Below are positions 1 to 64,000 of a DNA stretch of 64,000 nucleotides, one piece after another. The notes beneath the pieces are model-generated. The model searched no databases and was not told the origin of the DNA. It saw nothing but the letters and a program-made list of their open reading frames with translations. The DNA comes from Mesostigma viride (lineage: Eukaryota; Streptophyta; Mesostigmatophyceae; Mesostigmatales; Mesostigmataceae): NCBI GenBank assembly GCA_009746045.1, contig RPFO01000213.1, forward strand, positions 11,742,553 through 11,806,552. Direction: 5' to 3'. Position numbers and translations under genes: made by a program. Within the stretch, counting starts at the first letter, position 1. Each line of letters begins with the position of its first letter.

Positions 1-21
1 GCTTAGGGTGGCGGGCATCAT

Positions 22-168
22 GGTAGCTGCCACCTGTAAATATTATTGGATAGCTGCCACCTGTAACGTATAGTTTGATAGCTGCCACCTGTAAACATTA
101 TTGGATAGCTGCCACCTGTAACATATAGTTCGATAGCTGCCACCTGTGCCGTTTTGTTTGATAGCTGC
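22..168. repeat. 26-29 bp tandem repeat
   Basis: Five to six copies of a unit built on GATAGCTGCCACCTGTAA, alternating two spacer versions. No gene is seen in 1-679 apart from this. It may lie in an intron of the GART gene, whose earlier exons are outside the window. Confidence 0.85.
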
Positions 169-679
169 TCTTAACGGTTGTTTCCTCTCAAATGTCTTCA
201 TCAGCTGCACCTTCCACAAACCTTCAGGTAAGCACCTTCCCAGAAGACTTCCTGTTCATATTCTGCAAACGGGTAGTGTTTCAAATGGGAGGAATGGGAG
301 GAAGCAACAGACATATCAGTTATCGAGGAGCATTTTTATGGGTGGTTGGGTGGCGGTGGGCGGTGGGCGGTGGGGGGGACTTGGGGGGGTATTGCAGAGC
401 CAAAGGCAGCACGATTAAAGCCACATCCTGCCACCCACATTCTACCCGCTTACCAGTAGTTCAGGAAGAGATCCTTTACGTGACCTGAATGTGTTCATGT
501 TGTGTCGCCTGCCTGCATGGTCAACATGTGCTCCGGCTGCTGTCATCCAGCCCCAGAGAGATCATAGACATAGAAGATGTTCTCTCCCTTTTTGCCCCCC
601 GATGACCCGCCTTCCATCTCCCGGATGCCATCCTCGGGTGCCGCTGCCCCCACGCGTTTCTCTTTGGGTGAACCCTCAG

Positions 680-3600
680 GCTGCGGTGGCTGGGAGTTTG
701 CGCGCGCCGCAGGCATCGCCACCGTACCCTTTCCGGCCCCCAAGAAGCGCGCGGAGGACGACAATGCGGAGTACCTGACGGCCGAGCAGCTGATCGCCAC
801 GCTGCGGTACGGCTTGACGGCTTGAATCAAGGACTGAGAAGAGCTGAACTTGACAAGAATTTATTAGATGTACACCTACGGCTATCCCTTCTGATCGCCA
901 CGCTGTGGTGAGGCTTGACCCAACTTCACCGACGTTAGTGTGTGTAATACCAACAAGCGTGGACAGTGTACTGAGAAGAGTCCTTCATGACTAGATGTCC
1001 GCCCACGCGTAGCTCTTGATCGCCACGCTGCGGTGAGGCATGAAGACCCATCACCTTACGTCCTAGGATTGATGTCGAAGCGGTGTACTGAAGGGGGGTC
1101 ACCTTACGTCCTAGGATTGATGTCGAAGCGGTGTACTGAAGGGGGGTCACCTTATGTCCTAGGATTGATGTCGAAGCGGTGTACTGAAGGGGGGTCACCT
1201 TATGTCCTAGGATTGATGTCGAAGCGGTGTACTGAAGGGGGGTCACCTTATGTCCTAGGATTGATGTCGAAGCGGTATATTCAAGAGGTATCACCTTAGG
1301 TTCTGATTATTGATATTGAAGAGGTATATTCAAGAGGTATGACCTTAGGTTCTATTGAAGAGTAATAGTGAAGAGGTATCACCTTAGGTTCTGATCATTG
1401 ATATTGAAGAGGTATATTCAAGAGGTATGACCTTAGGTTCTATTGAAGAGTAATAGTGAAGAGGTATCACCTTAGGTTGTATGGTTTATTCCGTGCAGGC
1501 AACCGCAATGTGGAATTGAAACCGTGGGTTGAAAGCAAGCATGGTTGAGGTGCGCTGCATGGTGCAATCATGTGACGGTGTGCTGACGCCATGTTCAGCT
1601 TGCATGCTCTTTAAACCTACATGGCTCAAGTAACATGATCACTGTCACCATAGCTGTCATGGCGTCTCACGTGACGCGGTCATGCGTTGAGGTGATGCAT
1701 TCACGCGTTGATTGATTGATTGATTAATTAATTAATTAATTAATTAATTAATTAATTAATTAATTAATCAATTAATGAATCCCAATGTCGCTCTCGCCAT
1801 GGCCTCGTAATCGTGGAGTATACTGCCGAGTGTTACTAACCTTGTCGTGGTCTCGAAATCGTGGTGCGGCTATCTATAACCGATACATGTCCGTGTCAGA
1901 TTACTAGTAATTTCTTCAGGGTTCTTCTTCTTTTCAGGGTTTTCCTTATGTTGCATGCCAATCTCACCTCCGTAATTTATCATTCTCAATGAATGTATAC
2001 ATATATATCGTTACTACTTCTATTGTAGTAGTATATCATTATCGAATAATATGTGTACGATATTTTATCACTCAATCATCATCAATAAAGATTGGCTCCC
2101 AGGTACCCCACAATCCCCTATCACTCAATAGGGGTTATATTATATTATATATATGATTATATATATACTACTATATATTATACATATTATATATAATATA
2201 TATACAGCCGCACAATATGTAATTCATCTGAACCCATGGATAAACGGGAATAACAACGGTCCCCATGATGCGGCTCTCACAAATGTGCAGCTCGGTCATG
2301 CTGCGGGTCGTGCATTCCTATCGCCATCGTGCTGCGGCTCCCGCAGGGACCACCAGGTGGACTACGTCCTGCTGGCCGGTTTCTTGAAGCTGCTGCCCTC
2401 CCAGCTGTGCGCCGCGTACCCGCACGCCATCCTGAACATCCACCCGGCGCTTCTGCCCAGCTTCGGGGGCAAGGGCTTCTATGGCATCAACGTGCACAAG
2501 GCGGTCATCGCGTCAGGGTGCCGGTACGTGGGCGGCGGAAATTCATGGCTTATACCCACGCGTATGGGTGGAGAGTGCAAGTATTAGTGCACGAGCACGA
2601 GTGCTTAAACATGCACCAGGCGATCATCGCGTCAGGGTGCCGGTAGGTTGGGTGGGGGCAATCCATGGCTTATACCCACGCGTGGACAGTGCATGTAAGG
2701 TGCACAAGGTGCGGTGATTGCGCCAGGGTGCCGGTGCGTGATGGACAGCTTTCACAGCAACAAGCCCACGCCAATATCTTGCCTTGCGCACAGCATCACT
2801 GTTGGGGCGCAATCCGTGGCTCCTACCCATGCGTATGGGTGGGCAATGCAAGTAGTATCGCTTGACCGTGCACAAGGCGGTCATCGGGCCGGGGTGCCGG
2901 TGCGTGGGCGTGTGGCTAATCCTTGTGCATAGCGGAAGCACGGGATATTCCTATGAAGTGCGTCGGGGTGCCGGTGGGTGGGCATGGGCGGACCAGTATG
3001 GATAAGGGTACAAAAAGTACAAGAATAAATCGCTATAAATATAAATCGCTACTCCCGGGGTGCATGGGGTGGCTGTTGTCAGTTACCGTAGTCGTATTTT
3101 TGCATCAATAGTTAAGTGGGCTGGGTGGCTTTTTTACGAATAGACTTATTTGTGCTATGTGTGAATAGGAAAGCGCATAAGATGGCGGGCATGGCCGCTG
3201 ACATTTTCTTTGGTTAGCTCATGTGCACATAACGTATATCAATTTAAATGATCACGCAAGGGCCAGGGGAAAGAAAAGGAGAGCCACCGGAGCTCCGCCA
3301 AGAAAGAATTTGAGTTCCTGGGCCAAGGCCCAATCCCATAGGAGGAAAGCGTAACTGCAGGTAGGGGTGAAGCCTGGGTACTGTTTGGGCAAGTGCAGGA
3401 GCCCAATGGTCTGCCCCGTAGGCGGATGGGCAGACTTTTTAGGCTGGGCGAAGCCAGCGGGTCAGACTAGTAGTGTATGCTAGTACATGCTAGTACATGC
3501 TAGTACATGCTAGTACATGCTAGTACATGCTAGTACATGCTAGTACATGCTAGTACATGCTAGTACATGCTAGTACATGCTAGTACATGCTAGTACATGC

Positions 3601-3778
3601 TACTTTCAGTAGGTGTGCAGGGTGGCCGGTCCAGGGGGATTTTTGAAATGCGTGGATGTACGAAGCACTTTCTTTAAGCGTGTGCAACGGTTAGCTAAGT
3701 GTGGTTTCTGGTCGCTAAGTGTGGTAGTGGAGTTTTTGATTATACTGGTGTGATATATTCCCCCCCCCCACACCTCCC

Positions 3779-3814
<36 letters not shown>

Positions 3815-5196
3815 ACCCCCACCCCCACCCCCACCCCCACCCCCACCCCACCCCCACCCCACCCCCACCCCCACCCCACCCCACCCCCACCCACCCCCAC
3901 CCCCACCAGCTTCTCGGGCTGCACCATCCACTTTGTGGACGAGAAGTACGACAACGGCGTCATCGTCGCGCAGCGCGTGGTGCCTGTGGAGGCCAACGAC
4001 ACGCCGCAACAGCTGGCGGCGCGTGTGCTGCAGCAGGTGACTAAGGGCTGCAGTTTTTGCCATGATTGGTATCTACTTCTACAGCATTAGTATCTAGTAC
4101 TACCAAATAGTATATCAACGGTTGCACTTGTTGACACGCCGCAGAAGCGCGCGGCACTTTTCCAGCAGCAGGCACATAAGGGCACCCATGTTGCCCTTTA
4201 TCATTAGCTCCTGCTGTTCTATAGTTGATACGCCAGAAGCCTTGGTCGCGTGGGTACTGCTATGGGCAAGGGGTCCTATGTTTAGGGTACCCTAAACCCT
4301 CAACCCAGGCCTCCGGATTTCCGTGGTGGTATGCTGTTTTTGTTTCTAATATCTGCGTTTTGACGCTGTCTTTGTTTCTGATATCTGCAATGGTATTCTA
4401 TTTGTGCTTCTGATATCTGCGATGGTATTCTATTTGTTCTTCTGATATCTGCGACGGTATTTCATTTGTGTTTCTGATATCTGCGACGGTATTCTATTCG
4501 TGTTTCTGATATCTGCGACGGTATATTTGTGTTCTGATATCTGCGACGGTATTCTATTTTTGCTTCTGATATCTGCGATAGTTTTCTATTTGTGTTTCTG
4601 ATTTCTGTGGGGATTGCGCGCTTGAAAAATCCAGTAGCAGCAATAAATTGCAGTAATGTAGTGGCAGTAAGAAGCGGTAGTAACAAGTGGCAGCCGCACC
4701 CATGAGGATGCAACCGAGCTCTGCAGCACTGGAAGCCGCTGCCGCCGCCGCAGCATTGGTGATTGCAGTGATAGTGGGAGTCACAATGTTGGTGTCATCA
4801 TAGGGATGGCGTGGACAGGCGCACATACATGTCGGACTGCATACCCATGGCTATTGCAGCTCAGACGACTTATTTTTAACATGGCGGGTCGTATTGCTCA
4901 TTGCGTTCCATGACAGCCGGCACATTTTTTTCGAACATGATAACCTGCATTTTTTTGGGGGGGGCTGTAATGTCACATGTAATCCAATAGTATATATTTC
5001 TGCCACTGGCAGTAGCATCCGGTGTACTCACATCTCCCATGGCACCGTTCATGCATCAACCACTTGTCCGACTGTCTGCCCCTTGCAGGAGCACCAAGTG
5101 TACCCGCATGTGGTGGCCGCGCTGTGCGAGGGCCGCATCTCGTGGCGGGAGGATGGGGTGCCAGTCATCCACAAGCGGGAGGGGGGCCTGGAATAA
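680..5196 (+). CDS. GART: Phosphoribosylglycinamide formyltransferase (GART, PurN type), 5' partial
   Basis: Third step of de novo purine synthesis: transfers formyl from 10-formyl-THF to GAR. In plants the enzyme is plastid-targeted. Exons are 680-806, 2347-2523, 3910-4036 and 5089-5196, all GT-AG with consistent phases, ending at TAA. Exon 1 matches the region after the GAR-binding loop (GWEFARAAGI, then EQLIATLR). Exon 2 carries the hallmark stretch VDYVLLAGFLKLLP and LNIHPALLPSFGGKG, with the catalytic Asn-His pair. Exon 3 carries FSGCTIHFVDEKYDNG, which includes the catalytic Asp region. Exon 4 ends EHQVYPHVVAALCEGR, then ISWREDGVPVI. The N-terminal GGxGSN region is absent, so upstream exons lie left of the window; the exact start of exon 680 is inferred. 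All three introns hold degenerate copies of the preceding exon end. Confidence 0.93.
890..1045 (+). repeat. Echoes of the GART exon-1 donor
   Basis: The exon end at 789-810 (TGATCGCCACGCTGCGGT) recurs at about 893-912 and 1018-1037, each followed by a GT dinucleotide and a similar intron start. These are decayed tandem copies of exon end plus 5' splice site. Confidence 0.8.
1051..1480. repeat. 48 bp minisatellite with diverged flank
   Basis: About five near-identical 48 bp units start at 1051, 1099, 1147, 1195 and 1243 (each beginning TCACCTTA, then GTCCTAGGATTGATGTCG). They grade into older, diverged copies up to about 1480. The array lies in GART intron 1. It is open in several frames on both strands, which is a by-product of the period. 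Confidence 0.9.
1668..1775. repeat. CACGTGACG motif followed by (GATT)n/(AATT)n tail
   Basis: The motif CACGTGACGCGGTCATGCG is followed by (TGAT)n and about 14 AATT units. The arrangement resembles the 3' ends at 6040-6115 and 49036-49131, so this may be a retroposon end. It lies in GART intron 1. Confidence 0.55.
2600..2990 (+). repeat. Echoes of the GART exon-2 end and donor
   Basis: The exon end at 2494-2530 (GTGCACAAGGCGGTCATCGC, then GTCAGGGTGCCGG and the donor) recurs in decayed form near 2611-2650, 2697-2735, 2868-2905 and 2955-2985. Spacers between copies also recur (ATCCATGGCTTATACCCACG). The copies fill the start of GART intron 2 and look like protein only because they derive from the exon. 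Confidence 0.85.
3472..3602. repeat. 10 bp tandem repeat (TAGTACATGC)n
   Basis: About twelve perfect copies of the decamer TAGTACATGC in GART intron 2. Confidence 0.95.
3762..3909 (+). repeat. Poly-C and (CCCCCA)n tract ending at a 3' splice site
   Basis: A C8 run, a run of more than 30 C and then (ACCCCC)n reach the acceptor CACCAG at 3904-3909, which opens GART exon 3. On the coding strand the whole tract is pyrimidine-rich. The long ORFs across it are artefacts. Confidence 0.9.
4134..4190 (+). repeat. Echo of the GART exon-3 end
   Basis: ACACGCCGCAGAAGCGCGCG at about 4135, then a CCAGCAGCAGGC stretch and TAAGGGC, repeats the exon end at 3998-4048 (ACACGCCGCAACAGCTGGCG, then CTGCAGCAG, GTGACTAAGGGC) with many substitutions. 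Confidence 0.8.
4345..4605. repeat. ~38 bp minisatellite
   Basis: Six or seven imperfect units built on TTCTGATATCTGCGACGG followed by TATTCTATTTGTG, in GART intron 3. No coding function is suggested. Confidence 0.85.
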
Positions 5197-6591
5197 TCAC
5201 CATAAATGATCATCATACAGTAACAAAGATCATTAATAACAATCATGAATGATCCTCATGAAGTAACGGAGGAACCGGCTACCTTGGCATCATCAGCACA
5301 ACTATCAGGGTATTATCAGGAAAACCGTCTGAGGAACACCAGGAGCGCCATTGCAGAATCACGGCAGCGAAAATGGCGACCTGGACAGCTTGCAGGAGGG
5401 GCAGGTGCTACTTAGTAAGTTGTTTTTGATTACTAAGTTGACTCGAAGTTGTGGCTTGCGGCTGCTGGCGCCCAGCAGGGATCAAATAGCTCTGATCAAA
5501 TCTCGTGGCGGCCCAGCACGATGGTACCTTGAAGGTGTCTCTGTTGACGGCCGCCATCAGGGAGGAGTGCGACAAGTATGATGGCAGAAAAGGGGCTTGC
5601 AAGAAGGCACACCCCGCCGCATTTGTTTCAAAGAGGGTCTGTTGGGTTACCCTTGCAGCTTGGACACTTGGATGAATCCACCAATGAGGGTGTTTGTTCT
5701 GTAAAGTATGGTGGCATTGAGGCAGGTTCATTTGTGGCATGGGCTGTACTTGTGGAACCCAAGTGCGGCCTGCAGACTCTGCGTGGCAAGTGTTGGCCAT
5801 TGAGGTACCGTCGATCGTGCACCCTGTGCCGGCCGGCGCTTTCAAGTGTTGGATCAGTTTTGACTACTTTGGAGCATCTTAACTTAGCGACAGTTAATTA
5901 ATTAATTCATTAACACGTAATAGCGTTACATGAGCATTAGTCCTCAGTACAGTCGAGAGTGGGATGGGATGGAATGGGATGGGAGGGGAGCTCGATCTAG
6001 CTATCTAAGACCTAGTTATGGGGTTGTGGCTGAGGACTTATGCTCACGTGACGCAGTCACGTGTCTCATTGGGTTTCATCAATTAATTGGGATTCATCAA
6101 TTAATTAATTAATTAATTGGGTTGTGGGCACCACGCGGCCCGAATCACTGTGAAGGCCATGCTTGGTCACACGCGGAGCCCCCACTGACTTGGGGGTGGT
6201 CTTCTTCGTGACTACCTGCCACCTATCCTTGCGAACCATCTGCCTCCAGATGACAGACATGCCAGGGGGCTGCCCTGGCGTGAGCCCATTGCGACGTGGG
6301 TAACACATATCCATGACTAGCCACGAGCCACGAGGTAGCCATCGCTGACGGCGGAGCTCATAACTTTCACGTTTGGGCACCAAATTCGGCCGTGAATATC
6401 ACTATCGCTTCGTCTTTCTAAGACGCACACGCTGATCTATTTTTCTGAAGCTATTACGCAATATATGACGAGCAAACGCTCCGCTCGACGCAACGCAGCC
6501 TGGCGACTGCGCTAGGCCATGAATATACGCCTGCAGCTCCGGTTGCAGTTCCGCCCGGCCTGCGCCAGGCAGCGAGGCCACTACCCAAGCG
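5197..6591. other. Intergenic stretch with repeat remnants
   Basis: No gene recognised. An inverted motif pair (CATGAGCATTAGTCCTCAG at 5929; CTGAGGACTTATGCTCACGT at 6030) is followed by a CACGTGACGCAGTCACGTG palindrome at 6044-6062 and (AATT)n. Then comes a segment (6185-6300) with a diverged relative at 11060-11175. Confidence 0.6.
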
Positions 6592-7809
6592 TTGGTAGTG
6601 CACTCGGCTCCTGCGGCCTCGCCCTCGGCATCGCCAGATCCTAAACGCAGTCGCCCAGCAGAACCACGCCCATCTGAACCGCGCTTTCGGCCCCAACATT
6701 TCAAGGTCGACGATTACGACTGGACCGCCATGGACCCCAGAGATGCCATGCATTTCATCTTCTTTGGGGATTACGCCTCGCTTTACGACCTGGGCCTCCA
6801 TCTTTTCGACACCAATCGCCTCATCCACGTCCCCGACGGCACCAGCATGCAACCCAAATTCCTGTTCGGGTGCGCTCGCCCCCAAATCCAGCACATCATC
6901 CTCTGCTCCCTCCTCGGGCGCACCAACCACGAGATCTGGGCTCCATCCATCTCCGCCCCCACACTCCGTTCCATCCTTACGGAAGCCTTCCAGCAGCACG
7001 TGACCCCTTGCTGCCCGATTGGCGCCGATTGCTGCCGATGTGGCAGCAACGGGAGGCACGCTGCCCTGCTGAGCTCCCTCACCTTTTCACCCGATTTCCG
7101 CCTCCACTGCCGACATCAAGGCCCAGCTCCTCGACCTCGACCAACGTCTCCACGCCACCGCCACCGCCCTTGAGTGCTTGCACGACACGGCAGGCCTCAC
7201 CGCCCAGGCGGTGAAGGAAATCGCTGCCCAGCCGGCATCTGCTGGCCCGGCCAGCGATGCTCCCTCCACCTGGGCGGACCTGCTTAAGCACCACATGCAC
7301 CACCTCCACCACCTCCACCATCGCGGCACAGCTCAAGCAACAAGCACTCGACCTTCGTGAGGAGGCCGAGCTCGACAAGCGCAGCCACAATGTCATCGTC
7401 AAGCACTTCGACCAGCCGGCAGGTGAGACCCCGACGAGTCTTCTCACGGCATTTAAGCGCGACATCCTTGCCCCCATGCTACTCACAGGTGAGCTGTGGA
7501 TGTCGGCTGTCCGCCTCCCCTGCGCGCGGGGTAAGGCTGGCTCGGCACCCGTGCTCCTCACCTTTAAGTATATGGCGGACAAGCTGTCGTTCCTTAAATG
7601 CCGCAAGAAGTTCTAGCTTGGGGACTCGTTTCACGCTGGACGACGACTTGACCCTGGCCCAGCAACAGCGGCGACGCGAGCTATGGCCGATCTATCTTCA
7701 GCTCCGGCAGAGCGCAGGGGGGAAGCCGGTATACTGGAGGGGGGCGGTCATCCACGTTGACCATAAGCCCTGGCAGGCACCTCCTGCCACCCCCACAAAC
7801 TCAGTCTAG
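6592..7809 (+). pseudogene. LINE ORF1 (L1-type gag-like) remnant
   Basis: Reading through at least three frame changes (near 7170, 7330 and 7612) gives an N-terminal region from MDPRDAMHFIFFGDYASLYD, a coiled-coil-like stretch (about 7115-7230), an RRM-like segment (SHNVIVKHFDQPAGETP to LLTFKYMADKLSFLKCRKKF) and an L1-ORF1-type C-terminal domain (FTLDDDLTLAQQQRRRELWP and GKPVYWRGAVIHV). The C-terminal domain has diverged relatives at 47727-47790, 48955-49032 and 52012-52215 in this window. No RT follows, so ORF2 has been lost. The frame changes mean it is not functional. LINE ORF1 proteins bind and chaperone the element RNA. Confidence 0.8.
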
Positions 7810-7979
7810 GGAATATATATCAGTAGTGTAGATTAGTCAGGCTTAGCCTAGCATGTGGCCTACGCGCGTGTGCGCCCATAATGGCCCCCATGGATGATGC
7901 CTTCAGAATTTAGCCAAGCCATGCCTACTATAGTGGCCCCCCCCATGGATGTTGTATTAAGAATTTAGCCCTGCTATGC

Positions 7980-8250
7980 CTATATGCAGAGAGTCGCTCT
8001 CTGTTGAGAAGCCATGCCCTAGCTCTTCGTATAGCCATGGTGATCTTTCCCCCCCCATGACAGGCTCCCCTTAGCTGGGTTGAGCTTGAGAGATCGTGGT
8101 GGTGCAGGTGCCCTTGGTGCACCTAGAGCAAGTGTTGTTTACATTCCCACCCTTGCAGGAAGTAGCTTAGAATGTATTGAAAGCCATGTGCCCCTTCTCT
8201 GGGATATGTGCTACATGTACTCCCAACGGAGTTATGTTCCTAATTAATGA
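7980..8250 (+). mobile_element. LINE 3' end, left arm of an inverted pair
   Basis: Contains GGGATATGTGCTACATGTAC, a CTCC-CAAC-GGAG hairpin and a TAATTAATGA tail near 8210-8250. Together with the right arm (8565-8820) it forms a long imperfect inverted repeat; for example ATCGTGGTGGTGCAGGTGC at 8093 has its complement at 8710-8728. It probably belongs to the ORF1 remnant just upstream. Confidence 0.75.
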
Positions 8251-8564
8251 CTAGCCTATCCCGGAAGGTCCACGCTACCATAGCTAGTACGTGCGGCTGC
8301 CCCTGCCACCTTATCTGCTTCCTATACCAGTTAGCTATAGGAATGCTGCTGCTGCTGCTGCCCTATGCGCTTCTTGCTTGTCCGACATGCATTATTTCGG
8401 CCCGGACATGTGCTTGAGGGTCCAACATCCGCTCACAGCTGTCTAGCTCCAAGATAGCTGCCCAAAGCATTGAGATAGTTTGCTTGCCAACGCCATCAGT
8501 CACCATGCATTAGCACTAATACATGTACGTGTGGAACTTGCCTCTCAATGCACACGCCAGCTTA

Positions 8565-8820
8565 ATTAATAAATTAATTAAGAACATATCTGCGTGGGGA
8601 GTATATGTAACGCATATCCCTGAGAAGGGGCATAAGGTTTTTCATACATTCTGGGCTACAACCTGTATGTGGGGAAAAGTAAACTGCCACCTACTCTGGG
8701 TGCACAATGTGCACCTGCACCACCACGATGGATCATGCGGCCAAATTGTGGAATTAAAATGGTCATGGCTAAGCAAGGGCTAGGGCATGGCCTCTCAGCA
8801 GAGAGTGGCACTCTGCATGC
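8565..8820 (-). mobile_element. LINE 3' end, right arm of an inverted pair
   Basis: On the minus strand this reads CATGCCCTAGCC, GTGGTGGTGCAGGTGC and GGGATATGCGTTACATATAC, then a tail of (TTAATTAA). It mirrors 7980-8250. Two element ends therefore face each other with about 315 bp between them. Confidence 0.75.
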
Positions 8821-8829
8821 ATGGCCCAA

Positions 8830-10038
8830 AGCATGGCTAACGACATAAACGCTCCTACATCGTCTGGTGGGGCTCCCATCACAGGCATACACGCCAGCTT
8901 ACCCCCGCACAATGTTTGTCTTAGTGCATCCGTGAAGTATGTAGATGCTAGACTCTCCTTCGATCCATGTCACTCCGCATGCACGTGATCGGCATGCAGA
9001 GATTATGCATTAGTGTAGCGCAGCTATAGTGCGCAGCTTCAGGCAGTTGGGAAGAGGGGAGTCTCTGCCCCCCTTCTCATTGTGCAACAAACAGGGAGAG
9101 CACTGTTATTGTGCTCCGCGACTACCCAATGGGAGCGCGTGATCAACTAATGAATAAGTGGTCGCCATTGCATGTCCTATTACTCAGTGGGAAGTTGACA
9201 ATAAATAATGGAGCTGCTGGGCCATGAGAAGCAGTTCAAGTACTCAACCTGGAACTGCACAAAATCTGGCTCAAGCCCGAGATTGCAGATAGCAGATCAT
9301 GATTTAGGTCTTTTTTTCTGCGGTTTCGCCAATGATGCCAGATCCTCAGACTGACCAATTAAACGATGGGTACTGTCCACATTGGCGGCATCCATAACCT
9401 GCACCATTCAAAACATGGCAGTAAAACACATAGCGATGTGAAGGTTCAAGCACACAATTCAGTAAACATGTTCAAGCAAATGTTCTTGAATGATGCTCCC
9501 AGTAAGTCAAGGCTTTATCCAATTATTGTCACGTCCGTGATCATTTACATCCGCCCACTTGAGAAACGGCTGTTCACCGATCATTTACGTCCGGTTCAGT
9601 TCCGTTGGTTTGGTTCCACGGTAGCCGTTTGGCTTGGCTTTGTTCAAGTCTGGGTACCGGCCGGTGTGAAGCGCCGCGCCCGATGCTAATACCCTACTCT
9701 ATGACGCATACGGCTGAATATTTACTTTTGTAGTATGTTCAGTCTATATAGTTAGCAGAGAGCGGACGGCACAGTCATTATGTTATGATGACTGAGCCTC
9801 GCGTAATTATTGTATTGCTGCCGCACAGACTGATTTGATTGATGCGCACACGCGTCGCTCATAGCCTGAGCGCGCCAAAGCCTGAAAATGTGTTGTGACA
9901 AGCAGGCACGATTGGCAGCAGATGCGATTTGCTGTATTGCTAGGAAATGTGCACATAGTTTGGCGCGCACGCAGCCAGGTTTGACAGCTAGTGCTATGGC
10001 GCGGGATTTGCTTGCGTCATCAGCCTTTTGGAAATAGC
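8830..10038. other. Intergenic, no gene recognised
   Basis: One more copy of the stem-loop retroposon end lies at about 9108-9160 (GTGCTCCGCGACTACCCAAT, then GGGAGCGCG and CAACTAATGAAT). Nothing else is recognised. Confidence 0.5.
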
Positions 10039-10353
10039 TTAAGGGAACGAGCCTCGGCCATGGAGGTCTGGTGTGTTGTCTTCATGGGGATGAAATAGTT
10101 CGTGCGGCCCGGAGCAGCCCCCGTGCGTGGTTGCACACAGTCCATCACCACAGGAATGGATTGACGGCGACGACAATATATTGGTTTTGTTAAGAATGTG
10201 TGTAACATTGGGAACGATCAAGACAGGAAAGGGGACAGCCTCGCGCCCTGTCGTCGGTGGCTTGCGAGCCAGTAGCTCGAACAGCGGGTTGGATACAAGG
10301 TCGGAGACGCAACGGCACTGTCGCGACCAGGGGCCTACAGTGGCGTCAGCCAT
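10039..10353 (-). CDS. Hypothetical protein, possible first exon
   Basis: A 104-codon frame opens with ATG at 10353. Its first about 60 residues (MADATVGPW to LLARKPPTTGREAVPFPVLI) look protein-like; the later part is compositionally poor. It is on the same strand as the p44 gene and 0.8 kb beyond its 3' end. I recognise no family and saw no convincing downstream exon. Confidence 0.22.
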   Translation of the reverse strand: MADATVGPWSRQCRCVSDLVSNPLFELLARKPPTTGREAVPFPVLIVPNVTHILNKTNILSSPSIHSCGDGLCATTHGGCSGPHELFHPHEDNTPDLHGRGSFP

Positions 10354-10904
10354 GATTAAGCCTGTTACGTAATTCCTGAGTACAGCTGCTCTTATAATTG
10401 CAACAATACAACTCGACAGTCTTTGTCATTCGTCATTGATCTTATTGGAATGGAAAGGTCTTTTGGTTGCTTTGAAGATAAAGCATTCTCTCAATACATA
10501 ATCGGCCGGCGGGATTGTCTGTCATCAAGGTGGCGGTGCCATGAAGGACCGCACCTCTCGTTCTCACCTTTAATATAGTGGATCACACACATGAATATTC
10601 TACTGCTATATAAATGTCTTCCAAGTGGTAGCCTAGGATGTCATGGCACGCAAATGCGACATTATTGCTGTTTATAATGACTCTGTGTGGAAACCAGTGC
10701 GACACCTTTACCAGACATATATATATCCTCACAAACGAAGGGAAACTCCAGCTCAGCCAGAATGATGCTTTTGAAATTTGAGCACTGAGGATTGACAGCA
10801 TGAATATCAGCTTCCCCATTCAACCTGAGGCCAGGTTCAGGCATGGCGCTTGATGATTTTCTAATAGGTGAATAACCCATGAATAACCAAACACATCAAC
10901 TAAC

Positions 10905-11175
10905 TAATAGCCCATAGACAGCGTCACGTGAGCATAATCCTCAACGAAGTGGGTGGTCAATTGGAATGGGCGCCTATCTAACCGTGTACCTGAGTTGTGG
11001 GGTACCTTGTGGGCGTTCCAGTCCAAGTCGTTATGTTTGCTGAATGGAGCACAAGCATTACCCCCACCGACTAGGGGTTGGTATCCTTCATAACCTCCTG
11101 CCATTTCTGTTTGCAAGCCATCAGCCTCCAGATCACAGCTTAGGCAGAGGGCTGCCCAGGCGTGAGCCTAACACA
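10905..11175 (-). mobile_element. Diverged copy of the 6030-6300 repeat
   Basis: Shares CTCCAGATSACAG-like and GGGCTGCCCWGGCGTGAGCC blocks and a CACGTGAGCATA motif with 6030-6300. The copies are strongly diverged, which indicates an old dispersed element. It overlaps the uncertain 3' end of the p44 gene. Confidence 0.5.
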
Positions 11176-14100
11176 AGAATAATCCAGAACAAGAAATTCT
11201 GAAGCAAGAAGATCAATCCAGGCAAAATCACTGTACCATTAAAACTCACCCCGTCCCTGTCGGCACCCGCAACCATGGCTGCCCGCCCGAGGCACTCGCA
11301 TCCGGGGCAGTTGTGAAGGCTCGTGTGGATGTATGCGTCGCAGTCGAAGCAGAAGACGCGGTGGCAGCGGCGGCAGATCGTGCGCACGATCGCAGAGATG
11401 CCCCCCCCTGTGAGGGCCGAGTCAGCCCACAAGGCATGGGATTCAGCCCACAAGCGACCGGAATCAGCCCACAAAGGAAGAGAGTCAGCCCACAAGCGTT
11501 GAGAATCGGCCAGGTTAGATTGCGCCGTTGTGACGTGTGGGGAAAGCAAACACGGGGCAAGTACGGAAACTACCCCCTTTGCCGTAGTAGGGTCAGCAAT
11601 GCCTGAAGGGAGTGTGTGTGGGAGGTCAAGGGTGCTGATGAACCGGGTAGGTGGGGGTTGGGGTGGCTTAGATATATTATGGGATATGAAACAAAGTGTA
11701 GCCTTAGTCCTGGCCGCACCATGGATTTGTTTCATTGGGCCATAAAGAGGACCTATCTAAACGGAAAGCAGGCACAAGGAATGATGTAACCAGGGCTGGG
11801 AAAGCCTCCCAAATAACCAGGCAAAAAAACAGAGCGAAGTCGGAGGCATCAACCGACAGGTGAGCCACTGACACGTGCTAGGAAACTGATACACACCTAC
11901 AGCCCAACAAGCTCATCTTACATAGTAGTTTTCCTCAAAGCGCTCCCCAGTAGTCCGTGATTTCGCTCTAATCCGGGCTAGAGATACAACATAGAATACA
12001 TTTTACAGTATACATTTTACTAACCCATCGTGCCTGTTCCTGTCTGAGTGATCACCCATTTATTAGTTAATTGGTAACCGTTTGTCAAAACGACTGATTG
12101 ACCACGCCCTGCTGCACACACGCTTCTTGACCAGGGGGTAGCTGTACCTACCTGCCGTAAACGGGAGGAAGCACGCGAAGCACTGCCGCGCAAGGCCCAT
12201 CCTTGCCCGCAGCCGTGCCAGCTCTTCGGGGGGTACCCCCGCGGTGCCGCCGCCTGCTGCCCGCGTGTCTATAGGTGGCTGGCCCGACAGCTCCTGCAGG
12301 TGCGAGCATGAACATGTGCGCGAATTTGCGCATAGGCGCGAGCATTAGCAATGACGAACTCAAGCCGTATCGGTCAACAAAACTGATCAGGCCTGAGAAG
12401 CAGGGAAAGCAGTACCTGGGCCAACAGCTCTTTCAGGCAAAAGCGTGGGCGCAAGCGTAGGCAAAAGCCGCAAACATAGACCGAGGGAACCCATGGCAGA
12501 GTATAAAAGTAAAGCGGGCCTATAACTTTGATCCATGCATCAATTTAGCTGATGGGATACTGGCCGGAAAGATGCTGCAGGTGAAGGCATAAACTGTGTG
12601 CATAGACAAATGCATGACCACAAAGCGAAGACCAAGCCGCAAGCATGGACGAATGGATGCACGCGATGGTGGCCAATAAGAATCCAGGCCTTGAGATTAG
12701 CTGGTAGTGTGCATGGGCGGCCAGTTCCTGGGCGGGTGCAAGCAAGATGTCATGCATTGGCCCAGGTGCAAGAGTAGGCCACGGTGAACGCCTGTAAAGA
12801 TCTGGCCTGTAGAGATCCGGGCTGTGATCTATACCGAGACATCAAATGCATTACCTGTCCATTGGGGCATAAACTATGATAAATTAAAATTAAATTATAG
12901 CATGACTCCGTGGGGAGATCATGTAGCACATATTCCCTTGCTTGATGGATGGATAAAGTACACAGCCGCACAGAACTACCTATTTATGGCCGTGCATGTG
13001 GCCAACAGAACCCTGGGATACACCAGAATACACCAGAACGAAATCAAATCCGTTAATTGTGTTATTAGAGAATCAGCCTTTAAATGTGTTGTAAGCATTA
13101 TGAGAGGGATTGACGTGGCAGAACTGGCTGCGCTGTATGATCCACAGCTCTAGTCCAGGCAGTCATTTGCAAGATGGACAGCCAGAGCCTCACCTGAGCG
13201 GGGACTTCGATGAAAGGTGCCACCGGGAACAGGTGGTGGTAGGAGCGGGCGAGATGCGGCGAGGAGACAAGCGTCAGCCCACAGGCGCGGCACTCGGACG
13301 GGAGTTCCGCCGCCTGCTCGTGCCACGCCACCCAGTCACACGACATGACAAAGGGGGCGTGCCTTGATTGATAGGAAAATAAGTGCAGCTGAGGTTTTTA
13401 TGTGTGGTGTAAATGTAGTGTAGCGGCCTTACCCCTGACTTGCAGCAGGTGCATGCCTCAATTATTCTGAAATGCTACTACAGTTTATATATCGCGTCGC
13501 AGCCAGACTCCAAATAGCAAAGACAGTCAAACTCCAAATAGCAAATACAGTCAAACTTCAAACAGCAAATACAGTCAAACTTCAAACAGCAAATACAGTC
13601 AAACTCCAAATAGCAAATACAGTCAAACTCCAAATAGCAAATACAGTCAGACACCTCATAGCAAATATACGAAATGCTGCTGATGGTATGCGGAAAATAC
13701 ACGAAAACTCACGTAGCTCAGAGCCCCTAAACAGTATACATGTGCGTGATTTGCATGTCGTGTAGCGGTCTAATCCCGTCTGCAGCACGGGCACAAAGGG
13801 TTGGCCTGTCTAAGAAGTACCGTAGTAAGTCCACAACCCTTTTACTCCTAGTGTTACACAGCAGCCTTACCCGCGTTTTGCAGCGGGGACATGCTCCGGC
13901 CTCTATTAGTTACAAGTAACGTAGTGTAAACACGGCATCTCTAGCTTACCCTAGTGTTGTACTACAATATTAGCCTAACCTGCGCCTTGCAGGGGTGGCA
14001 GGTGTCAGGTTGTCTAGCGATAAAAACTGCTGTGGTGTACACCTGGCCCTCTTACCTGCGTGTTGCAAGCGGTGGGCAGGTCTCCGCTTGGAAAGTACAT

Positions 14101-14393
14101 AACTACTGCCGCATGTATACGGGTGGCACATACATGGGTGGGGTATGTACGGGAGGCACACACGGGGAGTATACAGCAGGCTTGCCCGCTTCTTGCAGCA
14201 AAGTCATGCCCTGGCCTGACTTAATGTGAAACACACGCCTTGGCCTGTCTTAATATGAAACACTGTAGTGCCTATCTGGCCCTCTTACCCGCGACTTGCA
14301 GCGGGGGCATGTGTAGCCGCCCCCAACCTGCAGCCGTCGGTTCGCGTCCGAAATGCTCAGGCCCTTCTCGGCTTGGCGCTGCATATTCACACA

Positions 14394-14465
<72 letters not shown>

Positions 14466-17400
14466 AGGGAGGGAGGGAGGGAGGGAGGGAGGGAGGGAGG
14501 GAGGGAGGGAGGGAGGGAGGGAGGGAGGGAGGGAGGGAGGGAGGGAGGGAGGGAGGGAGGGAGGGAGGGAGGGAGGGAGGGAGGGAGGGAGGGAGGGAGG
14601 GAGGGAGGGAGGGAGGGAGGGAGGGAGAGAGCGAGGGGAAGCGGGACGTGGGTGGGGTTGTTAGCTCTATATTAAAAAGATTCAAAATGATACTGCTACC
14701 AAACCAGAGATCAGAATTCTCAGCCGATACTGGGAGCTCCTTAATACATCAAGTACCTCAGGTGATGATCACCATACCAATCGGGTTTGCAAAGGTGTTG
14801 GCTGTATGTTTTATGTCTGCTGGTAGGGCGAGACCGTTGTTCCCGCTTCCTGCTTTCAGCGTGGGGATTCAAGTTAACTTCCCGCCGTTGCTCATTGGAC
14901 TTGTGTTCAGTCCCACGGATCTCACGGTATTTTGGGAGGACCTTGTCCTCCCCGTTCCCCGCTGTTTCTCTTACCGGGGCGTAGGGATGGGACTCCCTAC
15001 CTGCCCCCGGGGGAAGGTGTCTGATGCCCCGGCGTGATATAGTCTAGTAGAGCTTGTCCCGTTCGTGCGGACGCCGCTGAGTTCGTTGGAAATGGTCATC
15101 TAATTAGAAAGTTACGTGGGCCCGACCGCAGGGACGGTCGGCGCCATCAGAGAATTCATATACCATGCCTCGTATGGTGTCCTGCGCAGTGCAACGGGTG
15201 TCCTGGCGCGGCCCTGGCCTTGGCAGGTCAGCTGGGCTGGCGCCAAGTGGCCAGTATTCCCCGTTGGGCTAGCGCCAGAACTGTCGAGGAAGGCATGAAG
15301 GATATGTTGGTTGGCAAGCAGGCTAACCCGAGTCCGCGTAAAGCTATGTTATATGATGCAATGCTTGCTTGCCTGGTGGCTAGTGTTTATTGAGATCGGG
15401 TGCATGGATTATGAGTCACCCATGGATGGTGAATTGTCGGCCTCAAGGAACGGTCCCGCGTTGCATCCTATAAAATTAAAATACCCTACGGAGAAATCAC
15501 CCTGGATATCAGAGGACCAGGGTGTAGCATGCACCAGGACATTGCAAACGTCCTCGCCCGTGGGAGGAACTTACTCGATCCATCACAACATTGGTCATTG
15601 TGAGGAATTGGGACGTAGTCACTCGACCACTTACAAAGCTGGCCACTCTGAGGCAGAACAAAAAGTCAATCACTTACAGAACGGACCTTCAAATGGAGGC
15701 CGGTCGTGAAGTCGAAAGGCACAGGCGGCACGAAGACACTCCCTGTAGTTCTATGGTTTGTATCACTCAATGTAGTTCTATGGTTTGCATCACTTAATGG
15801 TGTGCATTACATTATTTTTGCATTATGTTCGGCGTCACAGCACCAGTCGCCATTGCTAGCGTATAGCTTCATCGATTTCGCCAATAGCAATTGAGCCGAG
15901 CTCGGATGCGCAAAAGCTTTACAGCCATCCCGAAAATGCTCTGGACAAACGCCCGCTCACTACCATCGAATTGGTGGCGTGATGGCAGGATAGGGCGGAA
16001 AAAAATGCAATCATGGCCAGATCTAGGGCTCGGAAGCTGAAGAAGATGACCGGAAAAGGAGCGCCTAGAATACAATGCCCAAAGTGGGAAGCAAGGGAAG
16101 AAGAGCGAGGACTAAAGAGGAGAAGGAACACTGAGGGCCAGGGATCGCGACATTAACAGCATGAAACGGTGGGATGCATCCGGGCTGCCATCCAGAAAGC
16201 CATGAGCAGAATGACTGAACTTCGCGTGAGCATCCAATGTGACCAGGAGAAGAGACATGACGTGCGGTACACCACCTTCGGCAGCCAGCGCGTGTTCTCC
16301 CGACAAAGTCTGACAGTCACCCACAAATACGTCATGCGGCAAGCAGACGGGGCCGGTGCCAACTTGTTCGTGGAAGGCCCAAACGACAAGCTTGAGGATC
16401 AAGGCCAACGCCAGTCATTCCACCTCAGCCCGAGCGGGAAAGTGAACTGTTCTGAGGGACCAGATTACCATGTGCCGGGGCCAGCAAAGTGTCTATCACT
16501 AATCTCACCCCATAACCAGTATTTACTTTACAGCATGCCGGGGTGTAAGGAGAAGGTCACCCACGTTGACATCCACCCCACCCTGCACACAGACTTCATT
16601 GCATCCGTCATCTTGCCTATTTTGTCCTTCTATATGTTTTTCTACTCCACTTTCATGTATTTGTGCTGCTTGTGGTAGTTGTTTTTGTTTTACCCCCGAG
16701 GGGGACTACCCGAGGGGGACTACCACCTCAGGGTGGTTTTCTAGGGCATCCACAAGAGCGGCCGCACGCTCAACCCTGATGCTGTTGACTATTCCAATCA
16801 CAAGGCCGGATGCACATCAAACCCATGGTTCTAGGGATTTAGTTTCGGATTTCGGGCTCTGCTTGTCACCCAGTTCCTACCCACTTGGCCTTGTAATTGT
16901 AATAGGCTACAGCGGCAGGGTTGAACGTGCGACCGCTCTCGTGGATTCCCTAGAGTGCCACCCTATAATGGCCTTCCGGGTAGTCTCCCTCGGGGTAGGC
17001 TGCCCCCGCGTGCACATGGCATGCGTGGAACATAACGGCCTGCCCAGGCTCGAACGTGATCTTGCGTCTGGTCACCCCGCCCTCCCTGATGACAGGCCAC
17101 CACGCCTTCTGCTCCCTCCCCTCACCCGCCGCCCGCATCCCCTCCGCCTGCTCCTCCCCTACTACCCGCTCTCCCTTCTTCTGCCCAATGTTACCCACCA
17201 AGGGTAGGCTGCAGTCATGGGGCACCCACCTCCCCCGCGGGTCCAGCGGCGTGATGACGGACACAATGAAGTGTGTGCAGGGTGCGGGGGACGTCAACGT
17301 TGGTGACCTGCTCCTTACACCCCGGCATGCTGTAAAGTGGGTACAAGTTGTGGGGTGATGTTGGTCAGGGCTCGCTTGCTTCACCAGGAACCTGGCCAGC

Positions 17401-20400
17401 TGGTCCCTCAGCCACTTCACTTTCCCGCTCGGGCTGACGTGGAATGACTGGCGTTGGCCTCAGTACTTGGGCTATCCGTCCAGATCCGCACATTGTGTCC
17501 GAATGTCCGGAGGCCGCTGGGTTGTCCAGAAGCAATTCTCCGGAGGCCGCGCGGCCATCTGGACGCGTCCGGTGGGTGTCCGAGAGCCCCGCCGCCAGCT
17601 AGGCCGAGTCTGTCCGCCGGCAGGCAGCAATCTGGGCCGCTGGCTGCCTCGATGCAGGGTGGCGCCAGGCCTGCGTACCGTTCGATTCCATGTGATGCCA
17701 CTTGCTATTCCTTTTCTTGTGTGTCAGCCCGTATGAATGCTTGTACTATGGGTCAACAGGCTCTGTGCAGCCTTATGAATGTCATGCCGGCATGCCCCTT
17801 GCATGAAAACGATGAGGAAGGCTGTGACATTGACAGCAACGCAGCTAAACAAAGTCTGATTACAGTAATGTATTGGGCTAGTGTTGCGCTAGAGAACGGG
17901 TAGTAACCATCTGGATGTGCGTTCTCATGCAAGTATTTGCAGAAAGATTTGTTCACGTCGTGAGTAATACCTAACTAATAGAACCGAGGAAGACAGGCAA
18001 CGCCAGGCCGCGCAAAAATCAAATCGGAACTGCAGACCAGAAATTGGCAAGCAGTGAATTGCATGTTCGCTAACTTCATGCTGCCGGGGGTTGAAGCCAC
18101 AAAGCACTTCACCAGCATTCAGGGAAACAAAAAGGAGGCTGCTTAAGGCGACCTTAACGCCAAAAGTTCCACCCCTGCTGTCAGTCTGAGATGTACTATT
18201 GAACTCCGACGTGGAGGAACCTGTAGCAGATAACATTCGCCATAAACCTAGCCCTTGCCCTCGTACCTCCCTCGCCTAGGCATGTAACAGCGGCCGTTCA
18301 TCCATGGAAAGGCCAGACACGCACTGCGCAGGCCTGAATAATTACTTATCGAGAATGGCCGAAAGTTTGGCAATAAAGCACCCGTTCGATTTAGAATTCA
18401 ATGCCTCCCTCGCGGACAGAACCCCTCCCAAATGCCACAAACTCCTACATGAATTCTGTGTCATTGTGTAATTCCCGCAACATGTGCAGTTCCGCACAAC
18501 AAAAAAATTCAAATCACCCGCATGCCAATGACATAGAAAAATAGCAGCGATATCAAACGAGCTGCTTTCCACCACCAACCCACATATCATTAACTCATTG
18601 TCTTTTTCATTAACGCAGTTGTTTTGCATTTTGCTCGCCCTATAATGGTATTTCGCCTAATAAACGCAGTCGCCATGGCCACTTCCGCAAGGGGTGCGCG
18701 CCCCGTGCACCCACTTTTCACGGTACGGAGGGCACCTCGGAAACTTCCGCGAATCTTTCGGCGCCAACAAATGCACACATTTCCCGTCCCCTTCAAAGGT
18801 TCTGGGACCTTTCGAGCGCATAGCCACCGACAAGAATCGAACCTTAGCCGCGGCCCACATCCGTGACCCGTCAGTACGTGGGAGGGGCAGAAGGCCATGA
18901 AGCTGCAAGACTGCCCAGAGATAGCTTGTCGATACGTAGTAGAAAAAAGTGGTCTACCTCTAAATAAGACGTACGCATACCTGGGGGAACCCCATTCGCA
19001 CGAGGCTGGCCTTGACCGAGCCGGCAAGAGCCGGCGGCGGCGGACTGTGCAGCAGGAGCAGCTCCTTGAGGTGCTCCTGGCGTTCAGGACATATTGGAAA
19101 AATAAAAGGAAGAATATTGAAATGAAAACGGAGGAGGAAGTCATGGGTAACTCCTTCAGACGCTCCTGGTATTGAGGGGTGAGGAGGAACAGGGGACGGG
19201 AAGAATAAGAAGGAGAGTACATCGAACAGAAGGAATCATGATGTAGAAGAAAGGCTGCGGTAGGAGACAAGAGAAGGATGCAGGTGCGATAAGACAGGCG
19301 AGAAAGAGAAGGGCACCGTGTGGTGGATGTAATCAGGTCCTCGAAGACAGACAAGGGAGCAGGAAAGGGGGGTAAGGCCGCAAGGACAAGGGCACGCTCT
19401 ATCCGCCTTATACGGACAGACAAGCCAATAAACATAATGAGCTACTTAACAATGCCCACTAGTATAGGCTAGGAAAAGTATACTGCCAAACTCACCACGA
19501 CGTGTTGGCATAGGGCAGCGTGAAGATGTCAACAGCATCGTTATTGCTCCTGCCCTAGTAACATAAAAAAACAGGTCATGACCCAGGTAACTGCCACTGG
19601 CCCTAGGTACTTGGGATCCTCGACGTAGGTCAGACTCTATTGATTAATTAAATAATTAATCAATCAATTCATTAGTCGCGCGCTCCTGTAGGACACTATG
19701 CCGGGCCTCGTGCCGTACAGCTGTTTTCGTGACATTTCAGGTCAGTAGACGCCAACAAGGCCACCTTCAGCAGCGAGGACAACATGGCCACCTTCAGCAG
19801 TGAGGACAACATGGCCACCTTCAGTACGGCTAGTGACATTATACCATACATGTATTATAGGATATATATTATAGTATATATATTATAGTAAATACTGACA
19901 CGCTATCCACTAGGAATGCGATGGGCAGCTTTCATGCAGCCGGTTAGGAGCAATGATGGGAAGCATCAAGCATTACGGGCAGCTTCTGCACAGGCATTCT
20001 GTGAGGGCGCCAGGTGGCCAGCGCTGATGCCATCATGATGTCGGCGGGCTCACCTCGTTGAGCGCCACACGGTAGGTGCCGTTGGTGACCTCAGCCAGCA
20101 GTTTGCAGACGTAGACCTGCGGGCATGCGCACGAGAGCAACCATAGGCTTGCTTAGTGTGGGTGAGCATGCGAGAGCCAAGACAAGTATGCAAGAGCCAA
20201 AAAAACCTTGAGATCTGAGTCCTGGACCTTATTGTGGTCTGCATAAGGACGCCATTCTTACACAGGTTTATGAGAAAGCTAGCACTTGGCAGGGGGGTCT
20301 CAGCAAAGCCTTCTTTTCACTGATTCAACCATGTATTGCACATCATATATAATCAAGTCAATTCTTATCCCTGAAGGCTATTTTCTCAGAAATCTTGGCA

Positions 20401-23400
20401 TGCGGAGCACACCGCCCTGACTCATCGCCACAAGTAGCAGAGCTACCAGCGCCATCAATGCATCCAAGGAAAAGCAATATTACCCATGGAGGCATCCTCA
20501 CAGACATGTTGTCCGTAAAACACATTCTAGCAGCGAATCTTGCACGTCGCTTGCCTCAGCACTTGCCTCTTTACCACCATGCAACTGTGTAAGAAGTCAG
20601 GTGCCCTAAAAACGCATTCAAGTCATAGAAGAACCACTTAATAGGTAGTCTGAGTGTTGGAAGGATTCACAAAATAACGCCTGCCTCGGCTGACATGCCA
20701 ACCCCAGAGCACCATGCGCAACTCCTTGCATTACAAATCACACCACATTCTACAACAATTACGACGACAATACTGTAGTAGAACGATATGCAAAGCAAAG
20801 CACTTGTGCATACCTCCGCGGACGTGCCAACGACGGAGCATCGGCAGCTGCTGTCCTTGCACGCGTCGATGGTCTTGCGGATATCCCCCGGGTCGCACGT
20901 GTTCAGGGCCGACACGAGCATGACCACCTGGAGACCAGAGGGGGGGGGGATTCCTTAGTGGCAAGTGATTGCCTCACCTGGGTATCAACAAATTTTGGTA
21001 CCCACGTGACGTGAACCTTACACCCCTACACACAACGAGAAGCAGGGAGGGCGCCCTAGCTTCTCTCACTGCCTCAAGTGGGCAGGCCACAGCGGGGGGG
21101 AAACGAGGGGAGGGAAGGAGGCACGGGAGACCACCCAGGCAGTCCCACGGTCCGAGCAGGAAGAACGTACGACAATGCATGAATAAAGACACAAAATGCA
21201 TGAATTGAGCAGAACGGTATGAGCTGGAATGAAAAAAATGCAGGAATGTGACGTGAAAGAGAAGACAAAATAAGTAAATAATAAATGCGAGCGACGCCAA
21301 TCGCCAACAAGACCAACGACAGCAACTTGAGTGGCCAAAAGTATGGGTTTGTCGTGTCTGCGCGGTGGCCTGTACATGGATACAGCAAGCTTAAGGTTGG
21401 GCTTGGGCGCGATGCTGCGGGGCATGACTAAGGATGGCGGTGCTCACCACCACAAACCAACCACAAACTGAGCAGGGTGGTGGGACTCCTGGCTACCTAC
21501 CTTGATTGTGCTTGACAATAACCGGACTGGACACAGGACCTGGTCATGCCATCAGACTCCGGCTTTGTTTGCCCTAGTGCCCTTGCTGCGCTAGTGCCCT
21601 GGCCTGAACATTGGCCAAGTATATGCCCCTACGATCATGCGCTCATGCATCCAACCAGCCCCAACGGCGCCAACCCAACCACTGGCGGATGTCCTGCGCT
21701 CGCAGACAACAACGCCAGGGGAGCAGGGGTGCGGGGAGGGGGAGAGTGGCCCACCTCGTGGAAACCTGTGGCCTGCGAACCCAGGTACTTCAACCCAAAC
21801 ACTGGCAGCTGGCACGTACCCACTCGACTAAAACCAAAGATGACCCCGAAAGAGAACAAAATACGTTCAGGTTTAGTAACTTCTAGTTTCTATTTCCACT
21901 GAATACTTGCCAACACTGCCTCGAGCAGGCGAGAAGGTGGCTCACCTCGCGGAATCCGTAGGATGGAATATCTGCCAGGGACGCCAGGGCCATGTCCAGG
22001 CAGTTCTGAAGCGAGGCATCGCCCCCCGTGTCCATGTTTCTCCTGGGGGGACGAAACAAAGCAAGGGAGGGCAGAAGAGGGCAGAAGAGGGCAGAAGAGG
22101 GCAGAAGAGGGCAGAAGAGGGCAGAAGAGGGCAGAAGAGGGCAGAAGAGGGTATAAGAAAGGCACGGGAGGGCAGGAGGGCAGGAGGGCAGGAGGGCAGG
22201 AGGGCAGGAGGGCAGGAGGGCAGGAGGGCAGGAGGGCAGGAGGGCAGGAGGGCAGGAGGGCAGGAGGGCAGGAGGGCAGGAGGGCAGGAGGGCAGGAGGG
22301 CAGGAGGGCAGGAGGGCAGGAGGGCAGGAGGGCAGGAGGGCAGGAGGGCAGGAGGGCAGGAGGGCAGGAGGGCAGGAGGGCAGGAGGGCAGGAGGGCAGG
22401 AGGGCAGGAGGGCAGGAGGGCAGGAGGGCAGGAGGGCAGGAGGGCAGGAGGGCAGGAGGGCAGGAGGGCAGGAGGGCAGGAGGGCAGGAGGGCAGGAGGG
22501 CAGGAGGGCAGGAGGGCAGGAGGGCAGGAGGGCAGGAGGGCAGGAGGGCAGGAGGGCAGGAGGGCAGGAGGGCAGGAGGGCAGGAGGGCAGGAGGGCAGG
22601 AGGGCAGGAGGGCAGGAGGGCAGGAGGGCAGGAGGGCAGGAGGGCAGGAGGGCAGGAGGGCAGGAGGGCAGCAGGAGGGCAGGAGGGCAGGAGGGCAGGA
22701 GGGCAGGAGGGCAGGAGGGCAGGAGGGCAGGAGGGCAGGAGGGCAGGAGGGCAGGAGGGCAGGAGGGCAGGAGGGCAGGAGGGCAGGAGGGCAGGAGGGC
22801 AGGAGGGCAGGAGGGCAGGAGGGCAGGAGGGCAGGAGAAGGGCAGAACAACGGAAAGGCAGCGCAAGGCAGAGCATGGGATGGAGTGAACCTGGAGGTGA
22901 CGGTACATGGAAGAGAGCAGATCAGGGCGGTACGGGGGTCGTATAGCAAATAGCATACAGGGGTATAGCATATAGCACACAGGGGTATCGCATATAGCAT
23001 ACAGGGTTATAGCAAACAGCATACAGGGGTATAGCAAATAGCACACAGGGGTATAGCATATAGCATACAAGCGTATAGCGTATAGCACACAGGGGTATAG
23101 CGTATAGCACACAGGGGTATAGCATATAGCACACAGGGGTATAGCGTATAGCATACATGTGTATGGCATATAGCACACAGGGGTATAGCATATAGCATAC
23201 AAGCGTATAGCGTATAGCACACAGGGGTATAGCGTATACGGGTGCGAGTCGCGCGTTCGTGGGCCGCAAGGGGTGAGTGTCAACCAGCACAAACACCACA
23301 ATCGCCTTGGTGGGCACCCCCCCACTCAACAAAGCTCCGCCCACTTTCTACCATTCGATCAGGACCCACCCATTCCCACCTATGTGTGTTGGCCACCACC

Positions 23401-26400
23401 ACCACCACCAGCAGCAAGTGTGCGCGATGCCACCCGGGCAAGCAAGGGTCGCTTGCTGTCCCATAACGTTATACCGCGGGCACGCCAGCCCACAAACCCG
23501 AGCAAAACGACGTCGATTGTGGGGACAAAAAAAAAGTCAATTGTGGGGACACAGAAACTGGGGCATCCCTGGCTGGTGTCATGTGCACTTTGGCTGGTCC
23601 AAAGCGTACACTAAGCGCACACTATAGCACACACTATAGCACAGGATACAGTATACAATGTACAGCATAGTCGGTCCCACCGTGGGCATACATCCGTGGT
23701 TCAAAGCGCACACTACACAGTGCAGTCAGTCAGAGTGGACATACACACTTCCAGAGTGGGCGTACACACTTCCAGAGTGGGCGTACACACTTCCAGAGTG
23801 GGCATACACACTTCCCGAACGGACATACACCCGAGGTCCGCTCTAAGTACACGCCCAAGCAGGCGTGCGCGCGTATGAAGTACCTGAGGGCCGCGATGTG
23901 CGCCTCAGGGCTTCCTCCGAGCGAGGTGACCTGGGCGGGAGCATGAAGTGGAGGACGACAAGAAAAGCGAGAGGTTGAGGACGACGACGACATCTTCACA
24001 ATCCAACCCAGTTCGAAAGTTGTCGAGGGCGCAAGTTGTTGAGGACGACGACAACAGTCCTGTCTGGTTATGGAACCCCCTGGGGGGCAGACCGATTTGC
24101 TGAAGAGAAGAGTGGAGCCGGGTGGAAGGGGGGGCATCGCAATCCCGGCCCCAAAGGGGCGGATGGTTTAGCAACCTGGTAGTCAAGGTGGGCACTTAAT
24201 GCCCAAAGGACCTGTGGAAGGGGCTTATGCGCATGGGATGGGACATCGTCTGGGTTCCCTAGTCCGCAGTACAATACACAACATCATCTACTGTATTAAA
24301 ATAGATCATGTGAGAGATGGATGGAACATAGATCTGCTTGATGAAGTCCACCTCTGTGCACGTTAATTGCCTCAGTCATAAGCCTGAGACGCCTCATTTT
24401 AGAAGCATGAGATGGTGCCTTCACTTCTGGCGCGGAGCAAGCAGGCCGTGTGCATGCGTGCTGCAACAGGCGACGGTGCCTTCACTGATGCTTGGAGCAA
24501 GCAGGCCGTGTGCATGGCTCGGCACGCGACGGTGCCTTCACTTATGGCGTGGAGCCAGCAGGCCGTGTGCATGCGTGCTGCAACACGCGACGGTGCCTTC
24601 ACTTATGGCGCGGAGCAAGCAGACCGTGTGCATGCGTGCTGCAACACGCGACGGTGCCTTCACTTATGCGCGGAGCAAGCAGGCCGTGTGCATGGCTCGG
24701 CACGCGACGGTGCCTTCACTGATGCTTGGAGCCAGCAGGCCGTGCATGCGCAAGCACGCTGCAACACGGCATTGTATTCGCCAGCAAACGTTCCTCTCGT
24801 GCTTTTTCTTCGGCAGCCGCACGAGCCAAACCTCCTCACCACCCGTGTGCGGACAGCACTAGCCATTGGGCGGTCCTTCCACAAGAGATTGCCTTGCGAA
24901 GCCGTAGCTGGCACCCGCAACCGCAGCAGGCAAGGGGCACACCATGCTAGCAGAGGCCAGCAGAGGAAGTATGTCCCGCCTGCCCATATTTTGTTTTTTG
25001 CTCTTGTTTTGTGAACGTGCCGTGAATGAGGCAGCCCATCCCTGCTTTCATGGTACACCAGTATGAAGTCTGCCTTTTTGGTGCGGTATATAGCCCACCT
25101 CCCTTCCTCCCCTGCGTCGCAGTAGCTAGCCGGCCTGCTCGGTGAGGCAAGAATGCTTACCCTTTCGGCACCCCCGTTGCGGGTCACGATGACCCCCAGC
25201 TGGCTCAGGGGGTTCTGGCTGAAGAATTCGTGGATGAACGCCTGGTGGTTTACGGGAAAGATGACACAAGAGAGGGAAGAGGGGAAGGCCTCATAAGGTG
25301 AGGCGGGGTTGTGGCTGACAAATTAATATCCGTGCACAACGGTTCCGACAAAGTCAGCCAAAAATTGTGAGTGACAGCGCAAACATGACTCCACAGAGCA
25401 TGCCATAGCCCAGCACATGATCTTTGCATGCAAGCAAAAAAAATTCTAGCAGGGTCAACCAAGAAAAGGAGTGCAATTGACAGGCCCACTTCCACAGAGC
25501 GTGCCATGACTTGACCTGCATCCATGCGAAATGATGCTAAATTGTACAACAAACAAAGAAAGCAGCATCGGCCAGAACGCCGAGCGTCATGACCTAGCCA
25601 TATGACATCAGCGGGATGACGTTTGTGAACAACAGCACAATCGTACCTCCACGGAGCGCGTCATGACCACCAGCCGTGATGGCCGCATGTCCGTTTCGGT
25701 GACGGAGCGAGAGAGGTCGACCACCTGGTGCCATGGTTGGGGGGGGGGAGGAGGAGGTACAGCGATGCGCACAGAAGATGAGAGGTCGACCACCTGGTGC
25801 CATGGTTGGAAGGGGGAGGAGGTAAAGGGACGCACACAAATGATGAAAAAGGGATTAAGCAGTGATGAAAAGGGGATGAAAAAAAGATCACGCAGTGACG
25901 AAGAAGGAATGGAAAAGGGATGGAAGGGGGATGGGAAAGGGATGGAAAAGGGATGGAAAAGGGATGGAAAAGGGATGGAAGGGGGATGGGAAAGGGATGG
26001 AAGGGGGATGGAAAAGGGATGAAGGGACAAAAGGGATATATTTGCCACTGATGTTGAATGGCGCGGGGTGGGAGCAACGCGAGATGGCAAAGTCCACCGA
26101 GACTCTTACGCCCCCCTCTCCCCAACTTCACCCCCATACTCTCGCAATTATAATTACATTTGGTAAAAATAATTGGGGGGCATGATGCCCCCTCTCAAGG
26201 GCTATGTGCTACATATACTCCCAACGGAGTTATGTTACAATTCATGATGGCGAAACCCAAGGGTTGCATGTTAGGGGGCGGGTACATGGAGACGCGGTTT
26301 CTTGCCTGAGCAGAGGCCGTCCTTGGCAAAGCCCCCCCACAGTAACGCGCACCAGGCACTAAAGTGCACCAAGCGCACTACAGCGCACCCCGTGCACTAT

Positions 26401-29400
26401 AATGTACACGATAGCGAACCGAGCACACAGTATTACTTACACTGTATGGCTTACTACTGCCAGGAACACGATGACGGCAAGCGTACCAGGTACAGGAACC
26501 GGATCATCCCCCGGTGGACCCTGGCGGCTGTCCCCTGCATCGTCCACAGCCTGCCAGCACAACGCACGACACCGCAGCAGGGGACATGGCGCCATAACGT
26601 GGCAGCGGACGAAATGGCAGCATCAACATCATCTTGTTTCGTTTAAGTGGCCAGCCGGAGCGGCTGCTTAGGTTTTAGCGGGCAAGTGTTCGAAGCGCAT
26701 CATTGGTGGATTACTTGGCGAACTTGGGTTTCCCCGCGAAACTCCAACCGCACGTTCAGATTTCCAAATCTCAAGTAAAGTTCGGCGGAACTTTCTGAAC
26801 GGGGGCAGTTGACAAGCAGCATTCCTCCGGACGAATGAATTGCGTTCCATACTTGCGCAAAATTTTGAAAGGTAGCTTGCGTGCAGCCCTACTAAAATTT
26901 GCGCGGACGTTCAAATTTTCAAATCTCAAGTAAAGTTCGACGGAAATTTCTGAACGGGGGTAGTTGGCGGGCAGCGTCCTCCAGACGAATGAAATGCGTT
27001 CCATACTTGCGCAAAATTTTGAAAGGTAGCTTGCGTGCAGCCCTACTAAAATTTGCGCGAAGTGTGGGACTGAAAATTCGTAACGGAAACTTTTTGGTAG
27101 TTGCCGTCACTTCCTCTTGTGCAAGCGTGTGGGACTGAAAATTCGTAACGGAAACGTTTTGGTAGTTGCCGCCACTTCATTTTGCGCGAGTGTTGGGCTG
27201 AAAAATCGTAACGGAAACTTTTTGGTAGTTCGCGTCACTTCCTTTCGTTCAACTGAAAATTCGCTGAAATTCGCTGAATTCGTACCGTAGCCTAATTTTT
27301 AGTACCTCGAAGTGATGGAGCACCTAAAAATTTGCCCACAAGTACACTTGGCAGCGCGCTCACTGGGAAAAATTGTACAGCCGCTCCGGCGGGCCACTTG
27401 AACGAATTGTAATGTGGCAGCAGACAAATGGTCGAAAAAAGCCAGCAGAAGAAACAGTAGTAAAGTCTCATAGACATGGCAGCAGATTACACAACTTGCA
27501 GCATGATAGAAGCTCATACCAAGGCAGAATCCTTTAATTATACCAAGTTTATCCTTTCCAAACATGAAACGGTATCGTGGGGGGTGGCTGGTAGTGAACG
27601 AGCGAAGTTGAAAAATTGAAAAGAAGCCCTTACGACTCAATCGAGGAGAAAGCTCAGCATTCAGCCTGCCCCTATTTTTTTAGAGGCCTTAACAGGGCAA
27701 ACCCAACGACTCCGTTTCAACGCAAGAAAACCAGCAACCAGTCCCACTCCTTACGAGCGGCTGTGCTCGCAGTAGTCATTAGCCAGAACAGGACCAATAC
27801 AAGTAAAGCAAACCCATGAATCATCGCGCACGATGCGGCGTTGAGGGGGAGAATACACACACACACACACACACCACCCATGAACCACACGAGCATGGTG
27901 CGGCAAGGGCAAGCAGGCCGGAGCACCCAAGGCAAGCCCCTTGCCCCTGCGCTCGCGGTAGCAACCAGACCAGGCTATGGCGGAACAAGCGGAGCGAAGC
28001 AACGATTGGCAGGCAAGCTGCGCACTTGCGGTGGCGCTCGCAGCGATGGCAAGCCAAGTAATGCCAGATTCAAACTAGCAAAGCGAACCCGTGAACCGAG
28101 GGCTAACCCCTTACGTACTTGCGGCTGCGTTCGCGGTAGTCACGCGAGGGGTCCATCTTGAGGCGGCCCTCCACGTCTTCCTCCAGCATCTGCCGGCAGC
28201 CGTACGACAACGACATGTACAACATGATTATCATCAAGATGAGATGACGCGTTAACAACACCGCTGTCAGCACACACAACGCCGTCAAAATGAGGCGTTT
28301 ACAACAGCTATCGAGCATCTGCCGGCAGCCGGCACGGAAGCCATCCGCCACCAGCCACACGTACAGCATGGTTGTCAGTGAGAAGGTGCCTTTAGCAACC
28401 CCCAGCACCTGCGACATGCCGCCATGGGAAGCGTTACCACTTGAGCGACTAAAGCGAAAGGCGTGGTTATTGTTGAGATGGTGCATCCAACAACCATTGG
28501 GCATGTGTGACATAGCGGTACGGCAGCCATCCACACGCGCCATCAACATGAAATGTTCTGTGTTGTTGAAACGGTGTCCTTTCACGACCATGTTTTTATT
28601 GCGCCTTGAACAACCAATCAACTTGATTTTTTATCAGCTTGAAATGGGACAGATGAGGGATCAACACCCATCCCAGTGGAACACAACGCAACTGCGGGCA
28701 ACCGGCACAAGACCCACAAAGGACATAACACGAGACAGTGCCTTGGAACGAGACAGTGCCCTCAGCAACCCTTCAACAACCCTTCACAGCCTTTGACAAA
28801 TATTGAGCATCTGCTGGCACACAAGCCCCCACAAGCACCGATAATAATACCAATAATTATGGTAATGAGCACTCCCGCCCACGCTGAAAATGCCTGGTTA
28901 AGGCAATACCTTTAGCAGACATCCAACCGCCAACGTTCATCACCCAAGCATCGCCGCATAGCATACAGGCATAGCGTACAGGGGGTAAAGAGTGGCAAGA
29001 TCATTCGCATACAAGTCAAACTTACTCACGTGGATTCATAGGGAGAACTTGCTCGTACACTTTCGAGCCCTTTACCACGTGGCATGGCGTGGAGCCATCA
29101 ACCAAGCCTAACAGCATGGGACACCAGGAAGGAAAAATTCTGCTCGCACATACTTCATTAAACCAAAACATCTGGCCTGGCCGGCACAACAGAACATGGC
29201 TTATAGGGAGGTATCTCTGTTGTAGACAGAACAGGCTTGCAGGGACCATGGGGTTCGAATAGCAGGACAACCATCCTAGTAAAACCTTCACAAAGCTATA
29301 GCAGTGCCCACAGTTGGTTTGATCCAAAATGTCAAGATATTCTAAATGCGTGGCGCGTAATGAATTGCACAGAAGAAGCCGCCAAAACAGGCCAGATGGC

Positions 29401-29920
29401 GTGGAAGCGCGTGAACGCCATCGTACAGGAAATGTCAAGGCACAGAGACATGGCGGTACAACTGCACTGCATGCCCAAACTGTGTACACACCTCCCAGGA
29501 GCGCTCGTCCTCGTATCTCCGGTCCCATGCCTGGAATACCGTACAGCAAGGCAGCAGCAATTATGTCATGGACAAAAGAGACACCGCCAATGACAATTGG
29601 GTCAGCGATTGGGGCGAAAGCTGACCGGAGGTATGGATGAGGCATGCATGAGGAGCATTGCTAACGCGGAAAGATGCTCGACGAGCACTAGTAAAGCCTT
29701 GTTGTATTGCGCAACGTTGGAATTGCATCTGCAGGCAACGTAGCGATACACATGCGCGTCCAGAGCCGTGTTGGACCTAGGCGTCGAAAGAAACAACGGC
29801 TGCATGCCTCGCTGGGAATGTTACCTCCATGTCGGCTTCAGCCTCTGCAGCATCCGTTTCGTCATTGTCAGGCTCGAGCTCCATGGCGGCACGTCGCCGA
29901 GATGCCGACTGCGTCGCCAT
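11133..29920 (-). CDS. GTF2H2: TFIIH core subunit p44 (GTF2H2/SSL1), 16 exons
   Basis: p44 activates the XPD helicase in TFIIH, for transcription initiation and nucleotide excision repair. Exons in coding order: 29825-29920, 29492-29530, 28119-28189, 26487-26520, 25647-25724, 25161-25241, 23884-23930, 21946-22042, 20814-20927, 20054-20116, 18981-19076, 18878-18910, 14289-14327, 13194-13313, 12152-12293 and 11250-11407. All are GT-AG and in phase. The vWA-like domain spans about residues 70-240 ([46 protein letters not shown]). Next comes [15 protein letters not shown], then zinc clusters ([54 protein letters not shown]). Length is about 436 residues plus the tail; human p44 has 395. The 33-nt exon 18878-18910 is less certain. 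The 3' end is unsettled: either a splice at GGG/GTGAGT (11250/11249) to an unseen exon, or read-through to TGA at 11133. Confidence 0.95.
13430..14230 (-). repeat. Decayed tandem copies of the p44 zinc-finger exon end
   Basis: Exon 14289-14327 ends (coding strand) CCCCCGCTGCAAGTCGCGG followed by GTAAGAG. Copies retaining a CTTACC-type donor and a TTGCAGCG core occur near 14190, 14053, 13985, 13868, 13770 and 13433, all downstream in the intron. A separate 24 bp array (AATACAGTCAAACTCCAAAT) at 13505-13665 interrupts them. Confidence 0.8.
13505..13668. repeat. 24 bp tandem repeat
   Basis: About seven units of CAAATAGCAAATACAGTCAA plus ACTC or ACTT, in a p44 intron. Confidence 0.9.
14398..14632 (-). 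repeat. (AG)n then (GGGA)n tract upstream of a p44 acceptor
   Basis: About 30 AG dinucleotides are followed by about 43 GGGA units. On the coding (minus) strand this is an uninterrupted pyrimidine tract, beginning about 70 bp upstream of the acceptor of exon 14289-14327. Proteins predicted across it are artefacts. Confidence 0.95.
14640..15900 (+). other. Coding-like but broken sequence inside a p44 intron
   Basis: Several overlapping plus-strand frames have protein-like composition but repeated stops (for example [20 protein letters not shown] at 15299 and [15 protein letters not shown] at 15484). This suggests a decayed inserted gene or retroelement. No family is recognised. Confidence 0.3.
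16157..16832 (+). pseudogene. 2OG-Fe(II) dioxygenase-like fragment, plus arm of an inverted duplication
   Basis: Open from 16157 ([20 protein letters not shown]) through [13 protein letters not shown] and [10 protein letters not shown] to a truncated end, then YPEGD and, after [23 protein letters not shown]. From about 16405 it is the inverted homologue of 16880-17460. LHTDF looks like the HxD iron motif of double-stranded beta-helix dioxygenases. The segment with the distal His is deleted here, so this copy is broken. It lies within the largest p44 intron, on the opposite strand. Confidence 0.55.
16880..17460 (-). pseudogene. 2OG-Fe(II) dioxygenase-like fragment, minus arm of an inverted duplication
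   Basis: The minus strand reads [56 protein letters not shown] and [15 protein letters not shown], followed by TAG. The pattern fits the C-terminal half of a double-stranded beta-helix dioxygenase: distal His in VHAG, Arg in HYRV. Compared with the plus arm, two bases are missing inside the HxD motif (near 17270), which breaks the frame. The arms have a spacer of about 85 bp. Both copies look dead. The substrate is unknown. Confidence 0.55.
19745..19832. repeat. 30 bp tandem repeat
   Basis: Three copies of a unit beginning CACCTTCAGCAGCGAGGAC and ending AACATGGC, in a p44 intron. No function seen. Confidence 0.8.
20660..20720 (-). repeat. Echo of p44 exon 20814-20927 end
   Basis: CCTCGGCTGACATGCCAACC at 20683 matches the exon edge at 20811-20833 (TACCTCCGCGGACGTGCCAAC). 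Translated on the minus strand, the exon end [13 protein letters not shown] reappears as [14 protein letters not shown]. Confidence 0.8.
20994..21115 (-). mobile_element. Copy of the CACGTGAC-palindrome retroposon
   Basis: Shares GGGAGGGCGCCCTAGCTTCT, CTCACTGCC and AAGTGGGCAGGCCACAG with 49150-49235, and a CACGTGACGTG motif at the same end. It lacks the simple-repeat tail of that copy. Confidence 0.7.
21730..21775 (-). repeat. Echo of p44 exon 21946-22042 end
   Basis: GAGAGTGGCCCACCTCGTGG followed by AAACCTGTGG matches the exon edge and donor at 21931-21960 (GAGAAGGTGGCTCACCTCGC, then GGAATCCGTAGG). The protein echo is GFREVSH to GFHEVGH. Confidence 0.8.
22069..22840 (-). repeat. 10 bp then 8 bp satellite upstream of a p44 acceptor
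   Basis: About eight units of GGGCAGAAGA are followed by about 83 units of GGCAGGAG, with one 3 bp slip near 22669. On the coding strand this is a C/T-rich tract that starts about 25 bp upstream of the acceptor at 22043. All long ORFs here are repeat artefacts. Confidence 0.97.
22938..23240. repeat. 22-24 bp tandem repeat
   Basis: About thirteen units of ACAGGGGTATAGCATATAGC with single-base variants, in a p44 intron. Confidence 0.92.
23725..23825. repeat. 22 bp tandem repeat
   Basis: Four to five units of GTACACACTTCCAGAGTGGG, just downstream of p44 exon 23884-23930 on the coding strand. Confidence 0.85.
24411..24760. repeat. ~60 bp minisatellite
   Basis: About six units, each containing GGTGCCTTCACTTATGGCG, CGGAGCAAGCAGGCCGTGTG and a variable end (GCATGCGTGCTGCAACACG or GCATGGCTCGGCACG). 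Two unit types alternate, which suggests higher-order duplication. Confidence 0.88.
25380..25520 (-). repeat. Two echoes of p44 exon 25647-25724 end and donor
   Basis: CTTCCACAGAGCGTGCCATG at 25491 and CTCCACAGAGCATGCCATAG at 25390 copy the exon edge at 25645-25664 (ACCTCCACGGAGCGCGTCAT). Flanking CAACAGCACAATCGT-like sequence is partly shared, so the whole exon-intron junction was duplicated. Confidence 0.82.
25778..25815 (-). repeat. Duplicated 3' splice site of p44 exon 25647-25724
   Basis: GAGAGGTCGACCACCTGGTG followed by CCATGGTTGG occurs at 25711-25740 (true acceptor and exon start) and again at 25783-25812, in the upstream intron. Confidence 0.85.
25895..26025 (-). repeat. (GGGATGGAAAA)n satellite
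   Basis: About eleven variable units, pyrimidine-rich on the coding strand of p44, upstream of the acceptor of exon 25647-25724. Confidence 0.88.
26198..26250 (+). mobile_element. LINE-tail copy
   Basis: GGCTATGTGCTACATATACT, CCCAACGGAGTTATGTTAC and AATTCATGATG match the LINE 3' end at 8205-8250. Only the last 50-70 bp of the element is present. Confidence 0.75.
26637..27407. mobile_element. Candidate 771 bp TIR element (MITE-like)
   Basis: The 30 bp ends TTTCGTTTAAGTGGCC.. (26637) and ..GGGCCACTTGAACGAA (to 27407) are inverted copies with few mismatches. Both include the GCCGGAGCGGCTG core. A possible TTGT target duplication flanks the TTCG..CGAA ends. The interior has a ~147 bp unit twice (26755-27055) and a ~62 bp unit about three times (27060-27250). 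There is no transposase. It sits in the p44 intron between exons 28119-28189 and 26487-26520. Confidence 0.6.
27740..28055 (-). repeat. Three echoes of p44 exon 28119-28189 end and donor
   Basis: The exon edge at 28108-28140 (CCCTTACGTACTTGCGGCTG, then CGTTCGCGGTAGTCACG) recurs as AAGCTGCGCACTTGCGGTGG at 28012, CCCCTTGCCCCTGCGCTCGC at 27937 and CTCCTTACGAGCGGCTGTGC at 27746. Intervening motifs such as ACCCATGAA also recur. A (CA)n tract lies at 27855-27872. Confidence 0.85.
28310..28345 (-). repeat. Echo of the p44 exon 28119-28189 acceptor
   Basis: GAGCATCTGCCGGCAGCCGG at 28314 duplicates the acceptor region at 28184-28202 (CAGCATCTGCCGGCAGCCG). A weaker third copy lies near 28804. Here the copies are upstream of the exon. 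Confidence 0.75.
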
Positions 29921-30806
29921 GATGACTAACCTAATAAAACACGCGAAGGCAACACGGACTTCCTAGACCGCGAGCAGAGTCGGCTGCACAACGATGACCT
30001 ATATCTACACTGCCGGCATTACTTGTAAAAAACAACATGATGACAATGGTCCCTTCTCAAAATTCATAAAGGAGGAGGATTTCCACGACCTCATGGCTGC
30101 GCAAACCGCACTGGGCTGCCCTGTGTGACACTCTCAGTGCACTGGTGCACTGGCGGACACTGGGATAATAAGCTGATCCACTGATAATTATTCTCGTGGT
30201 TTTCCTAACTGCCATGCTAGGAAAAATTGTTTAGGTAACATTGCTGCCTGATTGCTGGCATATATCGCCAATCGGTATAGTGATATATCGGTATTGTGAT
30301 ACCGTACCGTAGCCGATAGGTATCTTAATTCTTGCGTGTGCAGATCATGAATGCCAGATTAACGCTGTTGAGAGATAACGTACATAATTATGTTGTACTT
30401 ACTCCGCAGTCCGCACGTCCGCACTCAGCAATGAGCATTGACACAATCATGCGCGCACATCTGTAAGCCCCGCGATCGCCAGCAGTGAGCCTGAGCAAGG
30501 CCAGTCCCGCACACGATGTACTCACGAGGCAAGTGGCAACTACCTAATTGTTGACAGAATTCAGACATGGCAACAAAGTGGAGTTTACCTGACTTGAGGA
30601 TACAATTCATGCACGAGCAGCCAGAAAAGAACAGAAAGATGGAAACTCATCGATGGACTTAGCCTCAAAACTACCAACAAGAGGCACTAGGGCTCAATTG
30701 CAATTGGATTCGACTCCGCCAATGTCTCGGCAACCTACCTCGGCCCGGGAAACCGGCGTTTAGCGCGACTGGAAACTCTGCCTTGAGCATGCCATAGCGC
30801 TCGGCC
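29921..30806. promoter_or_regulatory. Shared 5' region of divergent p44 and ERCC1
   Basis: 886 bp separate the two start codons. The region is AT-rich in the middle (30180-30380), with repeated GATATATCGGTAT-like motifs near 30260-30305. I see no coding exon and cannot place a core promoter. A bidirectional promoter for two excision-repair genes is an inference from position. Confidence 0.5.
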
Positions 30807-33800
30807 ATGCAACAAAATAATTCACCTTCTGAGGGAGGGGGGCAACCTCGAATACGACTTCGTATTCCTTCGATACAGGAAGTGCAGAATTTTTCTCGCC
30901 TTGGCGAGACGCTCTCGGTGCCTGCACCCGCAGTTCCGCTGGCACCCGCTCGTCAGCAGGCGGCACCACAACCTTCCATCAATGCCCAGCCACCTGCGCC
31001 CATCAGCGTCGCTCCCGGAAATTTTGTCCCCCCATCTCGGCTTCCCATTAACCCCGATGGTGAAGCTGGGCGCTCACGGCAATTCTCCGGGTAAGCAATA
31101 TGGAGTTTTCTCTCCGGCAAGATTGCCGGTGGAGCTGGCAGCTTTGATACTTGCGCAGACTTCTTCTTAAGTGCTGCTCACGGAAGTCGACGTACATCCA
31201 GCAGTACTATGTCAACTGTCTGCGTGGTTTTTGCTAGATGTGCCTAGGCAACCGCTGCGCAGTTTCCAGGAAAGATCCAGCGGCTGCAAGCCTTACCATG
31301 ATAACCTTTTGTTTTGTTCTGAAAGCCCCTCGTGGCATGCATGCTATCGTCAAGGGCGTAGCGGTTGTCACACTGAGCATATCTCATGTCCGTTCGTGCA
31401 CGCTATCCCCTTGTAATGCCCTTGGATCAAATAATCAAGCCTCATACCTCATACCTCATGCATCTTGCATCGGATTTAGTGCAAGTTTGGTAATGCCCCT
31501 GCATCATCCATTAATTCTTCATGTGTTAGGTTGCACTCTCGTTTGTTGCAGCGACCAGTACCGCCACCATCACAATCACGGTGTGACCCTTGTGCTACTG
31601 TAGCTCGTCCGCCATGTCACTGTCGCTTCTGGACCACGTCACTACTGTCGTTGTCGCTTCCCAGCTCACTGTCGCTTCTGGCCCACGTCACAGCTGTCGT
31701 TGGCTCTTCCCAGTGTGAGCACTCGCCCTGCTCTCGCTGCACACGCTCACTTAATTGCCTCTCACTGTCCCTCGCTGTCATTGCCGTGCCCTTGTAACGG
31801 TTGGTGCCTCACGATTGGTGCCTCACGGTTGGTGGATATTGCACAGGCCCGGTGCACAGGCGGATGCGGCCGCACCCAGTAGCGCGCAGCCGCCCCAGAA
31901 CGCCATCATCGTCAGCAACCGCCAGGTGGGTGCTGCAATTCTACCAGTGGTAATGCGATACTACATTGTGTTATTGTAGCGTCAGCCACCGCCAGTTGGG
32001 CGCCTCTATGCTGTTGACTAGGCGTGACACAACAATGTATGATTCAACAATGCGTGATTAAGCAATGTGTGATTCAACAATGTGTGATTCAACAATGTGT
32101 GATTCAACAATGCGTGATTCAACAATGCGTGATTAAACAATGTGTGATTAAACAATGAGTGATTCAACAATGTGTGATTCAACGCTGTCAGCCACTAGCA
32201 GGTGGGTGCATATCAATATGCTAGTCAACCAACTTTGGTAGCTAATCAACCAATTTTGGTAGCGAGAAATTATTGTCATTCAAGGATGGTTAACATGCAT
32301 TCTTACAAAAATCATTCTCGTGAAGTAATGCATCGATAGTTGACCTTGTGGGTCCCTCGGTGCCACGGAGCCGAATGAAGCAAAGTGTGGTAAATGACAT
32401 GGCGGACGCTTTGATTACGCTCATCGCATGGCGTGGGTTGCGCCCATACGTGGCATGCACCGGCACCTGGGAAGTAGTAGAAGCTTGCGCTGGGCTATGT
32501 ACACACGGCACAAGCTCATGCTTGGGTGTGGCGCACCAGTAAGCTCGTGCCCGGGGTGTGGCTGAAGCAGTATCCATATCATATCGCAACAATCACACGC
32601 ATAGCATCAGCATGGGCATGCGTGCAGGGGGCATGGCCGTGTGTGTTTTTGTGTGGATGCATGTCTTTCTTCTTTTCTGCGTGTTTGTGTGCGTTTGTGT
32701 GTGTGATCTCTATTCCATGTCTGCGATCCCCATAGTGGAATAACCTGGGTGCTCCACTCGCTTTCACTATGACGACCGCAGAAGGGGAACAGCGTCCTGA
32801 AGCACATCCGCAACTGCCGATGGGTGTTTGGAGACATCGTGCCGGACTACCAGCTGTCGCCCACCACGGTCGCACTGTACATAAGGTCGGGCTGGCACTA
32901 GCAGCAGTACTGGCAGTGTTACCCTTCTCAAGTAGCACATTCGTTTTGACTACGCGCTGTCCTCCGCCACCGTGGCACTGGACACAGGGTAGCAGGTTTA
33001 GTCTTCGTGGCAGCGCTGTCCTCCGCCACCGTGGCACTGGACACAGGGTAGCAGGTTTAGTCTTCGTGGCAGCGCTGTCCTCCGCCATCGTGGCACTGGA
33101 CACAGGGTAGCAGGTTTAGTCTTGGTGGCAGCGCTGTCCTCCGCCACCGTGGCACTGGACACAGGGTAGCAGGTTTAGTCTTGGTGGCAGCGCTGTCCTC
33201 CGCCACCGTGGCACTGGACACAGGGTAGCAGGTTTAGTCTTGGTGGCAGCGCTGTCCTCCGCCACCGTGGCACTGGACACAGGGTAGCAGGTTTAGTCTT
33301 GGTGGCAGCGCTGTCCTCCGCCACCGTGGCACTGGACACAGGGTAGCAGGTTTAGTCTTCGTGGCAGCGCTGTCCTCCGCCACCGTGGCACTGGACACAG
33401 GGTAGCAGGTTTAGTCTTCGTGGCAGCGCTGTCCTCCGCCACCGTGGCACTGGACACAGGGTAGCAGGTTTAGTCTTGGTGGCAGCGCTTGCCTAGCTCC
33501 AAATAAGGCAGGGGGGGGGGGGGATCCGCCACGACGGCCTGGCCTTGTACAAATGTGTTTCAAATTTACACTAGGACCGGTTGTCTGTGGGAACACCTGC
33601 TTAGCTCCAGTAACGCATGGGGCAACCCGTTGTCCATGGCGACAGTGGGCATAGGGAATTTAGGGCCTGTGTGCATAAGGCCAGGCTGGCAGAGCCACTG
33701 GCAATCATCATCTAGTTGAAGCTAGAGTAGGACTTGATGCCACCAGCTGTGCTTTGATGAACATTACACATGATTGGCCTCAAGTAGCCATTTGTTCTTT

Positions 33801-36800
33801 AGCACCGCTCTTAATTAAGCACCGCTCTTACCCTATTTTGTAGGCATGACCCATGACCGACAGGTTAATGCCCACCCTGTTGGATTGCGAAGGGGCTATG
33901 TACCAGTTTGTTGATCTGCCATCACCCTTATGGCCCTCATGCTGTACCCCCACTAATACCTATCTGTTTATTCAAATGTGTGTGGCTTTTTCAACGTGTA
34001 TGGGTATTTGGCCTACCCGCCTCAAGTTCCACCCCCCACTTATTCTTGCCTATATGGTAGTAGTACTATATCTGTGGGGCTTATTTAATTGTGTCCTGGC
34101 GTCGGCTGCCAGCCTCAAGTTCCCATGCCGCACCCCCACTGATGCTTGCCTACCTACTTGTTTGTGTGGGGCCATGTCTTACTCGTATTCTGCCCCTTGT
34201 GCCGCCAGCCTCAAGTTCCACATGCTTCACCAGGACTACTTGTTCGCACGCATGCGGGAGCTGCAGCGCCACTACCGGCTGCGCATCCTGATCTGCCACG
34301 TGGACCTGGTGAGCGGCACCGCTGTGTTATCAGTTATTGTGTACAATAGCAAGGTTGATTAGAATTGTTTATTATAATTGTCCGTAGTGATAACAGCATG
34401 TTCATCCTCACCTGCCACGTAGACGTGATGCGCCACGGCGTCTTGCGGTGGAAGTCAGTGTTAGTGTCAGCAGTGGCAAATGGTTTGCTGATATTCATTC
34501 GCCAGGCGTACCTGGTGAGCCGCCCTATCAAATAAGATGTACTGCGTCCATGAATAGCGACAAGTACCTGTTATGTGTGTAATGCAAAACCACGTGGACC
34601 TGGGGAGGCGATCTTTTGCTGAACTAGTTTGCCGAAAGTTATTGCTGAAAGTAATTTATCACATTTCTTGCGGTCTGTGGACCCGTCGACCTGCTGAGCC
34701 ATGCCTTTTGTGAATCGGAATATCGTCTTTTGTTGATGCTTGTAAGCAGTACATTTTGCGTTTAAGAGGCTATTATAACGCCGTGTGGAAATGTTGTCGC
34801 GAATGGCTTTAGGAGCTTGTTGCAACATTTTCACGATCCAACCGCCTTGCGAGGCCGTAGAGTGACCTTTTCTTCTTGGGAGCAGGGAGTTTATGTGATA
34901 CCAGGGATTATGAAACAGTAGGTAGTACGCTGCAGACGTTGCCGAGTCTGTATTTACAAACGCTGTACATGCCCCTGTTAAAACAACTGTTGTTGTAACC
35001 GTTACTAGTTTTGTGGCGGCAGGCGTCGGCTGCGGTGCCTCTCAATTTTATGATAACCTACAACAATGGGAGCATGAACGGCTGCTGGAAAAATTACGCT
35101 GGCACATAGCCATACGATGGAAATAATAAAAGCTGAAATAGCGCTGAACTGTAGACAAAGTGGCACTGCTGGTGAGCCTGATGAGGCCTCTCTCAGTTTT
35201 TCATCCAACCATGAACTTCTGGAGTAGGACAATATCCCCAGGCTTGTTTCCTGGTTTTGACGCCGGTGGTGCAAAGTTGAAATTGTTTTTGGCTGATGTT
35301 CATTGAAAAGCACATCTTATCATGTTCCTGTGCCTATGTTCCTCTGCATCGGCTTCTGCTCCTTCCCTCACCCCTTCCCCCCACCCACCCACCCCCCAGC
35401 AAGATGCCGTCAAGCCGCTGGGCGAGGTGACAAAGCTGGCGGTGGTGAACGACTTCTCCCTTTTCTGCGCGTGGAGGTGAGGGTGCTCCCAAATCTTTTG
35501 ATGACGAGACATAATGCTCCCTCTTCTGTGTGGGGACGTAGGTGCTAGAGGCTGCCTTCTTGTGTGTGCTTTTGATGAGTCCTTTTGATTGCTGTTGTAT
35601 TTGTGAAAGCACTGTGAAGGGGGTCTCCCTCTTCTGCGCATGGGGGTGAGCGTACTCGCCAGGCTCTTGATTAACATACGGCCTTACAGATAGTGTCGTC
35701 CCTTGGCTGCATCATGAGACGCGCGTCTGCACGGGGAGGTGATGGAGTTTGTATTAGCAGACACTTTTTGGTTATTTGTGCTGCTGTACTTGATATGGAT
35801 CGGTTCAGTACTCTGTGACATGCCTCGTGGATGCACATCGCTACTTTGCTAATGCCTTTATCACAAACTACGACGCATTTCCTGGTTCACATGGGCAGAG
35901 GGCGTAGAAAGAGGTTTTTTGCGCTCAGTTGTGTTCAAATGCGTCGTAGTTGTTTCAACAATGGCCTTTCTATGTATTTTGGTAAGTAACAAGTCTCCTC
36001 CTGTTTCCCCTGCCTTTCTATGTATTTTGGTAAGTAACAAGTCTCCTCCTATTTCCCCTCCTCAAACCTACCTGGCGTAAACGACTCTTGAACGCGCAGT
36101 TTACACTCAAAGGTATGTGTATTTGAGCGCTTCCATGTGTGATTCTGCAGCACACGGTGCACGCCTGCACGCCTCAGGCTTGGAGGTATCTCGGGGCTGG
36201 TTGCAGTTCCTTTCGAATGGGGATAGATTTGAAAGCGATAAAAATAATTTCAATTGGTACGCTGATTTTGTGTGTTGTGATTATAGTGGTGTTGTGATTA
36301 TAGTGGTGGGCGCATTTGATTTTAGACTTGGACAATTCTGTCAAGCCACTATGCTATGAAGTAGCCCACATGCGCTTTCTAAATCTGGAAACTGCACTTC
36401 TGGCAACCACCCTAACGCGAATGCATGGCTGGTGGCATATTGGTGGGTTGGAATACCTGTTTACTTGCAAACCTGACTTCCCCTCTTTGTGCATGTCATT
36501 AATGGAGGATCCCTCCAGCCGCGAGGAGTGCGCGCGCTACCTGGAGACGTTCAAGTGTTTCGAGAAGAAGCCCGCCGACATGCTCATGCAGCGCAAGGAC
36601 ACCGACTACATGTCGCGGGTGAGGGAGCGTGTGGACATGATCAACCCTATGCGGTACTATTGTTTGGGTCCGGTTGATGGCACTGACTGCATGTCGTGGG
36701 TGAGGGAGCGTGTGGACATGATCAACCCTATGCGGTACTATTGTTTGGGTCCGGTTGATGGCACTGACTGCAGGTCGTGGGTGAGGGCGGATGATGGAGG

Positions 36801-39800
36801 AGGAGGGGGGGACAGATATTGTCGAGTGCCATTCTAGAATCATTGGTTTGTCGCGTACTTGTAGTCCTGAAAATGCCTGGTGCACGAGTCATGTATGGAC
36901 AGTCAACTGTACCGGCATCTATCCCTGTAGCCTGCGGTACAACATTTGCGGTAGAGAGCTTTCAAACCACATGAGCTCCCAGCAAGACAGCGTGGTGGCT
37001 CTGGTAGCAGTATATGCAAAGGTGGGTGGAACCATCGACATTCACGCTGCTTATATCCCTTGCTGCGCTCTTCAATATCCCAGGCATGCACTTCAAGCAA
37101 CTTGCCTCGCTCGCAGCATCAAGGCCAGCGGAATGAGCCATGCGTATGACGTGACCGTTCCTCACTCTCGTTAAGGTATTCGCTGATACCTGCGCAACCA
37201 TGGCTGGACGCAGCACTATTATCGTCACTAGTCCGTGGACAAGTCGGTTAGATCCCACGGTTCCGTCTGCACATTTCGTAATTTACATTTGACAGTCTGC
37301 TCAAGTGACTACGCAAGTAAAAACGGTTTGATCTGACAAGTCAAACTGTCGGCCATGCCCGCACGCTGTCATGCCACAGCAAAGCTCACGTGCGCTTTTG
37401 CCATGGATTACTCAAGCGGTTACAAAGCTGTGGCTCTGTCTGCGCAGAGGTGCTGAATGAGCCATGCGCCTAACGCACTGACTGCTTCACATGGTGCCTG
37501 AGCCATGCATGAGATGAAGTAAGCTACCCAAGTAGGCTCGTTGCCTGCTCACATGGTTGGCTTTGTGCCCTCATGGGGATAACAGAGTGGGGTTGTGCTT
37601 GCGTGGGACTTGTACGTGTGTTGGCGGCATGTGGGCGCGCCACCTGGCAGCTCGCGGACGTGCTCACGTGCGTGCGCGGCGTCAACCGCACCGATGCGGG
37701 CACGCTCGGCCGTACCTTCAAAGTAGGTCGTTCCCAGGGTAGCCTGTTACCTGTATCTTTGCAGTTGCGTATTTGAGCCAATGGTTAATTGCACGTACAA
37801 CCAACCAGTCGGCGCCTCTTGCAGGTCCAGGCATTGCAGCTAACAATCGGGCCTGAGTTTGCGTGTGGGCATGCTGACCCCCACGTCGCGTATGGGCTGG
37901 TTTTGTGATGTATCAACGAGACAACCAGCGCAGGGCAGAAATCTGGAGAATCCGATGTATGTTTGCCCACTGTTCCTTAATAATAAAAACAACAGAATCA
38001 AAAAATCAAAATCTTGCGCGACACTGCCAGATAAGTAGCTTGATTGCCTAGATATGTCCCTTGGCAGGCTTTATAGTATAGTAGCCTTACCGTATAGCCT
38101 TATTGTTTAGTAGCCTAACCACGAAAGGTGAGGGTCATTGGCTGGGTGTTGAACTGATGTGTAAGGCAGCAGTATGGTGGTGGTACGTATCTCAATCAGC
38201 AATGGCACTGCGGTACTTCTGCACAGATTCAAGCATCGAGCTCTAGGTTCTAAAACTCCTTATTCAGATCAATGGTTTTGGAACAAGAGTCTATTTTGGA
38301 ACCGCTCGTATCAAGCTTGAAATTCTCTTCCTTGATTATTTTACTTGCTACCTGTTTCTTCTACTTTTCTGTGCCTCAAATTACGGTCGGGCATTATAAA
38401 TTGACATCATCGGTTACCTCTGCCTGTCGTGCTGCAAAGTGCAAAGTGACTACGGGTGCCCACCAGCTACCCACTTCCCCCCATCCCCTCGTTCCCCTTT
38501 GCCCCACTCAAGTATTAGTAATGAAGGGTCTTCATCTGTACCCTGGAACACAATGTATTGTCCTGTAAATCAGCGGCCCATGCATTCTTGTCGTGTTGTC
38601 AACTTGGTGCAATTTTAGTATCTGCAAATGTGATCATGAGCAGCCTTATTATTGTTTTCCAACCTACCGGCCACCACACACAAGCCACTGTGGCCACAGC
38701 CGTTGCTGACTAGGCCCGCCATCCCTGCCCCCGCCGTGGCCCCCACCGTGCAGACGTTGAAGCAGATCATGAACGCGTCCCTGGAACAGATCCTGGCATG
38801 CCCTGGCATCGGCGAGCAAAAGGTGGGTAGCGCGCAGTTCCTTGACCACCAGTCTCCTCGCTTGTTATCTTTAGAGTACCCTGACCATCCGCCTGTTCTT
38901 ACCTTGCTAGCTGGTCGGCACGCTGTCCTGACAGCGCGCCGTCTGCTTACCCTTGCCTGTGTTCTTTGCGGGCCCCGTCATCGGCAAACAGAAGGTGCGC
39001 TCAATAACTTGACCTCTGGTTCCTTGCTCGTTGTTTGTGTAGTCCTCTGTTGTAGTCCTTGACATAGATGTTGTTTGTGTAGTCCTTTATGCTACCCACT
39101 CACCATAGGGCGCCATGCCATGTGGGGTCGATGGCCATGGCCAGCTCAAAGTTGGGCGTCATGCCATGTGGGGTTGATTGGGATTGTCAACTATACGGTG
39201 TGCCCAGTGGTTCCTCGCCTGTGCGTTGTGTTCCTTGCCAGCCTCTTCCTCTGTTGACGATGGGTCGGTTTGGGTCGGTTTGGGTCGGTTACATTTCAAC
39301 CGCACACAAGTACACACTTATCGGCCGGCTTGTCCCGAGGGTGGTACCAGGCTCGGTGCCTTGCAATCTTCTAGTGCAAATTGGCGGTCTTGACCAGAAG
39401 GACAACTGTAAAGACTCGGCCTATGAGTAGAACTCCGTACTGTTTTGTCTCACACAGCTTGCGCATGCGCTTGTCAATCCCGTTGGGGTTCGCCATGGTT
39501 TGGGTGCAGTGGAAGCCGCTTCACATCGGTCGGTGTGCCACATGTCTGACACAGCTTGTGCACGGCTCCAGTTTTGTGGGGGTCCTCCCACTTAAGTAAC
39601 ATACTAGTATTTGTCGCTCCCACTTGAATCGTTTCGGTGCAGGCGAAGCGGCTTCATGAGGCGTTCCACCAGCCGTTCCTGTACACAGTGAAGCAGCCGC
39701 GCATCACCTACGCGCTGTCGCAAAGAGGGGCGTCAGGGGCTGGCAGCTCGTCCCAGCCACAGGCAGCATCCTCTCAGGGGGAGGCAACGGAACAAGAGAG

Positions 39801-39804
39801 GTGA
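30807..39804 (+). CDS. ERCC1: DNA excision repair protein ERCC1, nine exons
   Basis: ERCC1 pairs with XPF as the structure-specific endonuclease making the 5' incision in nucleotide excision repair. Exons: 30807-31090, 31847-31925, 32782-32885, 34209-34308, 35400-35476, 36519-36618, 37651-37722, 38754-38822 and 39643-39804. All are GT-AG and in phase, giving 348 residues. Residues 1-95 are Pro/Gln-rich and probably disordered. The central XPF-like domain starts at NAIIVSNRQKGNSVLKHIRN, then WVFGDIVPDYQLSP, LKFHMLHQDYLF, FCAWSREECARYLETFK and FEKKPADML. The tandem helix-hairpin-helix follows (VRGVNRTDAGTL, then MNASLEQILACPGIGEQK, AKRLHEAFHQPF). A roughly 35-residue Ser/Gln tail precedes TGA. 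The start is the first ATG of an exon whose last part is clearly coding. Introns contain many exon-edge echoes. Confidence 0.95.
31975..32212 (+). repeat. Echoes of ERCC1 exon-2 donor and a 13 bp array
   Basis: The exon end GTCAGCAACCGCCAG plus GTGGGTGC (31911-31933) recurs as GTCAGCCACCGCCAGTTGGG at 31981 and GTCAGCCACTAGCAGGTGGG at 32187. Between them, 32036-32180 holds about eleven units of GTGATTCAACAAT. Confidence 0.88.
32945..33492 (+). repeat. 59 bp minisatellite resembling the ERCC1 exon-3 end
   Basis: About nine 59 bp units contain GCGCTGTCCTCCGCCACCGT, GGCACTGGACACAGGGTAGC and AGGTTTAGTCTT. The first part translates LSSATVALDTG, close to the exon-3 end LSPTTVALYI. This suggests that an exon-edge echo was amplified into a satellite. 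Confidence 0.85.
33920..34200 (+). repeat. ~100 bp duplications of the ERCC1 exon-4 acceptor
   Basis: CCGCCTCAAGTTCCACCCCC at 34017 and CTGCCAGCCTCAAGTTCCCA at 34105 precede the true CCGCCAGCCTCAAGTTCCAC at 34202. Spacers with CACCCCCACTGATGCTTGCC-like sequence recur, so the period is about 90-105 bp. Confidence 0.85.
34395..34615 (+). repeat. Echoes of the ERCC1 exon-4 donor
   Basis: The exon end CATCCTGATCTGCCACGTGG plus ACCTGGTGAGC (34284-34314) recurs as CATCCTCACCTGCCACGTAG at 34402, TACCTGGTGAGCCGCC at 34509 and CCACGTGGACCTGGGGAGG at 34590. Confidence 0.83.
35512..35660 (+). repeat. Two echoes of the ERCC1 exon-5 donor
   Basis: The exon end CTCCCTTTTCTGCGCGTGGAG plus GTGAGGGTGCTC recurs as CTCCCTCTTCTGTGTGGGGA at 35518 and CTCCCTCTTCTGCGCATGGG (followed by GGTGAGCGTACTC) at 35626. 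The second keeps a plausible GT donor. Confidence 0.87.
35961..36058. repeat. Tandem duplication, ~49 bp
   Basis: Two near-identical units (GCCTTTCTATGTATTTTGGT, then AAGTAACAAGTCTCCTCCT) in ERCC1 intron 5. Confidence 0.9.
36619..36785 (+). repeat. Tandem 81 bp duplication of the ERCC1 exon-6 donor
   Basis: The junction ATGTCGCGG plus GTGAGGGAGCGTGTGG (36610-36634) is repeated almost perfectly as ATGTCGTGGGTGAGGGAGCG at 36691, and partly again at 36773. The interval includes GACATGATCAACCCTATGCG. High identity shows a recent event. Confidence 0.92.
38975..39015 (+). repeat. Echo of the ERCC1 exon-8 donor
   Basis: CATCGGCAAACAGAAGGTGC followed by GCTCAATAACTTGACC copies the exon edge at 38808-38848 (CATCGGCGAGCAAAAGGTGG, then GCGCAGTTCCTTGACC). 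Confidence 0.85.
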
Positions 39805-40810
39805 CCAGTTGCTACCTTTGCCGCTGTTTCGTGGGAGAGCATCTGGTTGTCAGGCTTAATAACAGTTGAACATAATATGGTGGGGATTAACCCCATGCAT
39901 CAACGCATTCCTGACTTCCTATCATGCCTAGATGAAGGGCGAAGGCACCGAGACCAGCAAAGAAGCAAGTGGCCTTTCCTGAGGCCATAAAGCCAACGCT
40001 TACTTCAGTGGGCCCGGGTACATTGGTTACCACGTGAACTCATGGGTTACCACGTGAACTCATGGGTTACCACGTGAACTCATGGGTTACCACGTGAACT
40101 CATGGGTTACCACGTGAACTCATGGGTTACCACGTGAACTCATGGGTTACCACGTGAACTCATGGGTTACCACGTGAACTCATGAGACAGCCTTACAATG
40201 GCCATCGGCTTCCCAGACAGGAAACCCCCGCCCACCCTCCTGCTGGACGTCAGCCCTGTCGCCCTGGCGACTCTCTCACGTTAGCTCCTTTGCAGCTGGC
40301 TTCCTTCCACGGCAAATACGTGAACACCGCCATCGGCCAGGGGTAGGCAGCCTTATATCGCCTGGACAAGTCTTGGTTGTGACGTTACTTAGATGGCCAG
40401 CGCAAGCGCATTCTGTCTGACAAGGCCCTTATCCCTCCCATCCTCGTTTGTGGCTGCGCGAGGCATGAATCCGGCTGGGCGAAGCGCTGAGCGCGCATGT
40501 CAATGGCACTGTCACCTGAATTCTCTGCCACATCTTGCGGGCGCCCAGTACCAAGAGTGCCGCATTCAGGCAGAAGTATATTGCGAACTCCCACTGGCTA
40601 CCCATATCGTCCGTTACCACATCCATTTTGCTGGGCATCTCACATGCACAGATAAAATGGACACAGATGTGAGCCCGGCCAGGGGACAGCCAGCCGGGCC
40701 GGCACCTCTTCATTAAGCATTGCCCCCTCCTCCCCTCAGGTAGCCTTGCTACTGACTTACATGCAAATTGATGCATGCAATCTTAATTCACGCAGTTAAG
40801 TGATTTACCA
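39805..40810. other. ERCC1 3' flank
   Basis: No gene recognised. 40024-40187 holds eight perfect copies of the 20-mer CATGGGTTACCACGTGAACT. Confidence 0.7.
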
Positions 40811-40876
40811 TTAATTAATTAAACTCGTGCTCCCGTTGGGGAGTCACGGAGCACCGAAGTGCTTTTAATCCCTGTG
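40811..40876 (-). mobile_element. Stem-loop retroposon 3' end
   Basis: On the minus strand: GTGCTCCGTGACTCCCCAAC then GGGAGCACGAG and (TTAATTAA). The CTCCC-CAAC-GGGAG hairpin is perfect. Other copies of this type lie at 47297-47360 and 52631-52675. Confidence 0.75.
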
Positions 40877-40959
40877 TGTGCACAACAGGAGAAAGGGATT
40901 TACCATACGTGATCTATTTCTCCATGCATACTTACGCTCGCCGGCCATTGTAGAAAGAT

Positions 40960-41472
<513 letters not shown>

Positions 41473-41759
41473 TCGGCTTAAGGTTATAATGCAAGAATAG
41501 AATTGGTCGATGGACCAATGCACGTGTACAGTTTATAGATAATCCTCCAGGCAGCTAATGGGCAGTTTTGATAGATTTGAGGTATAAATAATCGGTTTGT
41601 TTGATAAAGTGTAAATTGTAGTTATAGCTGTTGTCAGTATGGGAATAACACTCCATGGGAATAATTTAATTTGGCTTGCTAGCTAGTAGGATGGCTGAGC
41701 TCCCAACAAAGGCGAGTCTGAAAAAATCTCATTACTTACCGCATTGATGCAGACGATAT

Positions 41760-41865
41760 TTGTTTAAACTTTTGTGTAATTATTTTTCTAATGAGATTAG
41801 CATAGTACTCCATGGCATGCCTTTGCGCATGACACGCAAGTACTTACTTACTTACTTACTTAACT
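41760..41865 (+). mobile_element. CTTA-tailed retroposon copy
   Basis: Ends AACTTTTGTGTAATTATTTT, TCTAATGAGATTAGCATAGT, a GCATGC-containing hairpin, ACACGCAAGTA and (CTTA)n. Copies also at 47140-47240 and 61047-61140. Confidence 0.78.
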
Positions 41866-42058
41866 ACCGCACGTGACGTGATTAATGTTGATTGATCAAA
41901 ATCCATATGTAGCAGCAACATGTGCCAGGCCCACAGCCGACTTGCTTGCTGAGTTTGAGATCTCAGCTGCATACATGATAGTGGAACCCATACGTTTCTT
42001 TGCTGCTGCATGGTCTTAGCTGACTGCAGAAGCACACTTCAGGTCAGAGGTTTTACTA

Positions 42059-43216
42059 CTAGCCAAGACTTAGGGCCGCGAGCTGGTTCTCCAACTCCCC
42101 AGCAGTACGCAAGGCCGCGAGCTGAATACCCAGAAGCTTGCCTTCACAGAGTCTGCACGGCTCCTTGCCCTCCGGTGGCTCGCTGCCTCCCAGAGGCTTC
42201 TGAGGTGAGCTGCTGCGTAAGCAATCTTCATAGAAGTGGAACTTCTTACCGGTGCGGATCGAGTAGAAACGCGATGGTGGCTCAGGCAGCAGGGCTGATT
42301 CACCTGACAGTGGTACTATCCACTCGGATACCGCACCACGATGATTATCCCGGCATGATGAACAAAGATACGGTTTCTTGCAGTCATCCCACCCGACGCC
42401 TAGTGTGTAGAAGTCCTTGACCTTATTAATTACCTCTGCGCAAACCGTGGTGTGGAAAAAGCGGCTGGCCAGTCGCCACTGCCATATTGGCTGGCCATAT
42501 AACAGCTTGTTTTCTAGGCCTTCCACCGAGCTCTCTTGGGTTTGTAGTCGCGGCCTCGGGCTGCAGAATAATTGACCATCGGACAAGACTGAGTAAGCGT
42601 CGAGGCGCCTACCCGGCAGCTCACTCAGCCGTTTGACCAACTCATGGATTCCCATCGCTTTCACGAGAACTGCGTGTAACGCCCGCCTATCCGAGTCAGC
42701 TTGATGGGGGTGGACGTTTTCAACTCCATGCCTCTTGCAGAGCGTTTTGAGAGACCCGGATCCAAAGCTGTCAGATAAGCACTCATTTGAACAATAGAAG
42801 CGCCACTTCCAGGCGGCGTCTTCGATCGTTACCCCGCTCCAAATCAAGTGGGAGAAGAGAACTCTCGCGTCGTATGCGGCGTTATGGGACAGAAAAGCGA
42901 TTGTTGCCTCGGGCTGCCCTGCATGTTCATCTTGGACGAACTTGATTAGGCTTTGCCAGCATTCCAGGAAAACCTCCCGCAAGCGGCCAGGGGATTTGGC
43001 CAACCCGGTTTTTAAAAAGACGTTGCCTGGGTCGCCATGAGAAGCACTCACAACGCCGACGCTGATCTGGTCGATTCTTTGGTTTTCCAAACAGCTAAAG
43101 GGAATTCCTCGCGTATCCAGAGTCTCGATGTCCCACAAGAATAATAAGAAAGGACCTTGACACACGCGGTATTCGGGCGGCGGCCGGGCCGAGGCTTCGG
43201 AGCTGGAATCAAGCAT
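42059..43216 (-). CDS. DEDDh-family 3'-5' exonuclease (DnaQ-like), intronless
   Basis: A 385-residue single-exon ORF from ATG at 43216. Exo I: FLLFLWDIETLD (D-x-E). Exo II: ATIAFLSHNAAYDARVL, with the middle Asp. Exo III: HPHQADSDRRALHAV, with His and the final Asp. The fold fits RNase T/DnaQ-type nucleases acting on single-stranded DNA or RNA 3' ends. The C-terminal half holds Cys pairs (YLCSSCRDN and PCRLCEG) that may bind zinc; these lie outside the nuclease core and I recognise no named domain. Lack of introns is unusual beside its neighbours and suggests retroposition or transfer (viral or mobile). A 17 bp palindrome sits 5 bp upstream of the ATG. Confidence 0.82.
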   Translation of the reverse strand: MLDSSSEASARPPPEYRVCQGPFLLFLWDIETLDTRGIPFSCLENQRIDQISVGVVSASHGDPGNVFLKTGLAKSPGRLREVFLECWQSLIKFVQDEHAGQPEATIAFLSHNAAYDARVLFSHLIWSGVTIEDAAWKWRFYCSNECLSDSFGSGSLKTLCKRHGVENVHPHQADSDRRALHAVLVKAMGIHELVKRLSELPGRRLDAYSVLSDGQLFCSPRPRLQTQESSVEGLENKLLYGQPIWQWRLASRFFHTTVCAEVINKVKDFYTLGVGWDDCKKPYLCSSCRDNHRGAVSEWIVPLSGESALLPEPPSRFYSIRTGKKFHFYEDCLRSSSPQKPLGGSEPPEGKEPCRLCEGKLLGIQLAALRTAGELENQLAALSLG

Positions 43217-43220
43217 GCCG

Positions 43221-43237
43221 GTCCAATAATATTGGAC
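43221..43237. promoter_or_regulatory. 17 bp perfect palindrome at the exonuclease start
   Basis: GTCCAATAATATTGGAC has 8 bp arms around one central base and contains CCAAT in both directions. It begins 4 bases upstream of the ATG at 43216. A factor site or RNA hairpin is possible; its role is unknown. Confidence 0.4.
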
Positions 43238-44215
43238 GACGCAGGTATAAATTGCGCACTAGAGGCGATACGGATCCTCCTTCCAAGTATCACAATCGCT
43301 ATGGCGTACGCATGCGGCCGTCCCGACGCTGCAGGCTGCCTCAGTTGTCTAGATTATATCTTGATCCCCGGCCTTTTAATTTTTTCAGTTCTCCGCGTCT
43401 CGACCTGGCAGACACGACAAGAGTTGGCACGTGCGCTGATCTGGAAGATTGTAAGCCTCGCCTGCTTCGCGTAAGCGGCCGAGTGACGACAAAGACGGAG
43501 TGCGGAGTGACACGGCATGTGACGAGACACCGGACGTGGAAACTGCCTTCTGCATTCTTTTATACCCAGATCAGTCCGGCGGCCGTCAAAGTTCATTTTC
43601 TGATATTAGGCGGCTACTCAACGAGTTTTAAGTACGAATGTACGAAATATTGATGTTACCCAACCCTGATCCAACAGCTATTACCGTCACTGTATCCACG
43701 ATTCACCTGGGCCTTCCCGCCAACTCAACTGCGCCTTCCCGCCAACATCCATCCCGCGGGGGAAAATTTTTTTTACAGCTTTACTCCTGCTCTACTGTAA
43801 GCTTACCCCGCGTCTACCGCGGACCCAGCGACCCTTATTGCCCAGTATTGCTTTGCCCATCGTTATAGCTCGAAAGGGTTGGGCGGGCACCGTTATTTAG
43901 CGCAATCAGCGAAGAGGCAATGTCGCATTTGCCGGAACATTTAGGCAGTCTGTGGAAGTTTTAAACATATAGCGCCACACTTGCTGAAAAGGTCCATCAA
44001 GTATGTAATCGCAGTGCTAGATCATCACATTCCAGAGCAAACAGCTTGGTTGGTCACCTTGAGTTCACTTTGACGCAGCCGCGCGTGGAAAAGAGAACTG
44101 GGCGAGCTGGCATAGCAGCATAGACGTGATGCGCTAGGTGACGGGTGACAGCAAGTTGGCAGCCTCGAGACCCGCTGATAAGCCGGGATCAATTCTTGGA
44201 CCGGCGACCCTTGCG
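43238..44215. other. Divergent intergenic region
   Basis: Between the minus-strand exonuclease and the plus-strand MYND gene. No coding exon or repeat array is recognised. Confidence 0.5.
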
Positions 44216-46451
44216 ATGGGACGCTTGAGCGTGACATGCAATAATAGTAGCTGCTTTAAGCCGGCCACAAAGAAATGCTCGGCGTGCCAATTCACCCGCT
44301 ACTGCTCCAAGGTGAGTAGCCTGATGGGATGGATCGCGTGACGAAGTGGGGAGGTTGATCGCCTCAATCTCCCCACTGTGTCGCGACACAATGCAACCCT
44401 GCCTGTTCAAGGTTTCTTCGTATGCTGTTCAAGTTGGCTGAGGACCCTGCCTGCTTTCACGCGTCCCCTTTTCCTGCGCCTGCGTCTAAATTACACAGCA
44501 ATGCCTGGCCCTCGATCACTCCATCCACAAGCTTAATTGCAAGGAGATTGTCGCGTGGGAGGAACGAACTTCACGAGACGCGCCCCCTCTCAACCTGTCC
44601 CAAGCCGCGGGTCTCGTCGCATCTGTATCTGCACAACTGGACGGTCAGGATGACCCAGCCGAGGATGACTCCAACGGTTCCCCCCTCGACCGGCTCCAGG
44701 CGGCGACCGGCCTGTCTTTCAAAAACAGAAAGACACTCGGGAAGGCAGGCGCGTGTGAGGTACTGGCATCCGCCCTTGACCGTGCCCTGGCCGCCGGCAA
44801 TTGCTTGACGTCCCACTTGTATGACATCTGCAGCGGCATGGTCGCGCTCACCCACATCGACACCTGTCCCGAGAATGGGGTCACCTTGAGCAAGCTCGGT
44901 TCCATACCCAACGTGACGAGGGTCTTACTGCTGGCGACCGCAGAGGGAGACTGGCCACTGGCGGAGCGCGCCTGCTGCCTCCTGTCCCACCTGGCCCTCC
45001 TCAGGCAGCCGTCGCACTGCCGCCAGTTTGCGGATGTCAGTACCTATGAGGCCGTGGCCGCGTGCCTGGTGGCGGCTGCCAGCTGTCCCAAGAGCATTGA
45101 AGGCTCTACTGCCTCCCAAGGCTTGAACCAACCCCCGACGATTCTCGACCGCACCTCCGCAAGCTATGCGGCCTGCGACGCGGTGCACGACCTCCAATTG
45201 GTGGCCCAGCTGTGCAGGGACCCTGGGTGCCCGAGGCACGGCCACGACCACGAGGACCTCATGCCCGGATGCCAGAACCGCCTGCGCCTGGGCACCATGC
45301 CAGGTCTCCCGGCCGCCCTCGCCGCTTGCCTCCACACCGCGTTCGCCCAGCTGGTGTCATTAGTCACCGGGGACATGCCGGGCCCACTAGCAAACGCAAC
45401 CTTCCGAGGCCTGGACCAAGGCGTGGAGCCAGAGGCGCCCTTACAAGGCCTGGAAATGCCGACAGAGAACTTTCAAGGCCTGGAGTTAGAGGCGCCCTCT
45501 TTGGGCCTAGAAACTGGGGAATGCCAACGCCTGGCTTCGGAGGTCCCTGAAACCGTGGACGCGGAGGCCTCGCTCCGCCAATGCCTACAATCGGATGCCT
45601 TCCGCGGCGCGCTGGCGGATATGGTCAAGGTCTGCCAGGGCATCTACATGGTCATCCAGCCGCGGGGGTACCCGGCCGATGTCGCGCTTGCATTCGGCAC
45701 GCAGCCGCACGTGGCGCGCGATCTGGCCGGCACACTGGCCCTGGCAGGGTCGCCCCACTACCTGGCGGCGCGCCCCGCATGTGACCCGGACTGGCTCCTG
45801 CTCAACCGGGCTTGCAAGCTTATCAGCTCCGTGGTCCATGCGCAGGTGGCGGTCCGAGGGGGGAACGTCCCCCTGGGCTTCCGCGACACGGTTCGCCCCC
45901 TATTGGAGCTGTTAGAGCTGGGCAATCGAGAGAGGCAGCGCTCGCCTCAATTCGACGCGGTGACGACGATGGTGGCACTCGCGGGGGACGCCTGGGTGGC
46001 CGAGGCGATGGTCGAGGAGGGCGTGTGCGAGGCGCTGGTGGAGGCCATGCGCCAAGGGGTGGACCGGCGTGACGTTCTGATCACGCAAAACGCGAGCAAT
46101 GTCGTGCGGATGCTCTCATCTGTCCCGGCCGCCGCGCGCCAGCTGGCGAGCTGTGAGGACACCTGCCAGACCCTGGTCGACGCGCTCTTGATGACCCTCA
46201 TACTCGAGAGGGTGCGTGCAGCCAAGGGTGGGGACATCACCATCCCGCTGCCAGCGCAAGCCTCTGTGGGCTATTCCGTGGCGGCATGGTTGCCCATAAT
46301 GGCGGCCGATCCGCGCTGCAAAACGTTTTTCCTCACGGCGGGCGCGGAGAAGGTGCTGGCGATCGCGTTCCAGGTGGCCATGGCAGCACTGGATGCGCCC
46401 GCCATGGCGCTGCTGTACAATGTTAAGGAGGCCATGCATGGAGGGCTCTGA
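44216..46451 (+). CDS. MYND zinc-finger protein with long helical C-terminal region
   Basis: Two exons, 44216-44311 and 44499-46451, joined in phase, giving 682 residues. The MYND finger (residues 7-48) is split by the intron: C-x4-C in TCNNSSC, then KKCSACQFTRYCSK, then QCLALDHSIHKLNCK. MYND fingers bind proline-rich peptides in partner proteins. The remainder is Leu/Ala-rich helical sequence resembling armadillo-type repeats (for example LLLATAEGDWPLAERACCLL and VLITQNASNVVRMLSSVPAA). This suggests a scaffold, but no named domain is certain. A short internal repeat lies at 45405-45530. No SET domain is seen. An upstream GTG-initiated extension is open, but the ATG at 44216 directly precedes the finger. 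Third-position GC is high. Confidence 0.82.
45405..45530 (+). repeat. Internal coding repeat in the MYND gene
   Basis: Units around AAGGCCTGGA encode FRGLDQGVEPEAPLQGLEM and FQGLELEAPSLGLE. This is an in-frame minisatellite giving acidic GLE/EAP repeats. Confidence 0.75.
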
Positions 46452-47139
46452 GCAGGGGGCGACCGCGCTGCCTGTCAGCCTCCCTGGCGTGACGCTCGCC
46501 GGATGAGCGGAAGTGGTTCTTGGGCTTGAAGGTGATGGGAGCCGGAACGTGACTTGCTTTACTGAGAGGGAGCCCGTCGGCGTTGCCGTGTAGCTTTGCA
46601 AGGCTAGTCTCTCCATCAGTGTACACATGTACCATTGTGGTCGGTGGGTGCGATAGGACCTCAAGCGCGTTGCCAAACATGCACATACTACTATGTGGCC
46701 GATGCTTAACCACAGCGCTGGGCCTCGCGCCTAATCGCATAATGGCTGGGCCACTTGCATCCATCAGTGAAATGGCACTACTAAGCCAAATATTCCCTTG
46801 GCTGCACCAGATCACATGAATGATGGTGGATCAGGTAATTTATAATTTTACTGATGATTTACATAAGAGTGATGCAACCAGTGCAGGCTTGACATCGCTA
46901 GAGTATCCGTACCAAAGGTATCCTGTGAACCCCGTCAAGTACATGGGTAAGGACTCGTTCCTGAAGGTGGATGGAAATGATGGTGATGGGCCGCATGATT
47001 GTGCGTCGCTTTATGAACTTCATCTACACCACATTACTACATCTAGATCGAAATGTGTGAATCATGCACCGCAGTACATGCCATTTCATGCAGTAGAGGA
47101 CAGCTCAGATGAGGATTATATATGGTTGCGATGCAAACG
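46452..47139. other. Intergenic, unrecognised
   Basis: An uninterrupted 109-codon frame (46820-47149, plus) runs into the retroposon copy at 47140. It resembles nothing I know and may be element sequence. Confidence 0.35.
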
Positions 47140-47240
47140 ATATTTGTAACTTTTGTGTCATTATTTTTCTAATGAGATTAGCATAGTACTTTGTGGCATG
47201 CCCATGCGCATGCCACGCAAGTACTTACTTACTTACTTAA
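47140..47240 (+). mobile_element. CTTA-tailed retroposon copy
   Basis: Same family as 41760-41865. Here the terminal hairpin is perfect: GTGGCATG pairs with CATGCCAC. It is followed by GCAAGTA and (CTTA)n. Confidence 0.8.
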
Positions 47241-47296
47241 GCACCGCAGAGCGACCTAATAATAATAATAATAGTAATAATCATAATTAATTAGTT

Positions 47297-47360
47297 AATT
47301 AATTAATTAAACTCGTGCTCCCGTTGGGGAGTCACGGAGCACCGAAGTGCTTTTAATCCC
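47297..47360 (-). mobile_element. Stem-loop retroposon 3' end
   Basis: Near-identical to 40811-40876, with an (AATT)n tail (47281-47310). It abuts the tail of the preceding CTTA-tailed copy in opposite orientation. Confidence 0.78.
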
Positions 47361-48954
47361 TGCATGTGCACAACAGGAACAAAGGGCAGAGACCCCCTTT
47401 CTCCTTCATGCCAGAGGCATGCCACAGCGGCAATCGGACACGCCATAGACGATGGATCCGGCAAAGTGCTGTGGGTGCAATAAGACCCATGTGAGCATAT
47501 CATCAATAACAAGTAGCGTGGGCAAGTAAGCTGATCATAGCCAGGACGTACGTAGCATGCATGGCTGTACAAGGGCTAAGCTGAGGCTATGGCTGGTTGT
47601 GTACCGTGTGTTGGCAGTGCACGTGACTAGGTATGGTGGCACAGCTAGGCAAACATTCTAGGCATGGCTGCCATGGCGGCAGTGACTACCAATGGATACA
47701 AGCTAGGGCTGTTCAAGCTGTTCTAGCCCGCAGGGGGCGTCCACAACTTGTGGTTAATCATCGAGCCCCTCCAGTACACCTTGGGCTTCTAAGGGTCCTG
47801 CTTGTGGTGGAAGTATTCCTGTCGCGCGCCGTTCCGATTCGCACGAGTATTGGCTTTACGCGGGGCCGCCACGCGGCCGGCCCGGGGGACGAGGCGAGGC
47901 AGCTATAGGCATTGCGCGTGTGCGAGTTGTTACGCCTTTGGCATTTGGGCCTTACGGGAGCAACGCATGCGCCGTAGTGCGACGCGCAGCACTGGGAGTT
48001 GACAGCGGTACTGACATGCGTCACCAGGAGGTCAGTGCCAACGCTGGCAAGCAGCACGCACTGGCTGCTGGACTACAACACGGACCAAGCTATAGGCTGC
48101 GCCAGCCTGGCAATTATGCTTTATCGTGCAGGCTGAACATGCACGTGCACGCAAGCTGGCGCGTTATTGATCTCGAGAACTGTCCGCTGCAGGTAGATAA
48201 TGTCGTGCAATATTGGCATTGATATTCGGCAGGCTGGCAAGCCACTTTTGTGAATGCGACGAGGCAGCTTTTCTCGTCAGGGCCAGCTAGTTGTCGTACA
48301 TGCTTGGTTGGTGATATAGTTGTTTGGCAAGTCGACACTGGAGTGATCTGCGACAAGGGCATTTTGTCGTCTGGGATTTCTGGCCTACCCAGGTTGTCTA
48401 GTTGATTTTGTCGTCTAAAGAGAAAGTGCTAGATGATATGTTTCATATGCGGAACAGGGAGTCGTTGCAGACAACGACTTAGGATTTTGTGTACTTTTAG
48501 GTCTTGGTGCTGACCAAAGCCGAGTGCCACGGAGTAGCTTTGGTGTAATTGAAGCAGTATGGACGACAAAGCGGTTGTCGTCAGGATCAGATACTGAGCG
48601 TGGATACGAGGTAAGGCTGACGCAAGACTATTGCGTAAGTGTGAGGCATTCATTGGGATAAGTGTGTGTTTCCACCAGGGCGTTGGATGTAGCTCTGTGT
48701 GGATCCTTGAACTCTGTCTTGGTCATGGTGGTGCGTGGCAAGTGTGGCCAGCCCTCCTTTCTTTCATTGAGCCCAGCTATTGCTGAAACAGAGCTGCCAA
48801 GTTAGGTAGAGTATAGAGAAAAGTGGGCAGCACTAGTGGGGTAAGGCTAGCATGTCGCCCATCGATCACCCATGCAGCCATATACCTCATGAGGGCCAAC
48901 GAGGTCGTGGGCTACTGTCAGTGCAGGGAGTTTGGCACGAGTACGCGACATTCC
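47361..48954. other. Repeat-rich intergenic; LINE ORF1 fragment at 47727-47790
   Basis: The minus strand at 47727-47790 reads KPKVYWRGSMINHKLWTPPA, the C-terminal end of the LINE ORF1 seen at 6592-7809 and 52012. The rest is unrecognised. Confidence 0.55.
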
Positions 48955-49032
48955 GGCCACAGGTCGCGTCGCTGCTGCTGCTGAGTGGGGGTCAGGTCGT
49001 CGTCCAGCGTCCAGGTGAGGTCGTGCAACCTC
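48955..49032 (-). pseudogene. LINE ORF1 C-terminal fragment
   Basis: The minus strand reads LTWTLDDDLTPTQQQQRRDL followed by WPE. It matches the ORF1 C-terminal domain and is cut off at 49035 by the (TTA)n tail of another retroposon. Confidence 0.75.
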
Positions 49033-49035
<3 letters not shown>

Positions 49036-49112
<77 letters not shown>

Positions 49113-49330
49113 GCACGTGACTGCGTCACGTGGGTGCCAATACAGAGTAAAGGAACCTTCAACCCTATATACACAGTGAGAAGGAGGGAGGGCGCCCTAG
49201 CTTCTCTCACTGCCGCAAGTGGGCAGGCCACAGAGCGCTCTCTCCACAGCATGGTGCATGGCAGGCGGGGCGCAACACTGTGGGTGCAATACAACCAGTG
49301 CAATACCATAGGTAGGCTGACGCATAGCTT
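49036..49330 (-). mobile_element. CACGTGAC-palindrome retroposon with (TTA)n tail
   Basis: On the minus strand the element body ends in the perfect stem CACGTGAC-GCA-GTCACGTG (49112-49130), then about 25 TTA units. Body blocks match 20994-21115. It is inserted into the ORF1 fragment at 48955-49032, so it is the younger element. The upstream limit is uncertain. Confidence 0.72.
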
Positions 49331-49459
49331 ATGCTACAAAGGTGAGGTGGGCTCAAGACGTCGGCTAATTATAGGCGCAAGCTGATGACCACAAGGTGCC
49401 AGAGCTAATTGAAGGTACTATAACGCTGTGCGCTAATATCATTTCAAGTGCTGTAAAAT

Positions 49460-52260
49460 TCAATTAAATTAAATTATAACATGCCTCCGTGGGGAGGTCA
49501 TGTAGCACATATTCCATGATGGATGGGGTGGAGGAAGCCGCGTAATCGAACTATACTAACGCTAAGCTATCTAGAAAATCCTAACAACACTACTCATCAA
49601 AACGCCTCCTCCGCTTGGGGGGAGGTGGCTTGCCCACAGGGTCGGGCGTGTGCGCCTTGACAATCTTCTTCCACCGCGTCTTGTCCTGCATGCATGACAG
49701 TCCAAAGACGGGAGAGAGAGTGGATGCGGTGCTCAAACTGGGCTGGGACCACTAGGTCGTCCAGCAACATCTGAACGTAGTTCGTGACAGGTTTCCCTAC
49801 CCGGCCGTTTGGGAATGTCCGCGGGGCCAGGCCAGGTCAGAATGTGCCGCCCTGGCTGGCCAAGCCGCTGGGGGCCGGCCAGACCGAGGGTGGTGTCGAC
49901 CTGGCTGGTGCGGGCAAGGTGTCCTACAAATGCTATCCTATGCTGCCTAATCTCGTCCGAAACACGAGGCATGCCATGATATAAAGACTCGGATGACGGA
50001 CGCTCGGAAAAACCTACGTTAAGGACCTGTCGGAGCATCCTGTAAACCGTGCCGTCTAGCCTAGCTGCCAGTTTGGGTGGGAGGGTCCACGCCTCGGCGC
50101 CATACGTGAGCACCGTGAGGACGAGGACCTTGAAGAGCATGCGCTTGCCGGGTGCCTGCCCAGGCCCTTCGAGCGCCAGTAGGGTGTGAGCGAACGGAGC
50201 TTGGCCCAGGCAAGGCCGATGCGGGTGTCCACATCGTCGGCGGTGTCAGGAAGCCAGCTCCCCAACAGCTTGAAGCGGTCGCGGAACGGGACCTCCGTCC
50301 CGTCGAGCAGGGCGCGGCAGCGGTGGTTTACTGGAGGCCCCAATCACCATCGCCTCGGTTTTGACACTAATCTCCAACCCCACCGCCTGCGCCTCCAGGC
50401 CCAGGCAGTCCAGCCAGGTCTGAATGTGCTCGGGGCTCTCGATGAGGGTGGTATCATCTGCATAAATCAGGTCGGCAAGGCGGTAACCAGGTCTAACCCC
50501 GCCGTGCTCTTTCACGTTAAGGATGTCCAAGCCTGGCTCGAACCCCTTTAAAGAGCAGTAAAGCGCGCACGTGCCTGGCGCATGACGTGATCCACGACAA
50601 TAATGAACAGGTATGGGGACAGGACACAACCTTGCCACACCCCGTGGTGAAGGGGGAATGGTGGGGTGGTGCCTTCCGCAGTCCGCACTACTGCCTGTGA
50701 GCCCTCATACAGTCGGCGAATGGCAGCAATAAACGCAGGTGGCACCCGATTTAGAGCTAGGATGGCCCAAAGAGCCTCCCAGAGAACCGTGTCAAAGGCT
50801 TTGATATAGTCAACAAAAATGAAGACCAGCGGCAAACTGTCAGGGGGAAGGAGACGCACCTCCTCCATCAATCGGCGCGCGACAAACACAGCCATGACAG
50901 TGTTACGACCACGACGGAAACCCATCTGAGACTCACCCAGGTGTGGGTCCAGCGCGGCGCGGAGCCTGTGCAGCATCATGCACATGAAGACCTTCAGCGC
51001 GGCGCTCTGGAGGCAGACACCCCGGTAGTTACCGGGGTCAGCAGCAGAGCCCTTCTTGTACAGCATGACGCGGATGGCCGTCTGCCACTCAGCAGGCGGA
51101 GGCTCGTCAGAGAGCATGCAGGACACGGTTGCAGAACGCCAGCAGAAGATCCCTAACCACCAGATCAGGGGTCTTCAGCAGCTCAGCAGAAAGGTGGTCG
51201 GCACCGACTGCCGCATCGTACCGCAGGCGAGCAAGGGCGCCGTCCAATTCCTTCAAAGTGAAGGGGGGGACGACGTCGTCAGTGGCAAGGCAGCCCTCCT
51301 GCAAGGCGGGGACTTGGTAGTCCGCGGCCGAGGAGGGGGGCGCTGGTGGCGGCGGGGGTCCGGCGACCCCGAGGCGGGCGGCCGTCTCGGGGTGAAGCGG
51401 CGGGGGGGGGCGCGAGCCCCACCGGTCAAGGAAACATTGTGGGCCAACCAGCGGTCAAGGCTGACCGGCGCCGTGCCGTCCCCCGTGTGCTCCACCGGGG
51501 TGCGCTGCCGCCGGCCGCCGAGCCGGTCGAGGTGGTACCACATGTCCTTGCCCTGGTTGCGAGCCTGGCAGGCCTTGGCATCCGCGATGCACTGGGCCGC
51601 CTCCGCGTCCTGAGCGTGCTCGTAGGCCTCCACAAGGGCGGCCTCAGTTGAGCAATGGTTTCTGCAGCGGGTCCCGGTTACGCTTGAGGCGGTGCCGGGC
51701 GGCCAAGACCTTGGGGTCCTGGCGGTAGAGCGGGCCGGGGCGGCGGCGGGGCATGACCGGCAGGTGCCGGGCCGCCAGCAACGGGGCACGGGCCGCAAAG
51801 CCCGCAAAAATGGCGGCGTTGGGGGCACCCTTGTCCAGCTCGTCGACGTCCGCCCTGGCGTCCAGGGCCGACAGGTACTCCTGGCGGCACCGGTTCCGCT
51901 CGTGCTCGGCGTCCGTCCAGTCCTCAGGATCTCCCTTGACCGACCAAGTGCTGTAATGCCTAAGCTATCCCATAATCGATTGCCCCCATCTAGACAACTA
52001 GCTTGAGTGCTCTATCCCGGGGGAGCCCGGGGGGGCTTCCACAGTTTCTTGTTGACATAAAGGTCCCCGCCCCGCCAGTACACTTGGGGCTTATCGGGGT
52101 TGGTCTTGTGGCGGATGTAGTCGGGCCACTGACCGCGGCGTTGCTGCTGCTGGGCTGGCGTCAGTTTGTCGTCAAGTGACCAGGAGGTGTTCACCAGCTT
52201 CTTGCGGCGAGAGAGTTACCGAACTCGGGCTGTGATATCGCTGAAGGTGAGGACCACTGG
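49460..52260 (-). mobile_element. Decayed LINE (non-LTR retrotransposon) with ORF1 tail, RT and 3' end
   Basis: Coding order: ORF1 C-terminal domain (52215-52012; SLDDKLTPAQQQQRRGQWP and QVYWRGGDLYVNKKLW), linker (51930-51300), reverse transcriptase (51304-50250) and C-terminal region (50140-49587; LTYGAEAW, ending KPPPPKRRRRFDE). RT motifs: GADHLSAELLK, NYRGVCLQSAALKVF, ESQMGFRRGRNT, FVDYIKAFDTV, GVWQGCVLSPYLF and YADDTTLI (catalytic DD kept). At least four frameshifts (near 51115, 50560, 50330 and 50140) break it. The AP-endonuclease domain expected between ORF1 and RT is missing. A 3' stem-loop with an AATT-rich tail lies at 49467-49525. Clade not assigned. Confidence 0.9.
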
Positions 52261-55021
52261 AGGGGGCCCAGCCTTGGCCCGTGGATGGGGCAGGCGGTAG
52301 GCGCCCTGCAGTGGACATCGCACCTGGCAGCGCCATGCACGCCAAGAGTTTATTCTTCAGCTCATCGAGAAGAGACTCTGGGGTCTCCTTCGGCTGACAG
52401 AGCGACCTGTGGCCGGAGTATCTCCGCTACAAGCATGCAAGAGCCCAAGCTAGAAGCCCGAGCTAGGTGTTAATCTGGAGGGGCGGGGACTTGATAGTCA
52501 ATGTAACCAGCTGTGGAAGCCCCCACGGGCTAGACTAGTCATCATGTAGTCATGCACACCCATGTAATTGGGTACGTGATGCAATCTGGACGCCGTCACA
52601 CCAAGCCATACCAAAATTCATCCATCGGGGTTAATGCTCCGTGACTCCCCAACGGGAGCACGAGTTTAATTGACTAACACTGTGCCCATGCCTTGGTGGT
52701 CGTTCAAGCTGACTAGCTACATAACCAGGCATAGTTGTCTCACTTCATACAAATTGAGACATACTTGTATTGAGAAATGCGACTGTTTCTGCACGTACTA
52801 GCTTTATTATTTATTATGGTCTTATAGACAAGTGTATTACCTACCTGCCTTACAGACGCGCACGTGGGTCACCGAGTTCATCCATTCTTTCACAGGCGAT
52901 GCATCCCGTATTTTCCCCCGACATGCTGACTCCCTCCACACCCATCAAAATACACCAGGTGGCCAACCCCGGCCTCCCAACACTGCTATCTTCCAGACAA
53001 AAGATGGTACTATAAATCTAATATGTCAGACTTCAATGTCAGCTCGCAATGACTGACCAACCAGTATTCCGTGAGTTATCAACCCCAGTTGGCTCGTCAC
53101 CATTCCGTGCCGTGAATGTCCTGCCCGTTGCATACAAAAATGCTGCCAGCCCGCACAAAGCTCGAACAGCCAAGATCATCACAAACCACCTCTGCATCAG
53201 CTTCTTTTGCTCCATGGCTATGTAAAAATGGAGTTTCCGCACATGCAGCCGCCGGCGAGGGCCAGAAACAAAAGCGGGAAAAAATAGCTACACCAATCAC
53301 CAGCCACCCTTCCTCAAATGCTATACCAACAACCAGCCGCCCTTCCTTTACCTTGCAGGGTCCGCAAAGCCAGTGCCAATCAAACCGCCACATCCCTGGG
53401 CAACCCTAGGGCAATGGCCGGGCATTGGTCGTCTCCAAACGTCGACAGAGGATCCCCGCACGTTGCGCGCGTGGAGGCCCCATTGTGGTAGGAACACATA
53501 CCCCAGCTGAAAAGCCTATTCTTTTACTAAGACAGTTACTGGTTTAAATGACCCCCAACCCCTTTTGAAGACACCCTTGCCAAGCGATCTACAGCCAGAA
53601 TGTAGTACGATACGATTCTTACAACATGACCAAGCCCTAGTCACCGTGGTCACCGTCCCTGGATGCCCAGCCGGAAGGGCACGCCAGCACCGCCCTCTTC
53701 CTCAAACCCCTGGACATGGAGGGACAGTTGAGTGGCGGCAGCGTGGGTGTTCACCGGCTGCATCTTGGCACGCCGAGCGCCGTGACAGGTGCAATTGTTA
53801 AGTAGGCTCGACAGTCATGCAGAAGTAGGCTGAAATCGGAGGAATCCCCAGCCGACTGCCCGCCCAATGCCCTGCCCAGTGCCTCCATTGTTAGGGAAGA
53901 TGCCTCAAATCGCTCAGCAAGAAATCTCTGCCCGCAAAGGACCCTCGGGGGCCTTGCCACCCATCTCCCCTCGCCCAGGTGCTCGCCAGCTCAGCTTCCG
54001 TCCGGGTGGATTCCCCGCTCGAATGCCGTCATGGGATGTGGGCCATCCGACAACCTAGGGAGGCGGATGCAATTCACACCCCCAGCCGGTGAGGACACCC
54101 AACAATGTCCACAAGAGCGAATGGCGAGCAAACTAGTAAAATCTTCTTGGCCAAGGAGCCACAATCCCAGCTTCTCCATTTCAGTTCCAAGTCCCACATG
54201 TCCCCCCTGGCGCACCACTTTCCCCCCTGGCTGCAGCCCCCCCAGTCGCATACTCTCAAGCCGCAGCGCTCTCGCACCGAGGGCCTCTTCCCGCCCCCTA
54301 ATCACCCATGGAGGGGCCCACGTCCGCCCCGTCAAGCGGGAGGTATAGAAGCTACCAGCTGCTCCATTGCCCAACCCAAAGCAGCCACCTGGATCCTCTG
54401 GCGCCTGAAATACAGTGCCACCGCAAGGCCCTCCTACCTCACACGCCCCAAATAGAGTGCCCGCAAGCTGATCATCCTCCTCAGTGCCCCAAGATACCGC
54501 AGGCAACGATGACTGACCCTCTCATCAGAGGTCGGTCACATGGCTGCCGGTACGTTTGCCGGCATTACTTCGCCCCCCTCGTCTGCCCTGGCTCGAATGC
54601 CAGCAGAAGTCCCCGTGTCTGCCCTGGAAGTCATCACGAACTCCCAAGAAATCGCCAGAACCAGCCGTCCCTCTCATGCCCCCAACACGAGACCCATCGC
54701 CAGAGCAGGCTCCTCCTCATCTGCCAAGGATGAATCGGCAACATAGAGCTGTCACCCGTCCCCATCGTGCGCCCCGCCCAACAGCAGGCATCCTGCCGCG
54801 CCCATCCCCCTGCCGCACACGATCAAAAAGCAATCGCCACTCTGCCGCCTCGCACACGTCAGGTAGAGCAGGCGCCCTCCAAGAGCAGGCCTGTCCCCCT
54901 CCCGTCCCCCTCCAGTGTCAAACGTAGAGCGGTGGTCCTCGCTCGGGCCCTATGTAAAGCAGTCGTCTAAGAGATTGCCTTGTGAGGCGGTAGGCGTGTC
55001 ACCTAGAGCAGGCAGGCGTCC
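52261..55021. other. Intergenic stretch, unrecognised
   Basis: A stem-loop retroposon end lies at 52631-52675 (plus). Plus-strand frames around 53050-53224, 53650-53790 and 54540-54746 have protein-like composition but no recognisable domain, and I could not join them. C/A-rich paragraphs at 54100-54960 look repetitive. Confidence 0.4.
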
Positions 55022-58000
55022 TCACGCGCACGCGAGCGGCCCGACGGCAAACACGTTGGATGCGATGAACGCGCCGCCAAACGTGATGGCGATGATGCCC
55101 GCGATCAGGGACAGGCGCTGCGCCGGTCCAAGGGAAGGAGGATAAAGAAGGGCGGGCAGGTGGGCGAGCGGGCGGGCGGGCGGGCAGGGAAAGGGGGAGG
55201 AGGGAATACAGTGAAAAACGGGGGGGAGGGAGAAAGTGGGGAGGGGGAGGGCCAAGGCGGGAGGGAAAGGAATTGACATGAAATGACGGGCGTCAGCAGG
55301 GAAAGCAGGGATGTAAACACGTCAACGGACGGGGAAAACAGTTACATTTACTATCAACTAAGAAACGTAAGCAAGCACTTCGATTCACTTAAGATAAGAT
55401 AGAAACTTGTGAGGCTGTATCTTCCCAGCCCCGTTCCCCCCCCCCCCCCCCCCAAAAAAACCTACCCCCTACCCCCCACCTGCCCAGCCACCCAGCCACC
55501 GTCCCACCGTCCCACCCACCCGCCCAGCCACCCAGCCACCCAGCCACACACCCACCCACAAACCCACGCACCCACCCTTCCTTCATCCCATCTCTTGCTC
55601 ATCCACCCGCTCTTCATTCCGCCTAGATCGTGTACTCTCCCCCCACACCCATTAACCACAACCAGGCACGCCCCACACCCCGCCCTCACCTGCGTGACCC
55701 AGGGCATGCGCTTGCCCAGCGCGTGGCTGGCTGCGCCGATAAACGCCGTGTAGCTGCCCATCGCCAGCATCGTGCCCAGCATGAACGTGGTCAGGAACGC
55801 CGCGATCGACAGCTTGGACGGCAGTGCCAGCGCCGGCAGCACGACCATGAGCGCGTCCGGCTGCAGGCCAAACACGATCCCGTTGGCGTAAGTGGCCAGT
55901 CCGATGTGCTTGCTCTTGGACACGGCCTCCACCACCTCCATGTCCACTCCCTCCATGTCGGTGGAGGCTCCGTCCGCCTTGGGCGCTTCCTTCTCAAGGT
56001 GCTTCGCCTCGAGCACGCCGACCGCGCCGATGGCCACGAGGGTCAGGCCCACCTGGCAGGGGAAAAGGGGGGGGGGGGGAGCAGGAGGGCATAAGCAGGA
56101 AAGGGGGAGGGGGGGGGCGGAGGCAAGTAGAGGGGGGCAGGGATAGATTTTGTGAGTACGAGAAGAAAAAGAAACAGTACAAAAGAGAAAGAAAAGGTAT
56201 GTTGAGGTGAGGACGGTGAGGAGCGGTGGACAAAAAAGTTGTGGATGGGCTCCAGACAGGCGCCGGAGCAGTGGGAATGGGCGAACTGACAGCCTTGCCC
56301 ATGGTTGCCCATGCACCCACAACATCAGAGGTCATCGAAGAAGGGCACTAATGGAACACCTCCTGACCTCCACTCTCTGCTACTACAAGGCAAGGTCAGA
56401 ATCTGGCGGAAACAACAGGTTGACCGAGGCGACTCTCGGCACAGTATTACCCTTGATACATTTACTCTTGATACCATTTCCCTCAATACAATGTTACTCT
56501 CTCTCTAATGTCCTCCGGGTGAGGTCCCTTCACAAAATCACATCGGCCGTCAATACACCCGACGTGTACCATCATAACACAGAGTACTTCTCTGGCAATC
56601 TCAGTACTTGGTTATTGTCAACACCTGGTGATTCAATACTTGGTGCGATAGTCTTTTCCCAGCCATCTCCTTGATCTTCATACCACGGGGCTCTTGGTTC
56701 ATTTCAAACTCGCTCGTTCCAGCACGCTCGTTCATTAAAATGTAGTTCTTCTTAAATAATCTAGCGCTCGATCTTTAGATCGTCCTTATCGGCCTGCCAG
56801 CCCTGTAACACCCCCACCACAGTTCTATGGACCAACTAACCGTGTGCTGCTTATTCTTGCAGCAAGCAACACATTCTTGCAGCAAGCAACACATTCTTGC
56901 AGGAAGTATGTAATGGCGTGCTAGCGCCATAGTAAGCAACACCACAGGGTCAACACTAGAACCATGCCATCACCTATGCAACAGCATGCCACCCATTCCT
57001 ACTATATGGCATCCCCGCCCATACAGCCCGCCCATACAGCCCGCCCACACAGCCCGCCCATACAGCCCGCCCATACAGCCCGCCCATACAGCCCGCCCAT
57101 ACAGCCCGCCCATACAGCCCGCCCATACAGCCCGCCCATACAGCCCGCCCATACAGCCCGCCCATACAGCCCGCCCATACAGCCCGCCCATACAGCCTGC
57201 ACGTACCAGCGTCCCGCTCCAGCGCGACAGCATGGGCAGCATGTGGGAGATGCGGTCCTGCGGGACAGACAAGGGAAGAAGGGGGGGGGGGGGGGGGACG
57301 GAGGGGAGGGAATGGGAAGGGAGGGAGGGGGAAGCAGTAGACACAGCAGGGGCGGAGGGAAGGGTGGGTGGGCGGGAGGGCGTCACCAACAGATGAAACC
57401 TTTTCAACCTCAACCTCACTGTAATTGCCTCCTCAAAACATCTTCCACAGCCTACTATCTACCTACGGCCATTCCCAGACACCAGCTTTATAATTCATTA
57501 ATTAGCCATGCAGTCCCATCGGGGAGCCGCAGAGCCTTAAAACCTACGAGACACCAGTGTGTAGCAGCCCATCCACTCAACCCATTCTCCAACGGGGGGA
57601 CAAAACTGGCCCGCACCCTAGATTACCTGAACTCCTGCATCGGATGCCCTATGTCCTGTATGGTGCCGGTGCTGCCTGGGTAACCCATAGTCTGGATGCA
57701 GAGCGATACGTCCCAGACTATAGGTGAAGACGTCCCAAAGGCGGGAGCATGGCAGGACACGTTGCAGGCGATTTGGTCATAAAAACTCCACATTCCACAA
57801 ATACTCTAGGTTCCATAAAACTCCAGGTTCCATAATTTCCCTCTAGGCTCCGTAAGAACTCTCGGTTCCATAACAACTCTAGGCTCCAGTGCACTTGGGA
57901 TTTCTTAACAGAATCGTTACATTCCTGTCGTGCTCTCCGCGCAGCCTAAAAACCAAAAAACCAACCCACCAACGGTATTCGGTACCAGCGACCCAGCAAC

Positions 58001-59014
58001 ACAGGCAAGCTACGTTACGCAACGACTGTTAGAGGACCCGAGACAGGGGGCACCTCATTCAGCACATTGAGTTGTAACATGGACGATACCCCTCATGGGT
58101 TTATAGCAGCGAATATCTGTCAGGAAATACTAGTGTTCTCAACATCAATGGTAATTCAGGTATGCAACCAAAACAAAAACTCTTCACATTTTCAACACTG
58201 CATCCAAGATACGCGTAGAAATTTCAGGAATTAAAAATTAATTTAAGAATATACATACCTTTTTAATACACCTAAGGATATATATATATATACGACACGG
58301 AAAATATGTGAGTGGAATGAAGTGGCGTACCTTGAAAAGGAGGAAGACCAATCCCAAAAGCATCTGGCCTGTTCCATGTCCGCCGCCCCAGAGAGCCCCC
58401 AGCACCGCACTCATGGCTCTAGAGCGGCCAATGGTGAGTGGTGCCAGAGCAGCCAGGTGGTCGGGGCCGGTCAGCGTGTGCAAGCATCCGGTGGCCAGCC
58501 CGGTCCAGACGGTTCCCAGGATATGACTGTGCGGCTTCATCGTGTTGACGCATACATCCACTAGCGGCTTCGTGAAGGAGACCAAGGGGCGTGAAAAGCT
58601 TGAGCTGGGGGAGTAGACCACCATCAAGCCGGTAGCCACCAGGGCCGCCGCACAAATCCATGGTGCCGCACGAGCCACCACGACCAAGGGGTCCTGCTTG
58701 GGATGCGGCACTGGGTCCGACGACGAAGATGCACGTGCGCACACGGCAAAATGTCCTAGCCGTTGCCGTTGACAATGGAAAATACTCGGCTGCAGCAGGC
58801 AAGGAGAGGATAGTATAGGCCATCCGCGAGGGTTCTTAGAACCTAGACGCTCGGGTGAGTTGCCGAGGAATGACGCCCTCGCACACTGGCTAGCCAAGCG
58901 CGGCACAGCCTTTACTGCACTGTTAGCCTCTAATTTACTGCTGAGAGGAAAGGCAAAACATGAAGATGCCATTTCCACAACCCTGCTCTGCATAGTAACT
59001 ACAGTAGCAGCCAT
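55022..59014 (-). CDS. Plastid NicO/HupE-type metal transporter family protein, four exons
   Basis: Exons 58331-59014, 57207-57257, 55690-56052 and 55022-55117 join in phase to 397 residues ending TGA. The family (plant 'high-affinity nickel-transport' proteins; bacterial NicO/RcnA relatives) moves divalent metals across membranes. Residues 1 to about 95 are Ser/Ala/Arg-rich with few acids, typical of a chloroplast transit peptide. Family motifs: CLHTLTGPDHLAAL (His/Asp metal site, about residue 180), GALWGGGHGTGQ, VGLTLVAIGAVGV, GLQPDALMVVLPALALPS and MLAMGSYTAFIG. About six hydrophobic segments are visible, plus a final one in exon 4 (LIAGIIAITFGGAFIAS). An acidic loop (DGASTDMEGVDMEVVE) lies between segments. 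Start chosen at the first ATG (59014). Metal specificity cannot be read from sequence. Divergent from CHIP. Confidence 0.93.
55122..55265 (-). repeat. Purine-rich tract upstream of a NicO acceptor
   Basis: G/A-rich low-complexity DNA (GGGCGGGCGG and GGGGGAGGAG runs) is pyrimidine-rich on the coding strand. It directly precedes the exon-4 acceptor at 55118. Further down the same intron, 55438-55570 is C-rich on the plus strand. Confidence 0.8.
57010..57200. repeat. 13 bp tandem repeat (CCCGCCCATACAG)n
   Basis: About fourteen units start just after the NicO exon-2 donor on the coding strand. A G18-type run lies on the other side of this 51 bp exon (57281-57298). Confidence 0.93.
57492..57546 (-). 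mobile_element. Stem-loop retroposon 3' end
   Basis: The minus strand carries GCGGCTCCCCGATGGGACTG and then a GCTAATTAATGAAT tail, a diverged copy of the 40811/47297 family, in NicO intron 1. Confidence 0.65.
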
Positions 59015-60151
59015 GACACCTCGCAACGGGTGCCCAAGCTCGTAACTGAAAAAACTTATGTTATCCCGCCGTTAAGAGCATAGACTGTCTGCAATAGCAT
59101 GCAAGGCCAGCGGCCGCCTGCGTTATTTATCGTATCCGTTGTTGCAAAAAAAGTACTGCCTTCCGCAACGTAAAAATTCAATTTTCTACCGAGTTGCGTC
59201 GCAAGACTGAAGCGGAATGTGCGGCATGGCCAGCAGCACCAGATAAATACGACCGCTATCTTACCGATGACGGTGCTGATGGCGCAAGCGGGTCTGTGTC
59301 GACGAAGAAACTGGCCGTCATCGCGGTTGATTGCGTCGGTGCGCTGCATCACGCAGCCGCGCGGGCTGCGCAGTTCCCTCCATTTGCGGGCGAGATTCTC
59401 CAGCTACTTGGGTAAAACGAGCGGCATAGGGCTTCTGCGTACTGCGGAGGCCGTCCACGTTACCCCTCCAATCGCAAGATGCGCACCGTTTGATACGCAT
59501 AGCACACGAAGTCTCGTGCCGCAAACACATAACGGAACATTTCTGGCCGGCGCTGGTTGATACCCTTGACATACGGAAAAAGAAAGCGCGGGTCATGCAG
59601 GGGTCATTGGAAAATTTCCACCTGGGCAGACCTACTGCGGACGCCTGTACGGACAATTACGGATGCATGGCGTATGTGACCTAATGTGACCTCGTGGGAT
59701 CACGGGTGACTGGCGCAATAATCTGCTGGAAATTCAACTGTGGTTGGATCAGTTACGTACCTAATAACTGGCAGACCCAACAAGAACCACAGGGCCCGAC
59801 GGCCGACGCGAGAGCCAAGTACTTCTATGTATGGCATGATCTTCGAAGCAGCATGGCCTCAGGTTCAGCAGGGCAGGTTCAGCAGGGCAGGTTCAGCAGG
59901 GCCTATTTTACCGCAACTTCGGTCAACGACAGGCCACAGGAGCTCCCGAGTAGAGGAACACGCGTCAGCCTCGCATGCGCTTTAATTTGGCCGCCATAGC
60001 ATTTTCAGCCAAGTTCAGCAACGTGCACTGAAATAATAGGGCATGGTGCCCTTGACGGTCGACGTTCATAACGCAGAAGGGGGAACGAAAATTGGATCTG
60101 TGCCATGGTATACTCGACGGTTGTCGCTGCTACTCTGCCGGGGCAGGGCCA
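59015..60151. other. Divergent intergenic region between NicO and CHIP
   Basis: No exon recognised. A 14 bp unit (GGTTCAGCAGGGCA) is repeated three times at 59861-59903. Confidence 0.5.
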
Positions 60152-63100
60152 ATGGCCCCGAATTTTGTAAGAATATTTGGGAGATGCTTGGGCGACGAGG
60201 TTACTGAAATCGACGATAGCAACAGGCGCCAAACCAACGTGAATAACGAGACTAGGATTCATAGCGGTGAAACCAGTGAAACGCAAACCTCTGACAGCAT
60301 GGCAAGTGTCAACCGGCAGAAAGAATGGGATCATCGTGGGGTTCCTAACCATGGTGTTGACGACCGTGTATGCCGTGCGCAGGCGGAAAAGTTAAAGGAA
60401 ACCGGGAACGAATACGTCGCCAAAGGAAAACTTTCGGCCGCTATCGAGGTGCGTGGAATTGAATCGCATACAAGAGTCTTTGAGCATAAGTGCATCTTTT
60501 TTCTTGTGGAAGCTTGCTAATGATGTTTCTGCTTGTTAATCCCGTCTGGTGGTGTTTCTCGTAACCTCAGGCCTATACGGAGGCAATAAGCTTAAATCCT
60601 AATCAAGCAGTCTTTTGGACAAACCGAGCTATCGTATTCCGAAAGCAAGGCAACTGGGAGCGAACCCTCAGCGACAGCAGGCAGGCTCTAGCGCTGGACG
60701 TTTCGTCAGTCAAGGCCCATTATCTAATAGGCATGTGTTTGTTGCATGGAGAACAACCGGACCTGGAGACATCTATTCGGCACCTCGAGAAGGTATGTGC
60801 TGTAATTAACGACCAAGTGAGCCTCTGTATGAAAACCTGGCCATCATAAGGACTCCTCGTCTTGCAAATGTCGTTTTCATAGGAAGATGAAATACCTTGT
60901 TGAAGTGTAAGCATGTACGGACAATTTTGAACCCTGTGCGCTATACCTGTGCGTCTTGTCACTGTACTGCCAATTTCCCAACCGCTCTATTTGTCCAGCT
61001 TTTCCACCCCTCCCATTCCCCTCACCATGCGGACTGTCTTTGTTTGTTTGTTTAACTTATGTGTAATTATTCTTCCTAATGAGATTAGAATAGTGCTCCG
61101 TGGCGTGCCTATGCGCATGACACGCAAGTATGTACGTACTTACTCACTCACTCACTCACTCACTCACCCACCCACCCACCCACCCACCCACCCACACCCA
61201 CCCACCCACCCACCCACCCACCCACCCACCCACCCACCCACCCACCCACCCACCCACCCACCCACCCACCCACCCACCCACCCACCCACCCACCCACCCA
61301 CCCACCCACCCACCCACTCACTCTCACTCACTCACTCACACTCACTCACTCACTCACTCACTCACTCACTCACTCACTCACTCACTCACTCACTCACTCA
61401 CTCACTCACTCACTCCCTCGCTCACTCACTCACTCACTCACTCACTCACTCACTCACTCACTCACTCACTCACTCACTCACTCACTCACTCACTCACTCA
61501 CTCACTCACTCACTCACTCACTCACTCACTCATCCATCCCCCTCATCACCGCTGTTGCCTGTCCCTCCTGCTTTCCCTTGTTTTTATTGGTGTCTTCCCC
61601 CCAATCACTGCCTCCCTCACTCCCCCCCCCCCCTCCCCTTTCTGTTTTGTTAGTTTGTGAAGCGTACGGTCGGTTAATATTAGCGTAGTCACCCTCATTG
61701 ATACCATAAACAACTGCTGACATCGCCTTGTCAGTTTGAGGGCAACGGTGGTAGGAGTTGTCGCCCCAAGCATGCGAGTGCCTTCCCAAACATTCAAGGC
61801 GGGATGGAAATGGGAAATGTTTCTTTCCCAAGTTTTTTGTGCTCCTGACCGGATGGTCGATAGAGCCTGAAATAGATTCTGTTCTTTTATTGACAGGTTA
61901 TGTATAGGTTCACTTACTAAGGTGGGCCCCAAGGAAAGAGACACACGTATTTCCTTTCAGTGGAGCGTGTCAAGGGTTATGTGGGAGGACATGCAGGATT
62001 TGATCACATGCCTCTGCCTTGAGAAGAGCTCTCCATCTTCGTGGGTACCGTTTTGTCGAAGTGTAAAGCTTTGACGATTGGTGGAATGGGAAGGCGGTTT
62101 GCCGAAAATGTCACGCAGAGCTCGTGTGAACTTAAAAGAAAAAAAAAAAAGCATGTTTGGACATCACATGTGACTTTCATATGACCCTATCTCATGTGCT
62201 CTTATCGCATGTGTTCTTATGCTATAAAATCTTATATCATATGGCTGTACCTCAGCCAGTTATCTCATATGATCTTATCTCATATGACCTTACCCCATAC
62301 TATGACACTATCTCATATGATCTTATCTCACACTACTATGATAATCTTATCCATACACCTAGGTTTCATGGCGCTGATAGTATCTCACACCTTGACGGGC
62401 GTCTTGCATGTCACGCCGTTTATGATGCATATAACGCAGACATCGGACGTTTAGGAGCGCATAACACCTGGGTGGCTTTATGGCAATGGGTGTTTGCTAG
62501 CTTTGCCCCTGATGATCCTGGGATTCCTAGTCCATAGCATGGGATAGCTTCCAGCCCTACTCCCAGGGTGTTTGGGTGCCAGGCTGCTTGCTAGGCGTGC
62601 TGTCTGGCGCATCTTGTCTTACATTAGACACGATACATACAGATCTTCTCTTGTGTCTCTCTCTTGTGTTCGCTGCTCCTCATGTTTGGGTTTCTTTACC
62701 TTTACCGCACACATCTATGCATATCTGTATGTTTGCTATTCGTCGATACCTGAACCCTCAAACATCTTATGCTGCACAATGAAACTATGTAGTGATCTCA
62801 AACAGCCAAGGGCGGACGTGGCCCATCTATTTACGCTCGAGGTGCACTCCCCCCTGTCCTCCCCCCTACCCAACCCATCCACGATAGGGCATGTAGATAT
62901 ATCCACAATAGGGCATATAGATATATCCACGATAGGGCATATATGGGTAGCACCCACGTCTATTCATTCACCCAAACAACATCTTTCCCATTTTTCTTGT
63001 TCTGACATCATCTTTCGTCAGATTTTCCCCCCTCTGTGTCTTCTTTTCGTTTCGTTTCGTTTCGTTTCGTTTCGTTTCGTTTCGTTTCGTTTCGTTTCGT

Positions 63101-63874
63101 TTCGTTTCGTTTCGTTTCGTTTCGTTTCGTTTCGTTTCGTTTCGTTTCGTTTCGTTTCGTTTCGTTTCGTTTCGTTTCGTTTCGTTTCGTTTCGTTTCGT
63201 TTCGTTTCGTTTCGTTTCGTTTCGTTTCGTTTCGTTTCGTTTCGTTTCGTTTCGTTTCGTTTCGTTTCGTTTCGTTTCGTTTCGTTTCGTTTCGTTTCGT
63301 TTCGTTTCGTTTCTTTTCTTTTCTTTTCTTTTCTTTTCTATCCTTCACCGTCTTTTGTGCCCTCTTCGTCTGCACGTGCCCCCAGGCACTTGACCTGGCA
63401 CGGTCCAAACGCCGCAACCAAGGCGCCACGCTCGCGTCGGAAGTAGAGAACGACGCCTACAAGGCCCTCTCCGACGCCAAATTCAGCCTGTGGAAGGACG
63501 CCAGCGCAGCGCGGCAGCGGAAACGCCAGCTTCTGCGCACGGAGGTGGAGGCCTATTTCCAGGGTGGGGGTGGGGGCGGTCCCAGGGGGGATGGCCCAGC
63601 AGGCAAGGCATCGAACGGGGAGCGGAAATCTTGGACCGATGTCTTTCGGCGAAGCACGAGGGATGGAGAGGCTGGCATGGGTGGGGGCGGGGGTGGGTGT
63701 GGGAACGGGTGTGGGAATGGGGGTGGGAATGGGGCGGCGCGGGGGATTGACCTTACTAGAAGTCCTGATGACAGCCGGGCAGGAAATGCTGGCGGCGGGG
63801 ACGAGAGTGTCGACTTGCTGGCGTTTTTCCGGTTGCTGTTGGAGGAGGCGGAGACGCGGGATAAGCCCAGTGAG
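60152..63874 (+). CDS. STUB1: STUB1/CHIP-type co-chaperone E3 ligase, 3' partial
   Basis: CHIP binds Hsp70/Hsp90 tails through TPRs and ubiquitinates clients through a C-terminal U-box. Exons 60152-60448, 60571-60792 and 63386-63874 are in phase (336 residues so far). An N-terminal extension of about 75 residues precedes TPR1 (AEKLKETGNEYVAKGKLSAA). TPR2 and TPR3 follow in exon 2 (NPNQAVFWTNRAIVFRKQGN, SDSRQALALD, VKAHYLIGMCLLHGEQPDLE). Exon 3 is the helical linker (ALDLARSKRRNQG, FSLWKDASAARQRKRQ) and ends LLEEAETRDKPSE at a GTGGGT donor, matching the plant CHIP segment just before the U-box. The U-box exons lie beyond the window. Exon 3 holds a Gly-rich insert (63560-63745) encoded by GGGTGGGGGT-type repeats that animal CHIP lacks. 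A paralogous TPR/U-box protein is the main alternative. Confidence 0.88.
61047..61140 (+). mobile_element. CTTA-tailed retroposon copy
   Basis: AACTTATGTGTAATTATTCT, CCTAATGAGATTAGAATAGT, GTGGCGTGCC, ATGACACGCAAGTA and then TACTTACTCACT. The CACT array starts exactly in its tail. Confidence 0.8.
61141..61530 (+). repeat. (CACT)n/(CACC)n satellite
   Basis: About 390 bp of tetranucleotides: CACT, then CACC, then CACT blocks. It grows out of the retroposon tail at 61140, in CHIP intron 2. Confidence 0.96.
62880..62945. repeat. 24 bp tandem repeat
   Basis: Three units of CACGATAGGGCATATAGATA with small changes, in CHIP intron 2. Confidence 0.85.
63046..63342 (+). repeat. (TTTCG)n satellite upstream of the CHIP exon-3 acceptor
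   Basis: About 53 perfect TTTCG units change to about six TTTTC units. The tract ends about 45 bp before the acceptor at 63385 and is pyrimidine-rich on the coding strand. Confidence 0.97.
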
Positions 63875-64000
63875 GTGGGTCCGGCCTGCGGGGAGAAGGG
63901 AGCGGTTCGTTAGGGGGTTTCCGGTAGGCCAAACTTAGGTCGCAAAGTCCAAAGTTGGCTGTCTGGTGGGCTGCTTCTTGTCGTGTACCGGAACAACTTG

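What the first reader, a model, noticed from the sequence alone, without database searches (positions are those of the whole stretch)
800..4190. Exon-edge echoes in GART: each intron begins with decayed tandem copies of the exon end and donor
All three GART introns seen here contain copies of the last 20-45 bases of the preceding exon plus the GT and early intron: two after exon 1, about four after exon 2, one after exon 3. The copies differ in age, so duplication recurs. Known minisatellites in introns are not normally seeded by the splice junction itself. The same pattern in p44 and ERCC1 argues for a general process, for example repair or slippage triggered at exon-intron junctions, or recurrent junction duplication that could create new introns or exons. 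I know of no description of this as a genome-wide feature.
Basis: seen in the sequence. Interest (0 to 1): 0.88.

Follow-up and report, generated by a model that had tools for sequence, protein, structure and literature searches.

The report
Tandem copies of splice junctions
In this genome, probably that of a green alga, the ends of exons together with their splice signals have often been duplicated into the intron behind them; the copies look like decaying, unused duplicates, and their excess at intron starts over intron ends hints that the first splice signal to be transcribed wins.

Summary
All three GART introns carry copies of the exon end plus donor (2, 4 and 1; 0 of 500 shuffles per intron reach them). 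The claims for ERCC1 and p44 hold: 12 of 17 window donors. It extends beyond the window: in kinesin, TCP1 and HSP70 genes 33 of 89 donors but 10 of 97 acceptors carry a junction-spanning copy (p = 2e-5), against 0.8% for swapped introns. Exon interiors are almost never copied (2 of 75 and 0 of 72). The copies belong to decayed tandem units that start 7-44 nt inside the exon, resemble duplications inside the introns, decay neutrally by codon position and keep GT without detectable selection. Best reading: ordinary local tandem duplication, tolerated across the donor because the upstream donor keeps winning, and kept less often across the acceptor. My neutral simulations under-predict the donor rate (about 18% against 33-40%) and do not reproduce the short exon part, so a donor-focused duplication process remains possible. 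Intron birth and templated insertion are not supported. No RNA evidence was available.

The parts
574..806 (+). GART (plant-type PurN) exon 1, coding part seen in the window, donor GT at 807
   Evidence: open frame 574-822; frame continues into exon 2; donor from frame continuity
807..2346 (+). GART intron 1 (1540 bp)
   Evidence: GT-AG
891..919 (+). echo 1 of exon 1 end + donor, 26/29 identical to -17..+12
   Evidence: 0/500 shuffles; tandem unit 790-890 vs 891-1015 aligned
1017..1043 (+). echo 2 of exon 1 end + donor, 24/27
2347..2523 (+). GART exon 2
   Evidence: reading frame and recalled PurN homology (no Pfam match alone); donor 2524
2608..2662 (+). echo of exon 2 end + donor, 47/54 (-35..+19)
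2697..2740 (+). echo of exon 2 end + donor, 37/42
2856..2910 (+). echo of exon 2 end + donor, 47/55 (-44..+11)
2960..2992 (+). echo of exon 2 end + donor, 27/30
3910..4036 (+). GART exon 3 (Formyl_trans_N)
   Evidence: E 8.3e-11
4133..4183 (+). echo of exon 3 end, 40/50 over -39..+12, GT lost
4999..5033 (+). acceptor-side echo of exon 4 start (27/35), AG kept
5089..5196 (+). GART exon 4 with stop
   Evidence: reading frame
31980..32003 (+). ERCC1 echo of donor at 31926 (second copy 32187-32209)
32948..33285 (+). ERCC1 echoes of donor at 32886 that grade into the 59-bp minisatellite 32954-33489
34403..34439 (+). ERCC1 echo of donor at 34309 (further copies 34501-34523, 34590-34607)
36681..36719 (+). 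ERCC1 echo of donor at 36619, unit 81 bp (second copy 36762-36787); intron part 62/62 identical, exon part 16/19
38972..38997 (+). ERCC1 echo of donor at 38823
34105..34134 (+). ERCC1 acceptor-side echo of exon start at 34209
39495..39523 (+). ERCC1 acceptor-side echo of exon start at 39643
25488..25510 (-). p44 echo of donor at 25646
25780..25815 (-). p44 acceptor-side echo of exon start at 25724 (34/34 aligned bases, one 2-base gap)
21739..21766 (-). p44 echo of donor at 21945
20684..20711 (-). p44 echo of donor at 20813 (ends one base into the intron)
13866..14081 (-). p44 three echoes of donor at 14288 (14043-14081, 13975-14005, 13866-13893)

Best explanation
The echoes are decayed head-to-tail tandem duplications (short minisatellite-like units; copies 33-376 bp downstream, median 103) whose unit happens to straddle the exon end and the 5' splice site. 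They come from the same local tandem-duplication process that fills these introns. A unit overlapping the donor leaves the coding exon and its donor intact and puts the copy downstream, inside the intron. If the splicing machinery keeps using the first, upstream donor, the copy is harmless and decays neutrally, while the exon original is held by protein selection, so old copies stay recognisable. A unit overlapping the acceptor puts a ready-made acceptor upstream of the real one; such copies are kept less often. Shown: the copies, their tandem units in several introns, the donor/acceptor asymmetry, decay without sign of coding or GT constraint. Inferred: first-donor use, selection against acceptor copies, and break repair or slippage as the source of the duplications.
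For: Units align beyond the junction (GART introns 1 and 2; complete young units of 70, 81 and 88 bp). Core length, shift and identity of the 34 donor echoes are similar to those of 90 duplications inside introns. Codon-position identity 217/244, 227/251 and 204/246 fits a neutral copy plus synonymous change in the exon. Echo GT is kept in 59 of 62 aligned bases, no better or worse than expected for neutral. Of 28 echoes keeping GT, 23 would shift the frame and 18 add a stop if used; only 4 would be harmless, yet their donors score nearly as well as the real ones (7.26 vs 8.28), so the upstream site must be favoured. Fresh pairs (identity 0.90 or more): in paired introns donors 12/80, acceptors 0/80, interior points 500/5843; outside the window with single-ended junctions donors 15/88, acceptors 3/96, p = 0.002.
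Against: Neutral simulations give donors 12-25% when interior points are 7-17%; observed donors are 32/80 overall and 22/67 outside the window at interior 13.6% and 12.3%. All 31 measured echoes start within 44 nt of the donor and have exon part/shift of 0.41 or less, where simulation expects about half above that ratio. Fresh acceptor copies are fewer but not absent: 3 of 29 single-ended ones (identity 0.92-0.97) and one of 17 in the window (p44, 0.94), so purging is incomplete. The acceptor echoes seen in the window keep AG (by inspection). Fresh donor pairs exceed interior points about twofold when single-ended junctions are counted. No RNA evidence of which donor is used. No relative of this genome was held, so no duplication was dated.
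Confidence: 0.5

Rival explanations
1. Donor-focused duplication: the 5' splice site region is itself a hot spot for small tandem duplications, for example because the nascent transcript, U1 or a G-rich donor makes breaks or stalled forks there; the left end of the unit is set within about 45 nt of the junction.
For: Donors exceed interior points 2.7-fold outside the window and acceptors about 4-fold (22/67 vs 5/67). All 31 exon parts are 7-44 nt. Fresh pairs (0.90 or more) are 15/88 at donors outside the window against 7.9% of interior points. A simulation with extra duplications starting at -45..-5 (three times the base rate, on top of it) gives 37% donors with class frequencies close to those seen.
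Against: The most similar pairs (0.95 or more) are no clear excess at donors: 6/80 vs 388/5843 interior. Acceptor echoes have similarly short exon parts, so the limit is not donor-specific. The simulation is simple, its rates were tuned, and it does not reproduce the interior class frequencies.
Confidence: 0.33
2. Functional retention: echo donors are kept as decoys or extra U1 sites.
For: 28 of 32 spanning echoes keep GT (27 by inspection, where one case has a gap); many keep a good donor match.
Against: GT and coding positions decay no slower than expected for neutral copies.
Confidence: 0.06
3. Templated insertion during end joining (polymerase theta) that copies nearby sequence into intronic breaks.
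For: Short cores with a poorly matching remainder of the unit in many cases.
Against: Exon segments only 50-110 nt from the junction are almost never copied (2/75 and 0/72); simulated plain tandem duplications give a similarly poor remainder; GART units align beyond the core.
Confidence: 0.04
4. Remnants of intron birth by tandem duplication of an exonic AGGT segment.
For: The class is known (PMC4974935, PMC2891723).
Against: No similarity between donor and acceptor windows of the same intron: 0 of 81 at score 22 or more; the copies carry intron sequence, so the intron came first.
Confidence: 0.03
5. Assembly artefact or chance.
For: Nothing specific.
Against: Copies differ in identity from about 76% to 100% and occur in many contigs; shuffles 0/500; swapped introns 0.8%. 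Long reads were not available.
Confidence: 0.02

Closest known systems
Tandem repeats enriched near intron-exon junctions in green algae (PMC3887541; passages incl. part of the abstract)
   Same: Repeats in introns, more towards intron ends, in Chlamydomonas and Volvox.
   Different: That survey counts repeats inside introns at both ends; the passages seen do not describe units that include the exon end, nor a donor/acceptor asymmetry.
Intron gain by tandem duplication of an AGGT segment (Rogers/Hellsten model; PMC4974935 passages; PMC2891723 abstract and section 10)
   Same: A tandem duplication that includes a splice signal and leaves the protein unchanged.
   Different: There the duplication makes an intron out of exon; here the intron exists already and the duplication only lengthens it. 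Tested and not met.
Small tandem duplications from break repair (PMC8355091, abstract and outline; rice and plant cases recalled)
   Same: A known source of short head-to-tail duplications.
   Different: The mechanism was not tested here; no junction preference is described in what was read.
5' splice site tethered to RNA polymerase II by U1 during intron synthesis (PMC8316553, abstract and outline)
   Same: Gives a reason why the first donor transcribed should win over a later copy.
   Different: Shown in human cells; not shown in this organism. The abstract says cryptic intronic sites are involved too.

Membership tests
Intronic minisatellite / tandem repeat | Head-to-tail copies of a unit of roughly 10-200 bp | tested here: met
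   the GART echoes are too decayed to be among the Tandem Repeats Finder rows shown (13 rows not shown)
Intronic minisatellite / tandem repeat | Unit lies wholly inside the intron | tested here: not met
   units begin 7-44 nt inside the exon in 31 of 31 spanning cases
Intron gain by AGGT tandem duplication | Exon end repeated at intron end, intron start repeated at next exon start | tested here: not met
   0 of 81 introns at score 22 or more
Introner elements | Same sequence family shared by many introns | tested here: not met
   junction segments do not match other introns: 0.8% of 650 swapped pairs; only 26 introns compared
Templated insertion (TMEJ) | Template may be any nearby sequence, exon interior included | tested here: not met
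   2/75 and 0/72 exon-interior segments
Tandem alternative donors | Echo donor used in mature RNA | not testable with these tools
   no RNA data; 24 of 28 would frameshift or add a stop
Break-repair small tandem duplication | Unit ends fit break or nick repair in recent events | not tested
   no polymorphic event found: the one contig pair looked at (C2/C622) shows only two single-base gaps over the part that aligns well

The most novel reading that the evidence does not exclude
In this lineage 5' splice sites are preferred origins of small tandem duplications, with the left end set 7-44 nt inside the exon, so that introns grow from their donor end by a process coupled to transcription or splicing; acceptors have it far less.
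Probability: 0.33. Interest if true: 0.8.

Novelty: new variant of a known kind. Interest (0 to 1): 0.55.

Why it matters
Echoes are a natural experiment on splice-site choice: duplicated donors placed downstream are often kept, duplicated acceptors placed upstream are rarer, fresh ones too (3/96 vs 15/88). That is what a first-transcribed-site-wins rule predicts, an old question (scanning versus competition, recalled) that this genome could settle with RNA-seq. They also show how introns lengthen and give a record of duplications that could be dated with relatives, since the exon copy is held by selection. If the donor excess proves mutational, it would be a new link between splicing or transcription and DNA duplication.

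Tried and rejected
Remainder-of-unit test: many echoes seemed to have an unrelated spacer, which suggested insertion or gene conversion; simulated plain tandem duplications gave a similarly poor remainder, so I dropped that reading. A first extension script matched itself and is not used. The acceptor part failed on a coding error; acceptors were redone. Comparison of C2 with C622: two single-base gaps over the part that aligns well, no echo polymorphism; mismatches of that part were not counted apart (a BLAST step for it failed). GT retention as a sign of function: not above neutral. Intron birth: no. Literature: ten searches; searches gave nothing on this pattern, the others related papers only.

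Rows dropped: of 129 kinesin, 58 TCP1 and 51 HSP70 matches I gave 84, 31 and 37 to the pairing script; it made 39, 20 and 23 introns, and those with splice score under 8.5 were dropped, leaving 32, 19 and 17. Four window donors without a located next exon were left out of paired tests. One paired intron too short for the search was left out (80 of 81). The tRNA-synthetase search was not followed. Three dynein introns (1 of 3 donors and 0 of 3 acceptors at 26 or more) are not in the pooled counts; the other dynein matches were not fetched. Single-ended junctions (21 donors, 29 acceptors) rest on one exon match and a splice-site score. The splice model was trained on the window's 17 donors and 17 acceptors.

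One search added the single-ended and window ones (3/29 and 1/17), and I lowered the best explanation from 0.55 to 0.50 and raised the hot-spot reading from 0.30 to 0.33.
Full report
What was checked. The window lies at G000:C1:11742553-11806552 of a 440-Mb assembly, GC 53%. Plant-type PurN, many dynein and kinesin matches and the intron style suggest a flagellate green alga (inference from recall, not tested). Gene models of GART, ERCC1 (Rad10) and p44 gave 17 donors and 17 acceptors.

Observation. In each GART intron the best match of the last 40 exon bases plus 20 intron bases beats all 500 dinucleotide shuffles (43, 68, 40 against maxima 26, 29, 29). Over the window 12 of 17 donors score at least 26, each with 0 of 200 shuffles; 5 of 17 acceptors do, one of them a C-rich tract. 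Random 60-mers in the genic spans reach 26 in 21.6% of cases and in 41.5-63 kb in 6.2%, so these introns are rich in local duplications anyway.

Independent sample. Kinesin, TCP1 and HSP70 matches in the same genome were paired into introns by reading frame, profile position and splice score. With 13 window introns the set has 81. Junction-spanning copies (score 26 or more) occur at 32 of 81 donors and 8 of 81 acceptors (p = 1.8e-5): window 10/13 vs 3/13, kinesin 12/32 vs 4/32, TCP1 8/19 vs 1/19, HSP70 2/17 vs 0/17. Without the window, which was chosen because of the pattern, and with 21 donors and 29 acceptors called from one side (11 and 5 positive), it is 33/89 vs 10/97 (p = 2e-5). Swapped introns reach 26 in 0.8% of 650 pairs. 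Exon segments not touching the junction are rarely copied: 2/75 upstream, 0/72 downstream. Points 45-100 bases into the intron have a copy in 15.2% of cases.

Anatomy. Of 85 introns 34 have a donor copy; 31 span the junction under strict extension, with a median exon part of 23 nt (7-44), intron part 13 nt and shift 103 bp; exon part/shift never exceeds 0.41. Units in GART introns 1 and 2 align beyond the core with indels; young cases repeat complete units of 70 (kinesin C2189), 81 (ERCC1) and 88 bp (kinesin C1502). Cores, shifts and identities are similar to those of 90 duplications inside the same introns; the one difference is that interior duplications often go on to the left of the core while donor copies stop in the exon.

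Age and selection. Identity by codon position is 0.889, 0.904 and 0.829, as for a copy that decays freely next to an exon that changes mainly at third positions. GT is kept in 59 of 62 aligned bases. Twenty-four of 28 echo donors that keep GT would break the frame or add a stop if used, although their scores are close to the real ones (the score was trained on the window's donors). So the cell must mostly ignore them, which an upstream-first rule explains; U1 tethering of the first donor to polymerase II in human cells (PMC8316553, abstract) is a possible basis.

Donor excess. By identity class (0.95 or more, 0.90-0.95, 0.85-0.90, below) donors of paired introns are 0.075, 0.075, 0.100 and 0.150, interior points 0.066, 0.019, 0.015 and 0.036, and acceptors 0, 0, 0.025 and 0.075. 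The most similar class is thus alike for donors and interior, and the donor excess is in the other classes. With single-ended junctions outside the window, pairs of 0.90 or more are 15/88 donors and 3/96 acceptors (p = 0.002), and the window has one such acceptor (p44), so fresh acceptor copies are scarce, not absent. One-sided decay must contribute, but simulated neutral duplication gives only 12-25% donors at 7-17% interior in most settings, up to 32% where interior points reach 24%, and about half of simulated echoes have an exon part/shift above 0.41. A simulation with extra duplications starting at the donor gives 37%, though with tuned rates and without matching the interior classes. I therefore leave about a third to a true donor hot spot.

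Comparison with known things. Intronic repeats towards intron ends are on record for two green algae (PMC3887541, passages), intron gain by tandem duplication is known (PMC4974935 passages, PMC2891723 abstract and section 10), and small tandem duplications arise in break repair (PMC8355091, abstract). I found no description of repeat units that include the exon end or of the donor/acceptor asymmetry in my ten library searches. Of the papers listed there I looked into those named in this report and two more (PMC8226300 passages; PMC10809524 abstract); the rest I saw only as listings. Most subscription papers are not in that library.

Verdict. A real, recurrent feature of this genome, best read as a junction-spanning variant of ordinary intronic tandem duplication, with an asymmetry that makes splice-site choice testable.

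Noticed in passing
G000 contig C2011 (places): Long uninterrupted HSP70, chaperonin and tRNA-synthetase matches; looks like a bacterial contig (contaminant or symbiont) in the assembly.
   Followed up: no
L048/L049 (C2 and C622); C887 and C1641: Pairs of regions with equal kinesin or TCP1 matches, probably haplotypic duplicates in the assembly.
   Followed up: partly
window 49736-51174, - strand: Open frames that look like a LINE-type reverse transcriptase (by eye, recalled motif).
   Followed up: no
window 3760-3907: C-rich (CCCCCA)n tract directly before the acceptor of GART intron 2.
   Followed up: no
window 22167-22837 and 40961-41472: Long arrays GGAGGGCA x83 and AAAG x128.
   Followed up: no
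window 32954-33489: 59-bp minisatellite of 9 copies whose unit contains a decayed copy of the preceding ERCC1 exon end, so an echo seems to have grown into an array.
   Followed up: partly
L048, kinesin intron on C2: An inverted-repeat-like insertion (GGTTGGGTCGGTTACCGG at one end, by eye) cuts into the second junction copy.
   Followed up: no
HSP70 introns (L067-L086): Few echoes (2 of 17 donors, both on C1801) compared with the other families; unexplained.
   Followed up: no
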